64,000 nucleotides of DNA from the NCBI RefSeq assembly GCF_000282095.2, contig NZ_AKKC02000002.1, forward strand, positions 682,001 to 746,000, read 5' to 3'. The notes beneath the pieces were generated by a model. The model was not told the DNA's origin. It saw nothing but the letters and a program-made list of their open reading frames with translations, and made no database searches. Origin of the DNA: Rhizobium sp. CF080. Lineage in GTDB: Bacteria; Pseudomonadota; Alphaproteobacteria; Rhizobiales; Rhizobiaceae. A program made the position numbers and the translations under genes. Of this stretch, positions 1 through 64,000 are shown one piece after another. Every line of letters begins with the position of its first letter. The first letter of the stretch is position 1.

Positions 1-8
1 TTCGGACA

Positions 9-31
9 TCTTCTCCCCGCTGGGGAGAAGA
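9..31. repeat. RIME-like intergenic palindrome at the window edge
   Basis: A perfect 10-bp stem (TCTTCTCCCC paired with GGGGAGAAGA) around a GCT loop, preceded by TTCGGACA. Short palindromes of the type CGGACATCTCCCC/GGGGAGAT are abundant between rhizobial genes (the RIME family). Only one arm group is inside the window, so completeness cannot be judged. The assignment is from memory of the consensus. Confidence 0.5.
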
Positions 32-58
32 GGAGCCTCACGATCTTCGCATTGAAGC

Positions 59-91
59 GGCAATCCACTCGATCGAGCGGACTGCCTTTTT
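59..91 (+). terminator. Imperfect hairpin with T-tract
   Basis: An inverted repeat at 59-86 centred on CTCGATCGAG, with outer arms GGCA and TGCC and a few mismatches, is followed by TTTTT at 87-91 on the plus strand. It lies directly downstream of the binding-protein gene on the opposite strand. It would stop plus-strand transcription coming from the left. On the minus strand the stem has no T-tract and could only protect the mRNA 3' end. Confidence 0.45.
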
Positions 92-95
92 CAAA

Positions 96-1229
96 TTACT
101 TCACGGACTTCTCATAGGCCTCGAGGATCGCAGTGTTGTAAGGCGCGATCGGGAAGGGCTTGCCCTTGGCAGCAAGGTCAGCCGGCGAGATGTCGACGAA
201 CAGCTTGTTCCAGGTGGCGTCGTCCAGTTCTCGTCTGACGTTATCGGCGTCGATGCCCGGATACCAGTTGAAGCGCTTGACGATGCCTTCGGCCTGGACC
301 TTGGGGCTGGTGGCGAGAGCGATGAACTTCTCGGCCAGAGCCTTGTGAGCCGCCTTTTCCGGCATGACGTAGTGCATCGGCTGGCCCGGCATGCCCGGAG
401 CCGGCAGAACCAGCTTCATGGTCGGCGGCAACTGGCCGCTGGCCTGCCAGGAGTAGAACATGTCGACCCAGACCGGGCCCATGGCGATTTCGCCGCGCGA
501 CAGCAGGTCGAGCGTGCCGGCGTTACCCGGGGTCAGCGTCGCATTGGTGGTGAAGTCGGCGAGGCTCTTGAAGGCCGCATCCCACTTCTTGGTTTCTTCT
601 TCCTTGAACGGGCCATTCATCAGGGTGTTGGCATCGCCGCCGCCGAAGGCGTAGATCCAGCCCATGACGAACGAAACGCCGGAAGCGCCGCCCTTGATGC
701 CGTTATAACCGAACTGCTTCGGATGAGCCTTGGCCCAGGCGGCCAGCTCGGTATAGGACTTCGGCGGGTTCGGAACGAGCGCCGGGTTGTAGGCGATCGC
801 GGTCTGGCTGTTGAACATCGGCATGACATAACCGTCGACATTCGAGCCGAGCGCCATCTTGGCGTTGTCGCGGGAGACGAGCTTGCCGGTGTCGATGTCG
901 GCGCGGTACTTGTCGAGGTAGTTCTTGGTGACCATCGGGCCGACGAATTTTTCGTGCACGACGGCAACGTCGACGTCCCACTTATCGGACTTGGCAGCAG
1001 ACTGGGCGTCGAAACGCTCGAGGATCTTCTGCGAACCGGCATCGCCGGGGCCGGTGCCGACGGCGCGAACCGTGTTGCCTGGATAGGTCTTTTCGAAAAG
1101 CGGGCCGAGATACTGGTTGATGTAATCGACCATGTTCTGGTCGCCGGCGGTCGCAACCGTCAGCTCTTCGGCGTGAACCGGAAGGGCTGCGAAAGCGACG
1201 GCGAAGGCTGCGTAAGACATCTTCTTCAT
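96..1229 (-). CDS. ABC transporter periplasmic solute-binding protein (family 1)
   Basis: A 377-residue extracellular solute-binding protein of the iron/polyamine/phosphonate-type family 1. A Sec signal peptide (about residues 1-20, ending AALPVHAEE) is followed by a mature start ELTVATAGDQNMVDYIN, typical of two-lobed periplasmic binding proteins. It would deliver an unidentified solute to an inner-membrane importer. The gene lies 42 bp after the ATPase gene at 1272-2405 on the same strand, so the two are probably co-transcribed. No permease genes follow within the window; they may lie beyond the left edge. The substrate cannot be read from the sequence. Confidence 0.8.
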   Translation of the reverse strand: MKKMSYAAFAVAFAALPVHAEELTVATAGDQNMVDYINQYLGPLFEKTYPGNTVRAVGTGPGDAGSQKILERFDAQSAAKSDKWDVDVAVVHEKFVGPMVTKNYLDKYRADIDTGKLVSRDNAKMALGSNVDGYVMPMFNSQTAIAYNPALVPNPPKSYTELAAWAKAHPKQFGYNGIKGGASGVSFVMGWIYAFGGGDANTLMNGPFKEEETKKWDAAFKSLADFTTNATLTPGNAGTLDLLSRGEIAMGPVWVDMFYSWQASGQLPPTMKLVLPAPGMPGQPMHYVMPEKAAHKALAEKFIALATSPKVQAEGIVKRFNWYPGIDADNVRRELDDATWNKLFVDISPADLAAKGKPFPIAPYNTAILEAYEKSVK

Positions 1230-1271
1230 GAGTGCTTCTCCGTGAGTTGAAAAGGCAGAGGTATCAAAAGG

Positions 1272-2405
1272 TCAGGCGTGGACTTTCCCGAATGGCACCC
1301 GGGAAATGGGGGAAACCGAAGCAGCCTCCGGCGAATTGAACAGGAACAGCGCATCCGCCGGCACGAACACGGCGACGCGGGTGCCCGGGTCGAAGGCGCG
1401 TTCGGCATCGGCCATGATCTCGGTCTGCCCGAGCCGCACCACATGACGCCAATGGCCACCGGGATAGCTGACGGCGGCGATCTCGCCCCGGAAGGTGATA
1501 CCGGGGCCGATCACGGCGATTTCGTCGGCCAAGAAAAGACGGGCAGCCTCCGGGCGGAAACGGGCTTCGATCGGACCAGCTGCCAGCGGACGACCGAGGA
1601 GCGGCACGGTAGCGGCGGCATTGGCGGGGCCGGCGTCGATCGCGAACTGGTCGCCCTGCGGCGCGCCGTTCAGGAAAAGCACGTTTTCCGCGCCCATGAA
1701 GGCGGCGACGAAGGCCGAGGCAGGACGGTTATAGACATCCTCCGGCGTGCCAGCTTGCGCGATCTTGCCGGCATTCAGGATGACGATCCGGTCGGCCATC
1801 ACCATGGCCTCCTCGCGATCGTGGGTGACGTGGATTGCGGTGATGCCGAGCCGCTTCTGTAGCGCCCGCAGCTCGTGGCGCACTGTCAGGCGGATACGGG
1901 CGTCGAGGTTCGACAGCGGCTCGTCGAGCAGCAGGATTTCCGGATCGATGGCGAGCGCCCGGCCGAGCGCGACACGCTGGCGCTGACCGCCCGAGAGCGC
2001 CGAAGGCTTGCGCGCCTCCAGCCCGTCGAGGCCAAGCAGCGACTGCATGGCGGCAACGCGGGTGGCGATTTCCTGGCGCGCAATGCCCTTCAGTTTCAGA
2101 CCGTAGCCGATGTTCTGCGCCACCGTCATGTGCGGCCACAGTGCGTAGGACTGGAAGACGAGTGCCATGCCGCGCTTGTCGGGCGGCAGGTGGGTCACGT
2201 CGCGATGGCGCACCTTCACCTCGCCGGCCGACGGGCCGATGAAACCGGCGAGCAGGCGCAGAAGCGTGGTCTTGCCGCAGCCGGACGAACCGAGCAGCGC
2301 CACGAACTCGCCCTTGGCAATCGACAGGTCGATATCGGTCAGAACCTGCGTGGCGCCATAACGGCTGGCGATGCCGCGCAATTCCAGAAAACCGTCCCGC
2401 TCCAT
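1272..2405 (-). CDS. ABC transporter ATP-binding protein (PotA/FbpC-like)
   Basis: A 377-residue importer ATPase with Walker A GSSGCGKTT, signature LSGGQRQR, Walker B ILLLDEPLSNLD and the H-loop VTHDREEAM, followed by a C-terminal TOBE-like regulatory domain (about residues 280-377). The ATG at 2405 is preferred because AAAAGGGGG lies just upstream; an in-frame TTG at 2432 has no such site. The sequence is nearer the PotA/FbpC group than MalK/UgpC. It precedes a binding-protein gene and follows the ugp-like operon after 113 bp. It may energise the transporter of the downstream binding protein, the ugp-like permeases, or both. The TTGCAC/GTGCAA dyad just upstream suggests a separate promoter. 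Confidence 0.8.
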   Translation of the reverse strand: MERDGFLELRGIASRYGATQVLTDIDLSIAKGEFVALLGSSGCGKTTLLRLLAGFIGPSAGEVKVRHRDVTHLPPDKRGMALVFQSYALWPHMTVAQNIGYGLKLKGIARQEIATRVAAMQSLLGLDGLEARKPSALSGGQRQRVALGRALAIDPEILLLDEPLSNLDARIRLTVRHELRALQKRLGITAIHVTHDREEAMVMADRIVILNAGKIAQAGTPEDVYNRPASAFVAAFMGAENVLFLNGAPQGDQFAIDAGPANAAATVPLLGRPLAAGPIEARFRPEAARLFLADEIAVIGPGITFRGEIAAVSYPGGHWRHVVRLGQTEIMADAERAFDPGTRVAVFVPADALFLFNSPEAASVSPISRVPFGKVHA

Positions 2406-2416
2406 CGAACCCCCTT

Positions 2417-2432
2417 TTGCACAGCCGTGCAA
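2417..2432. promoter_or_regulatory. Perfect 6-bp dyad before the ATPase gene
   Basis: On the minus strand TTGCAC-GGCT-GTGCAA is a perfect inverted repeat lying 11 bp upstream of the chosen ATG (2405), next to its ribosome-binding site. The position fits a repressor operator or a small RNA hairpin masking the ribosome site. No regulator for it is identified here. Confidence 0.4.
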
Positions 2433-2518
2433 CCTTGCTGGGGGTTTCTTAGGGCCGGAGTTTTACAGGCGGATGACACCGGCGATTTTTTATTTCGGGA
2501 TGCTGGCGAGGTGGCCGC

Positions 2519-3202
2519 TCAGGCTTCCACGGTGAGCGGCGCTTCCAGACGGACGAGCGCTTCCTGAAGCTCTTCGGCTCCAGTCGCCACGAATATGGCT
2601 CCGGCTTCCGCCAGAATTTTCACGCGGCCGGGCCGTGGGTCTGCCGGATCGACGAAGCCGATCGCCGTCATGCCCGCCGCCCTCGCCCCGGTGATCCCGT
2701 GGGCGCTGTCGTCGATCACCACGCAGCGGGCCGGATCGGCGGACAGGGTGTCCGCGCAGAGATGGAAGAGATCCGGCGCCGGTTTCGGCCGCGCCACCAT
2801 GTCGGCGCTGAAGATCGACGGCGCGAAAGCGTGCCAGAGCGGCAAAAGTCCGAGGCTTTTCGCCAGCCGGTCCGTCGAGCTGTTGGAGGCGACGCATTTG
2901 CGGTGCGGCAGCGACCGGACCAGGCTTTCGATGCCGGGCATCGGCTCCAGCGAGCGGGCGAATTCCGGATAGATGTCGAGATGCCAGGCCTCGAAAACCG
3001 CATCCAGATCTTTGATGCCAAGCTCTTCCGTGCAGATGCGGCGGATGGCACTGGCCGAATTGCCGGTGAAGCGGACCAGCACCTCTTCGGCGGTAATGGC
3101 GGCGCCGGCATCCTGCAGGGCCTTGGCAAGTGTGCGGCTGGCGATCGGCTCGCTGTTGATCAGGACGCCGTCACAATCGAAAATTAGGAGATCTATCTGC
3201 AT
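2519..3202 (-). CDS. HAD-superfamily phosphatase (phosphoglycolate-phosphatase-like)
   Basis: A 227-residue HAD hydrolase of the beta-phosphoglucomutase/phosphoglycolate phosphatase group. Motif I is FDCDGVL (D9 nucleophile, D11 general acid). The cap domain spans about residues 18-85, motif II is CVASNSST, motif III includes the K of ARPKPAPD and motif IV is CVVIDDSAHG. It would remove phosphate from a small phosphorylated metabolite in the cytoplasm. The gene follows phoD by 24 bp in the ugp-like operon, so glycerol phosphate or a related sugar phosphate is a reasonable guess at substrate. The ribosome-binding site is weak. Confidence 0.8.
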   Translation of the reverse strand: MQIDLLIFDCDGVLINSEPIASRTLAKALQDAGAAITAEEVLVRFTGNSASAIRRICTEELGIKDLDAVFEAWHLDIYPEFARSLEPMPGIESLVRSLPHRKCVASNSSTDRLAKSLGLLPLWHAFAPSIFSADMVARPKPAPDLFHLCADTLSADPARCVVIDDSAHGITGARAAGMTAIGFVDPADPRPGRVKILAEAGAIFVATGAEELQEALVRLEAPLTVEA

Positions 3203-3226
3203 GAAAGTCCAACTTGAGATGAGGCG

Positions 3227-4753
3227 TCAAAGCCGATTGACGCCGGCTGCACCGTCGGCGACGGCAAAACTCTGAAAAACGGCAGCGGGGGAATGCTGCT
3301 GCTTGCGGTCGGCGACACCGATGAAGTCAACCTCGGCCGATCGTTCGCTGAGACGCATGATCGCATAACCATGCTTGTCCGAGGCAAACTTGAGATGCGG
3401 GTTTTCGGCAAGCGCGGTGGCAAGGCTCGCGGCAGACGGTGCGTCCGAGGTGATCGAGCCGCAGACGAATTCGCTGGCGATGGCCTGAGCTTTCTCATCC
3501 GCGAAATCGCGCTTCACGTCCGCCGCGTAGAACGCATGCAGGTCGCCGCCGATGATCAGCGGGTTCTCGACCGCCGAGGTCTGCACCGCCTCCAGCAGCC
3601 GGCTGCGGGCGGCGCGATAGCCATCCCAGCCGTCGAGATTATACGCGGTTGCCGGCCCGGATTTGGTGTCGCGTTCGGCAAGCAGCGTCTGCTGGGCGAT
3701 GATATTCCATTTCGCATGGCTGGCACCGAGCGTCCTGCCGAGCCATTCTTCCTGCGCCGGGCCGAGCATGGTCCGCTCCGGCCGGTCGTCGCCGGCGGAA
3801 CCTTCGAGTTCGGGCGAGCGGTATTGCCGGGTGTCGAGCAGCGTTACCCCGGCCAGATTGCCGAAGCTGTAATGATCGTAGATGCGCAGCGCATCGAAAC
3901 CGGCTGCGAGGCTCGGATGCACCGGCATGTGCTCGAACCAGGCCTGGTAGGCGGCGCGGCGGCGGGCGAGGAATTCCGCCGGGTTCGGCGCGTCGGGGGC
4001 ACGGTCATTGGCGTAGTTGTTGGTGACCTCGTGGTCGTCCCAGACGGCGAGCCAGGGAAAGGCGGCATGCGCCGCCTGCAAGTGCGGGTCGGACTTGTAG
4101 AGGGCGTAACGATCACGGAATTCGTAGAGCATCGACGGTACGCCGGTCTGGTGTTTACGCACCAGTTGCGCACCGTAACTCCGCTCGTAGATGTAGTCGC
4201 CGAGATGCACGACGAGGTCGAGATCGCGGCCGGCCATATCGGCATAGGGGCTGTAGAAACCCTGCTCGTATTGCTGGCAGGAGGCGAAGGCGAGGCGGAG
4301 CGTATCCACACTGTCCGCCGGTGCCGTGCGGGTGCGGCCGACCGGGCTCGTCGCATTGCCGGAGCGGAAGCGGTAGAAATACCAGCGGCCGGGCAAAAGG
4401 CCCGTGACCTCGACATGCACCGAATGAGCGAATTCCGGAACCGCGCGGAAGAGGCCGGATTGGACCGGCTTTGAAAAAGCCTCGTCCTCGGCGACCATCC
4501 ATTCCACATCGATGGGATCAAGGACCGGCTTAGGTGCCGGGGCAAAGGGATCGGCGGAGGTGGCGGCCGATGCGTTCTCCAGGATTAGCCGCGTCCAGAG
4601 GACGACGCTGTCGGCTCTCGGCGCGCCCGAGGCGACGCCGAGAGCGAAGGGATCAGTGTTGAAGCTTGCCGCACGTGCGGACCCCAGCGGCCGCCAGATG
4701 GCAGCCGCTGCCAATCCGCCCACCAGCAGGCTTCGACGATCAATGAGCGGCAT
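3227..4753 (-). CDS. phoD: PhoD-type alkaline phosphatase/phosphodiesterase, Tat-exported
   Basis: A 508-residue metallophosphoesterase of the PhoD family, which hydrolyses phosphomonoesters and phosphodiesters in the periplasm. The twin-arginine signal is DRRSLLVGG (about residues 5-13), with cleavage near SARAASF. Metal and active-site motifs are visible: FASCQQYEQGFY, HLGDYIYE, WDDHEVTNNY and GGDLHAFY. The start at 4753 has AAGGA seven bases upstream; a longer frame to 4783 lacks a comparable site. The gene overlaps the end of the glycerophosphodiesterase gene by 14 bp, indicating translational coupling. It may release phosphate or an importable product from extracellular organic phosphate for the transporter. 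Confidence 0.88.
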   Translation of the reverse strand: MPLIDRRSLLVGGLAAAAIWRPLGSARAASFNTDPFALGVASGAPRADSVVLWTRLILENASAATSADPFAPAPKPVLDPIDVEWMVAEDEAFSKPVQSGLFRAVPEFAHSVHVEVTGLLPGRWYFYRFRSGNATSPVGRTRTAPADSVDTLRLAFASCQQYEQGFYSPYADMAGRDLDLVVHLGDYIYERSYGAQLVRKHQTGVPSMLYEFRDRYALYKSDPHLQAAHAAFPWLAVWDDHEVTNNYANDRAPDAPNPAEFLARRRAAYQAWFEHMPVHPSLAAGFDALRIYDHYSFGNLAGVTLLDTRQYRSPELEGSAGDDRPERTMLGPAQEEWLGRTLGASHAKWNIIAQQTLLAERDTKSGPATAYNLDGWDGYRAARSRLLEAVQTSAVENPLIIGGDLHAFYAADVKRDFADEKAQAIASEFVCGSITSDAPSAASLATALAENPHLKFASDKHGYAIMRLSERSAEVDFIGVADRKQQHSPAAVFQSFAVADGAAGVNRL

Positions 4754-5492
4754 CGAACAGTCCTTCGCGTGCCTTGACGGCAAGATCCGGCCGATCGGTG
4801 GTGATCTGGCGCAGCGGGCGCTTCAGCCAGAAGGACAGGTCTTCCAGCTCGTTCGGAACCCACACGCCGAGCTTTTCGGCCGGGACGAGCGCGGAGAGCA
4901 GTTCCCATTCTTCGAGCAGCAGCGCCTTTTCGATCGCCAGCACGTCGGAGACCTGCAGCATGGCTTCGACGGACTGGCGCAGGCCGAGAACCTGGACGGA
5001 TTTGTGATTGAGCGAGGACAGCCGACGGATATGCGGCGCGACTTCACCGATCGTCTTCAGGACCTCGCTGCTGAAACTGGTCAGGAAGGAATTGTCGGCG
5101 ACGCCGAAACGATCGATCATGGCCGCTGCCTGGGCTTCGAGGCCTTCATAGGGCTTGCCGTCGGCATCGGCCTTCAGTTCCACATGCAGTTCGAGACCGG
5201 TCGGTGCGTAAATTTCCAGCACTTCCTCGAGCGTGGGGATGTGCTCATTGGTACCCTTCAGGATCACCGAGCGGTATTCGCCGGCTGCAAGATCCGCCAC
5301 CCGACCGGAGCGCTCGGTGGTGCGATCGAGGGTCGCGTCGTGAATGACGAGGAGTTCGCCGGCGGCGCTCAGATGCACGTCGAATTCGACCGATTCGACG
5401 GAGAGGTCGAGCAGGTTGCGAAAGCCGGTCAGGCTGTTCTCGGCCCAGAGATTGCGGGCGCCGCGATGGCCGACGATGATGGGATTGGTCAT
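4740..5492 (-). CDS. ugpQ: Glycerophosphodiester phosphodiesterase
   Basis: A 250-residue cytoplasmic GDPD. Motifs include GHRGARNLWAENSLTGF at the N terminus, EFDVHLSAAGELLVIHDATL and LELHVELKAD, which give the HR, E.D and H residues of the GDPD active site. No signal peptide is present, so it should act on imported glycerophosphodiesters and give glycerol-3-phosphate plus an alcohol. This is the role of UgpQ in the classical ugpBAECQ operon. The gene follows the permease gene by 16 bp with AGAGG upstream of the ATG. Its C terminus overlaps phoD. Confidence 0.88.
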   Translation of the reverse strand: MTNPIIVGHRGARNLWAENSLTGFRNLLDLSVESVEFDVHLSAAGELLVIHDATLDRTTERSGRVADLAAGEYRSVILKGTNEHIPTLEEVLEIYAPTGLELHVELKADADGKPYEGLEAQAAAMIDRFGVADNSFLTSFSSEVLKTIGEVAPHIRRLSSLNHKSVQVLGLRQSVEAMLQVSDVLAIEKALLLEEWELLSALVPAEKLGVWVPNELEDLSFWLKRPLRQITTDRPDLAVKAREGLFDAAH

Positions 5493-5508
5493 TGGAAATA
5501 CCTCTTTT

Positions 5509-6429
5509 CTATTTGCTGGAATCCACCAGGCCTTTGGTGAACCAGCGTTGCATCAGAAGGATGACGAGAGCGGGCGGCGCCATCACAAAAAAGGAAGCGG
5601 CCATGGCGATGTTCCAGGCTGGCTGGGCATCGGCGACCGGGATCAGGTCCTTGAGCCCGATCATTGCGGTGCTCATCACCTTCTCGGTGGTGAAGAGAAG
5701 CGGCCAGAGATACTGGTTCCAGCCGTAGAGGAAGAGGATGATCGACAGCGCCGCGATATTGGCGCGCGACAGCGGCAGAAGCACGTCCCAGAAGAATTTC
5801 AGCGGCCCGGCGCCATCGAGCTTGGCGGCCTCGCAGAGTTCGTCCGGCACGGTCAGGAAAAATTGGCGGAACAGGAAGGTGGCGGAGGCAGACGCGATCA
5901 GCGGCAGGATGAGGCCGCTATAGCTGTTGATCATGTTCCATTGCAGCGCCGCGTCGAGCTGGTAACCGGTCGTATCGGCGACGAAGCCGTTCAGGCCGAT
6001 CGCATCGAACAGCGCCCGCAACGGCCCGGCCGCATCGGCGACCGCCTCATAGGTCGGGATGATGCGGACTTCGACCGGCAGCATCAGCGAGATGAAGATC
6101 AGCCAGAAGGCGGTCATGCGGAAGGGAAACCGGAAATAGGTGACCGCGAAACCGGCAATCAGCGACACCGCCAGCTTGCCGACGACGATGCCGGTCGTGA
6201 CGATGAGGGAATTGACGTAGAGCCGGCTGAACTGGCCTTCGTTCCAGGCAAGGACGGTGTTCTCGACGAAATGGCTGCCCGGAACGAGCGGGAACGGCAC
6301 CTGCTGCACCTCGCCGACCGTCAGCGAACCGGCGACGAAAGCGAAATAGAGCGGCATGCAGACGGCGGCGGCGCCGATCAGCAGAACGACGTGGCAGAAG
6401 ATCGACAGGCCAATGTGACGCTCCACCAT
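5509..6429 (-). CDS. ugpE: UgpE-like ABC permease (glycerol-3-phosphate/carbohydrate type)
   Basis: A 306-residue inner-membrane permease of the MalG/UgpE class with about six membrane segments. The EAA loop for ATPase contact is visible as DELCEAAKLDGAGPLKFFWDVLLP (about residues 190-215). The ATG at 6429 is chosen because AGGTG precedes it and UgpE proteins start near MVER. A GTG at 6435, overlapping the previous stop as GTGA, is the alternative. It pairs with the UgpA-like permease encoded just upstream. The expected function is uptake of glycerol-3-phosphate or a glycerophosphodiester. Confidence 0.85.
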   Translation of the reverse strand: MVERHIGLSIFCHVVLLIGAAAVCMPLYFAFVAGSLTVGEVQQVPFPLVPGSHFVENTVLAWNEGQFSRLYVNSLIVTTGIVVGKLAVSLIAGFAVTYFRFPFRMTAFWLIFISLMLPVEVRIIPTYEAVADAAGPLRALFDAIGLNGFVADTTGYQLDAALQWNMINSYSGLILPLIASASATFLFRQFFLTVPDELCEAAKLDGAGPLKFFWDVLLPLSRANIAALSIILFLYGWNQYLWPLLFTTEKVMSTAMIGLKDLIPVADAQPAWNIAMAASFFVMAPPALVILLMQRWFTKGLVDSSK

Positions 6430-6431
6430 GG

Positions 6432-7424
6432 TCACACCTGATAATTGACTTTGCGCTCGACGGCGCGGAACTGCAGGAAGGTGAAGAGCACGGCGATCGC
6501 CATCAGGATGACCGACTGAGCGGCCGACGAGCCTAGGTCGAGCTGGCGGAAGCCGTCCTGATAGACCTTGTAGACCAGCGTGTTGGTGCTGCCGGCCGGG
6601 CCGCCGCGGGTCACCGTGTCGATGATGCCGAAGGTCTCGAACAGACCGTAGACGAAGTTCATGACGATCAGGAAGAAGATGGTCGGCGCGGCCATCGGCA
6701 GCGTCACCGTGAGGAAGCGGCGGACGGGACGGGCGCCGTCGATCGCGGCGGCTTCCATCACCGAGGCCGGCACGGCGAGGAAGGCCGCGACCAGGAAGAT
6801 GTAATCGTAGCAGACATGTTTCCAGACCGCCGCGACCGAGACCAGCAGCAGCGCATCGAACGGCCGGCGGTTCGGGTCCCAGGCGAAACCCAGCTCATGC
6901 AGCATCTGGGCGAGCGGGCCGACGGTCGGGTTGAAGAGGAAGGCCCAGAGCACGCCCGATATGGCCGGCGCGATGGCATAGGGCAGAAGGATGACGCCTT
7001 TGTAGATCGCCCGGCCACGCAAAACGTTGTCGGTGGCGAAAGCAAGCAGACCGGCGATGACGAGCGTGGCGATGCATTGCACGACCGTGAACCACAGGGT
7101 GAGGATGGCGCTGTCGCGGTATTCCGGGCTCGAAAACAGGGTAGTGAAATTGTCCAGCCCGACGAAGATCATCGTGCCGCCGAACGGATCGACCTGCACG
7201 AAGGCGAGCGACAGAGCCTTCCAGGTGGGGATGAAAAAGAAGAAGAGCAGGATCAGCAGCTGCGGCGCCAGCAGGCCTGCGGCCAGCCAGGGCCGCCGGA
7301 AATGCGAGGCCTTCAGCCCCGCTTCCGACGGCCTGACCAGGGAGCCCAGGCTCCGCCGCAACGGCAAACGGGGGCGCGTCGCCGCACCCTCGTTCTTGGT
7401 CATGATGGCATTATTTGCCGGCAT
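6432..7424 (-). CDS. ugpA: UgpA-like ABC permease (glycerol-3-phosphate/carbohydrate type)
   Basis: A 330-residue permease of the MalF/UgpA class. A polar N-terminal tail of about 45 residues rich in Arg, Leu and Pro precedes the first membrane segment. The EAA loop is around ASVMEAAAIDGARPVRRFLTVTLP. The ATG at 7424 overlaps the end of the binding-protein gene by 14 bp, so translation is probably coupled. A second in-frame ATG at 7403 lacks a ribosome site. It forms the membrane pore with the UgpE-like protein encoded next. Confidence 0.85.
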   Translation of the reverse strand: MPANNAIMTKNEGAATRPRLPLRRSLGSLVRPSEAGLKASHFRRPWLAAGLLAPQLLILLFFFFIPTWKALSLAFVQVDPFGGTMIFVGLDNFTTLFSSPEYRDSAILTLWFTVVQCIATLVIAGLLAFATDNVLRGRAIYKGVILLPYAIAPAISGVLWAFLFNPTVGPLAQMLHELGFAWDPNRRPFDALLLVSVAAVWKHVCYDYIFLVAAFLAVPASVMEAAAIDGARPVRRFLTVTLPMAAPTIFFLIVMNFVYGLFETFGIIDTVTRGGPAGSTNTLVYKVYQDGFRQLDLGSSAAQSVILMAIAVLFTFLQFRAVERKVNYQV

Positions 7425-8736
7425 GGAGCTTCTCGTACTGGCGCAGGATCTCGTTGCCGCGCTTGACGGATGAGTCCAGCGCTTCCTGCGGCGTCTTCTT
7501 GCCGGTCCAGACGGCCTGGATTTCCTCGATCAGAATGGCGGTCGACTGGTTGTGGTTGCCGAATCGGAAGCCGCGGGAATTGTCGGTCGGCTCGCCGCGC
7601 GAGAGCTGTTCGAGGGCGATTTCGCGGGTCGGGTGATCCTTGAAATAACCCTCAGCCTTCATCTTCTGGTAGGCGGCATTGGTGACTGGAACGTAGCCGG
7701 TCGCCTTGCTCCACCATTCCTGGGTCGCCGGCTGGGCGACGAAGTTGAAGAAGGCCGCCACACCGGCCTGGACCTCTTCCGACTTACCCTTGACGGCCCA
7801 GAGCGAGGCACCACCGATGGTGCCGTTCCTGACGTCGGCGCCCTCTTCGTGCGGCATAACCGCAGCGCTCCACTTGAACTTGGCATCGGCTTCGACGCCG
7901 GAATGGCTGGCGGTGGAGTTGATGATCGTGGCGCAGGTGCCAGAGGTGAAGAGGCTGATCGGGGCAACGCCCTGGCCGGCGATCTTCAGCACGCCGTCAT
8001 CGACCCACTTCTTGAGACGGGCGACCTGGCCGACCACGCCGGTCTTGTTATAGACGAACTCTGTGTCGAGGCCGGCGTAACCGTTGGCCTTGGTGGCGAA
8101 GGGGTAGTTGTTGATCGCCGAATAGTTCTCGATCAGGCTCCACTGGAAGTCGCCCGGCAGCGCCATCGAGCAATCGGTGATCTTCTTTTCCTTGAGCGCA
8201 TAAAGCTGCTTTTCGAGGCCCTGCCAGGTGTCGGACGGCGCATCGAAGCCGGCGGCCTTGAACGCATCGGCATTATACCAGAGGATCGGCGTCGAGGAGT
8301 TGAAGGGCAGAGCGGCCGGCTTGCCGTTGACGATGTAGAAGCCGGCGACCGGCTTGATGAAGTCGTTCCAGTCGGTCTTGTAGCCCTGTTTCGCCATCAG
8401 CTGATCGACCGGGATGATCGCGCCAGAGTTCAGCATGGTCATGAAACCGCGTTCGGCCGACTGAAGGATAGCCGGCTGCTGATTGACGCGGTAGGCGGCG
8501 ACCATGGCCGCCATGGTCTCTTCGTAATTGCCCTTGAAGGTGCCGACGACCTCGTATTTGTCCTGCGACTTGTTGAAGTCGGAGATCAGCTGCTGGACGG
8601 TATCGCCGAGCTTGCCGGAGATCGCGTACCACCATTCGATCTTGACGCGGTCGGCGGCGGTCGCAGCCGTCGCGCCCATCAGCAGCGCGCCGGCGGCGAG
8701 AAGGCCCGTGATCGATTTCACATATGTCGAAGCCAT
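7411..8736 (-). CDS. ugpB: UgpB-like periplasmic substrate-binding protein
   Basis: A 441-residue binding protein with a Sec signal peptide (about 1-28, ending ATAATAAD). The mature part follows known UgpB closely in places, such as EWWYAISGKLGDTV, FKGNYEETMAA and LPFNSSTPILWYN. UgpB binds glycerol-3-phosphate and glycerophosphocholine in the periplasm. The start has GAGGGA eight bases upstream and the gene is the first of the operon. The operon differs from the enteric one: a SorC-type regulator is divergent, phoD and a HAD phosphatase are added, and no clear UgpC lies between permeases and ugpQ. The exact ligand is inferred. Confidence 0.85.
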   Translation of the reverse strand: MASTYVKSITGLLAAGALLMGATAATAADRVKIEWWYAISGKLGDTVQQLISDFNKSQDKYEVVGTFKGNYEETMAAMVAAYRVNQQPAILQSAERGFMTMLNSGAIIPVDQLMAKQGYKTDWNDFIKPVAGFYIVNGKPAALPFNSSTPILWYNADAFKAAGFDAPSDTWQGLEKQLYALKEKKITDCSMALPGDFQWSLIENYSAINNYPFATKANGYAGLDTEFVYNKTGVVGQVARLKKWVDDGVLKIAGQGVAPISLFTSGTCATIINSTASHSGVEADAKFKWSAAVMPHEEGADVRNGTIGGASLWAVKGKSEEVQAGVAAFFNFVAQPATQEWWSKATGYVPVTNAAYQKMKAEGYFKDHPTREIALEQLSRGEPTDNSRGFRFGNHNQSTAILIEEIQAVWTGKKTPQEALDSSVKRGNEILRQYEKLHAGK

Positions 8737-8886
8737 GTTTCGGATCCCTCGATATTCGGGTCTTTCACACGACCCGCCCTGTTTCGGTTCTGGCCATCTC
8801 CATCAGTCTGGGTTAGCCATGACAGGCATGGGTTACGTTACATATGTTAAGTCGATGTGACATTTGATATTTTGATGGTGGTATTT
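8737..8886. promoter_or_regulatory. Divergent promoter region of ugpB-like operon and SorC regulator
   Basis: This is a 150-bp intergenic region between two divergent genes. It holds the palindrome ACATATGT at 8840-8847 within GTTACATATGTTAAG. A second copy lies at 8720-8727 inside the signal-peptide codons of the ugpB-like gene, 120 bp away. SorC/DeoR-type regulators commonly bind paired sites flanking a promoter, so these are candidate operators. No reliable -35/-10 pair could be assigned by eye. Confidence 0.35.
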
Positions 8887-9825
8887 ATGGAGCAGCGTGA
8901 ATTGATGGTGCGGGCCGCGTGGCTCTATCACGTGGAGGGACTGACCCAGCAGCAGATCTCGGAGCGGATGAACATCACCCGGCGGCGGGTGAACGAGATC
9001 CTTTCGGAAGCGCTGGAATCGGGCGTCGTGAGGATCAGTTTCGATTCCGTGCTGGCGGAAAGCGTGGAGCTGGAAGCGAAGCTGCGCAAGCGCTTCGGCC
9101 TGCTCGACGCGGTCGTCATTCCGACACCGGGCGATGCGGCACTTCTCCATTCGGTGCTCGGGCGCGGGGCGGCCGGTTTTCTCGGGCGGCTGATCCAGAC
9201 GCAGAAACCCGCCTCGATCGGCGTCGGCTGGGGCTCGACGCTGCGCGAGACGATCCAGCACATTCCGTCGCTCAACGAACCGCAGATCAAGGTGCGCTCG
9301 ATGATGGGCGGGTTGACGCAGGGCTCCGAGATCAACACGTTCGAGATCGTTCGCGGCTTCGCGCAGGTGCTGAACGCCCAGTGCCGCTATTTCGTGGCGC
9401 CGATCTATGCCGAGAGCCCGGAATCGCGCGATGCGATCATTTCGCAGGCGGTGTTCCAGCGGACGTTCAGGCAGATCTGCGAGGTGGATGTCGCCTATTT
9501 GAGCGTCGGCGACGTATCGCAGCAATCGCTGCAGGTGCGCTACGGTCTGCCCGAAGGCATGACCGAGCAGATCCTCAAAAAAGCCGGCGCGGTCGGCGAC
9601 CTGATGGGCCGTTATCTCGATGCCAACGGCAAGGAGATCGACCATCCGCTCAACCGTCAGGTGCTGGCACCCGAGATGCAAGACTTCCGGCGGATCGGCT
9701 GCCGCATCGTCGCGTCAGGCGGGGCACACAAGCACAAGATCCTGCAGGCGGTAGCGCGGAGCGGGCTGATCAACGTGCTGATCACCGATGCCGACAGCGC
9801 CAAGGCGATGCTGGCGGCGAAGTGA
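8887..9825 (+). CDS. SorC/DeoR-family sugar-binding transcriptional regulator
   Basis: A 312-residue regulator with an N-terminal helix-turn-helix (about 19-41, LTQQQISERMNITRRRVNEI) and a C-terminal sugar-phosphate-sensing domain of the SorC type (about 55-310), with motifs SIGVGWGSTLRETI and VASGGAHKHKILQAVARSG. SorC proteins typically sense a phosphorylated sugar or polyol and control a neighbouring transport operon. The gene is divergent from the ugpB-like operon, making it the likely local regulator in place of or beside PhoB control. The ATG at 8887 is preferred over an upstream GTG at 8857. It converges with the mutase gene, leaving three bases between stops. Confidence 0.85.
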   Translation: MEQRELMVRAAWLYHVEGLTQQQISERMNITRRRVNEILSEALESGVVRISFDSVLAESVELEAKLRKRFGLLDAVVIPTPGDAALLHSVLGRGAAGFLGRLIQTQKPASIGVGWGSTLRETIQHIPSLNEPQIKVRSMMGGLTQGSEINTFEIVRGFAQVLNAQCRYFVAPIYAESPESRDAIISQAVFQRTFRQICEVDVAYLSVGDVSQQSLQVRYGLPEGMTEQILKKAGAVGDLMGRYLDANGKEIDHPLNRQVLAPEMQDFRRIGCRIVASGGAHKHKILQAVARSGLINVLITDADSAKAMLAAK

Positions 9826-9828
9826 CCG

Positions 9829-14002
<4,174 letters not shown>

Positions 14003-14003
<1 letters not shown>

Positions 14004-14377
14004 CAGACCTCCAGGACGTCTTCGAAAGCCTGGGGGAAGTTTTTCCGCGCCAGGCTCTCGTTGATACGCAACATCGCCTGGTAGGAGGCGGGGTCGAACG
14101 TGCGGTCTGCCGGGATCACCTCCCGCCCCAGCAAACGCGACAATCTCTCGCCATCGAGATTGCCGCGCTCAAAGGGTTCCGCTCCAAAATAATGCCAAAG
14201 GGAATGCATGAAGGCGGTATCGGCCAGAGCAACCGTCTGATCCCGGCTGAGATGGCGCGGCCATTGTCCCAACACCGTCACCTTGGGATTCGCCCGGCGA
14301 ATGGTGAACTGCCACTGCGTTCCAGTTAAACCCGACGGAAAGCCACGATGTTTGGTCATTTCGGGGATTTTGGGCAT
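14003..14377 (-). CDS. Small conserved-context protein of unknown function between pccB and pccA
   Basis: A 124-residue soluble protein with no signal peptide or membrane segment. I do not recognise a domain. Visible features are a basic N-terminal stretch (GLTGTQWQFTIRRANPKVTVLGQWPRHLS) and a Trp/His-containing middle (SLWHYFGAEPF). GGAG lies just before two adjacent ATG codons (14380 and 14377). The stop overlaps the pccA start by TGATG, so it is surely translated with the carboxylase. The position between the two subunit genes suggests a role in the carboxylase complex, but nothing in the sequence proves it. Confidence 0.75.
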
Positions 14378-14423
14378 CATGGTCTCCTCGGGTATTTCAT
14401 GGCTGCTGCCGCTGTTGGGGGCA

Positions 14424-15956
14424 TTACAACGGGATCGTGTCGTGTTTTTTCCAATGCGTCGTCACCTGCTTGTTGCGCAGCGAGGCGAACGCGCGGGCGA
14501 TACGGCGGCGAGACGAATGCGGCATGATCACCTCGTCGATGAAGCCGCGTTCGGCTGCCACAAACGGATTGGCGAAACGCTCTTCATATTCCTTGGTGCG
14601 CGCGGCGATCTTGTCCGCATCGCCGAGTTCCGAGCGATAGAGGATTTCGGTGGCTCCCTTGGCTCCCATGACGGCGATCTCGGCGGTCGGCCAGGCGTAG
14701 TTGAAATCGGCGCCGATATGTTTCGAGGCCATGACGTCATAGGCGCCGCCATAGGCTTTGCGGGTGATCAGCGTCACCATCGGAACGGTCGCCTCGGAAT
14801 AGGCAAAGAGTAGTTTCGCGCCATGCTTGATGACGCCGCCATATTCCTGCGCGACGCCGGGCAGGAAGCCCGGCACATCGACCAGCGTCAGGATCGGGAT
14901 CGAGAAGGCATCGCAGAATCGCACGAAACGGGCCGCCTTTCGGGAACTGTCGATATCGAGGCAGCCGGCGAGCACCATCGGCTGGTTGGCGACGACGCCG
15001 ACCGTCTGGCCTTCGAGGCGAAGGAAGCCGGTGATGATGTTCCTCGCATAGGCTTCCTGGATCTCGAAAAAATCGCCCTCGTCGGCGATCGCGAGGATCA
15101 GTTCCTTCATGTCGTAGGGTTTTGCAGCGCTATCCGGGATCAGGCTGTCGAGGCGGTTTTCGATGCGGGCCGGATCGTCGTGGAAGGGGCGGACCGGCGG
15201 TTTTTCGCGGTTGTTCAAGGGCAGGAAGTCGAAGAGCTGGCGGACGGCTTCGAGCGCCTCGATATCGTTCTCGAAGGCGGCATCGGCGACCGAGGATTTT
15301 TTCGTGTGGGTGCCCGCGCCGCCGAGCTCTTCGGCGGTGACGATCTCGTTGGTGACGGTCTTCACCACGTCGGGGCCGGTGACGAACATGTAGGATGAAT
15401 CGCGCACCATGAAGATGAAGTCGGTCATGGCAGGCGAATAGACCGCGCCGCCCGCGCAGGGCCCCATGATGACAGAAATCTGCGGCACGACGCCGGAGGC
15501 TTCGGCATTGCGGCGAAAAACTTCCGCGTAGCCGGCGAGCGAGGCAACGCCTTCCTGGATGCGCGCGCCGCCGGAATCGTTCAGCCCGATCACCGGCGCG
15601 CCGACGCGCACGGCCATGTCCATGATCTTGCAGATTTTCTGGGCATGGGTTTCCGACAGCGAGCCGCCGAGAACCGTAAAGTCCTGGGAAAAGACGTAGA
15701 CCTGGCGGCCGTTGATCGTGCCCCAGCCGGTAACGACGCCGTCGCCCGCGACCTTCTGTTCGGCCATGCCGAAATCGACCGCCCGGTGGGTGACATACAT
15801 GTCGAACTCCTCGAAGGAGCCCTCGTCGAGCAGGACCTCGATGCGCTCGCGCGCCGTCAGCTTGCCCTTGGCATGCTGCGCCTCGATGCGCTTTTCGCCG
15901 CCGCCGAGCCTTGCCTCCGCCCGTCGTTTTTCGACCTCTCCCAGAACTGCTCGCAT
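14424..15956 (-). CDS. pccB: Propionyl-CoA carboxylase beta subunit (carboxyltransferase)
   Basis: A 510-residue carboxyltransferase subunit with two crotonase-like halves. Motifs include [19 protein letters not shown] and [13 protein letters not shown] in the first half, and [29 protein letters not shown] and [11 protein letters not shown] in the second. It transfers carboxybiotin to propionyl-CoA. The ATG at 15956 is chosen because GGGAG lies six bases upstream and the resulting [15 protein letters not shown] matches the family start; a frame from 15983 has no ribosome site. It is the first gene of the pccB-orf-pccA-bhbA operon. 46 bp separate it from the small gene. Confidence 0.95.
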
Positions 15957-16090
15957 GTTTGCTCCCGGTATTCTCTTGGGCATTACTTAGCGTCTTGCGG
16001 GCCTACGGGAAACCGCGGAACGCGCATCTATACGAATTGATAAGAGCGCGAGCCGGAAAATGCAAAATGCTCGAACGCTCATGGCGCCGA

Positions 16091-16987
16091 TCAAAGCGCC
16101 GTTTCGTCGGAATTCGTCTTGATGATGTTGATGAAGGCTTCGGCCGTCCAGGAGAGCGGTGCGCCGGGCATGGTGATGATACCGTAGTCGGCCACCTTGT
16201 CCGGCAGGAAAGGCCGCATGGCGATCGCGTCGCTGCGGAAGAATTCGGCGATCAGCGACGGCACGATGGCGATGCCAAGGCCTTGCGCCGCGCAGGCGCA
16301 GGCGGTTTCGACCGAATGGACTTCGAGGCTGCAGCGGTAGCTCGGCACCATGCGGCGCAGCTCGTGTTCCAGCTCGTTGCGGTTGATGCGCTGCCGGCCG
16401 AGCAGGATCAGGTCGTTGCGGGCGAGATCGTTGACATCGATCGCCTGCTTGGCCGCCAGCGGATGGCCGGCAGGCATGACGCAGGTCGTGCCGCTGGTGA
16501 AGAGCGGGCGGGTGTCGAAGGAATGTTCCTCCGGCGGCAGGCGGACGAAGCCGAGATCGGCGACCCGGCCGCGCACCATCCGCTCGATCGCATCATAGGG
16601 GCCGCTGAGGATTTCAACCGTCACCCGCGGATGATCGGCCTTGAAGCGGGCGAGGATCGGCGGCAGCATGGTGGTCGCCAGGCTGTGCGGGAAGGCGACA
16701 CGGATGAGCGCCTCCCCAAAAGCTCCCGAGCGGACGTCGCCGACCTTGACGCGCAACCGGGCGACGCTCTGGGCGACGTCATCCACCTCGTCGACCAGCA
16801 AATGCGCTTCCGGCCGCGGGATCAGCCGGCCCTTGTCGCGCAGGAAAAGCTCGCGGCCGATCTCTTCTTCCAGCGAGGCAAGCTGGCGGCTGATCGCCGA
16901 CTGCGACAGGCCGAGTTGGGCAGCGGCCGCCATGGTCGAGCCGGTATCCATGATCGTCTTGAAGATTTCGAGCTGCTTGAAATTCAT
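16091..16987 (-). CDS. LysR-family transcriptional regulator
   Basis: A 298-residue LysR regulator. The winged helix-turn-helix is at about 1-60 (FKQLEIFKTIMDTGSTMAAAAQLGLSQSAISRQLASLEEE) and the effector-binding domain at about 90-290. It is divergent from the peptide-type importer operon, which is the standard arrangement for a LysR regulator and its target. The effector is probably the imported compound or a breakdown product. The gene has the same orientation as pccB but is separated from it by 134 bp in which I see nothing else. Confidence 0.88.
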   Translation of the reverse strand: MNFKQLEIFKTIMDTGSTMAAAAQLGLSQSAISRQLASLEEEIGRELFLRDKGRLIPRPEAHLLVDEVDDVAQSVARLRVKVGDVRSGAFGEALIRVAFPHSLATTMLPPILARFKADHPRVTVEILSGPYDAIERMVRGRVADLGFVRLPPEEHSFDTRPLFTSGTTCVMPAGHPLAAKQAIDVNDLARNDLILLGRQRINRNELEHELRRMVPSYRCSLEVHSVETACACAAQGLGIAIVPSLIAEFFRSDAIAMRPFLPDKVADYGIITMPGAPLSWTAEAFINIIKTNSDETAL

Positions 16988-17052
16988 GCCGCGATCCTAC
17001 GGAAGGCGGCGGCGAACACAAGCGAAGACATCGAACAGGGTTCCCGCACACA

Positions 17053-17074
17053 AAACGCATAGGATCATGCGTTT
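17053..17074. promoter_or_regulatory. Perfect 8-bp inverted repeat, candidate LysR operator
   Basis: AAACGCAT-AGGATC-ATGCGTTT is a perfect dyad in the 211-bp divergent region between the LysR gene and the importer operon. It is 66 bp from the LysR start. A related half-site string, CGCGCATAATATTGCGCAT, follows directly (17075-17093). LysR proteins bind dyads with T-N11-A geometry in such positions. The rest of the divergent region shows only the leader ORF. Confidence 0.5.
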
Positions 17075-17148
17075 CGCGCATAATATTGCGCATCCTCCCC
17101 GGCTCGCTATCGTCGGCGTCAACTAAGAGAAAAAAGGGAACGTCTTTC

Positions 17149-17202
17149 ATGAAAATTCTCTGTCCCTGCGGGACAAAGGGTAAGCGGGAGCGCACGCTAT
17201 GA
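17149..17202 (+). CDS. 17-residue leader ORF upstream of the importer operon
   Basis: ATG at 17149 is preceded by AAAAAAGGGAA and opens a 17-codon frame, MKILCPCGTKGKRERTL. Its stop TGA (17200-17202) overlaps the dppB-like ATG as ATGA. The frame contains a small perfect hairpin TGTCCC-TGC-GGGACA (17160-17174). The arrangement would couple translation of the first permease gene to the leader. It could be a regulatory leader peptide or an accidental frame; it has no recognisable homology. Confidence 0.45.
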   Translation: MKILCPCGTKGKRERTL

Positions 17203-18173
17203 CGGTTTTCGTCATCCGCCGCTTCCTGCAGAGCATCGCCGTCCTGATCGTGACCGCGGTGATCGTCTTCATCGGCATCTATGCGATCGGCGATCCGGCC
17301 GAGATGCTGATCGCCCCGGATGCGAGCCCCGCGGAACGCGCCCAGGTGGTCGCCTCGCTCGGCCTCGACAAGCCGCTCTGGGAACAGTTCTTCACCTTTG
17401 CCTGGAACGCGCTCCACGGCGACCTCGGCCGTTCCTTCGTCTTCAACCGCCCCTCCATCGCGCTCATCTTCGAACGCCTGCCGGCGACGCTGGAACTGAC
17501 GCTGACCGGCCTCGTCTTCGCGCTGGTGCTCGGCATTCCGCTCGGCCTCGTGTCCGGCCTGAAGCCGAACAGCCCCACCGACGAAGTGATCATGACCGGC
17601 TCGATCTTCGGCTTCTCGCTGCCGAGCTTCTGGCAGGGCATGATGCTGATCATGATCTTTTCCGTCTGGCTCGGCTGGCTGCCGTCGACCGGGCGCGGGC
17701 AGATGGGCGAGTTCCTCGGCATCCGTTCGAGCCTGTTCACGCTGGACGGCCTGACGCACCTCATCCTGCCGGCGATCAATCTGTCGCTCTTCAAGCTGTC
17801 GCTGGTGATCCGCCTGACCCGCACCGGCGTGCGCGAGACCATGCCGCTCGATTTCGTGAAATTCGCCCGCGCCAAGGGCGTTTCCGAGCGCCGCATCGTC
17901 TTCGTGCATGTGTTCAAGAACATCCTGATCCCACTGATCACCGTGATCGGCCTGGAACTCGGCAGCATGCTGGCCTTTGCGGTCGTCACCGAGACGATCT
18001 TCGCCTGGCCGGGGATCGGCAAGCTGCTGATCGACAGCATCATGCGGCTCGACCGGCCGGTCGTGGTCGCCTACCTGCTGGTCATCGTCAGCCTGTTCAT
18101 CTTCATCAATTTCGTGGTCGATGTGCTTTATTCGCTGGTCGATCCGCGCGTCCGGCTGGGAGGCGCCCAATGA
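17199..18173 (+). CDS. dppB: Peptide-type ABC permease (DppB-like)
   Basis: A 324-residue inner-membrane permease of the DppB/OppB class with about six membrane segments, an N-terminal segment IRRFLQSIAVLIVTAVIVFIGI and a BPD-transport domain from about residue 95. The EAA loop reads KFARAKGVSERRIVFVHVFKN. A GGGAG site is eight bases before the ATG. It forms the pore with the DppC-like protein, whose start overlaps its stop (ATGA). Substrates of the class include di- and oligopeptides, nickel, glutathione and opines, so dppB names the class and not a proven substrate. Confidence 0.85.
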   Translation: MTVFVIRRFLQSIAVLIVTAVIVFIGIYAIGDPAEMLIAPDASPAERAQVVASLGLDKPLWEQFFTFAWNALHGDLGRSFVFNRPSIALIFERLPATLELTLTGLVFALVLGIPLGLVSGLKPNSPTDEVIMTGSIFGFSLPSFWQGMMLIMIFSVWLGWLPSTGRGQMGEFLGIRSSLFTLDGLTHLILPAINLSLFKLSLVIRLTRTGVRETMPLDFVKFARAKGVSERRIVFVHVFKNILIPLITVIGLELGSMLAFAVVTETIFAWPGIGKLLIDSIMRLDRPVVVAYLLVIVSLFIFINFVVDVLYSLVDPRVRLGGAQ

Positions 18174-19069
18174 ACGCCCGCGCCCTATTCGCCGAAGACA
18201 TGCTGCTTGGCCGGCTGGTTTTCGGCATTTCCCGCAGCCCGAAGGCGGTCGTGGCCGCCGTCGTCTGTATCATCCTGCTGTTTGCCGCGGTCATCGGGCC
18301 CTATCTCACGCCCCAGAACCCGTTCGATCTCGCGGTCCTCGACATCCTCGATTCCAAGCTGCCGCCTGGTTCACAAAGCATGGACGGCATGAACTACTGG
18401 CTCGGCACCGACGGCCAGGGCCGCGACATGTTCTCGGCGATGATCTATGGGTTGCGCACCAGCCTCGGGGTCGGCGTGTTCTCCGGCATCGTCGCGCTTC
18501 TGGTCGGCACAGTGCTCGGGCTGATCGCCGCCTATTTCGGCGGGCGTATCGACACGCTGATCATGCGGGTCGTCGACCTGATGCTCGGTTTTCCGACCAT
18601 TCTCGTGGCGCTGATGCTGCTGGCGCTTCTCGGCCAAGGCCTCTGGAAGGTGATCTTCGCGCTGATCCTGGTGCAGTGGGCGACATTTGCCCGCGCCGTC
18701 AGGAGCGCCGCGCTTGTCGAAAAGAACAAGGATTATGTCGAGGCGGCGGTGACGCTCGGGATCGGCACACCGCGCATCCTCATTGGCCATATCCTGCCGA
18801 ACTGTCTGCCGCCGCTGATCGTCATCGGCATGCTGCAGGTGGCGAACGCCATTTCGGCCGAGGCGACGCTTTCCTTCCTCGGCATCGGCCTGCCGATCAC
18901 CGAGCCGTCGCTCGGGCTGCTGATCGCCAACGGCTACCAGCTTCTGATGTCCGGCGAATACTGGATCAGCGTCTATCCGGGCGTGCTGCTGCTCGTGCTG
19001 GTCTTCTCGATCAATATCGTCGGCGACCGGCTGCGCGAAGTCCTCAACCCCCGACTGGGTGAAAGGTGA
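18170..19069 (+). CDS. dppC: Peptide-type ABC permease (DppC-like)
   Basis: A 299-residue partner permease of the DppC/OppC class. It has the family N-terminal segment, the periplasmic motif YWLGTDGQGRDMFSAMIYGLRTSL and the EAA loop DYVEAAVTLGIGTPRILIGHILPN. About six membrane segments are visible. It overlaps dppB by ATGA and the following ATPase gene starts within or just after its stop. The periplasmic motif GTDxxGRD is diagnostic for the class. Confidence 0.86.
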   Translation: MNARALFAEDMLLGRLVFGISRSPKAVVAAVVCIILLFAAVIGPYLTPQNPFDLAVLDILDSKLPPGSQSMDGMNYWLGTDGQGRDMFSAMIYGLRTSLGVGVFSGIVALLVGTVLGLIAAYFGGRIDTLIMRVVDLMLGFPTILVALMLLALLGQGLWKVIFALILVQWATFARAVRSAALVEKNKDYVEAAVTLGIGTPRILIGHILPNCLPPLIVIGMLQVANAISAEATLSFLGIGLPITEPSLGLLIANGYQLLMSGEYWISVYPGVLLLVLVFSINIVGDRLREVLNPRLGER

Positions 19070-19074
19070 GCGCG

Positions 19075-20046
19075 ATGACACCCGTCCTCGAAGTCAAAAA
19101 CCTTTCCACCCATTTCATGACCCGCCGCGGCGTGCTGAAGGCCGTCGACGACGTGAGCTTCACGGTCGGTGAGCGCGAGATCGTCGGCCTGGTCGGCGAA
19201 TCCGGCTCCGGCAAGTCGATCACCGGCTTCTCGATCCTCGGCCTCGTCGATCCGCCCGGCCGGGTGGTCAGTGGCCAGATCCTGTTCAACGGCGAAGACC
19301 TGCTGACGAAGTCCCCAACAGCCATGCGGGCCATCCGTGGCAAGCGCATCGCGATGATCTTCCAGGATCCGATGATGACGCTGAACCCGGTTCTCTCGGT
19401 CGCCACCCAGATGATCGAGACCGTGCAGGCGCATGACCGGGTTTCGCGCGCAGAAGCCCGTGCGCGGTCGCGCGATGCGCTCGGCCTTGTCGGCATTCCC
19501 TCGCCGGAAGAGCGGCTCGATTCCTATCCGCACCAGTTTTCCGGTGGCATGCGCCAGCGTGTGGCGATCGCCATCGCGCTTCTGCACCGGCCGGACCTGA
19601 TCATCGCCGACGAACCGACGACGGCGCTCGATGTGACGATCCAGTCGCAGATCCTGTTCGAGATCAAGCGGCTGGCTGCCGAATTCGGCATGGCGCTGAT
19701 CTGGATCAGCCACGACCTCGGCGTTGTCGCCGCACTCGCGGACCGGATCATGGTCATGTATGCGGGCCGGATCGTCGAGGCGGGCCAGGTCGACGGCGTG
19801 CTGACAGCGCCCCGCCATCCCTATACGTCCGGCCTGCTCAGCGCCGTGCCCGCCGCCGTGCCGCGTGGAGAGCCGCTCCGGCCGATCCCCGGTTTCGCGC
19901 CGTCGCCGCTGTCGCGTCCCTCCGGCTGCGCCTTCCGCGACCGTTGCGCCCGCGCCACCGATCTCTGCGCCACCGAACCGATGCTGGAGATCGCCGCCGG
20001 CCGCGAGTTCCGCTGCTTCCACCCCCATCTCTGGAGCGCCGCATGA
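19075..20046 (+). CDS. dppD: Peptide-type ABC ATP-binding protein (DppD-like)
   Basis: A 323-residue ATPase with Walker [11 protein letters not shown], signature [12 protein letters not shown], Walker [14 protein letters not shown] and the C-terminal oligopeptide-transporter extension with clustered cysteines ([14 protein letters not shown]), which bind an Fe-S cluster in characterised relatives. The ATG at 19075 has AGGTG six bases upstream; a GTG at 19066 overlapping the dppC stop is the alternative. It pairs with the DppF-like ATPase that overlaps its stop. Confidence 0.87.
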
Positions 20047-21110
20047 CGAACCCGATCGTGGAAGCCGTGCCACTTGTAGAAGCAGTGGATGTCAGCCGGC
20101 GGTTTTCCCGCAAGCTCGACTATGCGGAAAAGATCGCCAATCTGTTCGGCGCCGGGCTTGAGGAAAAGACCGTGCATGCGGTCGATGAGGTCAACCTCGC
20201 CGTCTATCCGGGGGAGGTGGTCGGCCTGGTCGGCGAATCCGGCTGCGGGAAATCGACGCTCGGCCGGGTGATGGCGGGCATCATGCCGGCGAGCGGCGGC
20301 GAGGTGCGCTGGAAGGGCCAGCCACTGACCTCCCTGCAGGGCGACGACAAACGCGCCATGCGGCTTTCCGCCCAGATGATCTTCCAGGACCCGATGTCGA
20401 CGCTCAATCCGCGCAAGCGGGTGATCGACCTGATCGGCGAAGCGCCCAAAGTGCATGGCATCGTCAAGGGTCGCGAGATGCGCGACTATGTCGCTTCGCT
20501 CGCCGAGCGCGTCGGTCTCGATGCCACTTATCTCGACCGCTATCCGCACCAGTTCTCCGGCGGCCAGCGGCAGCGCATCGGCATTGCCCGGGCGCTGGCG
20601 GTGAAGCCGAAGCTGCTCGTCTGCGACGAATCCGTCGCCGCCCTCGATGTGTCGATCCAGGCGCAGATCCTCAACCTGTTCATGGACCTGAAACGGGAAT
20701 TCGGGCTGACCTATCTGTTCATCAGCCACGATCTCGGCGTGGTGAAACATATCTGCGACCGGGTGGTCGTCATGTATCTCGGCCGCGTCGTCGAAATCGC
20801 GACGCCGGACGAGCTCTTCGACAATCCGAAACACCCCTATACCCAGGCGCTGATCCGCGAACTGCCGTCGGTCAGTGACCGCCGCCGGGTGTTCACGCCG
20901 ATCAAGGGCGAGATCCCCTCACCGCTCCATCCACCACCGGGATGCCATTTCCATCCCCGCTGTCCGATGGCCTTCGACCGTTGCCGCGTGGAACGGCCGG
21001 CCTTGAAGGAAAACGCGGCCAAGGTCGCTGGTCGTCATGTCAGTGCCTGCCACCTGAACGATCTTGCCGCCAACCAGACAACAAATGCCACGGCCGAACC
21101 GGCCATCTAA
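20043..21110 (+). CDS. dppF: Peptide-type ABC ATP-binding protein (DppF-like)
   Basis: A 355-residue ATPase with Walker A GESGCGKSTL, signature FSGGQRQRIGIA, Walker B LLVCDESVAALDV, and a C-terminal domain with CHFHPRCPMAFDRC. The start is set at the ATG in the ATGA overlap with the DppD-like gene. An in-frame extension back to 19944 would read through the upstream gene and is rejected. The two ATPases form the usual DppDF heterodimer. The binding-protein gene follows after 20 bp. Confidence 0.87.
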   Translation: MTNPIVEAVPLVEAVDVSRRFSRKLDYAEKIANLFGAGLEEKTVHAVDEVNLAVYPGEVVGLVGESGCGKSTLGRVMAGIMPASGGEVRWKGQPLTSLQGDDKRAMRLSAQMIFQDPMSTLNPRKRVIDLIGEAPKVHGIVKGREMRDYVASLAERVGLDATYLDRYPHQFSGGQRQRIGIARALAVKPKLLVCDESVAALDVSIQAQILNLFMDLKREFGLTYLFISHDLGVVKHICDRVVVMYLGRVVEIATPDELFDNPKHPYTQALIRELPSVSDRRRVFTPIKGEIPSPLHPPPGCHFHPRCPMAFDRCRVERPALKENAAKVAGRHVSACHLNDLAANQTTNATAEPAI

Positions 21111-21130
21111 AAACGAAGGGAACAGATATA

Positions 21131-22705
21131 ATGAAACCGATGAAATTTCTCCTGGCCGGGGTTGCGGCCTCGGTCATCGCCCTGAGCGCGGCTCAGGCCG
21201 CTGACCTGATACTCGGCAGCGCCACCGAGCCGTCGGCGATCGATCCGCAGTTCTCGCGCACCGGCAACAACCAGAACATCGCCATGCAGGTCTTCGACCG
21301 CCTGGTGCAGACCGACGCAGCGATCAATATCGAGCCGGCGCTCGCTGTTTCCTGGACCAATATCGATCCCCTGACCTGGCAGATCAAGCTGCGCGACGGC
21401 GTCAAGTTCCACGACGGCAACCCGCTGACGGCCGAGGACGTGATCTTCTCGCTCACGCGCGCCAAGGACATCCCGAACAGCCCGGCGCCGTTCTCCGGCA
21501 ACGTCGCGGCGATCGACAGCATGAAGGCGATCGACAACCTGACGGTCGAGTTCAAGACCAAGAAGCCGACGCCCGATTTCATCGAGCAGGTCGGTTTCGT
21601 TTACATCGTCGAGAAGAAGGTCGCCCAGGGCGCTTCGATCGAAGACTTCAACAGCGGCAAGGCGGCGATCGGCACCGGTGCCTACAAGTTCAAGTCCTGG
21701 ACGCCGGGCGACAACTTGGCCCTCACCCGCAACGACGCCTTCTGGGGCAAGAAGCAGGACTTCGACAACGTCACGATCAAGTTCATCTCCAATGATGCGT
21801 CGCGCGTCGCTGCCCTTCGCTCCGGCGCCGTCGACCTGATCGACGCCGTGCCGCCGGGCGACATCAAGACCCTCCAGGGCATTTCCGGCCTCAAGGTCTT
21901 CTCGATCGCCTCGGCCCGCATGATCTACCTCGCGCTCGACAGCGCCCGCGACAAGACGCCTTTTATCACCGACAAGGATGGCAAGCCGCTCGACAAGAAC
22001 CCGCTGAAGGACGTCAAGGTCCGTACGGCGCTGTCCGAACTCGTCAACCGCCAGCTGATCATCGACCGCATTCTCGACGGTTCGGCGGAAGCGGCAGGCC
22101 AGCTGGTGCCGAACGGTGTCGCCGGCAATGATCCGTCGATCAAGGTGCCCGCCATGAACGCCGAGAACGCCAAGAAGCTGCTGGCGGATGCCGGCTACAA
22201 GGACGGTTTCGGCATCACCATCCACACCTCCAACGACCGCTTCCCGGGCGATTCGGAAGTGGCGCAGGCGCTCGGCCAGATGTTCGCCCGCGGCGGCCTA
22301 AAGGTGAACGGCGTCGTCGCCCAGCCCTATAACGTCTATACCAAGGGTGCCGGGGCCGGCGAATTCTCGGCCTTCATCTTCTCGCTCGGCAACTCGACGC
22401 CGACGTCTGCGACCGGCCTTCGCAACCTCCTGATGACCGTCAACAAGGATGCCGGCACCGGTTCGTTCAACCGGACAAAATACTCGAACCCGGCCTTCGA
22501 CGAGGCGATGCGCGCCGCAACCGCCGAGTTCGACGTCAAGAAGCGCGTGGAACTGCTGCAGAAGGCCACCAAGATGGTGTTCGCCGACGTGCCGGTCATC
22601 CCGCTCTACTGGCAGAAGGTCCACTGGGCCGGCAAGGCGAACCTCTCCTACGTCGCCAACATGACGGAAGACACCAGCGCGACGCTTGCCGGCATCGCCA
22701 AGTAA
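21131..22705 (+). CDS. Peptide-type ABC substrate-binding protein (family 5)
   Basis: A 524-residue extracellular solute-binding protein family 5. The Sec signal peptide covers about residues 1-23 (FLLAGVAASVIALSAAQAAD). The mature start LILGSATEPSAIDPQFS and the block LRDGVKFHDGNPLTAEDVIFSLTRA are typical of DppA/OppA proteins. The ATG at 21131 has GAAGGGA upstream; a longer frame from 20942 overlaps dppF and is rejected. It selects the substrate of this importer. It is followed by two strong hairpins (22719-22783), which would keep its mRNA more abundant than the downstream genes. Confidence 0.88.
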   Translation: MKPMKFLLAGVAASVIALSAAQAADLILGSATEPSAIDPQFSRTGNNQNIAMQVFDRLVQTDAAINIEPALAVSWTNIDPLTWQIKLRDGVKFHDGNPLTAEDVIFSLTRAKDIPNSPAPFSGNVAAIDSMKAIDNLTVEFKTKKPTPDFIEQVGFVYIVEKKVAQGASIEDFNSGKAAIGTGAYKFKSWTPGDNLALTRNDAFWGKKQDFDNVTIKFISNDASRVAALRSGAVDLIDAVPPGDIKTLQGISGLKVFSIASARMIYLALDSARDKTPFITDKDGKPLDKNPLKDVKVRTALSELVNRQLIIDRILDGSAEAAGQLVPNGVAGNDPSIKVPAMNAENAKKLLADAGYKDGFGITIHTSNDRFPGDSEVAQALGQMFARGGLKVNGVVAQPYNVYTKGAGAGEFSAFIFSLGNSTPTSATGLRNLLMTVNKDAGTGSFNRTKYSNPAFDEAMRAATAEFDVKKRVELLQKATKMVFADVPVIPLYWQKVHWAGKANLSYVANMTEDTSATLAGIAK

Positions 22706-22718
22706 GTTTGGGTCTTGC

Positions 22719-22783
22719 TGCGGCCCTCATTCCGGGGCCGCAACATCCCGGGCCGGCCTGACGTGTGGTGGGGCCGGCCCGGG
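22719..22783 (+). terminator. Two tandem GC-rich hairpins after the binding-protein gene
   Basis: Hairpin 1 (22719-22742) pairs TGCGGCCC with GGGCCGCA. Hairpin 2 (22747-22783) pairs CCCGGGCCGGCC with GGCCGGCCCGGG, a perfect 12-bp stem. Neither is followed by a T-tract, so they are more likely mRNA-stabilising or attenuating structures than full terminators. The following gene lies about 30 bp further on the same strand. Confidence 0.5.
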
Positions 22784-22813
22784 CATTGATTTGCCAATTT
22801 TGAGGACATGGAC

Positions 22814-24718
22814 ATGGATACCCTGACGCCATCGCGCTTCGAGGTGATTGCCGACGATGTGATCGTCGAACGCGATGTGATGGTGACGATGCGGGACGGC
22901 ATCAAGCTCGCAACCGACGTCTACCGGCCGGCCAAGGACGGCAAGGTGATCGAAGGCCGGCTGCCGGCAATCATGGAACGCACGCCCTACGGCAAGGCGG
23001 AACGCTCGCGTTCCGAGATCGAAGTGGGCATGGCGGAGCCGATGAAGCGCAATGAGGTGGCTAGCTATTTCGTCCGGGCGGGATATGCCGTGATCTACCA
23101 GGATTGCCGTGGCCGCCACAATTCCGAGGGCGAATTCAGCAAATACATTTCCGAAGCCGCGGACGGCTACGATACGGCCCGCTGGCTGGTGGAACAGGCC
23201 TGGTCCAACGGCCAGTTCGGCACGATGGGCCTTTCCTATGCGGCGCATACGCAGGCCGCGCTCGCCTGCCTCAACCCGCCGGGGCTGGCCTGCATGGTGA
23301 TGGATTCCGGCGGATTTTCGAACGCCTACCAATGCGGCATCCGCCAGGGCGGTGCCTTTGAACTGAAGCAGGCGACCTGGGCCTACAATCAGGCGATCGG
23401 CGAGGGCGATGAACTGGCCCGCGCGGCGATCGAGGCGGAGGATATCCACGCCTGGTTCAACGTCATGCCCTGGAGCGAAGGCGTCTCGCCGGTGCGCTGG
23501 ATGCCGGAATATGAGAACTACCTGCTCGACCAGTGGCGCAGCGGCACGTTCGACGAAAGCTGGCGCCGCGTCGGGCTTTATATGGAAGGGTTCTACGAGA
23601 CCTTTCCGGAAGTGCCTATCGTGCTGATGTCGAGCTGGTACGATGCCTATGTGAAATCGACGCTCGACAACTATCGCGGCCTCTCGGCCAAGGACAGCCG
23701 GCCGCTGCAGCTGATCATGGGGCCGTGGCTGCACGGCAACCGCAACACGACTCTCGCCGGCGATACCTCCTTCGGCCCCGCCGCGCCGCTTGGCGGCAAC
23801 GTCATGGAAAGCTGGCTCGCGTTTCGCCGCAACTGGTTCGACCACTGGCTGAAGGGCAAGGACAATACGGTTTCGCAGGAGCCGGTGGTCCGTGCCTTCG
23901 TGATGGGCGGCGGATCCGGCACGCGCAATGCCGATGGCCGGCTGGACCACGGCGGACACTGGATCGAGGCGAGTGACTGGCCGCTGCCCGGGACGGAATT
24001 CCGCAACTACTATATCCATGAAAACGGCTCGCTTTCGACCGAAAAGCCGAAGGACGATGCCGCGTCCTTCACCTACGACTTCGATCCCAAGGACCCGGTC
24101 CCGACCATTGGCGGTTCGCTGACCAGCGGCCAGCCGATCTTCGAGGGCGGCGGTTTCGACCAGCGCGAGGGTGAGAAGTTCTACGGCTCCAAACATCCGG
24201 GCCTGCCACTTTCGGCGCGTGCCGACGTGCTTTCCTTCGAGACCGAACCGCTCGCCGAGGATGTCGCCGTGGTCGGGCCGATCACGGTCGAGCTCTACGT
24301 CTCATCCGACGCGCCGGACACCGATTTCACCGCGAAACTCGTCGACGTCTATCCGCCGAGCAAGGACTATCCGACCGGTTACGCGCTCAACATCACCGAC
24401 GGGATCATCCGCTGCCGTTATCGCAACTCCTTCGAAAAGCCGGAGCCGATCGTCAAGGGAGAGGTGTTCAAGGTAACGATCGAGCCGTTCGCGACTGCCA
24501 ACCTGTTCGCCAAGGGTCACCGCATCAGGGTTGATATCTCATCGTCCAACTTCCCGAAGTACGATATAAATCCAAATAGCTATGCGCCGGAGGGCCGGGG
24601 ACGCACAAGCCAAGTGGCCCGCAACACGGTTTTCTGCGATGGTACGCGGCCATCTGCCATCCGCCTGCCGATCGTCGGCGGAGCGGCAATGGTGGCGCTG
24701 AAGCCCATCGCGAAATGA
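22814..24718 (+). CDS. CocE/NonD-family hydrolase (peptidase S15-like)
   Basis: A 634-residue alpha/beta hydrolase of the X-Pro dipeptidyl-peptidase/cocaine-esterase family. The N-terminal catalytic domain has the nucleophile elbow GLSYAA (Ser141), the oxyanion region RTPYGKAE, the acid in SSWYDAYVKST and the His in GPWLHGN. A jelly-roll C-terminal domain follows (about 390-634). There is no signal peptide, so it acts in the cytoplasm on what the importer brings in. Family members hydrolyse esters, amides or N-terminal X-Pro peptides. An ATG at 22808 is possible, but 22814 fits the GAGG spacing better. Confidence 0.85.
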   Translation: MDTLTPSRFEVIADDVIVERDVMVTMRDGIKLATDVYRPAKDGKVIEGRLPAIMERTPYGKAERSRSEIEVGMAEPMKRNEVASYFVRAGYAVIYQDCRGRHNSEGEFSKYISEAADGYDTARWLVEQAWSNGQFGTMGLSYAAHTQAALACLNPPGLACMVMDSGGFSNAYQCGIRQGGAFELKQATWAYNQAIGEGDELARAAIEAEDIHAWFNVMPWSEGVSPVRWMPEYENYLLDQWRSGTFDESWRRVGLYMEGFYETFPEVPIVLMSSWYDAYVKSTLDNYRGLSAKDSRPLQLIMGPWLHGNRNTTLAGDTSFGPAAPLGGNVMESWLAFRRNWFDHWLKGKDNTVSQEPVVRAFVMGGGSGTRNADGRLDHGGHWIEASDWPLPGTEFRNYYIHENGSLSTEKPKDDAASFTYDFDPKDPVPTIGGSLTSGQPIFEGGGFDQREGEKFYGSKHPGLPLSARADVLSFETEPLAEDVAVVGPITVELYVSSDAPDTDFTAKLVDVYPPSKDYPTGYALNITDGIIRCRYRNSFEKPEPIVKGEVFKVTIEPFATANLFAKGHRIRVDISSSNFPKYDINPNSYAPEGRGRTSQVARNTVFCDGTRPSAIRLPIVGGAAMVALKPIAK

Positions 24719-24726
24719 ACTGAACC

Positions 24727-25878
24727 ATGCTTACCGTCGCCGTTACCGGCCAGATCCTGATCCACGGCCCCCTCGACCTCTGCGGCGAGGGACAGGCCGA
24801 GGTGCGGGATTTCCTGGAGGCGGATGTCGCCTTCGGCAACCTGGAGGCGACGGTCGAGACCGCAGGCGCCTGGCCGACCAAGACGAAGACGCTGCATCTG
24901 GCCTCACCGGAAGCGCTCGTCTCGGTGCGGGAACTGGGGTTTCACGCGGTGACGCATGCCAACAACCACGCCTTCGATCTCGGCCCGCCGGGCATTGCTT
25001 CGACCCGCGCCGCGGTGGAGGCGGCCGGGCTGGTGCTCGCCGGTAGCGGATCGGATATCGAGCGAGCCGCCGCGCCGGTGATCGTGCCGGGACCCTATAA
25101 ATCGCTCGCGATCTTCTCCGTCGATCTCGGGCCGCAACCGGACATCAACTACGCCTCGGCCGAGCGCGGCGGCATTGCCCCGTTGCGGGTGAAGCGGACG
25201 GTGAGCGTGCCAACCGCCGAATTCGAGACGCTGAAGCGGATCGTCGGGACGCTCGGTGACGACAAGCGCGGCGCGGCGCGTGCCGCCGTCGGTTATGATG
25301 TGGGCGAACGCCCGGAGCTGGACCTCTTCGGCACGCCCGTCGTTGCCGGTCACTCGATCGCTGCACGCTGGATTGCCGATGGGAAGGACATGCAGCGGCT
25401 TGTCGACGGCATCGGCGCCGCAAAGGCGATAGGGGACCTGGTCGCCGTGGCGATCCACGGCCATCACTGGGATTCGAACTGGAAAACAACGCCCGACTGG
25501 CTGCTGGACCTCTGTCGCGGCCTGATCGACAACGGCGCGGACCTCATCCTCGGCACCGGCGCGCCGGTCATGCAGCCACTCGTCTTTCATCGCGGACGGG
25601 CGATCATCGCCGGCCTCGGCAACTTCGTCTTCCACACCGGGCGGCCGGCGACCTATGACGAGAAGGGTGTGGATGTCTGGCGCAGCGCCGCAATCCGGCT
25701 GACGCTTGCCGATGACGGCGCGTGCGAACGGCTCGAGCTGCTGCCGATTTCGGTCGGCAGGCCGACGGAGCATGGCTTGCCTTTGGGGCCGGTTCCGCTG
25801 CGAGGCTCCGACGCGGACGATATCAGGAAAAGAGCCCTTTCCGGGCTTTCGGCTGCAGACCGGCAGTGCGTCGTCTGA
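24727..25878 (+). CDS. CapA-family (poly-gamma-glutamate synthesis protein-like) metallophosphatase-fold protein
   Basis: A 383-residue protein with the CapA/PgsA signatures TGQILIHGPL, AFGNLEATVE, HANNHAFDLGPPGI and AIHGHHWDSN, which correspond to metal-ligand motifs of the calcineurin-like CapA family. Unlike capsule CapA proteins it shows no N-terminal membrane anchor, so it is probably a soluble cytoplasmic enzyme. It lies 8 bp after the CocE-like gene and is the last gene of the importer operon. Its stop abuts the convergent response-regulator gene. A hydrolytic role on the imported compound is inferred. Confidence 0.78.
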   Translation: MLTVAVTGQILIHGPLDLCGEGQAEVRDFLEADVAFGNLEATVETAGAWPTKTKTLHLASPEALVSVRELGFHAVTHANNHAFDLGPPGIASTRAAVEAAGLVLAGSGSDIERAAAPVIVPGPYKSLAIFSVDLGPQPDINYASAERGGIAPLRVKRTVSVPTAEFETLKRIVGTLGDDKRGAARAAVGYDVGERPELDLFGTPVVAGHSIAARWIADGKDMQRLVDGIGAAKAIGDLVAVAIHGHHWDSNWKTTPDWLLDLCRGLIDNGADLILGTGAPVMQPLVFHRGRAIIAGLGNFVFHTGRPATYDEKGVDVWRSAAIRLTLADDGACERLELLPISVGRPTEHGLPLGPVPLRGSDADDIRKRALSGLSAADRQCVV

Positions 25879-26604
25879 TCAGCCGAGCTTGCCGGTGAAA
25901 ATGTAACCGACGCCGCGAACAGCCTTGATGAGCTGGGGGTGCTTGACGTCCGCCTCGATCTTGCGGCGCAGCCGGACGATCTGGGCGTCGATCGTGCGGT
26001 CGAAGGCATCGAGCTGTCGCCCTCTCGTGGTGTCCATCAGGAAATCGCGCGTTAGCACCCGGCCGGCATGCTGGACGAAGGCCGCCAGCATGTCGAATTC
26101 GCCCGTCGTCAGTTCGACTTCCCCATCGTCGGCAGACAGCAGCTGGCGCCTCGAAAGATTGAGCGTCCATCCTTCGAAGCGGACGATCTTCTCCTCGTTT
26201 TCCTCGGGCTTCGGCTGAGCCGGCTGGCGCCGCCTAAGGATGGATTTCAGCCGGGCATGCACTTCGCGCAGGTGGAACGGCTTTGCGATATAATCGTCCG
26301 CGCCGATCTCGATGCCGATGATCCGGTCGACCACGTCGTCGCGGCCGGTCAGCATCATGATCGGAACGTCCGATTGCATCCGGATTTCCCGCGCCAGATC
26401 GAAGCCATCCTGGCCGCCGGGAAGCGAGAGATCGAGCAGGATGATGTCGACCTCCTGTCTCTTCAGCTGAGCGCGCATTTCCTGCCCGTCGGATACCGCG
26501 CTGACGGCATATCCTTCGCCCTCGAAATACCGCGTCAACATCTGGCGGATTCGGGGATCGTCGTCGACGACGAGGATGTTGGCGGAACTTGCGGGGGATG
26601 ACAT
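25879..26604 (-). CDS. fxkR: OmpR-family response regulator, FxkR-like
   Basis: A 241-residue two-domain regulator. The receiver is at about 8-125 (ILVVDDDPRIR, phospho-acceptor Asp58 in IILLDLSLPGG, Lys in YIAKPF) and the winged-helix DNA-binding domain at about 140-238 (LTTGEFDMLAAFVQHAGRVLTRDFL, RTIDAQIVRLRRKIE). It is divergent from fixK, and a GTTACA-N4-GTTACC repeat lies between them. In Rhizobium etli FxkR links the hybrid FixL to fixK transcription through such a site, so the same role is inferred. ATG 26604 is preferred over a TTG at 26607. No classical FixJ (NarL-type) gene is present. Confidence 0.82.
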   Translation of the reverse strand: MSSPASSANILVVDDDPRIRQMLTRYFEGEGYAVSAVSDGQEMRAQLKRQEVDIILLDLSLPGGQDGFDLAREIRMQSDVPIMMLTGRDDVVDRIIGIEIGADDYIAKPFHLREVHARLKSILRRRQPAQPKPEENEEKIVRFEGWTLNLSRRQLLSADDGEVELTTGEFDMLAAFVQHAGRVLTRDFLMDTTRGRQLDAFDRTIDAQIVRLRRKIEADVKHPQLIKAVRGVGYIFTGKLG

Positions 26605-26621
26605 CAACAGGGAACCGGCGT

Positions 26622-26637
26622 GTTACAGATTGTTACC
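26622..26637. promoter_or_regulatory. K-box-like direct repeat upstream of fixK
   Basis: GTTACA-GATT-GTTACC gives two hexamers spaced by ten bases, the geometry expected for an OmpR-type dimer. It lies 86 bp before the fixK ATG and 17 bp before the fxkR start. It resembles the K-box described for FxkR in Rhizobium etli, as I recall it. It could serve both activation of fixK and autoregulation of fxkR. Confidence 0.6.
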
Positions 26638-26723
26638 AATTAGAACCGTCTTTCACGGGACTAGCATTCGCGCGTTACCGGGATTCGGTCAACTGCCTCA
26701 ACCAAACGGATAGGGGCAGTTTC

Positions 26724-27476
26724 ATGTTTCTCACGGATTATGCGAAGACCTTCAACGCAGCAGCAAGACCGCTCGACGAACCGGATTGCCTGCATTCGCT
26801 GTTTGCAAAGCAGCCGGTCGAATTTCTCGCGGCCGGCCAGCCCCTCTTCTTCGAGGGCGACGAGGCCAAGCATATTTTCGAAGTCATCGAGGGAACACTG
26901 CGGGTTTTCCGGATCATTTCAGACGGACGGCGGGTTATCACCGGCTTTCTGCATGCCGGCGACGTCATCGGCGTTTCGCTCCGCGAGAGCTATATCTACA
27001 CCGCGGAGGCTATCACCCCGGCGAAGGTACGTCGGCTGTCGCGTCGCCAGTTCGAGGCCGCAATCATCAATTCCGAAAGCCTGAGGCCGAAGGTTTTTGC
27101 CCGCGTCTGCGACGAAATGGCCGCAGCCCAGGACCAGATGGTGCTGTTGTCGAGCAAGAGCGCGGAAGAACGGATCTGCACCTTCCTGCTGAAATATCTG
27201 AGGCGCGCGATGGCCGAAGGCAATGCGCAACCGATCGTCGAGCTCTCCATGAGCCGGCAGGACATGGCCGACTATCTCGGCCTGACGATCGAGACCGTTT
27301 CGCGTACGATCACCCGGCTTATCGGCAAGGGCGTGCTGAATGTTCTGGACCCGGCCGCCCGTCATTCCATAAGAATCGAACGACCGGGAATGCTTGCGCA
27401 ACTCGCCGGAGATGACGATGACTGTGGAGACATGCGGCGCGACCTGATCGCTCTTGGTGGGCGACGGCGCCATTAA
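26724..27476 (+). CDS. fixK: Crp/Fnr-family regulator FixK
   Basis: A 250-residue regulator with a cyclic-nucleotide-binding fold (about 30-140) and a C-terminal helix-turn-helix (about 176-205, SRQDMADYLGLTIETVSRTITRL). The recognition helix has E190, S193 and R194, the E..SR signature that reads TTGA-N6-TCAA. Only one Cys is in the N-terminal region, so the Fnr-type Fe-S cluster is missing, which places it with FixK. The ATG at 26724 has AGGGGCAG upstream. It precedes the hfixL gene by 5 bp. The likely targets are the anaeroboxes before fixG and fixN. Confidence 0.88.
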   Translation: MFLTDYAKTFNAAARPLDEPDCLHSLFAKQPVEFLAAGQPLFFEGDEAKHIFEVIEGTLRVFRIISDGRRVITGFLHAGDVIGVSLRESYIYTAEAITPAKVRRLSRRQFEAAIINSESLRPKVFARVCDEMAAAQDQMVLLSSKSAEERICTFLLKYLRRAMAEGNAQPIVELSMSRQDMADYLGLTIETVSRTITRLIGKGVLNVLDPAARHSIRIERPGMLAQLAGDDDDCGDMRRDLIALGGRRRH

Positions 27477-27481
27477 ACGGA

Positions 27482-29410
27482 ATGGACATGATCGGCAATA
27501 CAGGATCCGAAGCCACGACGGAAAGCCAACTCGATGCCGTCACTCTCCTTCTCGACGATGCCAATCTCATCGTTCACGGCGTGGACGGCATCATCAGCCG
27601 CTGGACGAGCGGCTGCGAGCAGCTCTACGGATGGCGTCGGGAGGAGGCTCTCGGCAAGGTCGTTCACGATCTTCTCGCGACACAGTTTTCCGAGCCCCTC
27701 GACGAGATCCGCCGCTGTGTCCAGACTGATCATGCGTGGCAAGGCGAGGTCGTCCATCGGCACAAGCACGGTCATCCGGTCGTCGTGGCGACCCGCTGGG
27801 TGGCCGTCAATCCATCGAGCGACGGTCCTTCGATCATCATTCAAACGAACAACGACATCACCGAGATGAAAAGGGTGCAGAACGATCTTGCCGAACGCGA
27901 AGCGCATCTGCGCTCCATTCTGGACACCGTTCCGGAATCGATGATCGTCATCGACGAGGTCGGCTGCATCTCGTCCTTCAGCGCCGCAGCAGAACAGCTG
28001 TTCGGCTACTCGTCCGACGAGGTCTGCGGACAGAATGTGAAGATGCTGATGCCATCGCCCGACCGGGACGCCCATGACGGATATATCTCGCGCTACCTCC
28101 ATACCGGCGAACGCCGGATCATCGGTTATGGCCGCGTCGTGACCGGGCAGCGCAAGGACAAAAGCACGTTTCCGATGGAGCTTTCGGTCGGCGAGGCCGT
28201 CACCAACGGAAAACGCATCTTTACCGGCTTCGTCCGCGACCTCACCAGCCGTCACAAGATTGAAGAGGAGCTGCGCCAGGCCCAGAAGATGGAAGCGATC
28301 GGCCAGCTCACCGGCGGCCTGGCGCACGATTTCAACAATCTTCTGACGGTCATCAGCGGCAATCTCGAGATGATCGAGAACAAGCTCGCGGATGCGAGCC
28401 TGCTGGAACTGCTGCATGAAGCGCAGGGTGCTGCGGAAGATGGCGCCAAGCTCACCGGCCAGCTGCTCGCCTTCGGACGGCGCCAGCCGCTCAACCCGAA
28501 GCTCGCGGATGTCGGCAATCTCGTCTCCGGCTTCTCGGAACTTCTCAGGCGCACGCTCGGCGAAACGATCGAGCTTCGCACCACCGTGACCGGCGTCTCC
28601 AATGAGGCGCTGGTCGATGCGTCGCAGCTTCAGAACGCCCTTCTCAACCTGGCGCTCAATGCGCGCGATGCGATGCCGCGCGGCGGCAAGCTGTCGATCG
28701 AGATTTCCCGCGTCAGGCTGGATGTCGACTATGCGCAGATGTATCCCGATGTCCGCACCGGCGACTTCGTGCTGATTTCCGTCACCGACACGGGTATCGG
28801 CATGTCTCCCGAGGTCAAGGACAAGGCCTTCGAGCCTTTCTTTACCACCAAGGGCCTGGGCGCCGGAACGGGGCTCGGCCTCAGCATGGTCTACGGGTTC
28901 GCCAAACAGTCCGGCGGGCATATCCAGCTCTACAGCGAGCCAGGACAGGGCACGAGCGTCAGAATTTTTCTGCCGGTGGCGCGCAAGACGGAGGCGGTGG
29001 ATCCCATCGCTGCCGAGACCGCTTCGAAGCAGGCCTCCATTCCCGGCGGCACCGAAAAGATCCTCGTCGTCGAGGACGATCCGCGGGTCCGGCGCATCGC
29101 CGTGTCCCGGCTGACGCAGCTGGGTTACGGCGTTATTGAAGCTTCGAATGGCCAGGAAGCGCTGGACCAGCTCGGCCAGCACGACGGCATCCACCTTCTT
29201 TTCACCGACATCGTGATGCCGGGCGGGATGACCGGCGACGAACTGGCGGCCGAAGTCCGCGTGAGACGGCCGGGCATGAAGGTGCTGTTCACCTCCGGCT
29301 ATGCCGAACCGGCCATCGCCGGGCGCGAACTGGCCCAATCCGGTAGCTGGCTCAAGAAGCCCTATACCGCGAGAGAGCTCGCGGTGCGGCTTCGCGAGCT
29401 GCTGGACTGA
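27482..29410 (+). CDS. fixL: Hybrid oxygen-sensing histidine kinase FixL (heme PAS + receiver)
   Basis: A 642-residue hybrid kinase. The first PAS is at about 20-130. The second, heme-type PAS is at about 140-255, with His198 in [10 protein letters not shown] at the heme-ligand position and Arg218 in GYGRVVTG matching the FixL FG-loop arginine. The kinase core has His282 in LAHDFNN, N-box [12 protein letters not shown]1 DTGIGM and G2 GLGLSM. A C-terminal receiver covers about 523-640 ([20 protein letters not shown]). There is no membrane segment, so it is a soluble oxygen sensor. It is co-transcribed with fixK and followed by a strong terminator. Signalling to FxkR is inferred from Rhizobium etli. 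Confidence 0.88.
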
Positions 29411-29420
29411 ACAAAGTTTC

Positions 29421-29446
29421 AAAGGGCTGCATCTGCAGCCCTTTTT
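29421..29446 (+). terminator. Rho-independent terminator after hfixL
   Basis: AAAGGGCTGC pairs with GCAGCCCTTT around an ATCT loop and runs into TTTTT, starting 11 bp after the hfixL stop. On the opposite strand the run of A residues on the other arm makes it partly bidirectional, so it could also end the fixGHIS transcript, whose last gene stops at 29541. Confidence 0.85.
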
Positions 29447-29540
29447 CGACAATCAACCGAGACATTCCTGGAAATCTTGACAGCCTCTGGTGCGTGGACC
29501 GCGTCCGCATCAGGGCCAGCGTTTGTCCGGAATCAGCCGG

Positions 29541-29687
29541 CTATTCCGGCGGATCGTCCTGCAGCACGCGCCAGGACGCACCTTCGAGGTCGTCGTACTG
29601 GCCGCTCTTCAACGACCAGAGAAAGGCGAAGAGGCCAAGCCCCCCGAGGAAAAGCGCGATCGGGATGAGATAGATCAGCATGTTCAT
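29541..29687 (-). CDS. fixS: cbb3 oxidase maturation protein CcoS/FixS
   Basis: A 48-residue protein, MNMLIYLIPIALFLGGLGLF at the start, with one membrane segment (about 4-25) and an acidic tail (YDDLEGASWRVLQDDPPE). Size, the single helix and the DDLEG motif are those of CcoS, needed for heme and copper insertion into the cbb3 oxidase. The ATG overlaps the fixI stop as ATGA, so it is translationally coupled. It is the last gene of fixGHIS. Confidence 0.9.
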   Translation of the reverse strand: MNMLIYLIPIALFLGGLGLFAFLWSLKSGQYDDLEGASWRVLQDDPPE

Positions 29688-31975
29688 GCGACGCGGGCCT
29701 CACTGGGAGGAGCGGCGGCCGTGCCGTTGCTCCTTGTCGCCTCCGCCTCGACGGCGCTCCCCGATCCGCTGAGCCGCAGGGCGTTGGCGACGACGATGAT
29801 CGACGACGTGGACATGGCAACCGCGGCAATCAGCGGCGTCGCATAACCGGCAAGCGCGATCGGCACGGCAATGACATTGTAGCCGATGGCGAGTGCGAAA
29901 TTCTCGCGGATCAGTCGGCCTGCGCGTCGCGAAATATCGATCGCCAGCGGCACCGCCTCGAGGCTGTCGCGCATGAAGACGAAGTCGGCAGCCTGACGGC
30001 CGACATCCGCAGCCGTCGCAGGTGCAATAGAGACATGGGCGGCGGCCAGCGCCGGTGCGTCATTGATGCCGTCGCCAACCATCAGCACCTTGCGGCCGCT
30101 CGCCGTCAACGACGTGCAGAACTCCGCCTTCTGTTTCGGCGAACGTTCGGCCTGCCAGTGTTCGAGGCCGAGGCGGATGGCAAGATCGGCAACCACCCGC
30201 CGCCGATCGCCCGACAGGATGCCCGTTTCGAAACCGCTGGCCGCAAGGGATGCCGTCGCGGCCAGGGCACCGGGACGGAGCGAATCGTCGAAGCGGAAGG
30301 TGGCGATCTCCTTGGCGTCGAGCGAGAGAACCGTTTCCGTCACGGTATTGCCGGGGCTTCCGTCATCCGGCACCGACAAGGCAAAGCGTCGGTTACCGAG
30401 ACGATACACTCCTGCATGCGTAACCGCTTCCAGGCCTCTGCCGGGGATTTCGATGACCGTTTCGAAGACCGCAACCGGGCCGGATACCGCCATCGCGAGC
30501 GTCTGCGAGAGAGGGTGGCGCGAGTGGACGGCGAGCCCGGCGGCCAAAGCGAGCTGTTTCCTGTCGAACCGATCGATATCCAGCAACCGGGGCCGGCCCA
30601 GGGTCAGGGTGCCGGTCTTGTCGAAAAGCACGGTGTCGATTTCGGCAAGCCGCTCCATGGCCGAACCGTCCTTGACCATGATGCCGTTCCTGAACAGGCG
30701 GCCGGCCGCCACCACCTGCACCACCGGCACGGCGAGGCCGAGCGCGCAGGGGCAGGTGATGATCAGGACGGCGATGGCGATCAGCATCGCCTGTTTCCAG
30801 TCGCCGCCGATGAAACCCCAGAAGAGAAAGGCGGCGAGCGCCAGAAGATGGACAGCGGGGGAGTAATATTGCGCGGCGCGATCGGCGATCCGGCGATACC
30901 GCGCCCGGCCCCCCTCAGCCGCCTCCATCAGCGAAATGACTTCGGAGAGAAAGGAGTCCTTGGCGGCAGCCGTCGCCTTCAGCATCAGCGAGCCGGTGAG
31001 GCTGAGCGTCCCGGCCTGTATCATATCGCCGACCCTGACCGGCCTTGGCGCGCTTTCGCCGTTGACGATCGAGACGTCGATATCGCTTGCGCCACTTTCG
31101 ACGAAGCCGTCGACCGGCACGCGCTCGCCTGCGGCAATAGCCACCCGGTCACCCGGCCGAATTTCGTCCACCGGGCGGTATTCGCGCGAGCCGTCCACAC
31201 CGATAACCGTGGCGCCGCGGGGCGACAGGCGCGCAAGGCCGCTGATCGCGGCGCGGGCGCGGTCGCGCATGATATGGTCCAGCGTGCGGCCGATCAGCAG
31301 GAAGAATAGCAGCGAGACGGTCGCATCGAACCAGGCGTGTTCGCCGTGATGCATGGTTTCCCAGAGCGACACCGCATAGGAAAGCGTGATAGCGAGCGCG
31401 ATCGGCACGTCCATGTTGGTGCGGCGGCGGCGCAGTGCGTTCCAGGCTGACTGATAGAAGAAACGGCCGCCATAGATCAGCGCCGGCGCGGCGATCAGTG
31501 CTGAAATCCAATGGAACATATCACGCGTCGAGGCATCGGCGCCCGACCAGACCGAGACCGAAAGCAGCATGATGTTGGCTGCCGCAAAACCGCAGAGGGC
31601 GACGGCGCGGATCAGGTCGCGCTGAAGCTTTTCGCCGACTTCCTCGGCATTCGAGAAAAGATGCGCATCGTAACCGGTGGCATCGACGATGGCCTTGACC
31701 AGCCCGACCGGATCCGTGGCGTCGTCTCCGGTCTTTTCCCGCCAGACGATCGAAACCCGCTTCGTGGAAAGATTGACCCGCGCCCGCTCCACCGAGGGCA
31801 GCGCGTTCAACGCCTTTTCGATCGTCGCGATGCAGGTGCCACAATGGACCTGCGGAACGCTGAGATCGGTCTGGCGCAGGCCGGGGCCAACCGCCCGGCT
31901 GGACAGCGTCAGCTCCTCCGAGGACGGAAGCTGGTGGTCCAGATATCCTTCCGTTCCTGGCGCGCAACAACTCAT
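29684..31975 (-). CDS. fixI: Copper-translocating P-type ATPase CcoI/FixI
   Basis: A 763-residue P1B-type ATPase of the CtpA/CcoI group, which exports copper for CuB assembly in the cbb3 oxidase. It starts MSCCAPG and has an N-terminal heavy-metal domain with VHCGTC (Cys45, Cys48). About eight membrane segments are visible, with the CPC motif in TCPCALGLAVP, the phosphorylation site FDKTGTLT and the hinge GDGINDAPAL. The start overlaps the fixH stop as ATGA. Its position between fixH and fixS is the standard order. Confidence 0.93.
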   Translation of the reverse strand: MSCCAPGTEGYLDHQLPSSEELTLSSRAVGPGLRQTDLSVPQVHCGTCIATIEKALNALPSVERARVNLSTKRVSIVWREKTGDDATDPVGLVKAIVDATGYDAHLFSNAEEVGEKLQRDLIRAVALCGFAAANIMLLSVSVWSGADASTRDMFHWISALIAAPALIYGGRFFYQSAWNALRRRRTNMDVPIALAITLSYAVSLWETMHHGEHAWFDATVSLLFFLLIGRTLDHIMRDRARAAISGLARLSPRGATVIGVDGSREYRPVDEIRPGDRVAIAAGERVPVDGFVESGASDIDVSIVNGESAPRPVRVGDMIQAGTLSLTGSLMLKATAAAKDSFLSEVISLMEAAEGGRARYRRIADRAAQYYSPAVHLLALAAFLFWGFIGGDWKQAMLIAIAVLIITCPCALGLAVPVVQVVAAGRLFRNGIMVKDGSAMERLAEIDTVLFDKTGTLTLGRPRLLDIDRFDRKQLALAAGLAVHSRHPLSQTLAMAVSGPVAVFETVIEIPGRGLEAVTHAGVYRLGNRRFALSVPDDGSPGNTVTETVLSLDAKEIATFRFDDSLRPGALAATASLAASGFETGILSGDRRRVVADLAIRLGLEHWQAERSPKQKAEFCTSLTASGRKVLMVGDGINDAPALAAAHVSIAPATAADVGRQAADFVFMRDSLEAVPLAIDISRRAGRLIRENFALAIGYNVIAVPIALAGYATPLIAAVAMSTSSIIVVANALRLSGSGSAVEAEATRSNGTAAAPPSEARVA

Positions 31976-32481
31976 TCGGCCCTCCTCAAGACAGCGATCC
32001 GTTCGGCCTGATGCAGGATGCGCTTGCCGTTACGGATGGCGCTCGCATCGACGATCCAGTGGCCGGGCAGGACTTCATGGGTGGCCGTGAAGACCCCCTT
32101 GGCAACGGGAACGAGGTCCAGTTCGAAATCCTGATGTTCGCCGACCGGCCGCTTGAACTTTAGCGTCAGCGTATCGGCTGCGACCGGGCCGTTCTTCGGG
32201 TGGAAGACCTCGTAGTGGACCTCGGAACCGGTGACGGTGATGCGGCCGGTGACGCCCGTGGCCGTCAGCGTCCGCGCCTCGGCCGCCTTGCCGTTGAACT
32301 GCTGGCTGGCGACATAGGTATTTTCCGCCACCAGCCCGCTCCAGCTGGTGACCGCGTTATAGGCCATGTAGAAATTGACCGAGATGATGGTGCCGAAGAA
32401 GAGCACCAACACGCCGACCATGTGCCAGCCGGTGAAGACAAAGGATTTTGCGGGGATCGTGTTCATTTTCGGCGTGCTCAC
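31972..32481 (-). CDS. fixH: cbb3 oxidase assembly protein CcoH/FixH
   Basis: A 169-residue membrane-anchored protein with one N-terminal membrane segment (about 15-40, FTGWHMVGVLVLFFGTIISV) and a periplasmic domain. FixH family features include NFYMAYNAVTSWSGLVAENTYVASQQFN. It acts in stable assembly of the cbb3 oxidase. The GTG start at 32481 is supported by GGGAG seven bases upstream and by a GTGA overlap with the fixG stop. An internal ATG at 32466 is the alternative. Confidence 0.88.
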   Translation of the reverse strand: MSTPKMNTIPAKSFVFTGWHMVGVLVLFFGTIISVNFYMAYNAVTSWSGLVAENTYVASQQFNGKAAEARTLTATGVTGRITVTGSEVHYEVFHPKNGPVAADTLTLKFKRPVGEHQDFELDLVPVAKGVFTATHEVLPGHWIVDASAIRNGKRILHQAERIAVLRRAE

Positions 32482-34067
32482 TTTCTGGCTCCCGGCGTAT
32501 TGAAGACCGCTGAATAGCTGTCCTTCTCGTGGCTCGACCGGTCCTCGGCGATGAAATGGAAATCGACGGCCTCGGAGGAAACGGCATCCTTGGGCAGGGT
32601 CACGAAGACCTTCAGGGCAAGCGTCTTGTCGGGCTCCACCTGCACGGCGAAGAGACGGCCCGGAAGATCAGTGACGCCGGCGATCTTCATCGTGGCTTCG
32701 GGCAAGCCTTCCATCGAGACCATGATGGTGCGCGGCTCCGGGATCATGTTGAGCAGCCGGATCGTGTAGCCATTGCGGATGGAGCCGTCCGATTCCAGCA
32801 CGAATTGCGGGTTGCGATCGTGGAGCACATTGACCTCCAGCCGGTCGCGCGACAGGAGCGAGAAGACGAGACCGAGACCGACCGCCGACCAGACGCCGAA
32901 ATAGATCAGCGTGCGGAGCCTGAAGATCACCCTCCAGTCGAAGTGGCGGACCTTGTCGGTGAAGGAACCGTCCGGGTTGCGCACCCCGGCCGGGTCGATC
33001 GCCGTCGTGCCGCCGCTCGTGGCGAGCGCCATGTTCGTCTCGTATTCGTCGAGCGTCGCATAGGCGATCAGACCGCGCGGCTTGCCGATCTTGTCCATCA
33101 CGCCGTCGCAGGCATCGATGCAGAGCGCACAGGTGATGCAGGCCATCTGCTGCCCCTCGCGGATGTCGATGCCCATGGGACAGACCGCCACGCAGGCATT
33201 GCAGTCGACACAATCGCCGACCGGCTGTCCCGCTGCCACCGCCTTCTTGGCATGCCGGCTGCGCGGCTCGCCGCGCCAGTCGTTATAGGTGACGACCAGC
33301 GAGCGCTCGTCCAGCATGGCGGCCTGGATGCGCGGCCACGGACACATGTAGATGCAGACCTGTTCGCGCAGCAGCCCGCCGAGCACGTAGGTCGTGGCGG
33401 TCAGGAAAGCGACGGTCGAGTAGGCGACCACGGCTGCATGCCCCGTGACGAAATCGAAGGCCAGCGAGGGCGCATCGGCAAAATAGAAGATCCAGGCGCC
33501 GCCGGTCGCGACTGCGATCGCCAGCCATGTGGCGTGTTTGGCGACCCGCTTCCAGAGCTTGTCGAGGCTCCAGGGCGCGGCGTCGAGCTTGATGCGGGCA
33601 TTGCGGTCGCCCTCGATGAAGCGCTCGACCACCAGGAAAAGATCGACCCAGACCGTCTGCGGACAGGCATAACCGCACCAGGCGCGACCGACGGCCGAAG
33701 TCACGAGGAAAAGGCCGAAACCCGCCATGACCAAAAGCCCGGCGACGTAGAAGAATTCCTGCGGCCAGATCTCGATGAAGAAGAAATAGAAACGGCGGCT
33801 CGCCAGATCGACGAGCACCGCCTGATCGGGCGCGAAGGGACCGCGGTCCCAGCGGATCCAGGGGGTCAGGTAGTAGATGCCGAGGGTTATCAGCATCACC
33901 AGCCATTTGAAGCGGCGGAAACGCCCTTCGGCACGCTTGGGAAAGATCTTCTTCCGCCTTTCGTACAGCGGCTTGCTCGGCTCACCCGGCGAATGCACGG
34001 GCCGGACATCGATCCGCTCGACGGACGAACCGTTCTGTTCCGGGTGCGGGGCTGTGTAGAGATTCAT
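32478..34067 (-). CDS. fixG: cbb3 oxidase accessory ferredoxin-type protein CcoG/FixG
   Basis: A 529-residue membrane protein with about five membrane segments. It carries two ferredoxin-like clusters of Cys (CVDCNACVAVCPMGID and CITCALCIDACD) and a C-terminal IgG-like periplasmic domain. CcoG is linked to copper reduction for the cbb3 oxidase. The ATG at 34067 is preferred because AAAGGA lies upstream. A longer frame to 34175 would run across the anaerobox. It is the first gene of fixGHIS. Confidence 0.92.
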   Translation of the reverse strand: MNLYTAPHPEQNGSSVERIDVRPVHSPGEPSKPLYERRKKIFPKRAEGRFRRFKWLVMLITLGIYYLTPWIRWDRGPFAPDQAVLVDLASRRFYFFFIEIWPQEFFYVAGLLVMAGFGLFLVTSAVGRAWCGYACPQTVWVDLFLVVERFIEGDRNARIKLDAAPWSLDKLWKRVAKHATWLAIAVATGGAWIFYFADAPSLAFDFVTGHAAVVAYSTVAFLTATTYVLGGLLREQVCIYMCPWPRIQAAMLDERSLVVTYNDWRGEPRSRHAKKAVAAGQPVGDCVDCNACVAVCPMGIDIREGQQMACITCALCIDACDGVMDKIGKPRGLIAYATLDEYETNMALATSGGTTAIDPAGVRNPDGSFTDKVRHFDWRVIFRLRTLIYFGVWSAVGLGLVFSLLSRDRLEVNVLHDRNPQFVLESDGSIRNGYTIRLLNMIPEPRTIMVSMEGLPEATMKIAGVTDLPGRLFAVQVEPDKTLALKVFVTLPKDAVSSEAVDFHFIAEDRSSHEKDSYSAVFNTPGARK

Positions 34068-34116
34068 TGGCCAATCCTTTATGGCCATATTCTCGCACCG
34101 GGGCGGGCAATCCTCC

Positions 34117-34130
34117 TTGACCAAAGTCAA
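34117..34130. promoter_or_regulatory. Anaerobox (FixK/Fnr site) before fixG
   Basis: TTGAC-CAAA-GTCAA, a perfect 5-bp dyad matching the TTGA-N6-TCAA consensus, 49 bp upstream of the fixG ATG. It supports FixK control of fixGHIS. It also lies about 80 bp upstream of the divergent antitoxin gene and may influence it. Confidence 0.85.
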
Positions 34131-34210
34131 CCGGGCGAGCGCAGCAGACCGCACATTCTGGCGGGGGACGTGCAAAATGCACTATTCTCCTCCGCAACCG
34201 GGAGAAGACC

Positions 34211-34474
34211 ATGGGCCTGCACAAGCTGGAAATCGAAGTGGATGACGAGATGCTGTCGATGATCGATAGCGTTTCGACCAACACCAACCATTCGCGTGCC
34301 GAGGTGGTTTTGAAGACCCAGAAAGAACGTCTCGTAGAAATTTTAGCGGAGCGGGAAAGACTCGAATCCCATCTTGCCTTCCTCAGAGAGATTGAAAAGG
34401 CCGGCAGTCATTCCTCTAATCTCTCAAGCGAAGAAATCCTTCGCGAGCTGAGAGAAGCGCGTGGCGACGAATGA
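34211..34474 (+). CDS. Antitoxin-like ribbon-helix-helix protein
   Basis: An 87-residue protein. The N-terminal part has a beta strand and two helices of the ribbon-helix-helix type (LHKLEIEVDDEMLSMIDSVS...HSRAEVVLKTQKERL), followed by a charged, probably helical tail. It overlaps the broken PIN-domain gene by ATGA, which is the usual antitoxin-toxin arrangement. The frame is intact. It lies on the strand opposite to the fix operons, between fixG and fixP, and has no relation to cbb3 assembly. Survival without an active toxin suggests an orphan antitoxin or a regulator. Confidence 0.65.
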   Translation: MGLHKLEIEVDDEMLSMIDSVSTNTNHSRAEVVLKTQKERLVEILAERERLESHLAFLREIEKAGSHSSNLSSEEILRELREARGDE

Positions 34475-34723
34475 GCCAAACGACTGCTCGGGTCTATATC
34501 GACGCGAACATATTCATTTACATTGTAGATGGAACACCCGATTACAAACTCAGGGCGAAGCGCGCGATCGCGTCGTTCGAAGGCGCCGCCCAACATGAAA
34601 CTGGTCGATGCAATCCATGTGGCGGCCGCCGAAGCGCTTTGATGCGAGGTCTTCCTGACAAATGACCGGGGCATTCGCGCCCCGGCCGGTATCGAACTGC
34701 GGTATCTGTCGGCGGAAGACTGA
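34471..34723 (+). pseudogene. Broken VapC-like PIN-domain toxin
   Basis: The N-terminal frame reads RVYIDANIFIYIVDGTPDYKLRAKRAIASFEG, a PIN-domain start with the first active-site Asp. After about residue 37 it shifts frame. A matching PIN C terminus appears in the +1 frame from 34595 (MKLVDAIHVAAAEAL) and continues as CEVFLTNDRGIR to a stop at 34721. A TGA at 34640-34642 interrupts it. A family VapC is about 130 residues, so some 50 residues are missing at the join. A deletion with frameshift plus a nonsense change is the simplest reading. Its end abuts the fixP stop. Confidence 0.78.
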
Positions 34724-35602
34724 TCATTCCCCGCCGCCGAGCGAGTGGATGTAGATGGCGAGTTGCTTGACCGCCACGTCGCCGAGGCGGCCTGCCCAGG
34801 CCGGCATGACGCCATGTTTCGGAGAGCGGATCTGGGCCGCGATTTCCACCTCCCCTTGCGCCTTCAGCCAGATGGCGTCGGCAAGGCTCGGCGCGCCGAG
34901 GTCCCGGTTGCCTTCGGCCTTCTCGCCGTGACACGAGACACAGTTGTCGGCGAAGATCTGCTTTCCGGGTTCGACCATCGACGGATCGCGCGCGGCTCCG
35001 GTGAGGCTTACCACGTAGGCCGAAACCTGGCGCACCTCGTCTGGCTTCAGCATCTCCGTGAAGGCCGGCATTTCGGAGATGCGGGTGTCGCCGTCGGCGG
35101 GATCACGGACGCCATGGGCGATCGTCTGGTAGAGGGCATCGATATCGCCGCCCCACAGCCAGTCGTCGTCGTTGAGGTTGGGATAACCCCGCCCGCCCGT
35201 CGCGCCCGTCCCGTGGCACGGGGTGCAGTTGACGCGGAAGGCCGCAGCACCGCCGGCCGTTGCGAACTGGTTGAGCTGCGGATCGGCGACAATCTCCTGC
35301 AGCGAAGACGTCGAGATCTTCTCGAGGATGCCACCCTGGGCAACCTTCGCGCCATCGAGATCGGCCGTAAGCTCGGCGCGGCTCGAATATCCGAGCAGGC
35401 CCTTCGTCGCGTCGGTCAGGAGGGGAATGGACGGGTAGGCGATCGCATAGCCGATTGCCCACAGGATGCAGGCGTAGAACGTCCAGAGCCACCAGCGCGG
35501 CAGCGGGTTGTTGAGTTCGCGGATGCCGTCCCATTCGTGGCCGGTGGTCTCAACGCCGCTCAGCTGGTCGATAGGTTTTTCCGCCATATGTTTTCCTGGC
35601 AT
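34724..35602 (-). CDS. fixP: cbb3 oxidase diheme cytochrome c subunit CcoP/FixP
   Basis: A 292-residue membrane-anchored cytochrome c with one N-terminal membrane segment (about 33-55) and two c-type heme sites, CTPCH and CVSCH, each followed by a distal Met region (EMPAF, VMPAW). It passes electrons from the bc1 complex or cytochrome c to CcoO/CcoN. The ATG at 35602 has GGAGG seven bases upstream; upstream and downstream in-frame starts (35608 TTG, 35587) are less well supported. It is the last gene of fixNOQP. Confidence 0.93.
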   Translation of the reverse strand: MPGKHMAEKPIDQLSGVETTGHEWDGIRELNNPLPRWWLWTFYACILWAIGYAIAYPSIPLLTDATKGLLGYSSRAELTADLDGAKVAQGGILEKISTSSLQEIVADPQLNQFATAGGAAAFRVNCTPCHGTGATGGRGYPNLNDDDWLWGGDIDALYQTIAHGVRDPADGDTRISEMPAFTEMLKPDEVRQVSAYVVSLTGAARDPSMVEPGKQIFADNCVSCHGEKAEGNRDLGAPSLADAIWLKAQGEVEIAAQIRSPKHGVMPAWAGRLGDVAVKQLAIYIHSLGGGE

Positions 35603-35604
35603 GT

Positions 35605-35757
35605 TCAATCCTCCTTCAGAGGGATCCGGGCGGCCTCGTCTGCAGAGGCTTTCGCGCCGGGGCGCAAGGTGAAGACGAGAACGCCGAGGAAGAACAGGGT
35701 CATGGCAAGCAGACCCCAGCTATCGGCGAAGTGGCGCATGGCCGTGTAGAATTCCAT
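35605..35757 (-). CDS. fixQ: cbb3 oxidase small subunit CcoQ/FixQ
   Basis: A 50-residue protein starting MEFYTAMRHFADSWGLL, with one membrane segment (about 14-34) and a charged tail (RPGAKASADEAARIPLKED). Length, topology and position between fixO and fixP are those of CcoQ, which stabilises the CcoNOP complex. It ends 2 bp before the fixP start. It is too short for default ORF cut-offs and easily missed. Confidence 0.93.
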   Translation of the reverse strand: MEFYTAMRHFADSWGLLAMTLFFLGVLVFTLRPGAKASADEAARIPLKED

Positions 35758-35769
35758 GGACTTGTTCCT

Positions 35770-36501
35770 TCAGCGGTAACCGGCGGCATCGTCATAGGTC
35801 GAGAAATCGACCAGCGTGCCGAGCATCTGCAAATAGGCGACCAGTGCATCCATCTCGGTGAGGCTCTGGACGTTGCCGTCGAAATCGCCGACCTTGGCCT
35901 TGGGATAACGGGCCAGCAGGCCGGAGGTGTCGGCATTCGGATCGGCCTGGGCCGAAAGATCCGCCTTGGCGCTCGCGACCATCTCCTCCGAATAGGGGAC
36001 GCCGACGGCGCGGTTCGCCTTCAGCGCCATGGAAACGTCGGTGATCTTGAGCGGCGTCTCCTTGAGGAAGGCGTAGCTCGGCATCACCGATTCCGGCACC
36101 ACGTCGCGCGGTTCGATCAGGTGCTGGACGTGCCATTCGTTGGAATAGCGGTCGCCGACGCGGGCGAGGTCCGGGCCTGTGCGCTTCGACCCCCACTGGA
36201 ACGGGTGGTCGTACATGGACTCGGCCGCCAGGCTGTAGTGACCGTAGCGTTCCACCTCGTCCCGGAAGGGGCGGATCATCTGGCTGTGGCAGACATAGCA
36301 GCCTTCGCGGATGTAGATGTCGCGCCCCGCAAGCTCGAGCGGGGAATAGGGCCGCATGCCTTCCACCTTCTCGATGGTGTTTTCGAGGTAGAAGAGCGGT
36401 GCGATTTCCACGATGCCGCCGATCGAGACGACGAGCAGCGAGCCGACCAGGAGCAGGGTCGCGTTGCGTTCGATGTAATGATGTTTGTCGAGAATGGACA
36501 T
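35770..36501 (-). CDS. fixO: cbb3 oxidase monoheme cytochrome c subunit CcoO/FixO
   Basis: A 243-residue membrane-anchored cytochrome c. One N-terminal membrane segment (about 14-38) is followed by a c-type heme site, [13 protein letters not shown], and a family block [32 protein letters not shown]. It receives electrons from CcoP and hands them to CcoN. It lies 12 bp after fixN. Full length for the family. Confidence 0.94.
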
Positions 36502-36513
36502 GGATGTCCCTCC

Positions 36514-38139
36514 TTATTCGGCCGGCTGGAAAGCGGCGGGGGAAACACTCCCTCGAACCCGCTCCTGCCGTTGGTAACCGAGGATGGTCATGGTGACGTT
36601 GAAGGCCATGATGAGCCCGCCGGCGAGATACATGGCGCCGCCCACTGCACGCAGCAGGTAATAGGGGAACATGGCCGCGACCGTTTCCGCAAAGGAATAG
36701 ACGAGGAAGCCCTGGTTGTCGTATTCGCGCCACATCAGGCCCTGCTGCACGCCCGCAACCCACATGACGGCGGCGTAGACGACGATGCCGAGGGTGGCGA
36801 GCCAGAAGTGCCAGTTGACCAGGTCGAGACTGTAGAGGCGCTCGCGGTTCCAGAGCTTCGGCGTCATGTAATAGACGGCGCCGAAAGTGATCATGCCCAC
36901 CCAGCCGAGCGCACCGGAATGCACGTGGCCGATCGTCCAGTCCGTATAGTGGCTGAGCGAATTGACGGCCTTGATCGACATCATCGGGCCTTCGAAGGTC
37001 GACATGCCGTAGAAGGCGATGGCGATGATCATCATGCGGACGATCGGATCAGTGCGGATCTTGTCCCAGGCGCCCGAAAGCGTCATCAGGCCGTTGATCA
37101 TGCCGCCCCAGGAGGGCATCCAGAGCATGATCGAGAAGACCATGCCGAGCGTCTGGGCCCAGTCGGGCAGCGCGGTATAGTGCAGGTGGTGCGGGCCGGC
37201 CCAGATATAGAGGAAGATCAGCGCCCAGAAGTGGATGATCGAGAGCCGGTAGGAATAGACCGGGCGATTGACCTGCTTCGGCACGAAATAATACATCATC
37301 CCGAGGAAGCCGGCGGTCAGGAAGAACCCGACCGCATTGTGCCCGTACCACCATTGGGTCAGCGCATCCTGTACGCCCGAAAAGGCCGAATAGCTCTTCA
37401 CGCCGAGGAAGGATACGGGAACCGCCAGGTTGTTCACCACGTGCAGCATGGCGATCGTCACGATGAAGGCGAGATAGAACCAGTTCGCCACATAGATATG
37501 CGGTTCCTTGCGGTTCAGGATCGTGCCGAGGAAGACGGCGAGATAGGCGACCCAGACGACCGTCAGGAAGAGGTCCACATACCATTCCGGCTCGGCATAT
37601 TCGCGCCCCTGCGTGATGCCGAGCAGATAGCCGGTCGCCGCCATGACGATGAAAAGCTGGTAACCCCAGAAGACGTACCAGCCGAGATTGCCGCCGAAAA
37701 GGCGGGCCCGACAGGTGCGCTGGACCACATAGAAAGAGGTGGCGATCAGCGCATTGCCGCCGAAGGCGAAGACGACGGCCGAGGTGTGCAACGGCCGCAG
37801 GCGGCCGAAATTGAACCAGGGTTCGATGTTCAGGTCCGGAAAGGCAAGCTGGAGAGCAATGACGACGCCGACCAGGAAGCCGACGATGCCCCAGAAGACG
37901 GTGGCGATGGTGCCGTATTTGACCACCTCGTCGAAATATTCGGATTTTGCCGGCTTGCTCGCTACGGACATCCGCGGCGCAAAGGAAATCTTGCGCAGCA
38001 GAACGACCGTGCTGAGCAGCAGCACGAAGAACAGGACCCACATATGGGCCGCGAAAAGGCTATCATGGGCATAGGCGGCTGCGAGCAACACCAGGAAGGT
38101 GCCGATTGCGAGCCCGATTGTTTCTGAGACGTAATTCAT
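36514..38139 (-). CDS. fixN: cbb3 oxidase catalytic subunit CcoN/FixN
   Basis: A 541-residue heme-copper oxidase subunit I of the cbb3 type with about 12 membrane segments. Heme and CuB ligands are visible: [10 protein letters not shown] (low-spin heme b), [10 protein letters not shown] and [12 protein letters not shown] (CuB), and [10 protein letters not shown] (heme b3 and b). It is the high-affinity oxygen-reducing centre used under microaerobic conditions. The ATG at 38139 gives the usual MNYVSETIG start; an upstream GTG at 38154 is rejected. It is the first gene of fixNOQP with an anaerobox 83 bp upstream. Confidence 0.95.
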
Positions 38140-38222
38140 GGTCTTTAGCCTCACAGCGCAAATACGCTGCCGGTTGAAGGATTGTGACCATGCTGTGCTG
38201 ACATACGGACCGCTTCGGGGGT

Positions 38223-38236
38223 TTGACTTGCGTCAA
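38223..38236. promoter_or_regulatory. Anaerobox (FixK/Fnr site) before fixN
   Basis: TTGAC-TTGC-GTCAA, a perfect 5-bp dyad of the TTGA-N6-TCAA type, 83 bp upstream of the fixN ATG. The distance suits activation from around -40. It is nearly the same sequence as the box before fixG, which supports shared control by the FixK protein encoded at 26724-27476. Confidence 0.87.
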
Positions 38237-38276
38237 CGCCCCCGGCAAACGGCCCCGTTCGTATTCTATTTCGGTT

Positions 38277-39335
38277 TCAGTTTTCCGGATCGAGGATGCA
38301 GCACTGTTCCGGCAGCGGCGTGAGGACTGCCCCCGCGCGGGCATCCAGCGGATCCGAAAGGGGGCCGTTGGCGGTGATTTCGCCGGCGGCCGTCTGGCAC
38401 TTGTACTGATAGGCGCGGCCGAGATAGGTGCGCGTCCCGAGCACCGCCGGGATGCCTTCTCCCTCGCGGCGGACAGCAAGCCCGTCGGCGCGGCAGGCCA
38501 GAATGAAATCGTCCTTGATCGGGCCGAACAGATCCTGGGACAGATGCAGCCGCGTGCCGCCGGCGGCCTCGGCCGTGACGATGGCTGCCTGGCGCTCGAC
38601 GACCTTCATGCGGATCAGGTTCTCGAAGCCGACGAAGCGTGCGACGAAGGCGCTGGCAGGCTTCTGGTAGAGTACCTCGGGCGTATCGAGCTGCAGGATG
38701 CGGCCGGCATTCATGATCGCGACGCGGTCGGAGATCGAAAAGGCTTCTTCCTGATCGTGGGTGACGTAGAGCGAGGTGGTGCCGTTGGCGCGCTGGAGCT
38801 GGCGGATCTCGACGCGCATGTCGATCCTGAGCTTGGCATCGAGGTTGGAGAGCGGCTCGTCGAACATCAGGAGCGGCGGCTCGATGACGAGAGCGCGGGC
38901 GAGCGCGACGCGCTGCTTCTGGCCGCCGGAAAGCGCTGCCGGCAGGCGGTCGGCGAGCGGCGAAAGGCCGACGCGTTCCAGCATCGCCATCGCCCGCTTG
39001 GTGCGGTCCGGCTTAGCCAAGCCGCGCTGCTTAAGACCGAAGGCGACATTGTCGAGCACCGTCAGGTGCGGGAAAAGCGCATAGTTCTGGAAGACGAGGC
39101 CGATATCGCGGGCATGGGCGGGCAGCGTCGTCAGATCGCGGTCGCCAAGCCGGATCCGGCCGCTGGTCGGCTGCAGGAAACCGGCCACGAGGCGCAGCGT
39201 CGTCGTCTTGCCGCAACCGCTGGAGCCGAGCAGCGACACGAGTTCGCCGGCCGCGACGGAAATCGACAGGTCTTTCAGGACCTGCGTGGTTCCGTAATGG
39301 GCGACAAGGTTTTCGATGGTCAGGGATACGGTCAC
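38277..39335 (-). CDS. ABC transporter ATP-binding protein (PotA-like)
   Basis: A 352-residue importer ATPase with Walker A GSSGCGKTTTL, signature LSGGQKQRVALA, Walker B LLMFDEPLSNLD, H-loop VTHDQEEAF and a C-terminal TOBE domain (about 275-350). It belongs to the PotA/FbpC group that serves polyamine, iron or amino-acid derivatives. It is the last gene of a binding protein-permease-permease-ATPase operon that runs toward fixN, and follows the permease gene by 6 bp. The substrate is not evident. Confidence 0.86.
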   Translation of the reverse strand: MTVSLTIENLVAHYGTTQVLKDLSISVAAGELVSLLGSSGCGKTTTLRLVAGFLQPTSGRIRLGDRDLTTLPAHARDIGLVFQNYALFPHLTVLDNVAFGLKQRGLAKPDRTKRAMAMLERVGLSPLADRLPAALSGGQKQRVALARALVIEPPLLMFDEPLSNLDAKLRIDMRVEIRQLQRANGTTSLYVTHDQEEAFSISDRVAIMNAGRILQLDTPEVLYQKPASAFVARFVGFENLIRMKVVERQAAIVTAEAAGGTRLHLSQDLFGPIKDDFILACRADGLAVRREGEGIPAVLGTRTYLGRAYQYKCQTAAGEITANGPLSDPLDARAGAVLTPLPEQCCILDPEN

Positions 39336-39341
39336 GGGAAC

Positions 39342-40130
39342 CTACTTGGTCAGGAATGTAAGGCCGAGCGTCGCTTCGACGATCGCCATGACGCCGACGG
39401 TCACCAGCATCAGAAGCACGGACACGGAAGCGATCGTCGGGTCGAAGAACTGCTCCATATGCGCGAGAATCTGGATCGGCAGCGTCGATATGCCGGGTCC
39501 GGTCAGGAAGACCGAGACCGAGACGTCGTTGATGGAGGTGATGAAGGCCAGGATGAAGGCGGCGATGACGCCGGCGCGGATGTTCGGCAGCACCACGGTC
39601 ATGAAGGTTTTGAGCGGCGGGCAGCCGAGGCTCCGTGCCGCCTCCTCGATCGAGAAATCGAAGGAGGCGAGGCTGGCGCCGACAACCCGCACCGAATAGG
39701 GCAGGATCAGCAGCGCATGGCCGACGACGAGGCTGATGAAGACCGGCAGGCCGAGACCTATCGTGATCGACTTCAGGAGTGCGAAGCCGAAGACGATTTC
39801 CGGCACCAGGATCGGCAGCACGAACAGTGTCGAGAGCCAGCGCGGCAGCTCGACCCGGTAGCGGTTCAGCGCATAAGCGGCCGGAATGCCGATCAGCAGC
39901 GACAGGCCGGTGCCGAGAAGCGCCACCTGCAGGCTGGTGATCGCCGTGCGGCGAAAGGCCTCCATCTGGAAGATGTTGGCGAACCAGCGCAGCGTCAGCC
40001 CCTGCGGCGGGAAGGTGAGGAATGTCGTGTCGCTGAGGGCGGAGCCGACGATGATCACCAGCGGCGCGAGCAGGAAGAAGAAGACGAGGATGGCGAAAGC
40101 GCCAAGAATGGGGTGAATACGCGTCGCCAT
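39342..40130 (-). CDS. ABC permease (PotC-like)
   Basis: A 262-residue permease with about six membrane segments and an EAA loop FSIEEAARSLGCPPLKTFMTVVLPN, typical of PotC. The start overlaps the stop of the PotB-like gene by TGATG. It forms the pore with that protein. No further specificity can be read. Confidence 0.85.
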   Translation of the reverse strand: MATRIHPILGAFAILVFFFLLAPLVIIVGSALSDTTFLTFPPQGLTLRWFANIFQMEAFRRTAITSLQVALLGTGLSLLIGIPAAYALNRYRVELPRWLSTLFVLPILVPEIVFGFALLKSITIGLGLPVFISLVVGHALLILPYSVRVVGASLASFDFSIEEAARSLGCPPLKTFMTVVLPNIRAGVIAAFILAFITSINDVSVSVFLTGPGISTLPIQILAHMEQFFDPTIASVSVLLMLVTVGVMAIVEATLGLTFLTK

Positions 40131-40954
40131 CAGACCGCCATCGGGTTGAGACGGCGTGCCATGCGGCTCATGATGAGCACGACGCCGATGGTTATGACCA
40201 CCATGATCGCGGCGATCGTCGAAGCGCCGACCCAGTCGAAGGTCACCATGGCGCGCTGGTAGAGGAAGGTGCCCATCATCATCTGCTTTTCGCCGCCGAG
40301 GAGCTGGGGGGTCGCATAGGAGGTGAAGCTGCCGGTGAAGACCAGCACCGCACCGACGATGAGGCCGGGGGCTGCGAGCGGCAGGATGACCTGAAGGAAG
40401 GTCGGGACCGGCCGGGCGCCAAGCGAGGCGGCTGCCTCAATGAGGTCGCGCGGAATTCCTTCGAGCACCCCGACCAGCGTCAGGATCATCAACGGTACGA
40501 AGAGATAGACCATCGCGACGATGACCGACCCTTGTGTGTAGAGCATCGACAGCGGCTCGCCGATCAGCCCGACCGACATCAGGACATTGTTGATGATGCC
40601 GTTCTTGCCGAGGATGATCAGCCAGGCAAAGGAGCGGACGACAACCCCGGTCAGCAGCGGAAAGACCGCGGCGATGATCATGATACTCTTCAGGCGTCCC
40701 GGCATCTGGGCGATGACATAAGCCGTGATGAAGCCGACCACGAGCGCGATCGCCGTGGTGATCAGGGCGATCTGAAGGGTCCGGTAGAGGACCGCCATGC
40801 GGAAGCCGCTCTTGAAGAAGGCCGCATAGGTGGAGAACGGCCCGCCGGCCTCGCCGAATGTGGTGGCGATCGTCAAGAGGACGGGGATCACCAGAAGCAG
40901 GACGACGGCGATCGTCGCCGGCATCGTCAAACTCCATCTGGCAAGCTTGTTCAT
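40130..40954 (-). CDS. ABC permease (PotB-like)
   Basis: A 274-residue permease with about six membrane segments and an EAA loop RDLIEAAASLGARPVPTFLQVILPL. The ATG at 40954 is preferred to a TTG at 40969. It is separated from the binding-protein gene by 90 bp containing a strong hairpin, so permeases are probably made at a lower level than the binding protein. It pairs with the PotC-like permease. Confidence 0.84.
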   Translation of the reverse strand: MNKLARWSLTMPATIAVVLLLVIPVLLTIATTFGEAGGPFSTYAAFFKSGFRMAVLYRTLQIALITTAIALVVGFITAYVIAQMPGRLKSIMIIAAVFPLLTGVVVRSFAWLIILGKNGIINNVLMSVGLIGEPLSMLYTQGSVIVAMVYLFVPLMILTLVGVLEGIPRDLIEAAASLGARPVPTFLQVILPLAAPGLIVGAVLVFTGSFTSYATPQLLGGEKQMMMGTFLYQRAMVTFDWVGASTIAAIMVVITIGVVLIMSRMARRLNPMAV

Positions 40955-40974
40955 CAGGTACTCTTTCAAAAGCA

Positions 40975-41001
40975 GGAGCGCCGCGTTGATAGCGGCGCTC
41001 C
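40975..41001 (-). terminator. Attenuating hairpin between binding-protein and permease genes
   Basis: GGAGCGCCGC pairs with GCGGCGCTCC around a seven-base loop, a perfect 10-bp stem. On the minus strand it is followed by TGCTTTTG, a poor T-tract, so partial termination or 3'-end protection of the binding-protein mRNA is likely. Confidence 0.55.
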
Positions 41002-41044
41002 GTTCTCAATTCAACCATGCCGCCGGTTCAGACGGCACCAAAAA

Positions 41045-42085
41045 TTACTTGCCGAAAACCTCGTTCCAACGGTCGATCCAGTCGGTCTTGGCGGCGTTCA
41101 TCTTGGCGTAGTCGATACGGCTGAGGCTCGAAACCTGGTCGGCGCCGTAGGTCCATATCTTCGCCTGGTCCGGAGTGAGCACGACCTTGGTGGAGATCGG
41201 CGCGTCAACACCCTGCTCGGCTTCCTTCTGCTGCACATCCTTCGACAGGATGAAGTTGATGAACTGGTGGGCCAGTTCGACGTTTGTCGACCCCTTCGGG
41301 ATGTTGACCGTGTTCAGCGTGGCGATATCGCCGTCCTTGAGTTTCGCCCAGGTCATGGTCTTCACCGCGGCCTGCATGGAGGCGAGCGTGAAGTCCTGGC
41401 CGATCGCGACGCGGACTTCGCCGGTCGAGATCAGGTTCACCAGTTCGGAGCCCGTATTGTAGTTCTTGACGACGTTCGGCTTCAGGGCTTCGATCGCCTT
41501 GAAGGCGCCGTCGGTATTGGCATAGGGATCGACGCCGGCATGCTTGCCCGCTTCGGTCACGACCATCGGGCCGGCCGTGGTGGTGATGCCCGGAAGCGAG
41601 ACCGAGCTCTTCAGGTCCGGACGCCACAGATCGGCCCAGGAGGTGATCGGCGGGTTGACCTTGGCCGCGTCATAAACGAGGCCGATGCGGCCGATCGTAT
41701 AGGCCGGGCCGTATTTGCCCTGCGGCGCACGGCCGAGCTCGTAGATTTCGGAGAGGTTCGGGATCTTCGCCGGATCGACCGGCTGGAAGAGGCCCTGCTC
41801 GATGCCGAGCTGCGAGAAGCTGTCGGTCAGATAGATGACGTCGACGCCCTTGCCGTCGCGCAGCTTCAGCTTGTTGAGTCGGTCGGCATTGTTGCCGGTT
41901 TCGAAAACGATGTCGCAGCCGCAGATCTTCTTGAACGGGTCGATGATGTTGGCGGTCATCTTCTCGCCGTTATAGCCCCACCACGAGATGGTGAGAGTCT
42001 TCGACTGGGCGTTTGCCGTTGCTGCGCCGCTAAGCGTCGCCAGGAGAGCAAGGGTTGCCAATTGGGTGAAACGAGTGGCCTTCAT
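41045..42085 (-). CDS. ABC periplasmic binding protein (PotD-like)
   Basis: A 346-residue binding protein of family 1 with a Sec signal peptide (about 1-26, LATLALLATLSGAATANAQ). The mature start TLTISWWGYNGEKMTANII is of the PotD type. Two cysteines (ICGCDIVFETG) lie in the N-terminal lobe. The ATG at 42085 has AAAGGA upstream; a frame from 42187 would overlap the divergent promoter and is rejected. It heads the 38.3-42.1 kb operon. An adenine-deaminase-family gene is divergent, so a nitrogen-rich substrate is possible. Confidence 0.85.
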   Translation of the reverse strand: MKATRFTQLATLALLATLSGAATANAQSKTLTISWWGYNGEKMTANIIDPFKKICGCDIVFETGNNADRLNKLKLRDGKGVDVIYLTDSFSQLGIEQGLFQPVDPAKIPNLSEIYELGRAPQGKYGPAYTIGRIGLVYDAAKVNPPITSWADLWRPDLKSSVSLPGITTTAGPMVVTEAGKHAGVDPYANTDGAFKAIEALKPNVVKNYNTGSELVNLISTGEVRVAIGQDFTLASMQAAVKTMTWAKLKDGDIATLNTVNIPKGSTNVELAHQFINFILSKDVQQKEAEQGVDAPISTKVVLTPDQAKIWTYGADQVSSLSRIDYAKMNAAKTDWIDRWNEVFGK

Positions 42086-42348
42086 AAGGCGTGTCCTTTT
42101 GCGAAAAGCAGCGGTGATGCTCCCCTGGGGGCACCCCCGGGAATTGAGGGCAATACTATTTTTTGAACGGTCCGGCTGCAAGCCCAATTATTAGGCATGG
42201 ACGTCCAAAGAACCGAATTTCTTTAGGCTTGAAATATATCATACCACAGGTTGATTTCGGGCTAGGGCTCGGAGGAGAATGCACGGTCCGCGATGGTTTA
42301 CACGCCGTGGTATCGTCTTTAGGGTTCGGCGATCAGAACCCCACAGGC

Positions 42349-44232
42349 ATGCTCCCGATGACGATTTCCGCCCCCCTTCCCGACGATTTGCTGATCAACG
42401 CGGCCGACGAGATCCGCATCCGCCAGGACCTGGTGCTGACGGCGCTCGGCAAACGGCCCGCGGACCGATTGCTGAGGGTTGGCAGATTGCTCGATGTCCA
42501 CAGCAGGACATGGCTCGAGGACCAGGAGATCGTCATCAAGGGACGGCGGATCGCCTATGTCGGGCCGGCCGGCAGTTTTGCGGGCGAGGTGACGGACCGC
42601 ATCCACGAGCCGGACCTCTCGGCTGTTCCGGGTTTCGGCGAGGCGCACAAGCATATCGAGAGTTCCCACCTGACGCCGGAATGGGAAGCGGCGCTCGTCA
42701 TGCCGCACGGGGCCACCTGGACTTGCGAGGCGAGCCATGAATTCTCGAATGTCAACGGCGCGCGCAACCTGGAATTCTGGCTTGAAGCGCGCCGCCGCGG
42801 CTCGCCGATGAAGATCTTTCCGCTGCCGGGCTCCGCCGTGCCGCCGACGGCCTATGAATGGGGCGGCGGATATTTCGGCTACGACGAGCAGAAGCAGTTC
42901 ATGAGCGAAAGCCTGATGGTCGCCGGCCTCGACGAGGTGATGGACTGGCCGTCGATCTCCGACCCATCCAATCCCTCCTATGATCGGCTGTGGGGCATGA
43001 TCGGTGCGACCTTCGAGCAACGCGGCGTGGTCGAGGGCCATGGGGCAGGCCTGCGTGACCTAGCCTCGATCAATGCGTTTGCCGCCGCCGGCCTTGCCTC
43101 CGATCATGAAGGCTGGTTCCTGGACGAAATCTGGCAGAAGCTGCAGCATGGGCTGTTCATCGAGCTTCGGCCGCATTCGCTGCCGGAAGTCATCCGCGGC
43201 CTCATCGAAAAAAACCTTGCCGACTGGTCGCAGGTGGCTTTCGTTACCGACGACCGCAGCGCTTCCGATACGCTGAAGATGGGCGCGACCGACTACAACG
43301 TGCGCCTCGCGATCGAGAACGGGCTTGCGCCCGAAATCGCCATTCAGTGCGTGACGCTCAACCCGGCGCGGCATATGCGGCTGACGCCCTGGGTGGGCTC
43401 GATCGCGCCCGGCCGATTCGCGGATATCGTGCTGCTGGACGACGTCGAAAAGTTGTCGATCGCCAAGGTCTGGGCGGATGGCGGGCCGGTGTCGGAAGGC
43501 AAGACGTTTATCGGCGAACGGCCGGTTATCGACTGGCCGGAATGGGCGACAAAGACGGTGAAGATCGACCGTCAGGTGACCGCCGCCGATTTCCGTATCG
43601 CGGCGCCGGCGGATCGCGCCACGGCGAATGCCGCCCTGCTGCGGCCCTTCCACTGGTCGGACGAATTCATCACCATGGAACTGCCGGTCAAGGATGGCGC
43701 CGTCCAGCGTGATCATGACCGCAACGTTACGAAATTCTCGATCGTCGACCGGTTCTCCGGCGAGGCCAAGGTCTCAAAAATGTTCTGGCTCGGCACCGGG
43801 CCGCGCACGCCGGGCACCGCTCTCGGCTCGACGCTCGGGCACGACAAGCACAATATCTGGGTGGTCGGTTCCTCGGACGAGGCGATGGCGATGGTCGCCA
43901 ATGCGCTCGCCGAACAGCAGGGCGGCTGGGTTCTGGTATCCGGCGGCAAGGTGATCGCCCGCGTCCATTACGAAGTCGGCGGGCTGATGACGGCTCGCTC
44001 GGCGGAAGAACTCGATGCGGAAATGCAGGCTCTCTACAAAGCGGGCGAGACGATCGACTGGATGTACGAGCCGACCTTCTCGCCGCGCTGGTGGCCGGGT
44101 TTCCCGGAACGGCTGTCTTTTGCGACGTTGACCTGCTCGCCCTGGCGCTGGGTGCTGGTGGCGCCGTCGGAGCGGGCGCCGGACGGGTTCGTCAACGTGC
44201 TGACCGGTGAAACGCATCCGGTCGCCTGGTGA
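42349..44232 (+). CDS. Adenine deaminase-family amidohydrolase
   Basis: A 627-residue protein of the Ade family. The metal-site strand reads PGFGEAHKHIESSHLTPEW, where usual enzymes have FIDAHVHIESS. MPHGATWTCEASHEFSNVNG, VEGHGAGL, AAGLASDHEG and FVTDDRSASD match other metal-site blocks. The C-terminal Ade domain has LGHDKHNIWVVGSSDEAM. Changes at several usually fixed positions (FGEAHKH; ATDYNV where HIDH is usual) suggest a substrate other than adenine. Starts at 42349 or 42358 are both possible, and the ribosome site is weak. The 263-bp divergent upstream region holds a GGAGGAGA-ATG in another frame (42279) and nothing else I can name. Confidence 0.8.
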   Translation: MLPMTISAPLPDDLLINAADEIRIRQDLVLTALGKRPADRLLRVGRLLDVHSRTWLEDQEIVIKGRRIAYVGPAGSFAGEVTDRIHEPDLSAVPGFGEAHKHIESSHLTPEWEAALVMPHGATWTCEASHEFSNVNGARNLEFWLEARRRGSPMKIFPLPGSAVPPTAYEWGGGYFGYDEQKQFMSESLMVAGLDEVMDWPSISDPSNPSYDRLWGMIGATFEQRGVVEGHGAGLRDLASINAFAAAGLASDHEGWFLDEIWQKLQHGLFIELRPHSLPEVIRGLIEKNLADWSQVAFVTDDRSASDTLKMGATDYNVRLAIENGLAPEIAIQCVTLNPARHMRLTPWVGSIAPGRFADIVLLDDVEKLSIAKVWADGGPVSEGKTFIGERPVIDWPEWATKTVKIDRQVTAADFRIAAPADRATANAALLRPFHWSDEFITMELPVKDGAVQRDHDRNVTKFSIVDRFSGEAKVSKMFWLGTGPRTPGTALGSTLGHDKHNIWVVGSSDEAMAMVANALAEQQGGWVLVSGGKVIARVHYEVGGLMTARSAEELDAEMQALYKAGETIDWMYEPTFSPRWWPGFPERLSFATLTCSPWRWVLVAPSERAPDGFVNVLTGETHPVAW

Positions 44233-44349
44233 ACGGCCCTCGCATCAGCGTGACTTGAAGCGCCGGTCGCGATTTGCCACAAAGCCGGAACCGGTCCCGG
44301 CGCAACCTATCCTCCCTTGAGCGCCGCCGATCGCGCAGAGGAATCCGCC

Positions 44350-45453
44350 ATGGCCCAACCGACACTCTTCACGCCCTTCCGCGTCCGCAATCTCGATCTC
44401 CAGAACCGCATCGTCATCGCGCCGATGTGCCAGTATTCGGCCGAGGACGGCTGCATGACCGACTGGCACCTCATCCATCTCGGCCAGCTGGCGCTTTCCG
44501 GCGCGGCACTGCTCACGATCGAAGCGACCGGGGTCACGCCGGAAGGCCGGATCACCTATGGGGATGTCGGGCTCTATGACGACGCGACAGAGAAAGCGAT
44601 GGCCCGCACGCTCGACAGCATCCGCAAATGGTCGGACATGCCGATCTCGGTGCAGCTCGCCCATGCCGGCCGCAAGGCCTCGTCCGACAAGCCCTGGTTC
44701 GGCGGCAGCCAGATCGCCCCGGACCATCCGAACGGCTGGCAGACCGAGTCGGCCTCGGCGATCCCCTTCAATCCGAAATACGTGGCCCCCGTCGCACTCG
44801 ACAAGGATGGGCTGAAGCGCGTGCGCGATGCGTTTGCGGCTTCCGCCGTGCGGGCTGCAAGGATCGGCCTCGATGCGATCCAGATCCATGCCGCGCATGG
44901 CTATCTGCTGCACCAGTTCCTGTCGCCGCTTTCCAACCGGCGGACCGACGAATATGGCGGGTCGCAGGAAAACCGCATGCGTTTTCCGCTCGAAATCTTC
45001 GATGCCGTGCGTCAGGCTTTCCCCTCCGACAAGGCTGTTACTGTTCGCGTTTCGGCGACCGACTGGGTCGATGGCGGTCTCGACATCGACCAGACCATCG
45101 CTTTTGCCCAGATTCTGGACGAAAAAGGCTGCGACGCCATCCATGTGTCGAGCGGCGGGCTGCATATCGAGCAGAAAATTCCGCTCGGACCGAACTATCA
45201 GGTGCCGCTGGCGCGTGCCGTCAAGGCTGCGGTGAAGATGCCGGTCGTGGCGGTCGGCCTGATCACCGAACCGACGCAGGCGGAAGCGATCGTTTCGACC
45301 GGCGATGCGGATATCGTCGCGCTCGCGCGTGCGGTTCTCTACGATCCGCGCTGGCCATGGCATGCCGCAGCGGAACTCGGCGCCCAGATAAAGCCGGCAC
45401 CGCAATATCTCCGCTGCCAGCCGTCGCAGCTCAGGAACCTGTTTATCGCCTGA
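44350..45453 (+). CDS. NADH:flavin oxidoreductase, YqjM-like Old Yellow Enzyme
   Basis: A 367-residue FMN-dependent ene-reductase. The N terminus has PMCQYSA with Cys27 and Tyr29 as in YqjM, followed by QLAHAGRKASS, IHAAHGYLLHQFLSPLSNRRTDEYGG and a C-terminal phosphate-binding region GDADIVALARAVLYDP. It reduces activated C=C bonds with NAD(P)H in the cytoplasm. The ATG at 44350 has GAGG eight bases upstream; a frame from 44317 is rejected. It follows the Ade-family gene by 117 bp on the same strand. A metabolic link between the two is not evident. Confidence 0.88.
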   Translation: MAQPTLFTPFRVRNLDLQNRIVIAPMCQYSAEDGCMTDWHLIHLGQLALSGAALLTIEATGVTPEGRITYGDVGLYDDATEKAMARTLDSIRKWSDMPISVQLAHAGRKASSDKPWFGGSQIAPDHPNGWQTESASAIPFNPKYVAPVALDKDGLKRVRDAFAASAVRAARIGLDAIQIHAAHGYLLHQFLSPLSNRRTDEYGGSQENRMRFPLEIFDAVRQAFPSDKAVTVRVSATDWVDGGLDIDQTIAFAQILDEKGCDAIHVSSGGLHIEQKIPLGPNYQVPLARAVKAAVKMPVVAVGLITEPTQAEAIVSTGDADIVALARAVLYDPRWPWHAAAELGAQIKPAPQYLRCQPSQLRNLFIA

Positions 45454-45459
45454 CGAGGC

Positions 45460-45963
45460 TCAGGCCTCTTCGTAGACCGCGTCGGCCGGCGCCAGGAGCA
45501 GCCGGTCGGCCATTTCCTGCTTCAGGTAGGTCAGGCGATCTTCCTCTTCCGCCGTGCGGCCCTGTTTCTGGCCAAGCCGGATGAACTCTTCCCGCACATG
45601 ACCGTCCTGCAGCTGAAGCGTCACCGTCCTGCCGCGATAGGTGAGTTCGAAGACGTAGCGCTGCAGGATGTCGCCGCGCTCCGGCTTGTCGAGCGACGGA
45701 TCGACCGTGTAGCGGCCTTCGGTCAGGCCGCGCGTCACCATTTCGAACGCGTCGCGGCCACCCGGACCGCGGAAAGCGGTGCGAATAATGATCTCGCGAC
45801 GCTCCGGCGGGCTGTCGGGACTCAAGAGCGGCATCGCACGCTGCATCACCTTGAAGGCATGGGCGACGCCGCCGGGAAAGCCGAAGCCGTGAAAATGCAT
45901 GAGGTCGGCATAGGTGTAGGAGAGCGGCTTGCCGTCTTCGAGAACGTCGATCGTGTCGATCAT
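45460..45963 (-). CDS. FwdE/FmdE-like protein, last gene of the metal-type importer operon
   Basis: A 167-residue soluble protein. The block MHFHGFGFPGGVAHAFKVMQRAMPLL resembles the FwdE/FmdE domain (usual form FHGH-CPG-A-G), with the Cys of CPG replaced by Phe. A long charged helix at the C terminus (REEFIRLGQKQGRTAEEEDRLTYL) completes it. FwdE-like domains occur in formylmethanofuran dehydrogenase operons and as stand-alone proteins near metal transporters. Formylmethanofuran enzymes are not expected here, so a transport-linked role is inferred. The start overlaps the upstream stop as ATGA. The domain call rests on memory of the motif. Confidence 0.55.
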   Translation of the reverse strand: MIDTIDVLEDGKPLSYTYADLMHFHGFGFPGGVAHAFKVMQRAMPLLSPDSPPERREIIIRTAFRGPGGRDAFEMVTRGLTEGRYTVDPSLDKPERGDILQRYVFELTYRGRTVTLQLQDGHVREEFIRLGQKQGRTAEEEDRLTYLKQEMADRLLLAPADAVYEEA

Positions 45964-46580
45964 TTCGTCTTTGCTCCGTCCAGCTCTTCACGCATCCAGG
46001 GCAAAAAGCCATCCAGGAAACGCGTCGTCGCCGGCATGAAATGGGATCCGTGATGGAAGCACGGATCGAGGCTGGTGATAATCATGCGGCCGGGCGTCGT
46101 CACCTCGTCCACATAGAGAATGGGTTTGCCCTCGCCGTTGACGGCCAGCACGTCGGCGCCTTCCGGCGGATCGAACCAGCCGTGCAGGTGCCAGGTGAGA
46201 TCGTCCTGACCGAGGCGATCGAAGAGCGGATGACCAGGCGCCGCGATGCGGACGCCGAGATCGGCACCGGGCGTCAGCCACCACCACCAGTTCGTCAGCT
46301 GCGGCGTGAAGGCGATGCCTGGAAGGAAGACGTCCCAGTTGGTTTCGCCGGTGGCGACGATCGTGCCGCCCTGGTCGAGATAGGCGCGCAGCTGTGCGGC
46401 ATGCGGCGCGAGGCGATCGGCCGGCGCGCGACACGGAATGAAGACGACGGCGTGTTCGGCAAGGTCCGCGGAGGCCAAGTCTTCCGGCCGCACGAGCACG
46501 TCGAAATGGTGGGCGTAACGTGGCGCTTCGAGCGTCTCGATATGGTAATAGGCGCCGGGATGGATCGCGAGAATGCTCAT
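45960..46580 (-). CDS. Class I amidotransferase-fold protein B (ThuA-like), unknown function
   Basis: A 206-residue soluble protein. The pattern HAVVFIPCRAPADRLAPHAAQLRAYLDQGGTIVATG, then LYVDEVTTPGRMIITSLDPCFHHG, suggests the flavodoxin-like class I amidotransferase or ThuA fold. A canonical nucleophile-elbow Cys-His-Glu triad is not obvious. A Trp-rich stretch (LTNWWWWLTPG) is unusual. The ATG is in a TGATG overlap with the upstream gene, which appears to be a distant relative. Both lie inside the importer operon, so a role in processing or sensing the imported ligand is inferred. Confidence 0.55.
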   Translation of the reverse strand: MSILAIHPGAYYHIETLEAPRYAHHFDVLVRPEDLASADLAEHAVVFIPCRAPADRLAPHAAQLRAYLDQGGTIVATGETNWDVFLPGIAFTPQLTNWWWWLTPGADLGVRIAAPGHPLFDRLGQDDLTWHLHGWFDPPEGADVLAVNGEGKPILYVDEVTTPGRMIITSLDPCFHHGSHFMPATTRFLDGFLPWMREELDGAKTK

Positions 46581-47194
46581 CAGTTCAGCTCTCCGGCAAG
46601 CCAGGCGGTGGCGCGGCTCGCCAATTGCTTCTTGATTTCGGGATCGTCGCCACAACCCCAGAATTCGTTGCCGGCATGGCTGAGGAACTCGCCGCCGTGC
46701 GGCCGAGCCCAGACCCAATCAACCGGGGTTTGTGCCGGGCCGAGCGCATTGATGACGACGGCGCCTTCGGGCGGAGGGTTGTGGCCGCGGCCGTAGAAGC
46801 CCGCGACGCCATGGTTGGTTTCCAGCATCTTCTGGTCGATGCCGGCGAAAATTGGATGGTCGTAAAGCCGCGTCTGCACGAAATCCATCCGCTTCGGGTT
46901 GGGGATGGGCCGGTAGGTGCCGAGTTCGGCCAAGACCGGGCGCAGGATATGGCCGTGATAGATCCAGCGGCCGCCGCGGTCGAGGAACGCGGTAACATCG
47001 GTTGAGAACCGCTGGAAGCCGATCTGGTCGAGATGGGTGGTGGTGATCAGCCCGCGCGCCGTCGCGAAATCCTCGCCGGTCAGCTCCATCTCGCGCACGA
47101 GCTTCATGAGGCCGGAGGCGATGGCATCGCCGAACAGCGGCGCGGTCATCGAGAACGACTCCTGGTAATGCGACTGGATCATCAGGATGGTCAT
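46580..47194 (-). CDS. Class I amidotransferase-fold protein A (ThuA-like), unknown function
   Basis: A 204-residue soluble protein starting MTILMIQSHYQESF. The segment ARGLITTTHLDQIGFQRFSTDVTAFLDRGGRWIYHGHI follows the core of the amidotransferase/ThuA fold, where a strand leads to a helix and then to GG. HPIFAGIDQKMLETNHGVAGFYGRGHN and a C-terminal FLSHAGNEFWG are further conserved-looking blocks. It overlaps the ATPase stop as ATGA and the next gene as TGATG. No catalytic residue assignment is safe. Confidence 0.55.
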   Translation of the reverse strand: MTILMIQSHYQESFSMTAPLFGDAIASGLMKLVREMELTGEDFATARGLITTTHLDQIGFQRFSTDVTAFLDRGGRWIYHGHILRPVLAELGTYRPIPNPKRMDFVQTRLYDHPIFAGIDQKMLETNHGVAGFYGRGHNPPPEGAVVINALGPAQTPVDWVWARPHGGEFLSHAGNEFWGCGDDPEIKKQLASRATAWLAGELN

Positions 47195-47952
47195 GCGGCA
47201 CGGATTCCAGCAAAGGCGGGCAGAACGGCCCGATGGGTTTCGCCGGACGGACCGGCCAGTTCGACGACGCGCATCGGCACGCCATAGAGGCTTTCCAGAT
47301 GTTCCGGCGTGATCGTCTCGGCGACCGGTCCGAACAGCGGCGGCTGGCCGTCCGGCATCATCAGCAGCGCATCGTCGGCGGTGGACAGCGCGTGGTTCGG
47401 GTCATGCGTGGTGAAGACGATCGCCTTGTCGCGCGGCTGGCGCAGCGTGTTGAGCAGGGCCAGCAGCCGTTCCTGATTATGCAGATCGAGGGCCGCCGCC
47501 GGTTCGTCGAGGACCAGCACTTGCGAGCCCGTGGCGATCGCGCGGGCAAGCAGCACGAGCTGGCGTTCGCCGCCGGACAGGCGATCGAAATAGTGATCGG
47601 CGAAACGGGCGGCACCGGCCCGTTCCAGCGCCGAATGGGCGATCCGGAAATCCTCCGGCCCCGGCTGGCCGAAAATGCCGAGATGCGCGGCGCGGCCCAT
47701 GACCGCCACGTCGAGCGCGCGATACCGCTGGTTGCTGGTACCGGTCTGCGGCACATAGCCGACGATATCGGGTGCAACCCTGCGACCATCATCAAGCCGC
47801 TGGAAACCGAGCATGGCCTTCAGCGTCGTCGTCTTGCCGCGGCCGTTCGGGCCGAGGATGGCGAGCGTGCGGCCGACTGGTACCGAGAAGCTTAGGGCTT
47901 CGATGATGATGCGCGATCCGAAACGGACGGTGGCGTCTTCGAGGCCGATCAT
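47191..47952 (-). CDS. ABC transporter ATP-binding protein (FecE/BtuD-like)
   Basis: A 253-residue ATPase of the iron-siderophore/cobalamin importer family. It has Walker A GPNGRGKTTTL, signature LSGGERQLVLLA, Walker B VLVLDEPAAALDL and H-loop TTHDPNHAL. The ATG at 47952 overlaps the permease stop as ATGA. A longer frame reading from 49191 runs antiparallel in reading phase through the permease gene and is rejected. It powers the FecCD-like permease encoded upstream. Confidence 0.88.
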   Translation of the reverse strand: MIGLEDATVRFGSRIIIEALSFSVPVGRTLAILGPNGRGKTTTLKAMLGFQRLDDGRRVAPDIVGYVPQTGTSNQRYRALDVAVMGRAAHLGIFGQPGPEDFRIAHSALERAGAARFADHYFDRLSGGERQLVLLARAIATGSQVLVLDEPAAALDLHNQERLLALLNTLRQPRDKAIVFTTHDPNHALSTADDALLMMPDGQPPLFGPVAETITPEHLESLYGVPMRVVELAGPSGETHRAVLPAFAGIRAA

Positions 47953-49013
47953 GACCCGTTCCTCTCGCGGTAGTGATTGCGCAGGAGCATCGCGAAGATC
48001 GGCGCGCCGACGAGGGCGGTGATGACGCCGAGCGGGATTTCGGCGGCGGTCGCGGTGCGGGCGAGCGTATCGATGATCACCATGAAGCCGGCGCCGAGCA
48101 CGACCGAGGCCGGCAGCAGCGCGCGGTGGTCGTGGCCGACCAGCAGGCGGCAGGCATGCGGGATGACGATGCCGATCCAGCCGATGATGCCGGAGACGGC
48201 CACCTGGCTGCCGACGATGACGGCGATCAGCCCGAACACCATCCAGCGTTCGCGGTTGGTCTTGGCGCCGAGGCTCTGAGCCTCCGACTCGTCCAGCGAC
48301 AGGATGTTGAGGCGGAAACGCAGCATCCACAGAAGCACGCCGCCGATGATGAGGCCGGGCGCGGCGATCAGCGTACGTTCCCAGGTCGCCGTCGCAAACG
48401 AGCCCATCAGCCAGTAGACGATGGCCGGAAGCGACGTGTTCGGGTCGGCGACGAATTGCAGCAGCGAGACGACGGCCGAGAACATCGAGCTGACCACGAG
48501 GCCGGAGAGGATCACGGTGATCGTTTCGCTGCGGCCGTTGATGCGCGAGATCAGGCCGACGAGGATCACCGCCGCCATGCCGGAGATGAAGACCATGGAG
48601 ATCAGCGGGAAACCCCAGACGCCGAGCATGATGCCGAGCGCACCGCCGAAGGCTGCTCCTTGCGAGATGCCGAGGATATCCGGCGAGACCAGCGGGTTGC
48701 GGAAAACACCCTGCAGCGCCGCACCCGACAGAGCGAGCCCGGCGCCGGCGAGCGCTGCGAGCACCACGCGTGGTGCCCGGACCAGAAGAACGATGCGCTC
48801 GTCGATCGTGGTGAGTTCCCGCCACGGGTCGGTGGCGCCGAGCCAGATCAGCTCCAGCGCACGGGTTGCCGGGACAGAAAAACGGCCGACGCAGAGACTG
48901 ACCACGAAAGCGACCGCAAACAGCGCCAGCAGCCCTGCGAAAACCAGGGTCTGCCGTGCCAAGTGCGCGCGGCGGACCATCGGAGCCGTCTCGTCCTGCG
49001 TCAGCGCCGCCAT
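47949..49013 (-). CDS. ABC permease, FecCD family
   Basis: A 354-residue permease with about ten membrane segments. Family motifs include GAGLALSGAALQGVFRNPLVSPDILGISQGAAFG and the C-terminal GWIGIVIPHACRLLVGHDHRALLP. FecCD permeases form homodimers or pairs that move siderophores, heme, cobalamin or related metal chelates. Only one permease gene is present, so a homodimer is expected. It lies 3 bp after the binding-protein gene. Confidence 0.9.
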   Translation of the reverse strand: MAALTQDETAPMVRRAHLARQTLVFAGLLALFAVAFVVSLCVGRFSVPATRALELIWLGATDPWRELTTIDERIVLLVRAPRVVLAALAGAGLALSGAALQGVFRNPLVSPDILGISQGAAFGGALGIMLGVWGFPLISMVFISGMAAVILVGLISRINGRSETITVILSGLVVSSMFSAVVSLLQFVADPNTSLPAIVYWLMGSFATATWERTLIAAPGLIIGGVLLWMLRFRLNILSLDESEAQSLGAKTNRERWMVFGLIAVIVGSQVAVSGIIGWIGIVIPHACRLLVGHDHRALLPASVVLGAGFMVIIDTLARTATAAEIPLGVITALVGAPIFAMLLRNHYRERNGS

Positions 49014-49016
49014 GAC

Positions 49017-50108
49017 CTACTTCGCCTTGAACTGGGCGTAGTTGGCCGAGCCGCTCTGTTCCTTCATCCACAGGATGCCGTCGATATCGGCATCGGTGAT
49101 GTCGTAGTTGTAGAGCGTCTTGTAGGCGGTCTTCATCTCGGCGCGCAGATCGTATTTGAAGACGTCCGGCTGGGTGATATTGGCCGTCCACATCCAGGCC
49201 AGCGGCGATTCCTGGTTCGGCGGGTCCCAGCGATAGCCGCCGAGCGGCATCTTGTAGACGCGCTTGTTCCTGGCCGCCTTGGTCAGCGACAGGATCGGGT
49301 CGCTATAGACCCAGTCGACGTTCAGTTTGGCTTCGAAGGCGTTGAGGAAGATGATTTCCGGATCCCACTGAGCGATCTGCTCCTTGTTGATCGTCACCGT
49401 GCCGTTGAGTTCGGCCGAGGCGTTCTTGCCGCCGACGAGTTCCATGTACCAGGCATTGTAGCTGCCCTTGGTTCCCGTCGTGGCGATGTCGGTCAGTGCA
49501 CGGGCGATATAAAGCGTGGTCGGCTTCTTGTCTTCCGGGATCGCCTTGGCTTTCGCCTCGATGTCCTTCTGCACCCGGTCGCGCCACTCGACCAGTTCCT
49601 TGATGCGCTCCGGCTTGCCGATCGCCCTGGAGGTCATCGTCATGTAGTCGCGGGTCAGCTGCTCTGTGCCGTAGAGGATCAGCATGGCGTTGAGGCCGGC
49701 ATTGGTGATCGGCGCGACGATGTCGTTGCCGCGGCCGCCCCACTGGATGACGAGATCGGGGTTGGTCGCCGTCAGCGCCTCGACGTTCGGCACGAAATTC
49801 GGTGCGGTCACGTCGGACGGGATGTCCTTGGTTTCCGGAAAGATCTTGCTCAGGATACCTTCGAGCACGGCGCTCTTGGCGGTCGGGTTCATGCCGACCA
49901 GCTTCTTCGTCCCGCCGTCGAGGGCGATCACCGTGGAGGCCATCGGAATGACGATCGAGACGATGCGTTCGGCGGCTTTCGCGAGTTTCACCTCGCGGTT
50001 TTCCTGATCCTTGAAAATGATCTCCTCCGCCGCGGCACCATGCGCCAGCAAGCCGGAAAGTGCAGCGGCCAGAAGGCAGCGCGTAGCGAAACGAGTGAGC
50101 GAAACCAT
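49017..50108 (-). CDS. ABC periplasmic binding protein (FecB/BtuF-like, metal or chelate)
   Basis: A 363-residue binding protein with a Sec signal peptide (about 1-27, CLLAAALSGLLAHGAAAEE) and a periplasmic-binding domain of the TroA/FecB class. Blocks are ERIVSIVIPMASTVIAL, ATNPDLVIQWGG and, near the C terminus, WDPPNQESPLAWMW. The long form of about 360 residues with NQESPL is seen in members linked to metal or corrinoid uptake. It is the first gene of a six-gene operon. I find no cobalamin riboswitch and no outer-membrane receptor gene nearby. Confidence 0.83.
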   Translation of the reverse strand: MVSLTRFATRCLLAAALSGLLAHGAAAEEIIFKDQENREVKLAKAAERIVSIVIPMASTVIALDGGTKKLVGMNPTAKSAVLEGILSKIFPETKDIPSDVTAPNFVPNVEALTATNPDLVIQWGGRGNDIVAPITNAGLNAMLILYGTEQLTRDYMTMTSRAIGKPERIKELVEWRDRVQKDIEAKAKAIPEDKKPTTLYIARALTDIATTGTKGSYNAWYMELVGGKNASAELNGTVTINKEQIAQWDPEIIFLNAFEAKLNVDWVYSDPILSLTKAARNKRVYKMPLGGYRWDPPNQESPLAWMWTANITQPDVFKYDLRAEMKTAYKTLYNYDITDADIDGILWMKEQSGSANYAQFKAK

Positions 50109-50318
50109 GATCTATCCCCTGCCGGTAACGTCGTCGGGGAGCATTCCTAATGCGCGTGATTATTCTTGTCTACAAATCTCCACTTTTAAAAGAGCTTTTC
50201 ATCCAACCTGGTGCCCTGTGACGGGCTCAAATCGCCCGGTCGGTGCATTCACGCTCGCAAAGCAGCGGGCGGGCGGCTATGGAACGCTGGTGTCGATCGA
50301 TTTCATCAGAGGATATTC

Positions 50319-50876
50319 ATGCCGACCATCTACCTCGCCGGCCCCGAAGTATTTCTGCCCGATGCCCAGACCGTGATGGGCGAAAAACGGCGGATTGCCC
50401 GCAGCTTCGGTTTCGAGCCGACCGGTCCCGGCAGCGACGAGAACCAGGCGCCGGTCGGACGGCTGACGGCAGCCGCGATCTACCAGCGTAACGAGGACGC
50501 GACGCGGCGCGCGGATGTCTGCCTCGCCAATATCACGCCGTTCCGCGGCATCAGCGCCGATCCCGGTACCGTCTACGAAGTCGGTTTCATGATCGCGCTC
50601 GGCAAACGGGTCTGGGCCTATACCAACCATCCCGACGACTATGGCATGCGGGTACGGTCGATCTGGTATGCCGGACTCCACATCGATGAAAGCAGCGGCC
50701 GCCCCCGCGGTCCCGACGGACTGTCGATCGAGAACCACGGCAAGTCCGACAATCTGATGATCGACGTCGGCATCGAAGCGGGCGGCGGCCGTGTCATCCG
50801 AGCCTCCGCTTTGCCGACCGATCCCGAACGGGAACTCGCGGCCTATACCGAGGCGTTGCGGCACTTGCGGGCTTAG
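50319..50876 (+). CDS. Nucleoside 2-deoxyribosyltransferase-like protein
   Basis: A 185-residue protein starting MPTIYLAGPEVFLPDAQTVMGEK. It has the family blocks AAIYQRNEDATRRADVCLANITPFRG, DPGTVYEVGFMIALGK and, near the end, SDNLMIDVGIEAGGGRVI. The Glu in TVYEVG is at the catalytic position. Members exchange bases on deoxynucleosides or cleave N-glycosidic bonds. The ATG at 50319 has GAGG six bases upstream. The 210-bp region upstream, shared with the divergent binding-protein gene, shows no clear operator. It converges on the GntR gene with a 4-bp overlap. Confidence 0.82.
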   Translation: MPTIYLAGPEVFLPDAQTVMGEKRRIARSFGFEPTGPGSDENQAPVGRLTAAAIYQRNEDATRRADVCLANITPFRGISADPGTVYEVGFMIALGKRVWAYTNHPDDYGMRVRSIWYAGLHIDESSGRPRGPDGLSIENHGKSDNLMIDVGIEAGGGRVIRASALPTDPERELAAYTEALRHLRA

Positions 50877-51601
50877 CCGAGCGACAGGGCGTCCTTGAGA
50901 CCCAGGCCCTGTTTCACCTGGAGATCGAGATCGGCTTCGATATGGTCGATGTGGTGGATCATGAGCTTGGCGGCACGCTCGCCATCACCCTTTTCCAGGG
51001 CGTCGAGAACGGCGGTATGCTCGGAATGCCCGCAGCTCGACACGCCGGAACGGCCATAGAGCGCAATCACCAGCGATGAACGGGCGACCAGCTCGTCCAT
51101 GAAACGCTGCAGGATGACGTTGCCGGCAACGGATGCCAGCATCAGATGGAAATCCCCCGAAGCCTTGATCTCGGCGCGGCGCGCGGCCGGGCCGCGCTCG
51201 TTCATGTAGCGCTCTTCCTCGTTGAGCTGACGGCGGAACTCCGCGATGTCCTCAGGCGTGATGCGCTCGACCGCAGCCGCGACAATGCCGGGCTCGATCA
51301 GCCGGCGCGAGGCAAAAATCTGGCGCGCTTCTTCCGGCGACGGATTGGAGACGAAGGCGCCGCGGTTACGCTCGGTCTTCACCAGGCCTTCGAAGGCGAG
51401 CATCTGCAGTGCGGCGCGGGCCACCGTGCGGCTGACGTCGAAGAGAGAGCCCACTTCGCTTTCAGACAGTTTGGTGCCGGGCGCGAGACGCCGGTCGATG
51501 ATCGCATTGCGTAAGGATTCCCGGATCGCCATGGAGCGATCTTCCGGGGAACGTTCCTCGGGTGTGGTGTCGGTAAGATTGATCTTTTCGCTGATATTCA
51601 T
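50873..51601 (-). CDS. GntR-family (FCD-type) transcriptional regulator
   Basis: A 242-residue regulator with an N-terminal winged helix (about 22-90, LRNAIIDRRLAPGTKLSESEVGSLFDVSRTVARAALQMLAFEGLV) and a C-terminal FCD ligand domain (about 100-230), where GDFHLMLASVAGN and HSEHTAVLDAL give the usual Asp/His metal ligands. FCD regulators usually repress catabolic operons until a carboxylic-acid ligand binds. It is divergent from the PotABCD-like operon. The ATG at 51601 excludes a 57-residue upstream extension that would run into the operator region. Confidence 0.87.
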   Translation of the reverse strand: MNISEKINLTDTTPEERSPEDRSMAIRESLRNAIIDRRLAPGTKLSESEVGSLFDVSRTVARAALQMLAFEGLVKTERNRGAFVSNPSPEEARQIFASRRLIEPGIVAAAVERITPEDIAEFRRQLNEEERYMNERGPAARRAEIKASGDFHLMLASVAGNVILQRFMDELVARSSLVIALYGRSGVSSCGHSEHTAVLDALEKGDGERAAKLMIHHIDHIEADLDLQVKQGLGLKDALSLG

Positions 51602-51680
51602 TGCTGGAGTCCGATGTCCGGCTTTTGTAACCCGAGTGGCTACAGAATGCCAAGCGACTTGTTTTTGATCCAATGTCAAG

Positions 51681-51715
51681 ATTGCATACGATTTGCCCAA
51701 AGGATCGCAAACGAT
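51681..51715. promoter_or_regulatory. Repeated candidate GntR operator
   Basis: ATTGCATACGAT (51681-51692) and ATCGCAAACGAT (51704-51715) are similar 12-mers spaced 23 bases apart, about two helical turns. The first is close to ATTGTATACAAT, a form often bound by FCD-type GntR repressors. Both lie in the 240-bp divergent region between the GntR gene and the importer operon. Confidence 0.45.
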
Positions 51716-51841
51716 CGCACGATTTTTACGCAGTCGCAAAACGCAACCGCCAAGGCCTCGAGGTAAAGCCAAGTCTTTCTAAAGGTTTAGTCGAGTTGGC
51801 ACGGCTGATGCATAGCTATATCAGACGCAAGGGAGCGCCTG

Positions 51842-52933
51842 ATGAGCAAAGCCGCCGAAATCGACATCGCTTCAGTCTCTAAGATCTACGGAACAACCAC
51901 GGCCGTTCACGCGATCAGCCTGAAGATTCCGGCCGGAACCTATTGCTGCCTGCTCGGACCGTCCGGCTGCGGCAAGACCTCGACGCTCAGGATGATCGCC
52001 GGCCATGAGAGCATTTCCTCGGGCGACGTCCGTCTCGGCAACATCGTCGTCACCGACCTGCCGCCGGCCAAGCGCGGCACGGCGATGATGTTCCAGTCCT
52101 ACGCCCTCTTCCCGCATCTCGACCTCGTCGACAATGTCGCTTTCAGCCTGAAGATGAAGGGCGTCGACAAGGACGAGCGGCGCGCCAAGGCGATGGACAT
52201 GCTGCAACTGATGCAGCTCGAAGCCTATGCGACCCGCCGCCCGGCGCAGCTTTCCGGCGGCCAGCAGCAGCGCGTGGCGCTTGCCCGCGCGCTGATCACC
52301 GATCCGGAAGCGCTGCTGCTCGACGAGCCGCTCTCGGCGCTCGATCCGTTCCTGAAGATCCGCATGCGCGCGGAACTGAAGAAGCTGCAGACCTCGCTCG
52401 GCATCACCTTCGTGCATGTGACGCATAGCCAGGAAGAGGCGATGGCGCTCGCCGACCTGATCGTGGTGATGAACGATGGCCGGATCGAACAGGCCGCCCA
52501 TCCGCGCGTCGTGTTCGAAAAGCCGGCCACCGCCTTCGTTGCCAAGTTCATGGGCGATCACAACGTCATTTCCGGCCGGGTGACGCAGAGTTCCGGCGAC
52601 AAGCTGATGTTGTCCGTGCCTGCAGGCGGCGATTTCCTTGCCACCGATGACGGCGCAGCCGGGCTGACCGATACCGCCGATATCGCCATCCGCACCGACC
52701 ATGTTCGCATCGGCCAGCCTTCCGAAAAGGGCCTCGGCTTCACCGGCTCCGTCTCGAACGTGGAATATCGCGGTTCCTCGGTAAAACTCTCGGTCAACGG
52801 CGCAGGGATCGAGGATTTCACCGCGATCCTGACCGACGCCGAATTTTTCGCCAATCCGGTCAAGGTCGGAGAAGCGATCCCCCTTTCCTGGGGCCGCGAG
52901 GATGCGATCGTCCTCGGCCGCCTCAAGAACTGA
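51842..52933 (+). CDS. ABC transporter ATP-binding protein (PotA-like)
   Basis: A 363-residue ATPase with Walker A GPSGCGKTSTL, signature LSGGQQQRVALA, Walker B ALLLDEPLSALD, H-loop VTHSQEEAM and a TOBE domain (about 285-360). It heads an operon of ATPase, binding protein, two permeases, racemase and acetyltransferase. In this operon the ATPase is encoded first, unlike the 38-42 kb system. It is probably repressed by the divergent GntR regulator. Confidence 0.87.
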   Translation: MSKAAEIDIASVSKIYGTTTAVHAISLKIPAGTYCCLLGPSGCGKTSTLRMIAGHESISSGDVRLGNIVVTDLPPAKRGTAMMFQSYALFPHLDLVDNVAFSLKMKGVDKDERRAKAMDMLQLMQLEAYATRRPAQLSGGQQQRVALARALITDPEALLLDEPLSALDPFLKIRMRAELKKLQTSLGITFVHVTHSQEEAMALADLIVVMNDGRIEQAAHPRVVFEKPATAFVAKFMGDHNVISGRVTQSSGDKLMLSVPAGGDFLATDDGAAGLTDTADIAIRTDHVRIGQPSEKGLGFTGSVSNVEYRGSSVKLSVNGAGIEDFTAILTDAEFFANPVKVGEAIPLSWGREDAIVLGRLKN

Positions 52934-52969
52934 TGCCACCAAAAAACTCAACCAGAGGAGAACAAGGCA

Positions 52970-54259
52970 ATGACTGAGACCAAGAAGACACCTAAGGGAA
53001 TTTCGCGCCGCACGCTTCTGAAGACGGCGTCCGCCGCGGCCGGTCTTGCCGCCGGCTCCGGCGCCATTACCGGCTTCCCGACCATCTGGGCCCAGAACCC
53101 GATCACGCTGCGCCAGTTCGGCACCGGCGTTTCGAACCTCAATGCGATCGCCGAGAAGTGCAAGGCCGACCTCGGCATCACGCTCGAAATGACCGCGACG
53201 GATTCGGATGCCGCCGCCCAGCGCGCCGTCACTCAGCCGAATTCCTACGACATCGCCGACATCGAATACTGGATCCTCAAGAAGGTCTATCCGGCCGGCG
53301 TCATCCAGCCGATGGATACGACCAAGCTCAAATATTACGACAAGATCGTGCCGCTGTTCAAAAACGGCAAGCTGAAGCCGGACAGCGTGATCGCGCAAGG
53401 GACCGCGCCGCACACGGTCGGTTATGTCGCCAAGCCCGGCGACAAGACCTTCGCCAAGGAAGAGACCAAGTGGTTCACGATGGTTCCGACCATCTACAAC
53501 GCCGACACGCTCGGCATCCGCCCGGACCTGGTCGGCCGCGAGATCTCGACCTGGGCCGACATCATGGACCCGAAGTTCAAGGGCAAGGCCTCGATCCTCA
53601 ACATCCCGTCGATCGGCATCATGGATGCCGCGATGATCATGGAGGCCATGGGCAACATCAAGTATGCCGACAAGGGCAACATGACCAAGGCGGAGATCGA
53701 CAAGACGATCGACTTCCTGATCAAGGCGAAGCAGGGCGGCCAGTTCCGTGCTTTCTGGAAGTCGTTCGACGAGAGCGTCAACCTGATGGCCTCGGGCGAA
53801 GTCGTCATCCAGTCCATGTGGTCGCCGGCCGTTGCCGCCGTCCGCTCCAAGGGCATCGCCTGCAAATACCAGCCGCTCAAAGAAGGTTATCGCTCCTGGG
53901 GCGGCGGTCTCGGTCTTGCCGCCCATCTTTCGGGCGCCAAGCTCGATGCGGCCTATGAATATATCAACTGGTACACGTCCGGCTGGGTCGGCGCCTATCT
54001 CAATCGCCAGGGCTACTATTCGGCCGCCATGGAAACCGCCAAGGCCCACATGTCTGCCGACGAATGGGGCTACTGGATCGAAGGCAAGCCGGCCAAGGGC
54101 GATATCGTCGCTCCGGACGGCAAGGTCATGGAAAAGGCCGGTGCAGTGCGCGACGGCGGCTCCTTCGAGGAACGCATGGGCCACGTGGCCTGCTGGAACT
54201 CGGTCATGGACGAGGACCGCTACATGGTCCGCCGCTGGAACGAGTTCATCGCGGCGTAA
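52970..54259 (+). CDS. ABC binding protein (PotD-like), Tat-exported
   Basis: A 429-residue binding protein with a twin-arginine signal (SRRTLLKTASAAAGLAAGSG, about residues 12-31), cleaved near TIWAQ. The mature start PITLRQFGTGVSNLNAIAE is of the family-1 type. Tat export implies folding before transport. The AGAGGAGAA site precedes the ATG. It is followed by a pair of palindromic repeats before the permease genes. The ligand is not evident; the racemase encoded downstream suggests a ureide or hydantoin. Confidence 0.85.
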   Translation: MTETKKTPKGISRRTLLKTASAAAGLAAGSGAITGFPTIWAQNPITLRQFGTGVSNLNAIAEKCKADLGITLEMTATDSDAAAQRAVTQPNSYDIADIEYWILKKVYPAGVIQPMDTTKLKYYDKIVPLFKNGKLKPDSVIAQGTAPHTVGYVAKPGDKTFAKEETKWFTMVPTIYNADTLGIRPDLVGREISTWADIMDPKFKGKASILNIPSIGIMDAAMIMEAMGNIKYADKGNMTKAEIDKTIDFLIKAKQGGQFRAFWKSFDESVNLMASGEVVIQSMWSPAVAAVRSKGIACKYQPLKEGYRSWGGGLGLAAHLSGAKLDAAYEYINWYTSGWVGAYLNRQGYYSAAMETAKAHMSADEWGYWIEGKPAKGDIVAPDGKVMEKAGAVRDGGSFEERMGHVACWNSVMDEDRYMVRRWNEFIAA

Positions 54260-54301
54260 GGCCCCAGGGTCCGGCGCTGCAGGCCTAGCGTCCCTGAACC
54301 C

Positions 54302-54400
54302 GTCATCCTCGGGCTTGGCCCGAGGATCCACGCCAGGGGCGAGAGAGCGAAAGGGCGCACGGACGACGAAATGGATCCTCGGGTCAAGCCCGAGGATGAC
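54302..54400. repeat. Pair of inverted intergenic palindromes (REP/BIME-like)
   Basis: Copy 1 (54302-54330) and copy 2 (54372-54400) are nearly exact reverse complements, each with the core CCTCGGGC-N3-GCCCGAGG (copy 1) or its counterpart. Each copy can form its own hairpin and together they can form a long stem. Such CGTCATCCTCGGGC elements are common between rhizobial genes. Located between the binding-protein and permease genes, they may stabilise the upstream mRNA. Confidence 0.75.
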
Positions 54401-54452
54401 GACCGGGTGAGGAAGCATATTCCGCTCTCGGGTAACCCCAGGGAGACGAAAC

Positions 54453-55364
54453 ATGGCGACGATCACATCCTCGGAACCAGATAGTGCCGACATGACGAAG
54501 GCGAAAGGCTTTCGTCTGTCGCCGGCGCTGATCTCCTATCTTCAGGCGACGCCGCTGGCGCTGATCCTCGGCGCCTTTCTGCTCCTGCCGATCCTGATGA
54601 TTACAGTCGTCAGCTTCTGGGATTACGACTTCGCCCAGATGTACCCCGACCTCCTGACAATGAACTATACGGAGACGCTGGGTTCGTGGGTTACCTGGAA
54701 GACCTATCTGAACACCCTCAAATTCGCCTTCCTGGTCTGGGCGATCACGCTGTTCGTCGGTTTCTGGGTTGCCTATTTCCTCGCCTTCCACATCCGCACC
54801 ACCGCCATGCAGATGGTGCTCTTCCTCGTCTGCACCGTGCCGTTCCTGACGTCCAACATCATCCGCATGATCTCGTGGATCCCGGTGCTGGGCCGTAACG
54901 GTCTCGTCAATACGACGCTGATCAACGCCGGCATCATTCCCGAGCCGATCGAATGGCTGCTCTATTCGGATTTCGCCGTCGTGCTCGCGATGGTGCATCT
55001 CTACACGCTGTTCATGGTGACGCCGATCTTCAACACGCTGATGCGCATCGACAAATCGTTGGTGGAAGCCGCCCGCGACGCCGGTGCGACGAGCACGCAG
55101 ATCCTCACCAACGTCATCATTCCCCTCGCAAAACCCGGCATGGCGATCGGCACCATTTTCGTGGTGACGCTGGTGATGGCGGATTTCTCGACAGTGCAAG
55201 TCATGTCCGGCGGCCAGAGCGCCTCGGTGGCGCTGATGATGAAGAACCAGATGTCGCTGCTGCAATATCCGGCGGCGGCCGCCAACGCGGTCGTGCTGCT
55301 TATCCTCGTGCTGCTGATGGTCGCGGGCATCCTGCGCATCGTCGACATCCGCAAAGAGCTTTAG
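54453..55364 (+). CDS. ABC permease (PotB-like)
   Basis: A 303-residue permease with about six membrane segments (the first around 32-54) and an EAA loop KSLVEAARDAGATSTQILTNVIIPL. GGGAG lies seven bases before the ATG at 54453. It pairs with the PotC-like permease encoded 19 bp downstream. Confidence 0.86.
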   Translation: MATITSSEPDSADMTKAKGFRLSPALISYLQATPLALILGAFLLLPILMITVVSFWDYDFAQMYPDLLTMNYTETLGSWVTWKTYLNTLKFAFLVWAITLFVGFWVAYFLAFHIRTTAMQMVLFLVCTVPFLTSNIIRMISWIPVLGRNGLVNTTLINAGIIPEPIEWLLYSDFAVVLAMVHLYTLFMVTPIFNTLMRIDKSLVEAARDAGATSTQILTNVIIPLAKPGMAIGTIFVVTLVMADFSTVQVMSGGQSASVALMMKNQMSLLQYPAAAANAVVLLILVLLMVAGILRIVDIRKEL

Positions 55365-55383
55365 GAAAAGGGAGAGTTTTGAG

Positions 55384-56202
55384 ATGCACAGCGACAAGCG
55401 CGGCCGCGAATTCTACCTTCTCGCCATCTTCTTCGTCATCTTCGTGCTGTTCCTTTACGGCCCGCTCTCGGCAATCCTGATTCTTTCCTTTCAGGGGCCG
55501 AACGGCGGCCTGACCTTCCCGCTGAACGGGGTGTCGCTGCGCTGGTTCGCCAACCTGTTCGAGACCCAAGCGGTCGGCGATTTCGGCGGATCGTTCCGCC
55601 GTTCCGCCATGCTCGGCATCATGGTGATGATCGTCACCGTCGTGGTCTCGCTCCTGGCAGGACTTTCCTTCCGCCGCCGCTTTATCGGCTCGACCGCGCT
55701 GTTCTATCTCGCGGTCGCCAGTCTCGTCGTACCGTCGATCATCATCTCCCTCGGTATCGGCGTCGTCTTCCAGCAGCTCGGTTTCCAGCCGTCCTGGTAT
55801 ACGTCCGCCTTCGGCGCCCATCTCACCTGGACGCTGCCCTTCGGCGTGCTGATCATGTTTGCCGTGTTCAACCGTTTTTCGCCGGCCTACGAGGAAGCCG
55901 CGCGCGATCTCGGCGCCTCGTCCTGGCAGACCTTCGCCCATGTCGTGCTGCCGATGATCGCGCCGAGCCTTGTGGGTGTCGGCCTGTTCGGCTTCACGCT
56001 GTCCTATGACGAATTCGCGCGCACGTTGATGACCGCGGGTACGTTCAACACGCTGCCGCTCGAAATCTATGGCATGACCACCAATGTCACGACGCCGGTG
56101 CTCTATGCGCTCGGCACGGTGACCACGGTTTTCTCCTTCCTCGTCATCGCCGGCACGCTCGGCCTGATCGTCCAGCTCAATCGCCGCCGCCTGCGGTCGT
56201 GA
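55384..56202 (+). CDS. ABC permease (PotC-like)
   Basis: A 272-residue permease with about six membrane segments and an EAA loop PAYEEAARDLGASSWQTFAHVVLPM. AGGAAAAGGGAG lies upstream of the ATG. It completes the ATPase-binding protein-permease-permease set, and its stop overlaps a possible GTG start of the racemase gene. Confidence 0.86.
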   Translation: MHSDKRGREFYLLAIFFVIFVLFLYGPLSAILILSFQGPNGGLTFPLNGVSLRWFANLFETQAVGDFGGSFRRSAMLGIMVMIVTVVVSLLAGLSFRRRFIGSTALFYLAVASLVVPSIIISLGIGVVFQQLGFQPSWYTSAFGAHLTWTLPFGVLIMFAVFNRFSPAYEEAARDLGASSWQTFAHVVLPMIAPSLVGVGLFGFTLSYDEFARTLMTAGTFNTLPLEIYGMTTNVTTPVLYALGTVTTVFSFLVIAGTLGLIVQLNRRRLRS

Positions 56203-56207
56203 ACAGA

Positions 56208-56954
56208 ATGCGCATTCTCGTCGTAAACCCGAATACCACCGCCAGCATGACGGCGACGATCGCCGATTCCGCCATGCGTGTCGCCAATCCGAACACCGAG
56301 ATCGTTGCGGTCACCTCCTCCATGGGGCCGGTCTCGATCGAGGGCTATTATGACGAGGCCTTCGCCGTGCCCGGCCTGCTGATCGAGATCGCCAGGGGCG
56401 AGAAGGCCGGCGCCGATGCGGCGATCATTGCCTGTTTCGACGATACTGGCCTCGATGCGGCGCGCGCGCTGGCCAACATTCCCGTAATCGGCATCTGCGA
56501 GGCGGCGCTCGCTTCGACCGCCTTCATCGCTCAGCGTTTCACGATCGTGACGACCATGGAACGCTCGCGCCTGCCGCTCGAACATCTTGTCCATCGCTAC
56601 GGGATGGCCGGACGGTGCAAGGTGCGGGCCGCAGACATCCCCGTCCTCTCCCTCGAAGACCCGAATTCCAACGCCCGCGACCGGCTGCGCAGCGAGATCG
56701 CGACGGCGCTACGCGACGACAAGGCCGAGGCGATCGTGCTCGGCTGTGCCGGCATGGCGGATCTCACGGCCGAACTGCGGGTGGAATTCGGCGTGCCTGT
56801 CGTGGACGGGGTCGCGGCGGCAGTGAAACAGGCCGAAGCGCTGGTGACATTGGGCTTGTCGACGGCCAAGCGAGGCGCCTATGCTTCGCCGGTCTCCAAG
56901 CCCTATAAAGGCCTGCTCGAAGGTTTCGCCCCTGGGAAGCTCATCGCCTCATGA
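56208..56954 (+). CDS. Asp/Glu/hydantoin (allantoin)-racemase family protein
   Basis: A 248-residue protein starting MRILVVNPNTTASMT, the hallmark of hydantoin and allantoin racemases. The two catalytic cysteines of the family are present in AIIACFDDTG and VLGCAGMAD. It would interconvert stereoisomers of a five-membered ureide or hydantoin in the cytoplasm. A GTG at 56199 overlapping the permease stop is an alternative start. Linkage to an importer suggests the substrate arrives as the wrong or mixed stereoisomer. Downstream carbamoylase or hydantoinase genes are not present. Confidence 0.85.
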   Translation: MRILVVNPNTTASMTATIADSAMRVANPNTEIVAVTSSMGPVSIEGYYDEAFAVPGLLIEIARGEKAGADAAIIACFDDTGLDAARALANIPVIGICEAALASTAFIAQRFTIVTTMERSRLPLEHLVHRYGMAGRCKVRAADIPVLSLEDPNSNARDRLRSEIATALRDDKAEAIVLGCAGMADLTAELRVEFGVPVVDGVAAAVKQAEALVTLGLSTAKRGAYASPVSKPYKGLLEGFAPGKLIAS

Positions 56955-57787
56955 CGACTCAGCCTGTCATTCGCGCACTCGCCTCTTCGGAGGTCGAACA
57001 ACTCGTGGACTGGGCGCGGATCGAAGGCTGGAATCCGGGCCTTGCGGATGCAGCGGCCCTTCATGCTGCGGACGGTGATGGTTTCATCGGCTGTTTCGTG
57101 GATGGTGAAATGGCGGCCGGCATTTCCGCGATCCGCTATGGAACGGATTTCGGCTTCATCGGCCTTTACATCGCCCATCCGGATTTCCGGGGAAAGGGCT
57201 ATGGCAGAAAGGTCTGGGATGCCGGCATGGCGCATCTCGACGGCCGGACGATCGGCCTCGACGGCGTGCCGGAACAGCAGGCGAATTATCGCAGCATCGG
57301 GTTCGAACAGCTCTACGAGACGTTTCGCTGGAGCGGGACCCTCGACGGGGAATCGGATATCGATGTGGTTGCGATCACCGACGATCTCGTGCCTGGCATT
57401 GTGGGCTATGACCGGAGCTTCTTTCCTGCGGAGCGCGGTACCTTTCTCCGCGAATGGCTGAGGCCTCCGCGTTCCGCCAAGGCCATCGTTCGCGACGGAA
57501 ATATCGGCGGCTATGCGGTCTGCCGCCGATGCCATGACGGCTACAAGATCGGTCCATTGTTTGCGCAGACTGACGCCGACGCACAGAGGCTGCTGAGCGC
57601 CTGTGCCGCGGAGATCAGTGGCGAAACCCTGCATATCGACGTTCCGGCTGCGCAGACGGAATTCTGCGCCTATCTCGAAGCGCATCGCTTTGCGAAGGGT
57701 TTCACCACGGCACGAATGTATCGCGGTCCGGCACCAGCGGTGCAGATGTCGGGCGTATTCGGGATCACCACGCTCGAGCTCGGGTGA
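56951..57787 (+). CDS. GNAT acetyltransferase, two-domain
   Basis: A 278-residue protein. The N-terminal GNAT domain (about 5-130) has the acetyl-CoA loop HPDFRGKGYGRKVWD. A second GNAT-like half (about 160-278) resembles the C-terminal part of the YitI/DUF-type tandem acetyltransferases and has no clear CoA loop. It overlaps the racemase stop as ATGA and ends the operon. The acceptor is unknown and could be the imported amine or a product. Confidence 0.78.
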   Translation: MTTQPVIRALASSEVEQLVDWARIEGWNPGLADAAALHAADGDGFIGCFVDGEMAAGISAIRYGTDFGFIGLYIAHPDFRGKGYGRKVWDAGMAHLDGRTIGLDGVPEQQANYRSIGFEQLYETFRWSGTLDGESDIDVVAITDDLVPGIVGYDRSFFPAERGTFLREWLRPPRSAKAIVRDGNIGGYAVCRRCHDGYKIGPLFAQTDADAQRLLSACAAEISGETLHIDVPAAQTEFCAYLEAHRFAKGFTTARMYRGPAPAVQMSGVFGITTLELG

Positions 57788-57789
57788 GG

Positions 57790-57816
57790 GCGGCGTCCCG
57801 ACGATCAGAACGCCGC
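57790..57816. terminator. Possible hairpin between convergent genes
   Basis: GCGGCGT at 57790-57796 pairs with ACGCCGC at 57810-57816 around a 13-base loop. There is no T-tract on either strand. It sits between the convergent acetyltransferase and ureidoglycine aminohydrolase-like genes, where a terminator is expected. Confidence 0.3.
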
Positions 57817-57826
57817 GAACCGACGC

Positions 57827-58648
57827 CTACCAGAGTTCGGTGTGGCGGTTGACGTCCTTGTAAAGCAGGTAACGGAAACGGCCGGTGCCACCGGCGTAGC
57901 ATGCCTGCGGGCAGAAGGCGCGCAGCCACATGTAGTCGCCGGCTTCCACCTCGACCCAATCCTGATTGAGCCGATAGACCGCCTTGCCTTCGAGCACGTA
58001 GAGGCCGTGCTCCATGACATGCGTTTCCATGAAGGGAATGGTCGCGCCCGGCTCCAACGTGACGATGTTGAGATGCATGTCGTAGCGGACGTCGGACGTA
58101 TCGACGAACCGGGTGGTTCCCCACCGATCACCCGTGTCCGGCATCCACGAAATCGGATGCTCGTCTTCATGGGTGAAGACCGCCGGCGGAGCTTCCAGCC
58201 CCTCGACCGCCTGGAAAGCCTTGCGCACCCAATGGAACTTCACCGGTGCCGTGCCTCGATTGCGCAGCTTCCATGGCGATCCGGCCGGGATGAAGGCAAA
58301 GGAGCCTGCTCTCAGCGCGTGATCGCTTCCGGCAAACTCGATCGACATCTCGCCCTCGACGACGAAGATTGCAGCTTCGGCGCGCGGGTTCGGCTCCGGC
58401 CGGTCGCTTCCGCCACCTGGCTGGACTTCCATGATGTATTGCGAGAACGTTTCCGAGAACCCTGTCATCGGACGGGAGATGATCCATGCCCGCGTTCCCT
58501 CCCAATGGGGAAGCAGGCTGGCAACGATATCGGACATGACGGTTCGGGGGATGACCGCATAGGATGTCGTGAAAACGGCCTTGCTGGAAAGGAGTTCGGT
58601 CTGCGGCGGCAAACCGCCGAGTTTCGAATAGTAATTTCTGTCGGTCAT
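57827..58648 (-). CDS. allE: (S)-ureidoglycine aminohydrolase-like bicupin
   Basis: A 273-residue bicupin. The C-terminal cupin reads METHVMEHGLYVLEGKAVYRL, then EAGDYMWLRAFCPQ and YLLYKDVNRH, closely following the Mn-binding site of AllE/YlbA. The enzyme releases ammonia from (S)-ureidoglycine to give (S)-ureidoglycolate in allantoin breakdown. The start at 58648 gives the family N terminus MTDRNYYSKLGGLPP; a longer frame to 58912 is rejected. It lies on the same strand as the IclR-headed operon, 181 bp after the amidohydrolase gene. No allantoinase gene is nearby. Confidence 0.85.
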   Translation of the reverse strand: MTDRNYYSKLGGLPPQTELLSSKAVFTTSYAVIPRTVMSDIVASLLPHWEGTRAWIISRPMTGFSETFSQYIMEVQPGGGSDRPEPNPRAEAAIFVVEGEMSIEFAGSDHALRAGSFAFIPAGSPWKLRNRGTAPVKFHWVRKAFQAVEGLEAPPAVFTHEDEHPISWMPDTGDRWGTTRFVDTSDVRYDMHLNIVTLEPGATIPFMETHVMEHGLYVLEGKAVYRLNQDWVEVEAGDYMWLRAFCPQACYAGGTGRFRYLLYKDVNRHTELW

Positions 58649-58788
58649 GGGTCCAATTTCGCGGCGTCTGATACGCCTATGCTTGAAGCGCCGCGCATCT
58701 CTAGGCAACCAGAAATTCAACCGGGTAACCAGATTTCCGTCGATTATCCTCGACTCCGACGATCCCGCCGAAGCTTCTGACCCATGTT

Positions 58789-58815
58789 TGCAGGCAGCCC
58801 CCCCTGCGGCCTGCA
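58789..58815 (-). terminator. Hairpin after the amidohydrolase gene
   Basis: TGCAGGC at 58789-58795 pairs with GCCTGCA at 58809-58815 in the 181-bp gap before the allE-like gene. On the minus strand there is no T-tract after it. The rest of the gap shows no clear signal. It may separate transcription of the amidohydrolase operon from allE. Confidence 0.35.
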
Positions 58816-58829
58816 TCTTTCTCACGCCC

Positions 58830-59744
58830 CTAGAGCAGGCCCGCCGCATTGGAGGATACCAGCTTGCGGATCTCGGACTTCGGCATCTGCAACTCGAGGA
58901 GGTCGTTGACAATCGCCCGGTAGCCTTCGACGGGGCGCGGCATTTTCACGAGGCCGAGGTCGGAGCCGAATATGGTCATGTCGACGCCGGCCACCTCCAC
59001 CAGGCGGCGCAGCTCCGACGCATCCCATTTGGATGGACCACGCTGGTTCGGAATGAACATGCAGATCGAGTGCTCCATATAGACGCCGAGCCGGGCCAGT
59101 TCGCGAATGTCGTCGTCCGTGCAGCCGATGACATAGGTGGGATGATTGACCAGCATCTTCTTGACGCCACGCCGCTTCGCCTCGGGAAACAGCACTTTTA
59201 GTTCGTGGGACGAGAGGTGCCCGCCGGCCAGGATGATGTCGCCGGCCGCGATGACATCGAGGACCTCGTTGGTTTCCTTCGTCAGCTTTCCGTTCTCGTC
59301 CAGGACGGTCAGGGGAATGGGCAGCAGCATCGGATTGGCGCTTTTCGGATAGTTCTTGGTCTCGTCGGCGCTCTTGTCGATATGGTTCTGAGCCGCGAAT
59401 GTCGGCATCCAGACAATCTTGCCGCCGAGCTTCACCGCGTGATCGACGGCATGGGGATTGATGCCGCCGCTGGCATTGTTGAGCGCGACGCCCGAATAGA
59501 GACGAGTACCCCGGTCGGGATAAAGCGTTTCGAGCAGCAGGGCATGAGCCATGCCCGGGTAGAAGTGGTCCTTGTAGACAAGAGCGGAAAAACCCGCCTC
59601 GGACGCTTCCACCATGGCTTCATAATGGTTCAGCAGGCGGGGAAAGACCGCGGGGCCGCTGTGGCAATGCAGGTCGACGGCGCCGACTAGGAGGTCGGCG
59701 ACTTCGGCGTCTCGGTCGGTCGCGGCGGTAGTGGATTGGGTCAC
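58830..59744 (-). CDS. Amidohydrolase-superfamily metal-dependent hydrolase (DUF6282-like)
   Basis: A 304-residue protein. The metal motif VDLHCHSGPAVFPR near residue 25 is followed by ALVYKDHFYPG, NNASGGINPHAVDHA, LAGGHLSSHELKVLF, MLVNHPTYV and IFGSDLGLV, a spread of His and Asp ligands fitting the amidohydrolase barrel. It would hydrolyse a C-N or C-O bond, or decarboxylate, a small compound. The GTG at 59744 has GGGAG nine bases upstream; an open frame to 59819 overlaps the upstream cupin gene. The substrate is unknown. Confidence 0.72.
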   Translation of the reverse strand: MTQSTTAATDRDAEVADLLVGAVDLHCHSGPAVFPRLLNHYEAMVEASEAGFSALVYKDHFYPGMAHALLLETLYPDRGTRLYSGVALNNASGGINPHAVDHAVKLGGKIVWMPTFAAQNHIDKSADETKNYPKSANPMLLPIPLTVLDENGKLTKETNEVLDVIAAGDIILAGGHLSSHELKVLFPEAKRRGVKKMLVNHPTYVIGCTDDDIRELARLGVYMEHSICMFIPNQRGPSKWDASELRRLVEVAGVDMTIFGSDLGLVKMPRPVEGYRAIVNDLLELQMPKSEIRKLVSSNAAGLL

Positions 59745-59778
59745 GGGCAGGCACTCCCAGAAGGGCTGATGATCGGTT

Positions 59779-60690
59779 TCACGGTGTGGTGGCGCCGGGC
59801 GCCGGATATTCGGCCGCATTCAGCACCCAGCCGGGCTTGGCCGAAAAATCGGCGCGGGGCGGGCTGAAGATGTCGACCAGCACGTTCTTCACTGGGTCCA
59901 TGGACCGGGATGTGTGGATGGCAGGCGGCGGGATGACGGCGACGGAGGGTGCTGCGCAGAGTTCGGCATCGTCCGGTCGCCAGGCGTTCATGTCGCTGAT
60001 CCAGGGCCAACGCAGGTAATGGATGTAGGAGCCTTCGACACAGAGCGAATACTGCTCGAAATCCTCGTGAAAATGCGGAGACATCTTGGTGATGTCGCGC
60101 GGGCCGCTGCCGGGCAGGTAGTTCACCATGATGGTCGAGCAGCGGAAAATGCGTCCGAACCGCCCGGGTTCGGCGGCGACATCCAGGCTGTAGTGGCGCA
60201 GCTTCGGCCCATCGACCGGATCGGGCCAGGCTTTGAACGGCGGCACGTTCGGGTCGGGACTGAGATACGAGCCCGCGTTGGAGCATTTGGCGACGAAATC
60301 GGTGGCGCGCGTGGTCACCAGCCGGATCACTTCGCCGTCGCCCTTCAGATGCACTTCGCTATCGCCAGCCGGCACAACCACGAGACAAAAACCATCAACC
60401 GAGATGCTGTGCCCATTCCAACGAACCTCGACCGGCGTATCGGGATTGGGGAGGAGAACGACGTATTCATCGAGCTGATTGACACGGGAGAGCACCAGGC
60501 CGGCCTTGCCGGTCGTGTGCGCCACCACGAGGTTTTGTCCCCGCGCGTAGTAGGTCGTGCTGCCATCCGTGACGTCCTGCGGCGGCGCGTCGTAGAAGCG
60601 CGCATATTCGCCACCTTTGAATGCCGTCGGCACGGTGCTTGGCGCAGCGGCGGTGTTGAGGCTCGCGCGTGGGTCGTTGGGTGCGTACAT
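59779..60690 (-). CDS. Cupin-like protein of unknown function
   Basis: A 303-residue protein with a two-part layout. The second half has the cupin-like block SPHFHEDFEQYSLCVEGSYIHYLRWPW, with metal-type His and Glu residues, and VAVIPPPAIHTS. The first half (about 50-150) may be a degenerate cupin. The ATG at 60690 has AGGGA upstream. A frame opening at 61302 would overlap the aldolase gene and is rejected. It probably isomerises or hydrolyses an intermediate of the operon's pathway, which is inference. Confidence 0.65.
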   Translation of the reverse strand: MYAPNDPRASLNTAAAPSTVPTAFKGGEYARFYDAPPQDVTDGSTTYYARGQNLVVAHTTGKAGLVLSRVNQLDEYVVLLPNPDTPVEVRWNGHSISVDGFCLVVVPAGDSEVHLKGDGEVIRLVTTRATDFVAKCSNAGSYLSPDPNVPPFKAWPDPVDGPKLRHYSLDVAAEPGRFGRIFRCSTIMVNYLPGSGPRDITKMSPHFHEDFEQYSLCVEGSYIHYLRWPWISDMNAWRPDDAELCAAPSVAVIPPPAIHTSRSMDPVKNVLVDIFSPPRADFSAKPGWVLNAAEYPAPGATTP

Positions 60691-60713
60691 TTTCAATCCC
60701 TGACGTGATGAAT

Positions 60714-61481
60714 TCAGTTTGCGGCGGCGTGGAACTCGGTGCGGATCCGGGAGGCGCTGGTGCGCAAAATGCCCTGGTCGGAGGACACGATGAACGCGCT
60801 TGCTCCTTCGGCGCGGAACGGCTCGATTTCGCCCACCGAGCCGACCATGACGCACACGGGTTTGCCGACGTTGCGGGCGGCCGCCATGATCCGTGCGACC
60901 GCATCCTTGACCACCGGCTCGCTGGCAGACCGGGCGCCGAGAGACACCGTCAGATCGCCGCGGCCGATGAAAATCCCGTCGAGGCCGTCGACGCCCACAA
61001 TATCTTCGATGACATCGATGGCTTCCCGATCCTCGATCATCGCCAGCACCGCAATGTCGCGATCCTGCGTCTCGATATGCTCCCACATGCCGGTTGCGCC
61101 AAAAGCACCGGCCCGCGGCGAATTGGAAAAGCCGCGTATGCCGCCGCGATACCGGCTTGCAGCAACCACGGCACGGGCGGTCTCCGCCGAGGCCACATGC
61201 GGAACCAGCACGCCATTGGCGCCGCAATCCAGTACCGACTGGATACTGGCAGGCATCGACGATGGCACTCGGACGAGGCCGGCAATGCCATTCGCCCGGC
61301 ACCCGAGAAGGATCTGATCGGTCGCGGAACGATCGATGGGTGCGTGTTCCTCATCGATGACGACGAAGTCGAAACCGGCTCCACCCAAAATTTCCGAGGC
61401 ATGGCTGGTAGGCGTCTTGACGAAAGCGCCGAGCAATTGCTGGCGTGCCTTGAACCGGGCCGTGAACTCCGTTGGCGGCAT
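60714..61481 (-). CDS. HpcH/HpaI-family aldolase
   Basis: A 255-residue class II pyruvate aldolase of the HpcH/HpaI group. Family blocks are GAGFDFVVIDEEHAPID (with Glu and Asp near the active site), VLVPHVASAETARAVV and GLDGIFIGRGDLTVSLG. Enzymes of this family cleave 4-hydroxy-2-oxo acids to pyruvate (or oxaloacetate) and an aldehyde using a divalent metal. The ATG at 61481 has GGGAGAG five bases upstream; an upstream ATG at 61502 is less likely. 115 bp separate it from the thioesterase gene. Confidence 0.86.
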   Translation of the reverse strand: MPPTEFTARFKARQQLLGAFVKTPTSHASEILGGAGFDFVVIDEEHAPIDRSATDQILLGCRANGIAGLVRVPSSMPASIQSVLDCGANGVLVPHVASAETARAVVAASRYRGGIRGFSNSPRAGAFGATGMWEHIETQDRDIAVLAMIEDREAIDVIEDIVGVDGLDGIFIGRGDLTVSLGARSASEPVVKDAVARIMAAARNVGKPVCVMVGSVGEIEPFRAEGASAFIVSSDQGILRTSASRIRTEFHAAAN

Positions 61482-61596
61482 TATTTCTCTCCCTGTCGTC
61501 ATCTTGTTGTCGTCACTCTGCGGCGTTTGCCGGTTGCGGGGGAGTGCCGGCGTCCGGCCATTTCAGCGCGTGAAAAACAAAACGAACGATCGCTCG

Positions 61597-62064
61597 TCAG
61601 GCCGCCGGCTTGACCAGCTTGAACACGGACTGCAGCGACGCCACAGCTTCGCCCCCCACTTCCACGAGCCCATCCACGAACACCAGCGTTCGCGTGCGGC
61701 GGGTCACGCGGCAACGGCCGACCAAAAAATCGAACGGCTTTACCGCTGCCAGAAACTGGACGTTGAGCTGGACGGTGACCGATCGCACCGGCCCCACCTG
61801 GCCTTCGGCACGCGACAGGGTTTCGATGAGCGTGCCGCCCAGCGCCTGATCGCAGAAGGCAGTGAGGGCGCCGCCATGCATGTTGCCGGAATTGTTGAGC
61901 GTGTTCGGTGTGCAGTGCATCGCGAAGATGAACTGGCCGTCCTCCTCCTGCTTCTGCCAGAACGGCCCGATCAGATCGAAGAAGGGGTTGGACCGGCGCC
62001 GGGTCCAACCGGCCCCGGCGGGATCGAAGACGTCTTCAGGCAGCAGATTCGTGTCGCTCGTCAT
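61597..62064 (-). CDS. PaaI-type hotdog thioesterase
   Basis: A 155-residue hotdog-fold protein with NSGNMHGGALTAFCDQALGGTL, the PaaI-type HGG motif on the central helix, and RSVTVQLNVQFLAAVKPFDFL. It should hydrolyse an acyl-CoA made in the pathway. The ATG overlaps the BKACE stop as TGATG, so the two proteins are made together. This fits release of a free acid from the CoA ester that a BKACE reaction produces. Confidence 0.83.
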   Translation of the reverse strand: MTSDTNLLPEDVFDPAGAGWTRRRSNPFFDLIGPFWQKQEEDGQFIFAMHCTPNTLNNSGNMHGGALTAFCDQALGGTLIETLSRAEGQVGPVRSVTVQLNVQFLAAVKPFDFLVGRCRVTRRTRTLVFVDGLVEVGGEAVASLQSVFKLVKPAA

Positions 62065-62945
62065 CAGGCCGCCGCCCTCGCCGCTTCGAGCGACAGGATC
62101 TCGCGGGCTTCGGACGGTGTCGCCGGCTCGGCTCCGAGCGCTCTGATGATTTCGACCGCGCGCTGAACCAGGGGCGTATTGCCCTCGGCCAGCACACCCT
62201 GTTCCAGGTAGAGATTGTCTTCCAGCCCGACGCGGCAATGCCCGCCGAGGATGACCGACTGGGCGACCATGGCCATCTGGAAACGGGAGATACCGAAGGC
62301 GGACCAGATCGTGCCCGGCGGAACGAGCGAGCGCATCAGCAGCATCGCCTCCGTGGTTGCCGGCGCACCGCCCGGAATGCCGAGGCAGAACTGGAAGAAC
62401 GGCGGCTTGGGCAGATGGCCTGCCTCGAGCAGCCGCACCGCGACGCCGACATGGCCGATATCGAAGACTTCGAGTTCCGGCTTCACGCCGGCGGCGCGGA
62501 TCGCCTGCGCCATGGCAATCAGATGCGGCGGCGTGTTGACGATGGCCCGGTCGCCGAAATTCATCGTGGCCACGTCCAGCGTGCAGATGTCCGGGCGCAG
62601 GCGCGAGACGTGGTCGGTACGGACGCCCGGCGAACGGATGGGTGGTGCAGCGGTCTCGTCCAACGGCGGTGCATAGCCGGCTCCGGGTCCCGCCGTCAGA
62701 TTGATGATGACGTCGCTGCCCGAGCGGCGGATGCGTTGCATCACCTCGTCATAAAGTTCGAACTGCATGGAGGGCGCCCCGGTCTGCGGATCGCGCACGT
62801 GGATATGCACGGAGGCCGCGCCGGCCCTTGCCGCCTTGATCGCTTCATCCGCGATAGCTTGCGGAGTAATCGGAACGTATTGGCTGTTCTTGGACAGCGC
62901 GCTGCCGCCCGTGACGGCACATGTCAGTATCACCTTGCGCTTCAT
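62064..62945 (-). CDS. BKACE-family beta-keto acid cleavage enzyme
   Basis: A 293-residue Zn-dependent TIM-barrel enzyme of the 3-keto-5-aminohexanoate cleavage (DUF849/BKACE) family. The zinc ligands lie in ASVHIHVRDPQTG, and the C-terminal GGHCRVGLEDNLYLEQG is diagnostic. BKACE enzymes react a beta-keto acid with acetyl-CoA to give acetoacetate and a shorter acyl-CoA. The ATG at 62945 has GAGG six bases upstream; a frame from 63014 is rejected. It is the first enzyme gene after the IclR regulator. The keto acid cannot be predicted from sequence alone. Confidence 0.88.
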   Translation of the reverse strand: MKRKVILTCAVTGGSALSKNSQYVPITPQAIADEAIKAARAGAASVHIHVRDPQTGAPSMQFELYDEVMQRIRRSGSDVIINLTAGPGAGYAPPLDETAAPPIRSPGVRTDHVSRLRPDICTLDVATMNFGDRAIVNTPPHLIAMAQAIRAAGVKPELEVFDIGHVGVAVRLLEAGHLPKPPFFQFCLGIPGGAPATTEAMLLMRSLVPPGTIWSAFGISRFQMAMVAQSVILGGHCRVGLEDNLYLEQGVLAEGNTPLVQRAVEIIRALGAEPATPSEAREILSLEAARAAA

Positions 62946-63043
62946 TGGGGTCCTCATCGGGTTTGACGGCGTGATCGCCATGGCAAAGCCGGGCCGCGCG
63001 TTGTCGCGCGACATCCAGCGGGTATCGAGAATTGGGTGGCGCC

Positions 63044-63928
63044 TTAGTACGTGGTGCCGTGCAGGCTGCGCATATCCACCTCAATGGCGGATGCGGCTTC
63101 CAGCATGGGCTGAACCACGCTTTCCAGAATGCGATCGGCCGAAACCGCCGTGCGGTAATAACCGACCCCCATGCAGGCCGAGCAGCGCTGCTGGTCGAAG
63201 ATCGGGACCGCAACGAACTCGAAGACGCGGCGCGGTCCCCCGACCCGGGCATAACCGCGCTTGCGGGTCACCCGCAGGTCGCGCAGCGTGCGGGCAACGT
63301 CGATCGGCTTGCCCTGTTCGCGACGCTGCTGGGCAACCGCGTTGAGAAGCAGGGCGCGCTCCTCGTCCTCGCAGAAAGCGAGGTAACATTGCCCCATCGC
63401 CGTCAGCTCCAGATCGAGGAACCGGTGCAGAACGGGAAAGGGGTAGGCCCAGGGGCTGATCGGCGCTGTTGTGAAACTGACCAGGATATGGCCGTCGCGC
63501 AGCGTTCCGAGACTCACGGGCCACTTGATATCGTTGGTCAGCGCCACCGCCCGCGACCGTGCCGCCTCGATCAGCAGCGGCGCGCCGCTGAAGCCCGAGG
63601 CCAGCGAAACGACCTTCGAAGTCACACTGTAGCCGCCGACGAAATTGTCACGGACCACATAACCTTCGCTGATCAGGGTTTCGAGCATCCTGACGATCGT
63701 CGGCTTGGACAGTCCCGTCACCTGATGCAGCGAGCCGATGGTGGCGATGCGCTGCGCATTCAACGCCTGCAGCAGCACCAGGACCCGGCGCGCGGATTCA
63801 ACCGGGGCGTAGGACGGCTTGTGTTCGTCGATGCTGCCACGCAATGAATTCGCCCTGCAGTGAAGATCGTTGTATTTCGGTAGCTGCGGAGATTTGGCCG
63901 GTCTCTCCCTCAACTCGCTTTCGAACAT
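63044..63928 (-). CDS. IclR-family transcriptional regulator
   Basis: A 294-residue regulator with a long polar N-terminal tail, a winged helix-turn-helix (about 42-100, RRVLVLLQALNAQRIATIGSLHQVTGLSKPTIVRMLETLI) and a C-terminal IclR effector domain (about 115-290). GGGAGGAG precedes the ATG. It is the first gene of the minus-strand operon running to 58830 and has the same orientation, with 98 bp before the BKACE gene. It probably controls the operon and itself. IclR proteins often sense aromatic acids or small keto or hydroxy acids. Confidence 0.87.
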   Translation of the reverse strand: MFESELRERPAKSPQLPKYNDLHCRANSLRGSIDEHKPSYAPVESARRVLVLLQALNAQRIATIGSLHQVTGLSKPTIVRMLETLISEGYVVRDNFVGGYSVTSKVVSLASGFSGAPLLIEAARSRAVALTNDIKWPVSLGTLRDGHILVSFTTAPISPWAYPFPVLHRFLDLELTAMGQCYLAFCEDEERALLLNAVAQQRREQGKPIDVARTLRDLRVTRKRGYARVGGPRRVFEFVAVPIFDQQRCSACMGVGYYRTAVSADRILESVVQPMLEAASAIEVDMRSLHGTTY

Positions 63929-64000
63929 TCAGAACTCCTCCCAGAATTCTTCCGCATCGGTTTGGCTACCAATGTCCGATCAAAAGGGTAGTTGCGTGCC

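What the first reader, a model, noticed from the sequence alone, without database searches (positions are those of the whole stretch)
45460..50108. Metal-chelate-type importer operon with two amidotransferase-fold proteins and an FwdE-like protein
Six genes on one strand overlap or nearly touch (ATGA, TGATG, 3 bp): FecB-like binding protein, FecCD permease, FecE-like ATPase, two ThuA/amidotransferase-fold proteins and an FwdE-like protein whose CPG Cys is Phe. I know of no described system with this composition. No riboswitch or TonB receptor is evident. It may import and process a metal chelate or corrinoid-like compound, with the last three proteins acting on the cargo. This is the strongest candidate here for an undescribed system.
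Basis: partly seen in the sequence, partly recalled or inferred. Interest (0 to 1): 0.8.

Follow-up and report, generated by a model that had tools for sequence, protein, structure and literature searches.

The report
Metal-chelate-type importer with accessory trio
A conserved six-gene bacterial operon pairs an importer of the kind that takes up iron complexes with three little-known proteins, and in relatives similar parts are joined to a phosphonate-breaking enzyme complex behind an iron-type control site, which hints that these bacteria take up iron-carrying molecules and then dismantle them.

Summary
Six overlapping or 3-bp-spaced genes lie at 45460-50108 (-): FecB-like binding protein, FecCD permease, ATPase, two ThuA/GATase1-fold proteins and an FmdE-fold protein. 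The set is a real unit: 48 of 67 loci found with ThuA2 hold matches to all six in this order, and the ThuA pair is fused in 35 of 67. Structure prediction supports both accessory folds; most published FmdE metal ligands are lost.

Evidence points to iron/metal-chelate uptake. The RirA operator TGA-N9-TCA precedes the binding-protein gene in 26 of 43 dereplicated upstream regions, against 32 of 343 control ORFs, but NOT in the window or its clade. TonB receptors adjoin some copies. A Nik/Opp-type importer replaces FecBCD in 6 of 67 loci.

Most striking is a sister operon, SBP-permease-ATPase-FmdE-phnGHIJKL, joining the importer to a C-P lyase core. Its operator is present in 12 of 12 alphaproteobacterial loci with that SBP (two are cut before phn); in A. 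vitis it stands beside a six-gene set. Best reading: import of a metal chelate and cytoplasmic dismantling of its ligand, which in one branch carries a C-P bond. Cargo and activities are inferred.

The parts
49017..50108 (-). FecB-like periplasmic substrate-binding protein (363 aa, signal-peptide-like N-terminus by eye)
   Evidence: Peripla_BP_2 54.5 bits; best PDB match 4ovk E 3e-49
47949..49013 (-). FecCD permease (354 aa)
   Evidence: FecCD 284 bits
47191..47952 (-). FecE-like ATPase (253 aa)
   Evidence: ABC_tran 75.7 bits; start
46580..47194 (-). ThuA1: GATase1/ThuA-fold protein, no signal peptide seen by eye; corresponds to the N-terminal half of the fused protein of relatives
45960..46580 (-). 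ThuA2: GATase1/ThuA-fold protein with conserved PCR, TNWWWWL, TWHLHG and HHGSHFMP stretches
45460..45963 (-). FmdE-fold protein with motif (F/Y)HG-x-G-F-PGG in most relatives; published Cys and second-His metal ligands absent
50144..50172 (-). promoter-like TAGACA-N17-TAGGAA, kept in close relatives; read by eye, not tested statistically
   Evidence: upstream sequences
50168..50183 (-). conserved upstream block GTGGAGATTTGTAGAC (close relatives; no other copy with up to 2 mismatches in the genome)

Best explanation
The operon encodes uptake and cytoplasmic processing of a metal chelate, most likely a ferric complex. The FecB-like protein captures the complex in the periplasm, and FecCD with the ATPase brings it into the cytoplasm. 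There the ThuA1-ThuA2 pair (fused into one protein in many relatives, so probably a heterodimer) and the degenerate FmdE-fold protein bind the incoming complex and strip or break down its ligand so that metal is released. In one branch a similar importer and FmdE protein feed a C-P lyase core (PhnGHIJKL) that would cut a carbon-phosphorus bond in the ligand. Shown: gene order and its conservation, importer class, predicted folds, loss of most of the FmdE metal site, iron-type operator in sister clades, linkage to C-P lyase. Inferred: that the cargo is a ferric complex, that the trio is cytoplasmic and acts on it, and every catalytic step.
For: Six-gene order in 48 of 67 loci; FmdE gene within 9 kb in 58 of 67; flanking DNA differs in several loci while the six genes stay. 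RirA operator TGA-N9-TCA (consensus in PMC6386902 and PMC8822346, passages) in 26 of 43 dereplicated SBP upstream regions, two of the 26 from the C-P lyase branch; other spacings from 3 to 19 give at most 8; shuffles mean 2.5, maximum 9 in 1000; control ORFs of the same loci 32 of 343. TonB receptor on the same strand just upstream in L092 (Cupriavidus; Pfam), divergent in L044 (Pfam), downstream of a FecR gene in L056 (tblastn; Pfam for FecR), convergent next door in L087 and L107 (record annotation). Nik/Opp-type importer instead of FecBCD in 6 of 67, L082 weakly; a HupE/UreJ_2 protein (105 and 125 bits) sits between importer and ThuA pair in L039 and in plasmid copy L090. C-P lyase linkage; operator in 12 of 12 alphaproteobacterial loci with that SBP.
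Against: The window's own promoter has no TGA-N9-TCA within 200 bp, nor do the six other dereplicated members of its clade, so iron control is not shown for this copy; TonB-linked L087 and L107 also lack the site in 250 bp. No TonB receptor was seen among the ORFs I read around the operon (by eye). The FmdE-fold protein has lost most published metal ligands, so direct metal handling by it is doubtful. SsuABC-type importers also occur with ThuA or FmdE relatives (L093, L085, L100), which fits an organic anion as well as a metal chelate. L032 and L033 carry the ThuA pair without these importers. The fold comparison shows no activity.
Confidence: 0.6

Rival explanations
1. The cargo is a metal-free organic anion (for example a phosphonate or a similar small acid) used as nutrient; the FecBCD-type importer has drifted to it, and the trio plus C-P lyase are its catabolic enzymes.
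For: C-P lyase genes linked in 5 of 67 genome-contig loci and several plasmids; SsuABC- and Opp-type importers occur with ThuA/FmdE relatives; FmdE metal ligands mostly lost.
Against: RirA operator enrichment and 12 of 12 in the C-P lyase branch; TonB receptors and HupE/UreJ_2 partners. I did not run a Pho-box scan.
Confidence: 0.2
2. A heme, corrinoid or Mo/W-complex importer in which the FmdE protein hands metal or cofactor to an enzyme.
For: Permease and ATPase score best against BtuC and corrinoid-ATPase models; FmdE is named after a molybdenum enzyme operon; HI_1472 (a molybdate-type binding protein, recalled) is a weak PDB match to the SBP.
Against: All equivalog scores shown lie far below cut-off; no Rfam match such as a riboswitch at gathering score in the window; metal ligands of FmdE mostly lost; no formylmethanofuran or formate dehydrogenase genes among the neighbours in the annotated plasmid stretches (the stretches carry no annotation).
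Confidence: 0.1
3. An ordinary ferric-siderophore importer whose three downstream genes are passengers without a role in processing.
For: FecBCD-type importers are common: 14 Peripla_BP_2 matches in this genome.
Against: The trio stays with the importer in 48 of 67 loci and occurs with another importer family; overlapping starts; domain fusion.
Confidence: 0.1

Closest known systems
FecBCD/FhuBCD-type ferric-siderophore ABC importers (with TonB receptors and RirA control in Rhizobiales)
   Same: Binding-protein, permease and ATPase families; iron-type operator in sister clades; TonB receptor beside some copies.
   Different: Three conserved extra proteins in the operon; equivalog scores far below cut-offs; no operator in the window's own promoter.
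FmdE family PF02663 (structures 2glz, 2gvi; PMC2954224, passages read, which says most members adjoin metal-ion transporter genes)
   Different: Second His and first Cys of the H-x-H-x-C motif are Phe in the window, and the other Cys ligand is absent by motif alignment; invariant HG, PGG and RD residues instead; sub-threshold by Pfam.
ThuA / GATase1-like proteins (PF06283, DUF4159; 1t0b, 3soz, 2gk3, 3rht)
   Same: Fold of both halves of the fused relative.
   Different: A pair, side by side in all 67 loci and fused in 35, mostly linked to importers; own motifs; sequence scores sub-threshold.
C-P lyase phn operons (phnCDE plus phnGHIJKLM...)
   Same: The sister operon carries phnGHIJKL, with the PhnJ cysteine motif CX2CX21CX5C (recalled) in L068, L086, L098 and L102.
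   Different: FecBCD-type importer and FmdE protein instead of phnCDE; no phnM annotated downstream in L084, L086, L097, L098 or L102; iron-type operator upstream.

Membership tests
FecBCD-type metal-chelate ABC importer | Peripla_BP_2 + FecCD + ABC_tran over curated cut-offs, adjacent | tested here: met
FecBCD-type metal-chelate ABC importer | match to a named transporter (B12, Fe-citrate, hydroxamate, heme) over equivalog cut-off | tested here: not met
   best BtuC model 233 bits against a cut-off of 461
FecBCD-type metal-chelate ABC importer | binds and transports a metal chelate | not testable with these tools
   needs ligand binding and uptake assays
RirA regulon | TGA-N9-TCA operator upstream | tested here: not met
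   window: none within 200 bp. Sister clades: 26 of 43 dereplicated upstreams; C-P lyase branch 12 of 12 alphaproteobacterial loci
FmdE (PF02663) | Pfam gathering score | tested here: not met
   15.2 of 22.9 bits; 10 of 32 alignment members, window included, match at E up to 0.1, best 3.7e-4
FmdE (PF02663) | FmdE core fold | tested here: met
FmdE (PF02663) | metal ligands His15, His17, Cys19, Cys55 (2glz protein) | tested here: not met
   ligands from PMC2954224 passages; by motif alignment H25 is kept, F27 and F29 replace His and Cys, and no Cys is invariant in 32 sequences; residue-level superposition was not available
ThuA / GATase1-like | fold | tested here: met
ThuA / GATase1-like | Pfam gathering score | tested here: not met
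   window proteins: none / DUF4159 21.0 of 25.9 bits; 3 of 43 alignment members reach ThuA at E up to 0.1
C-P lyase (sister operon in relatives) | phnGHIJ plus PhnJ CX2CX21CX5C (motif recalled) | tested here: met
   annotation; motif in L068, L086, L098, L102; the Proteus copy L084 has a 19-residue spacing
C-P lyase (window operon itself) | phn genes in the operon | tested here: not met
   none in the six genes; the genome's two PhnJ loci lie elsewhere and no SBP, permease, ThuA or FmdE relative was found in the 20 kb around each, only general ABC-ATPase hits

The most novel reading that the evidence does not exclude
A family of iron-repressed import-and-dismantle systems for metal chelates. 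A ferric complex is imported whole and its ligand is destroyed in the cytoplasm by a ThuA1-ThuA2/FmdE-fold machine. In a mobile branch a dedicated C-P lyase, placed under iron rather than phosphate control, cuts a phosphonate-bearing chelator (natural, or man-made aminopolyphosphonate), so that C-P bond cleavage serves iron acquisition.
Probability: 0.3. Interest if true: 0.85.

Novelty: new variant of a known kind. Interest (0 to 1): 0.6.

Why it matters
How bacteria release metal from imported chelates is known for only a few ligand classes (recalled). A conserved importer with its own accessory trio offers a possible new release route with defined genes to test. An iron-controlled C-P lyase would change how this phosphorus-scavenging complex is viewed and may bear on the fate of phosphonate chelators.

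Tried and rejected
Corrinoid import: only sub-threshold similarity to BtuC models, no Rfam match. Classical FmdE metal site: ligands mostly lost. RirA control of the window copy: operator absent within 200 bp. A conserved upstream block (GTGGAGATTTGTAGAC) occurs once in the genome at up to 2 mismatches; at up to 3 the total (18) is close to the reversed control (15), so no regulon was found. Fur box before the Proteus operon: best match 6 mismatches, reached in 25 of 300 shuffles, not significant. PDB sequence search with the FmdE profile returned only repeat proteins (TAL effectors) with a few bits per repeat, rejected as chance; phmmer with the window protein gave mainly ubiquitin rows at E of 3e-4 and worse, also taken as chance. 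In one search the line 'withPhn 27' was inflated by general ABC-ATPase hits of PhnK; loci with phnI and phnJ are 5 of 67. Operator scan of 18 further, hand-chosen upstream regions: 8 have a site, 10 do not. Before the operator count 60 upstreams were reduced to 43 by similarity. The control ORFs are long ORFs picked by machine and may include non-genes or true RirA targets. Selection bias: the 67 loci were found by ThuA2 peptides, so ThuA2 is present by construction and the other five genes are not. 'Six genes in order' means tblastn matches, not proof that each gene is intact. No Pho-box scan was done. Paper searches; in the rows shown (20 of 44 papers, 12 of 169) none held FmdE with C-P lyase or RirA with C-P lyase terms.

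Full report
What is there. The importer parts are secure by Pfam; the three accessory proteins miss curated cut-offs. No NCBIfam model reaches its cut-off for any of the six in the rows shown (best 25 of 193 for the ATPase). The genome is 7.05 Mb; about 16 kb around the operon is collinear at about 91-93% DNA identity with Neorhizobium records L016-L018 and L043 and the Rhizobiales record L019, so the organism is close to Neorhizobium.

Conservation. A genome-contig scan with ThuA2 gave 67 loci. 48 of 67 hold matches to all six genes in the window's order, and 35 of 67 have ThuA1 and ThuA2 fused in one frame. In L027, L048 and L071 one of the genes matches in pieces. 54 of 67 have a FecCD permease near ThuA2, 6 a Nik/Opp-type importer (L082 weakly), 7 neither; of the 7 only L032 and L033 clearly lack an importer of these types, the rest being cut, fragmentary or close to a contig end. 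By sampling not tied to ThuA2 the FmdE-like gene is patchy: 7 of 289 genomes of the class and 11 of 199 of the family, the window's genome included. Outside the six genes no window DNA match was found in L022, L028 and L029.

Metal evidence. (1) The RirA operator TGA-N9-TCA (PMC6386902, PMC8822346, passages) lies upstream in 26 of 43 dereplicated SBP upstream regions; spacings from 3 to 19 other than 9 reach at most 8 of 43, and Markov shuffles average 2.5, maximum 9 of 1000. Long control ORFs of the same loci: 32 of 343. (2) TonB receptors: same-strand run in L092 (which shows no FmdE match), divergent in L044, after FecR in L056, convergent neighbours in L087 and L107. (3) In L039 and L090 (Nik/Opp type) a HupE/UreJ_2 protein sits between importer and ThuA pair; that family includes metal permeases (recalled). 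Against: the window's clade has no such operator (7 of 7 dereplicated, window included), and L087, L107, L090, L079, L091, L093 and L100 lack it in the stretch scanned. The window's clade keeps a promoter-like TAGACA-N17-TAGGAA and an upstream block instead (by eye), and that block marks no regulon.

C-P lyase branch. On plasmids and in some other genomes a paralogous SBP-permease-ATPase-FmdE set runs into phnGHIJKL: Proteus L084, Martelella L086, Labrenzia L089 (fetched stretch ends within phnI), Rhizobium L097 and L098, A. vitis L102; phnI and phnJ in 5 of 67 genome-contig loci; and two of the 11 FmdE-bearing family genomes, where phnG and phnI were detected (L114, L115). In A. vitis L102 and in L073 it follows a six-gene set with only an opposite LysR gene between; L072 shows the same but its contig starts in the ATPase. 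In L067-L069, L086 and L089 a ThuA1-ThuA2 gene stands before the SBP (in L068 and L086 the ThuA1 part is detected only from residue 67). Three of 5426 E. coli genomes carry the enterobacterial version, on plasmids. In 12 of 12 alphaproteobacterial loci with this SBP a TGA-N9-TCA stands 28-31 bases before the estimated SBP start, in six different sequences; the Proteus one has none. L067 and L069 of the 12 are cut before any phn gene, and several others are near-identical, so these are not 12 independent events. PhnJ in L068, L086, L098 and L102 keeps CX2CX21CX5C (motif recalled).

Interpretation. The common denominator of the importers (FecBCD, Nik/Opp with HupE/UreJ) and the iron operator is metal-chelate uptake. 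The common denominator of the other parts (ThuA pair, FmdE fold, C-P lyase in one branch) is processing of the ligand. I therefore hold most likely that the window operon imports a ferric (or other metal) chelate and dismantles or strips it inside. The ligand is unknown. That it carries a phosphonate in the C-P lyase branch follows from C-P lyase chemistry (recalled; listing of PMC9947105) and linkage only.

Papers. PMC2954224, PMC6386902 and PMC8822346: passages; PMC10763504: abstract and outline (DTPMP, a phosphonate chelator, was used to restrict metals in E. coli); others only as search listings. No description of this gene set or of an iron-controlled C-P lyase operon was seen in the rows shown by searches; the library is open-access only.

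Noticed in passing
window's own genome, L105 (C6:125000-144900), PhnJ at 9560-10474 (-): A second phn operon (phnGHIJKL by tblastn; phnM-, phnCDE- and GntR-like ORFs by eye) whose PhnJ lacks the CX2CX21CX5C cysteines. PhnJ copies 72-77% identical, also without the motif, occur in 4 more of 151 family genomes; the 25 other family PhnJ loci printed keep it, about 70 further matches were not inspected. A conserved PhnJ without its iron-sulfur ligands suggests a different reaction.
   Followed up: partly
L084 and three E. coli plasmids: The importer-FmdE-phnGHIJKL operon is 99.9% identical between a Proteus plasmid and three E. coli plasmids, so it moves between enterobacteria.
   Followed up: partly
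L085 (E. coli ED1a plasmid) and L100 (Azospirillum): FmdE-like genes flank or adjoin an SsuABC/NrtA-type importer, a third importer class linked to this subfamily.
   Followed up: no
L056, L062, L088, L094, L101, L096: Related systems with a more distant FecBCD importer and another ThuA-like double-length protein (the L088 one: DUF4159/ThuA sub-threshold), also on plasmids.
   Followed up: partly
L027 5572-6635 (strain 3841): The permease of the six-gene set matches in two pieces in different frames, so this well-studied strain may lack a working copy. Not mended.
   Followed up: no
window 39342-45453 and 50211-56202: Flanking genes look like polyamine-type ABC importers, an adenine-deaminase-like amidohydrolase, an old-yellow-enzyme-type oxidoreductase and a nucleoside-deoxyribosyltransferase-like gene (only the oxidoreductase was checked by Pfam; the others by eye).
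   Followed up: no
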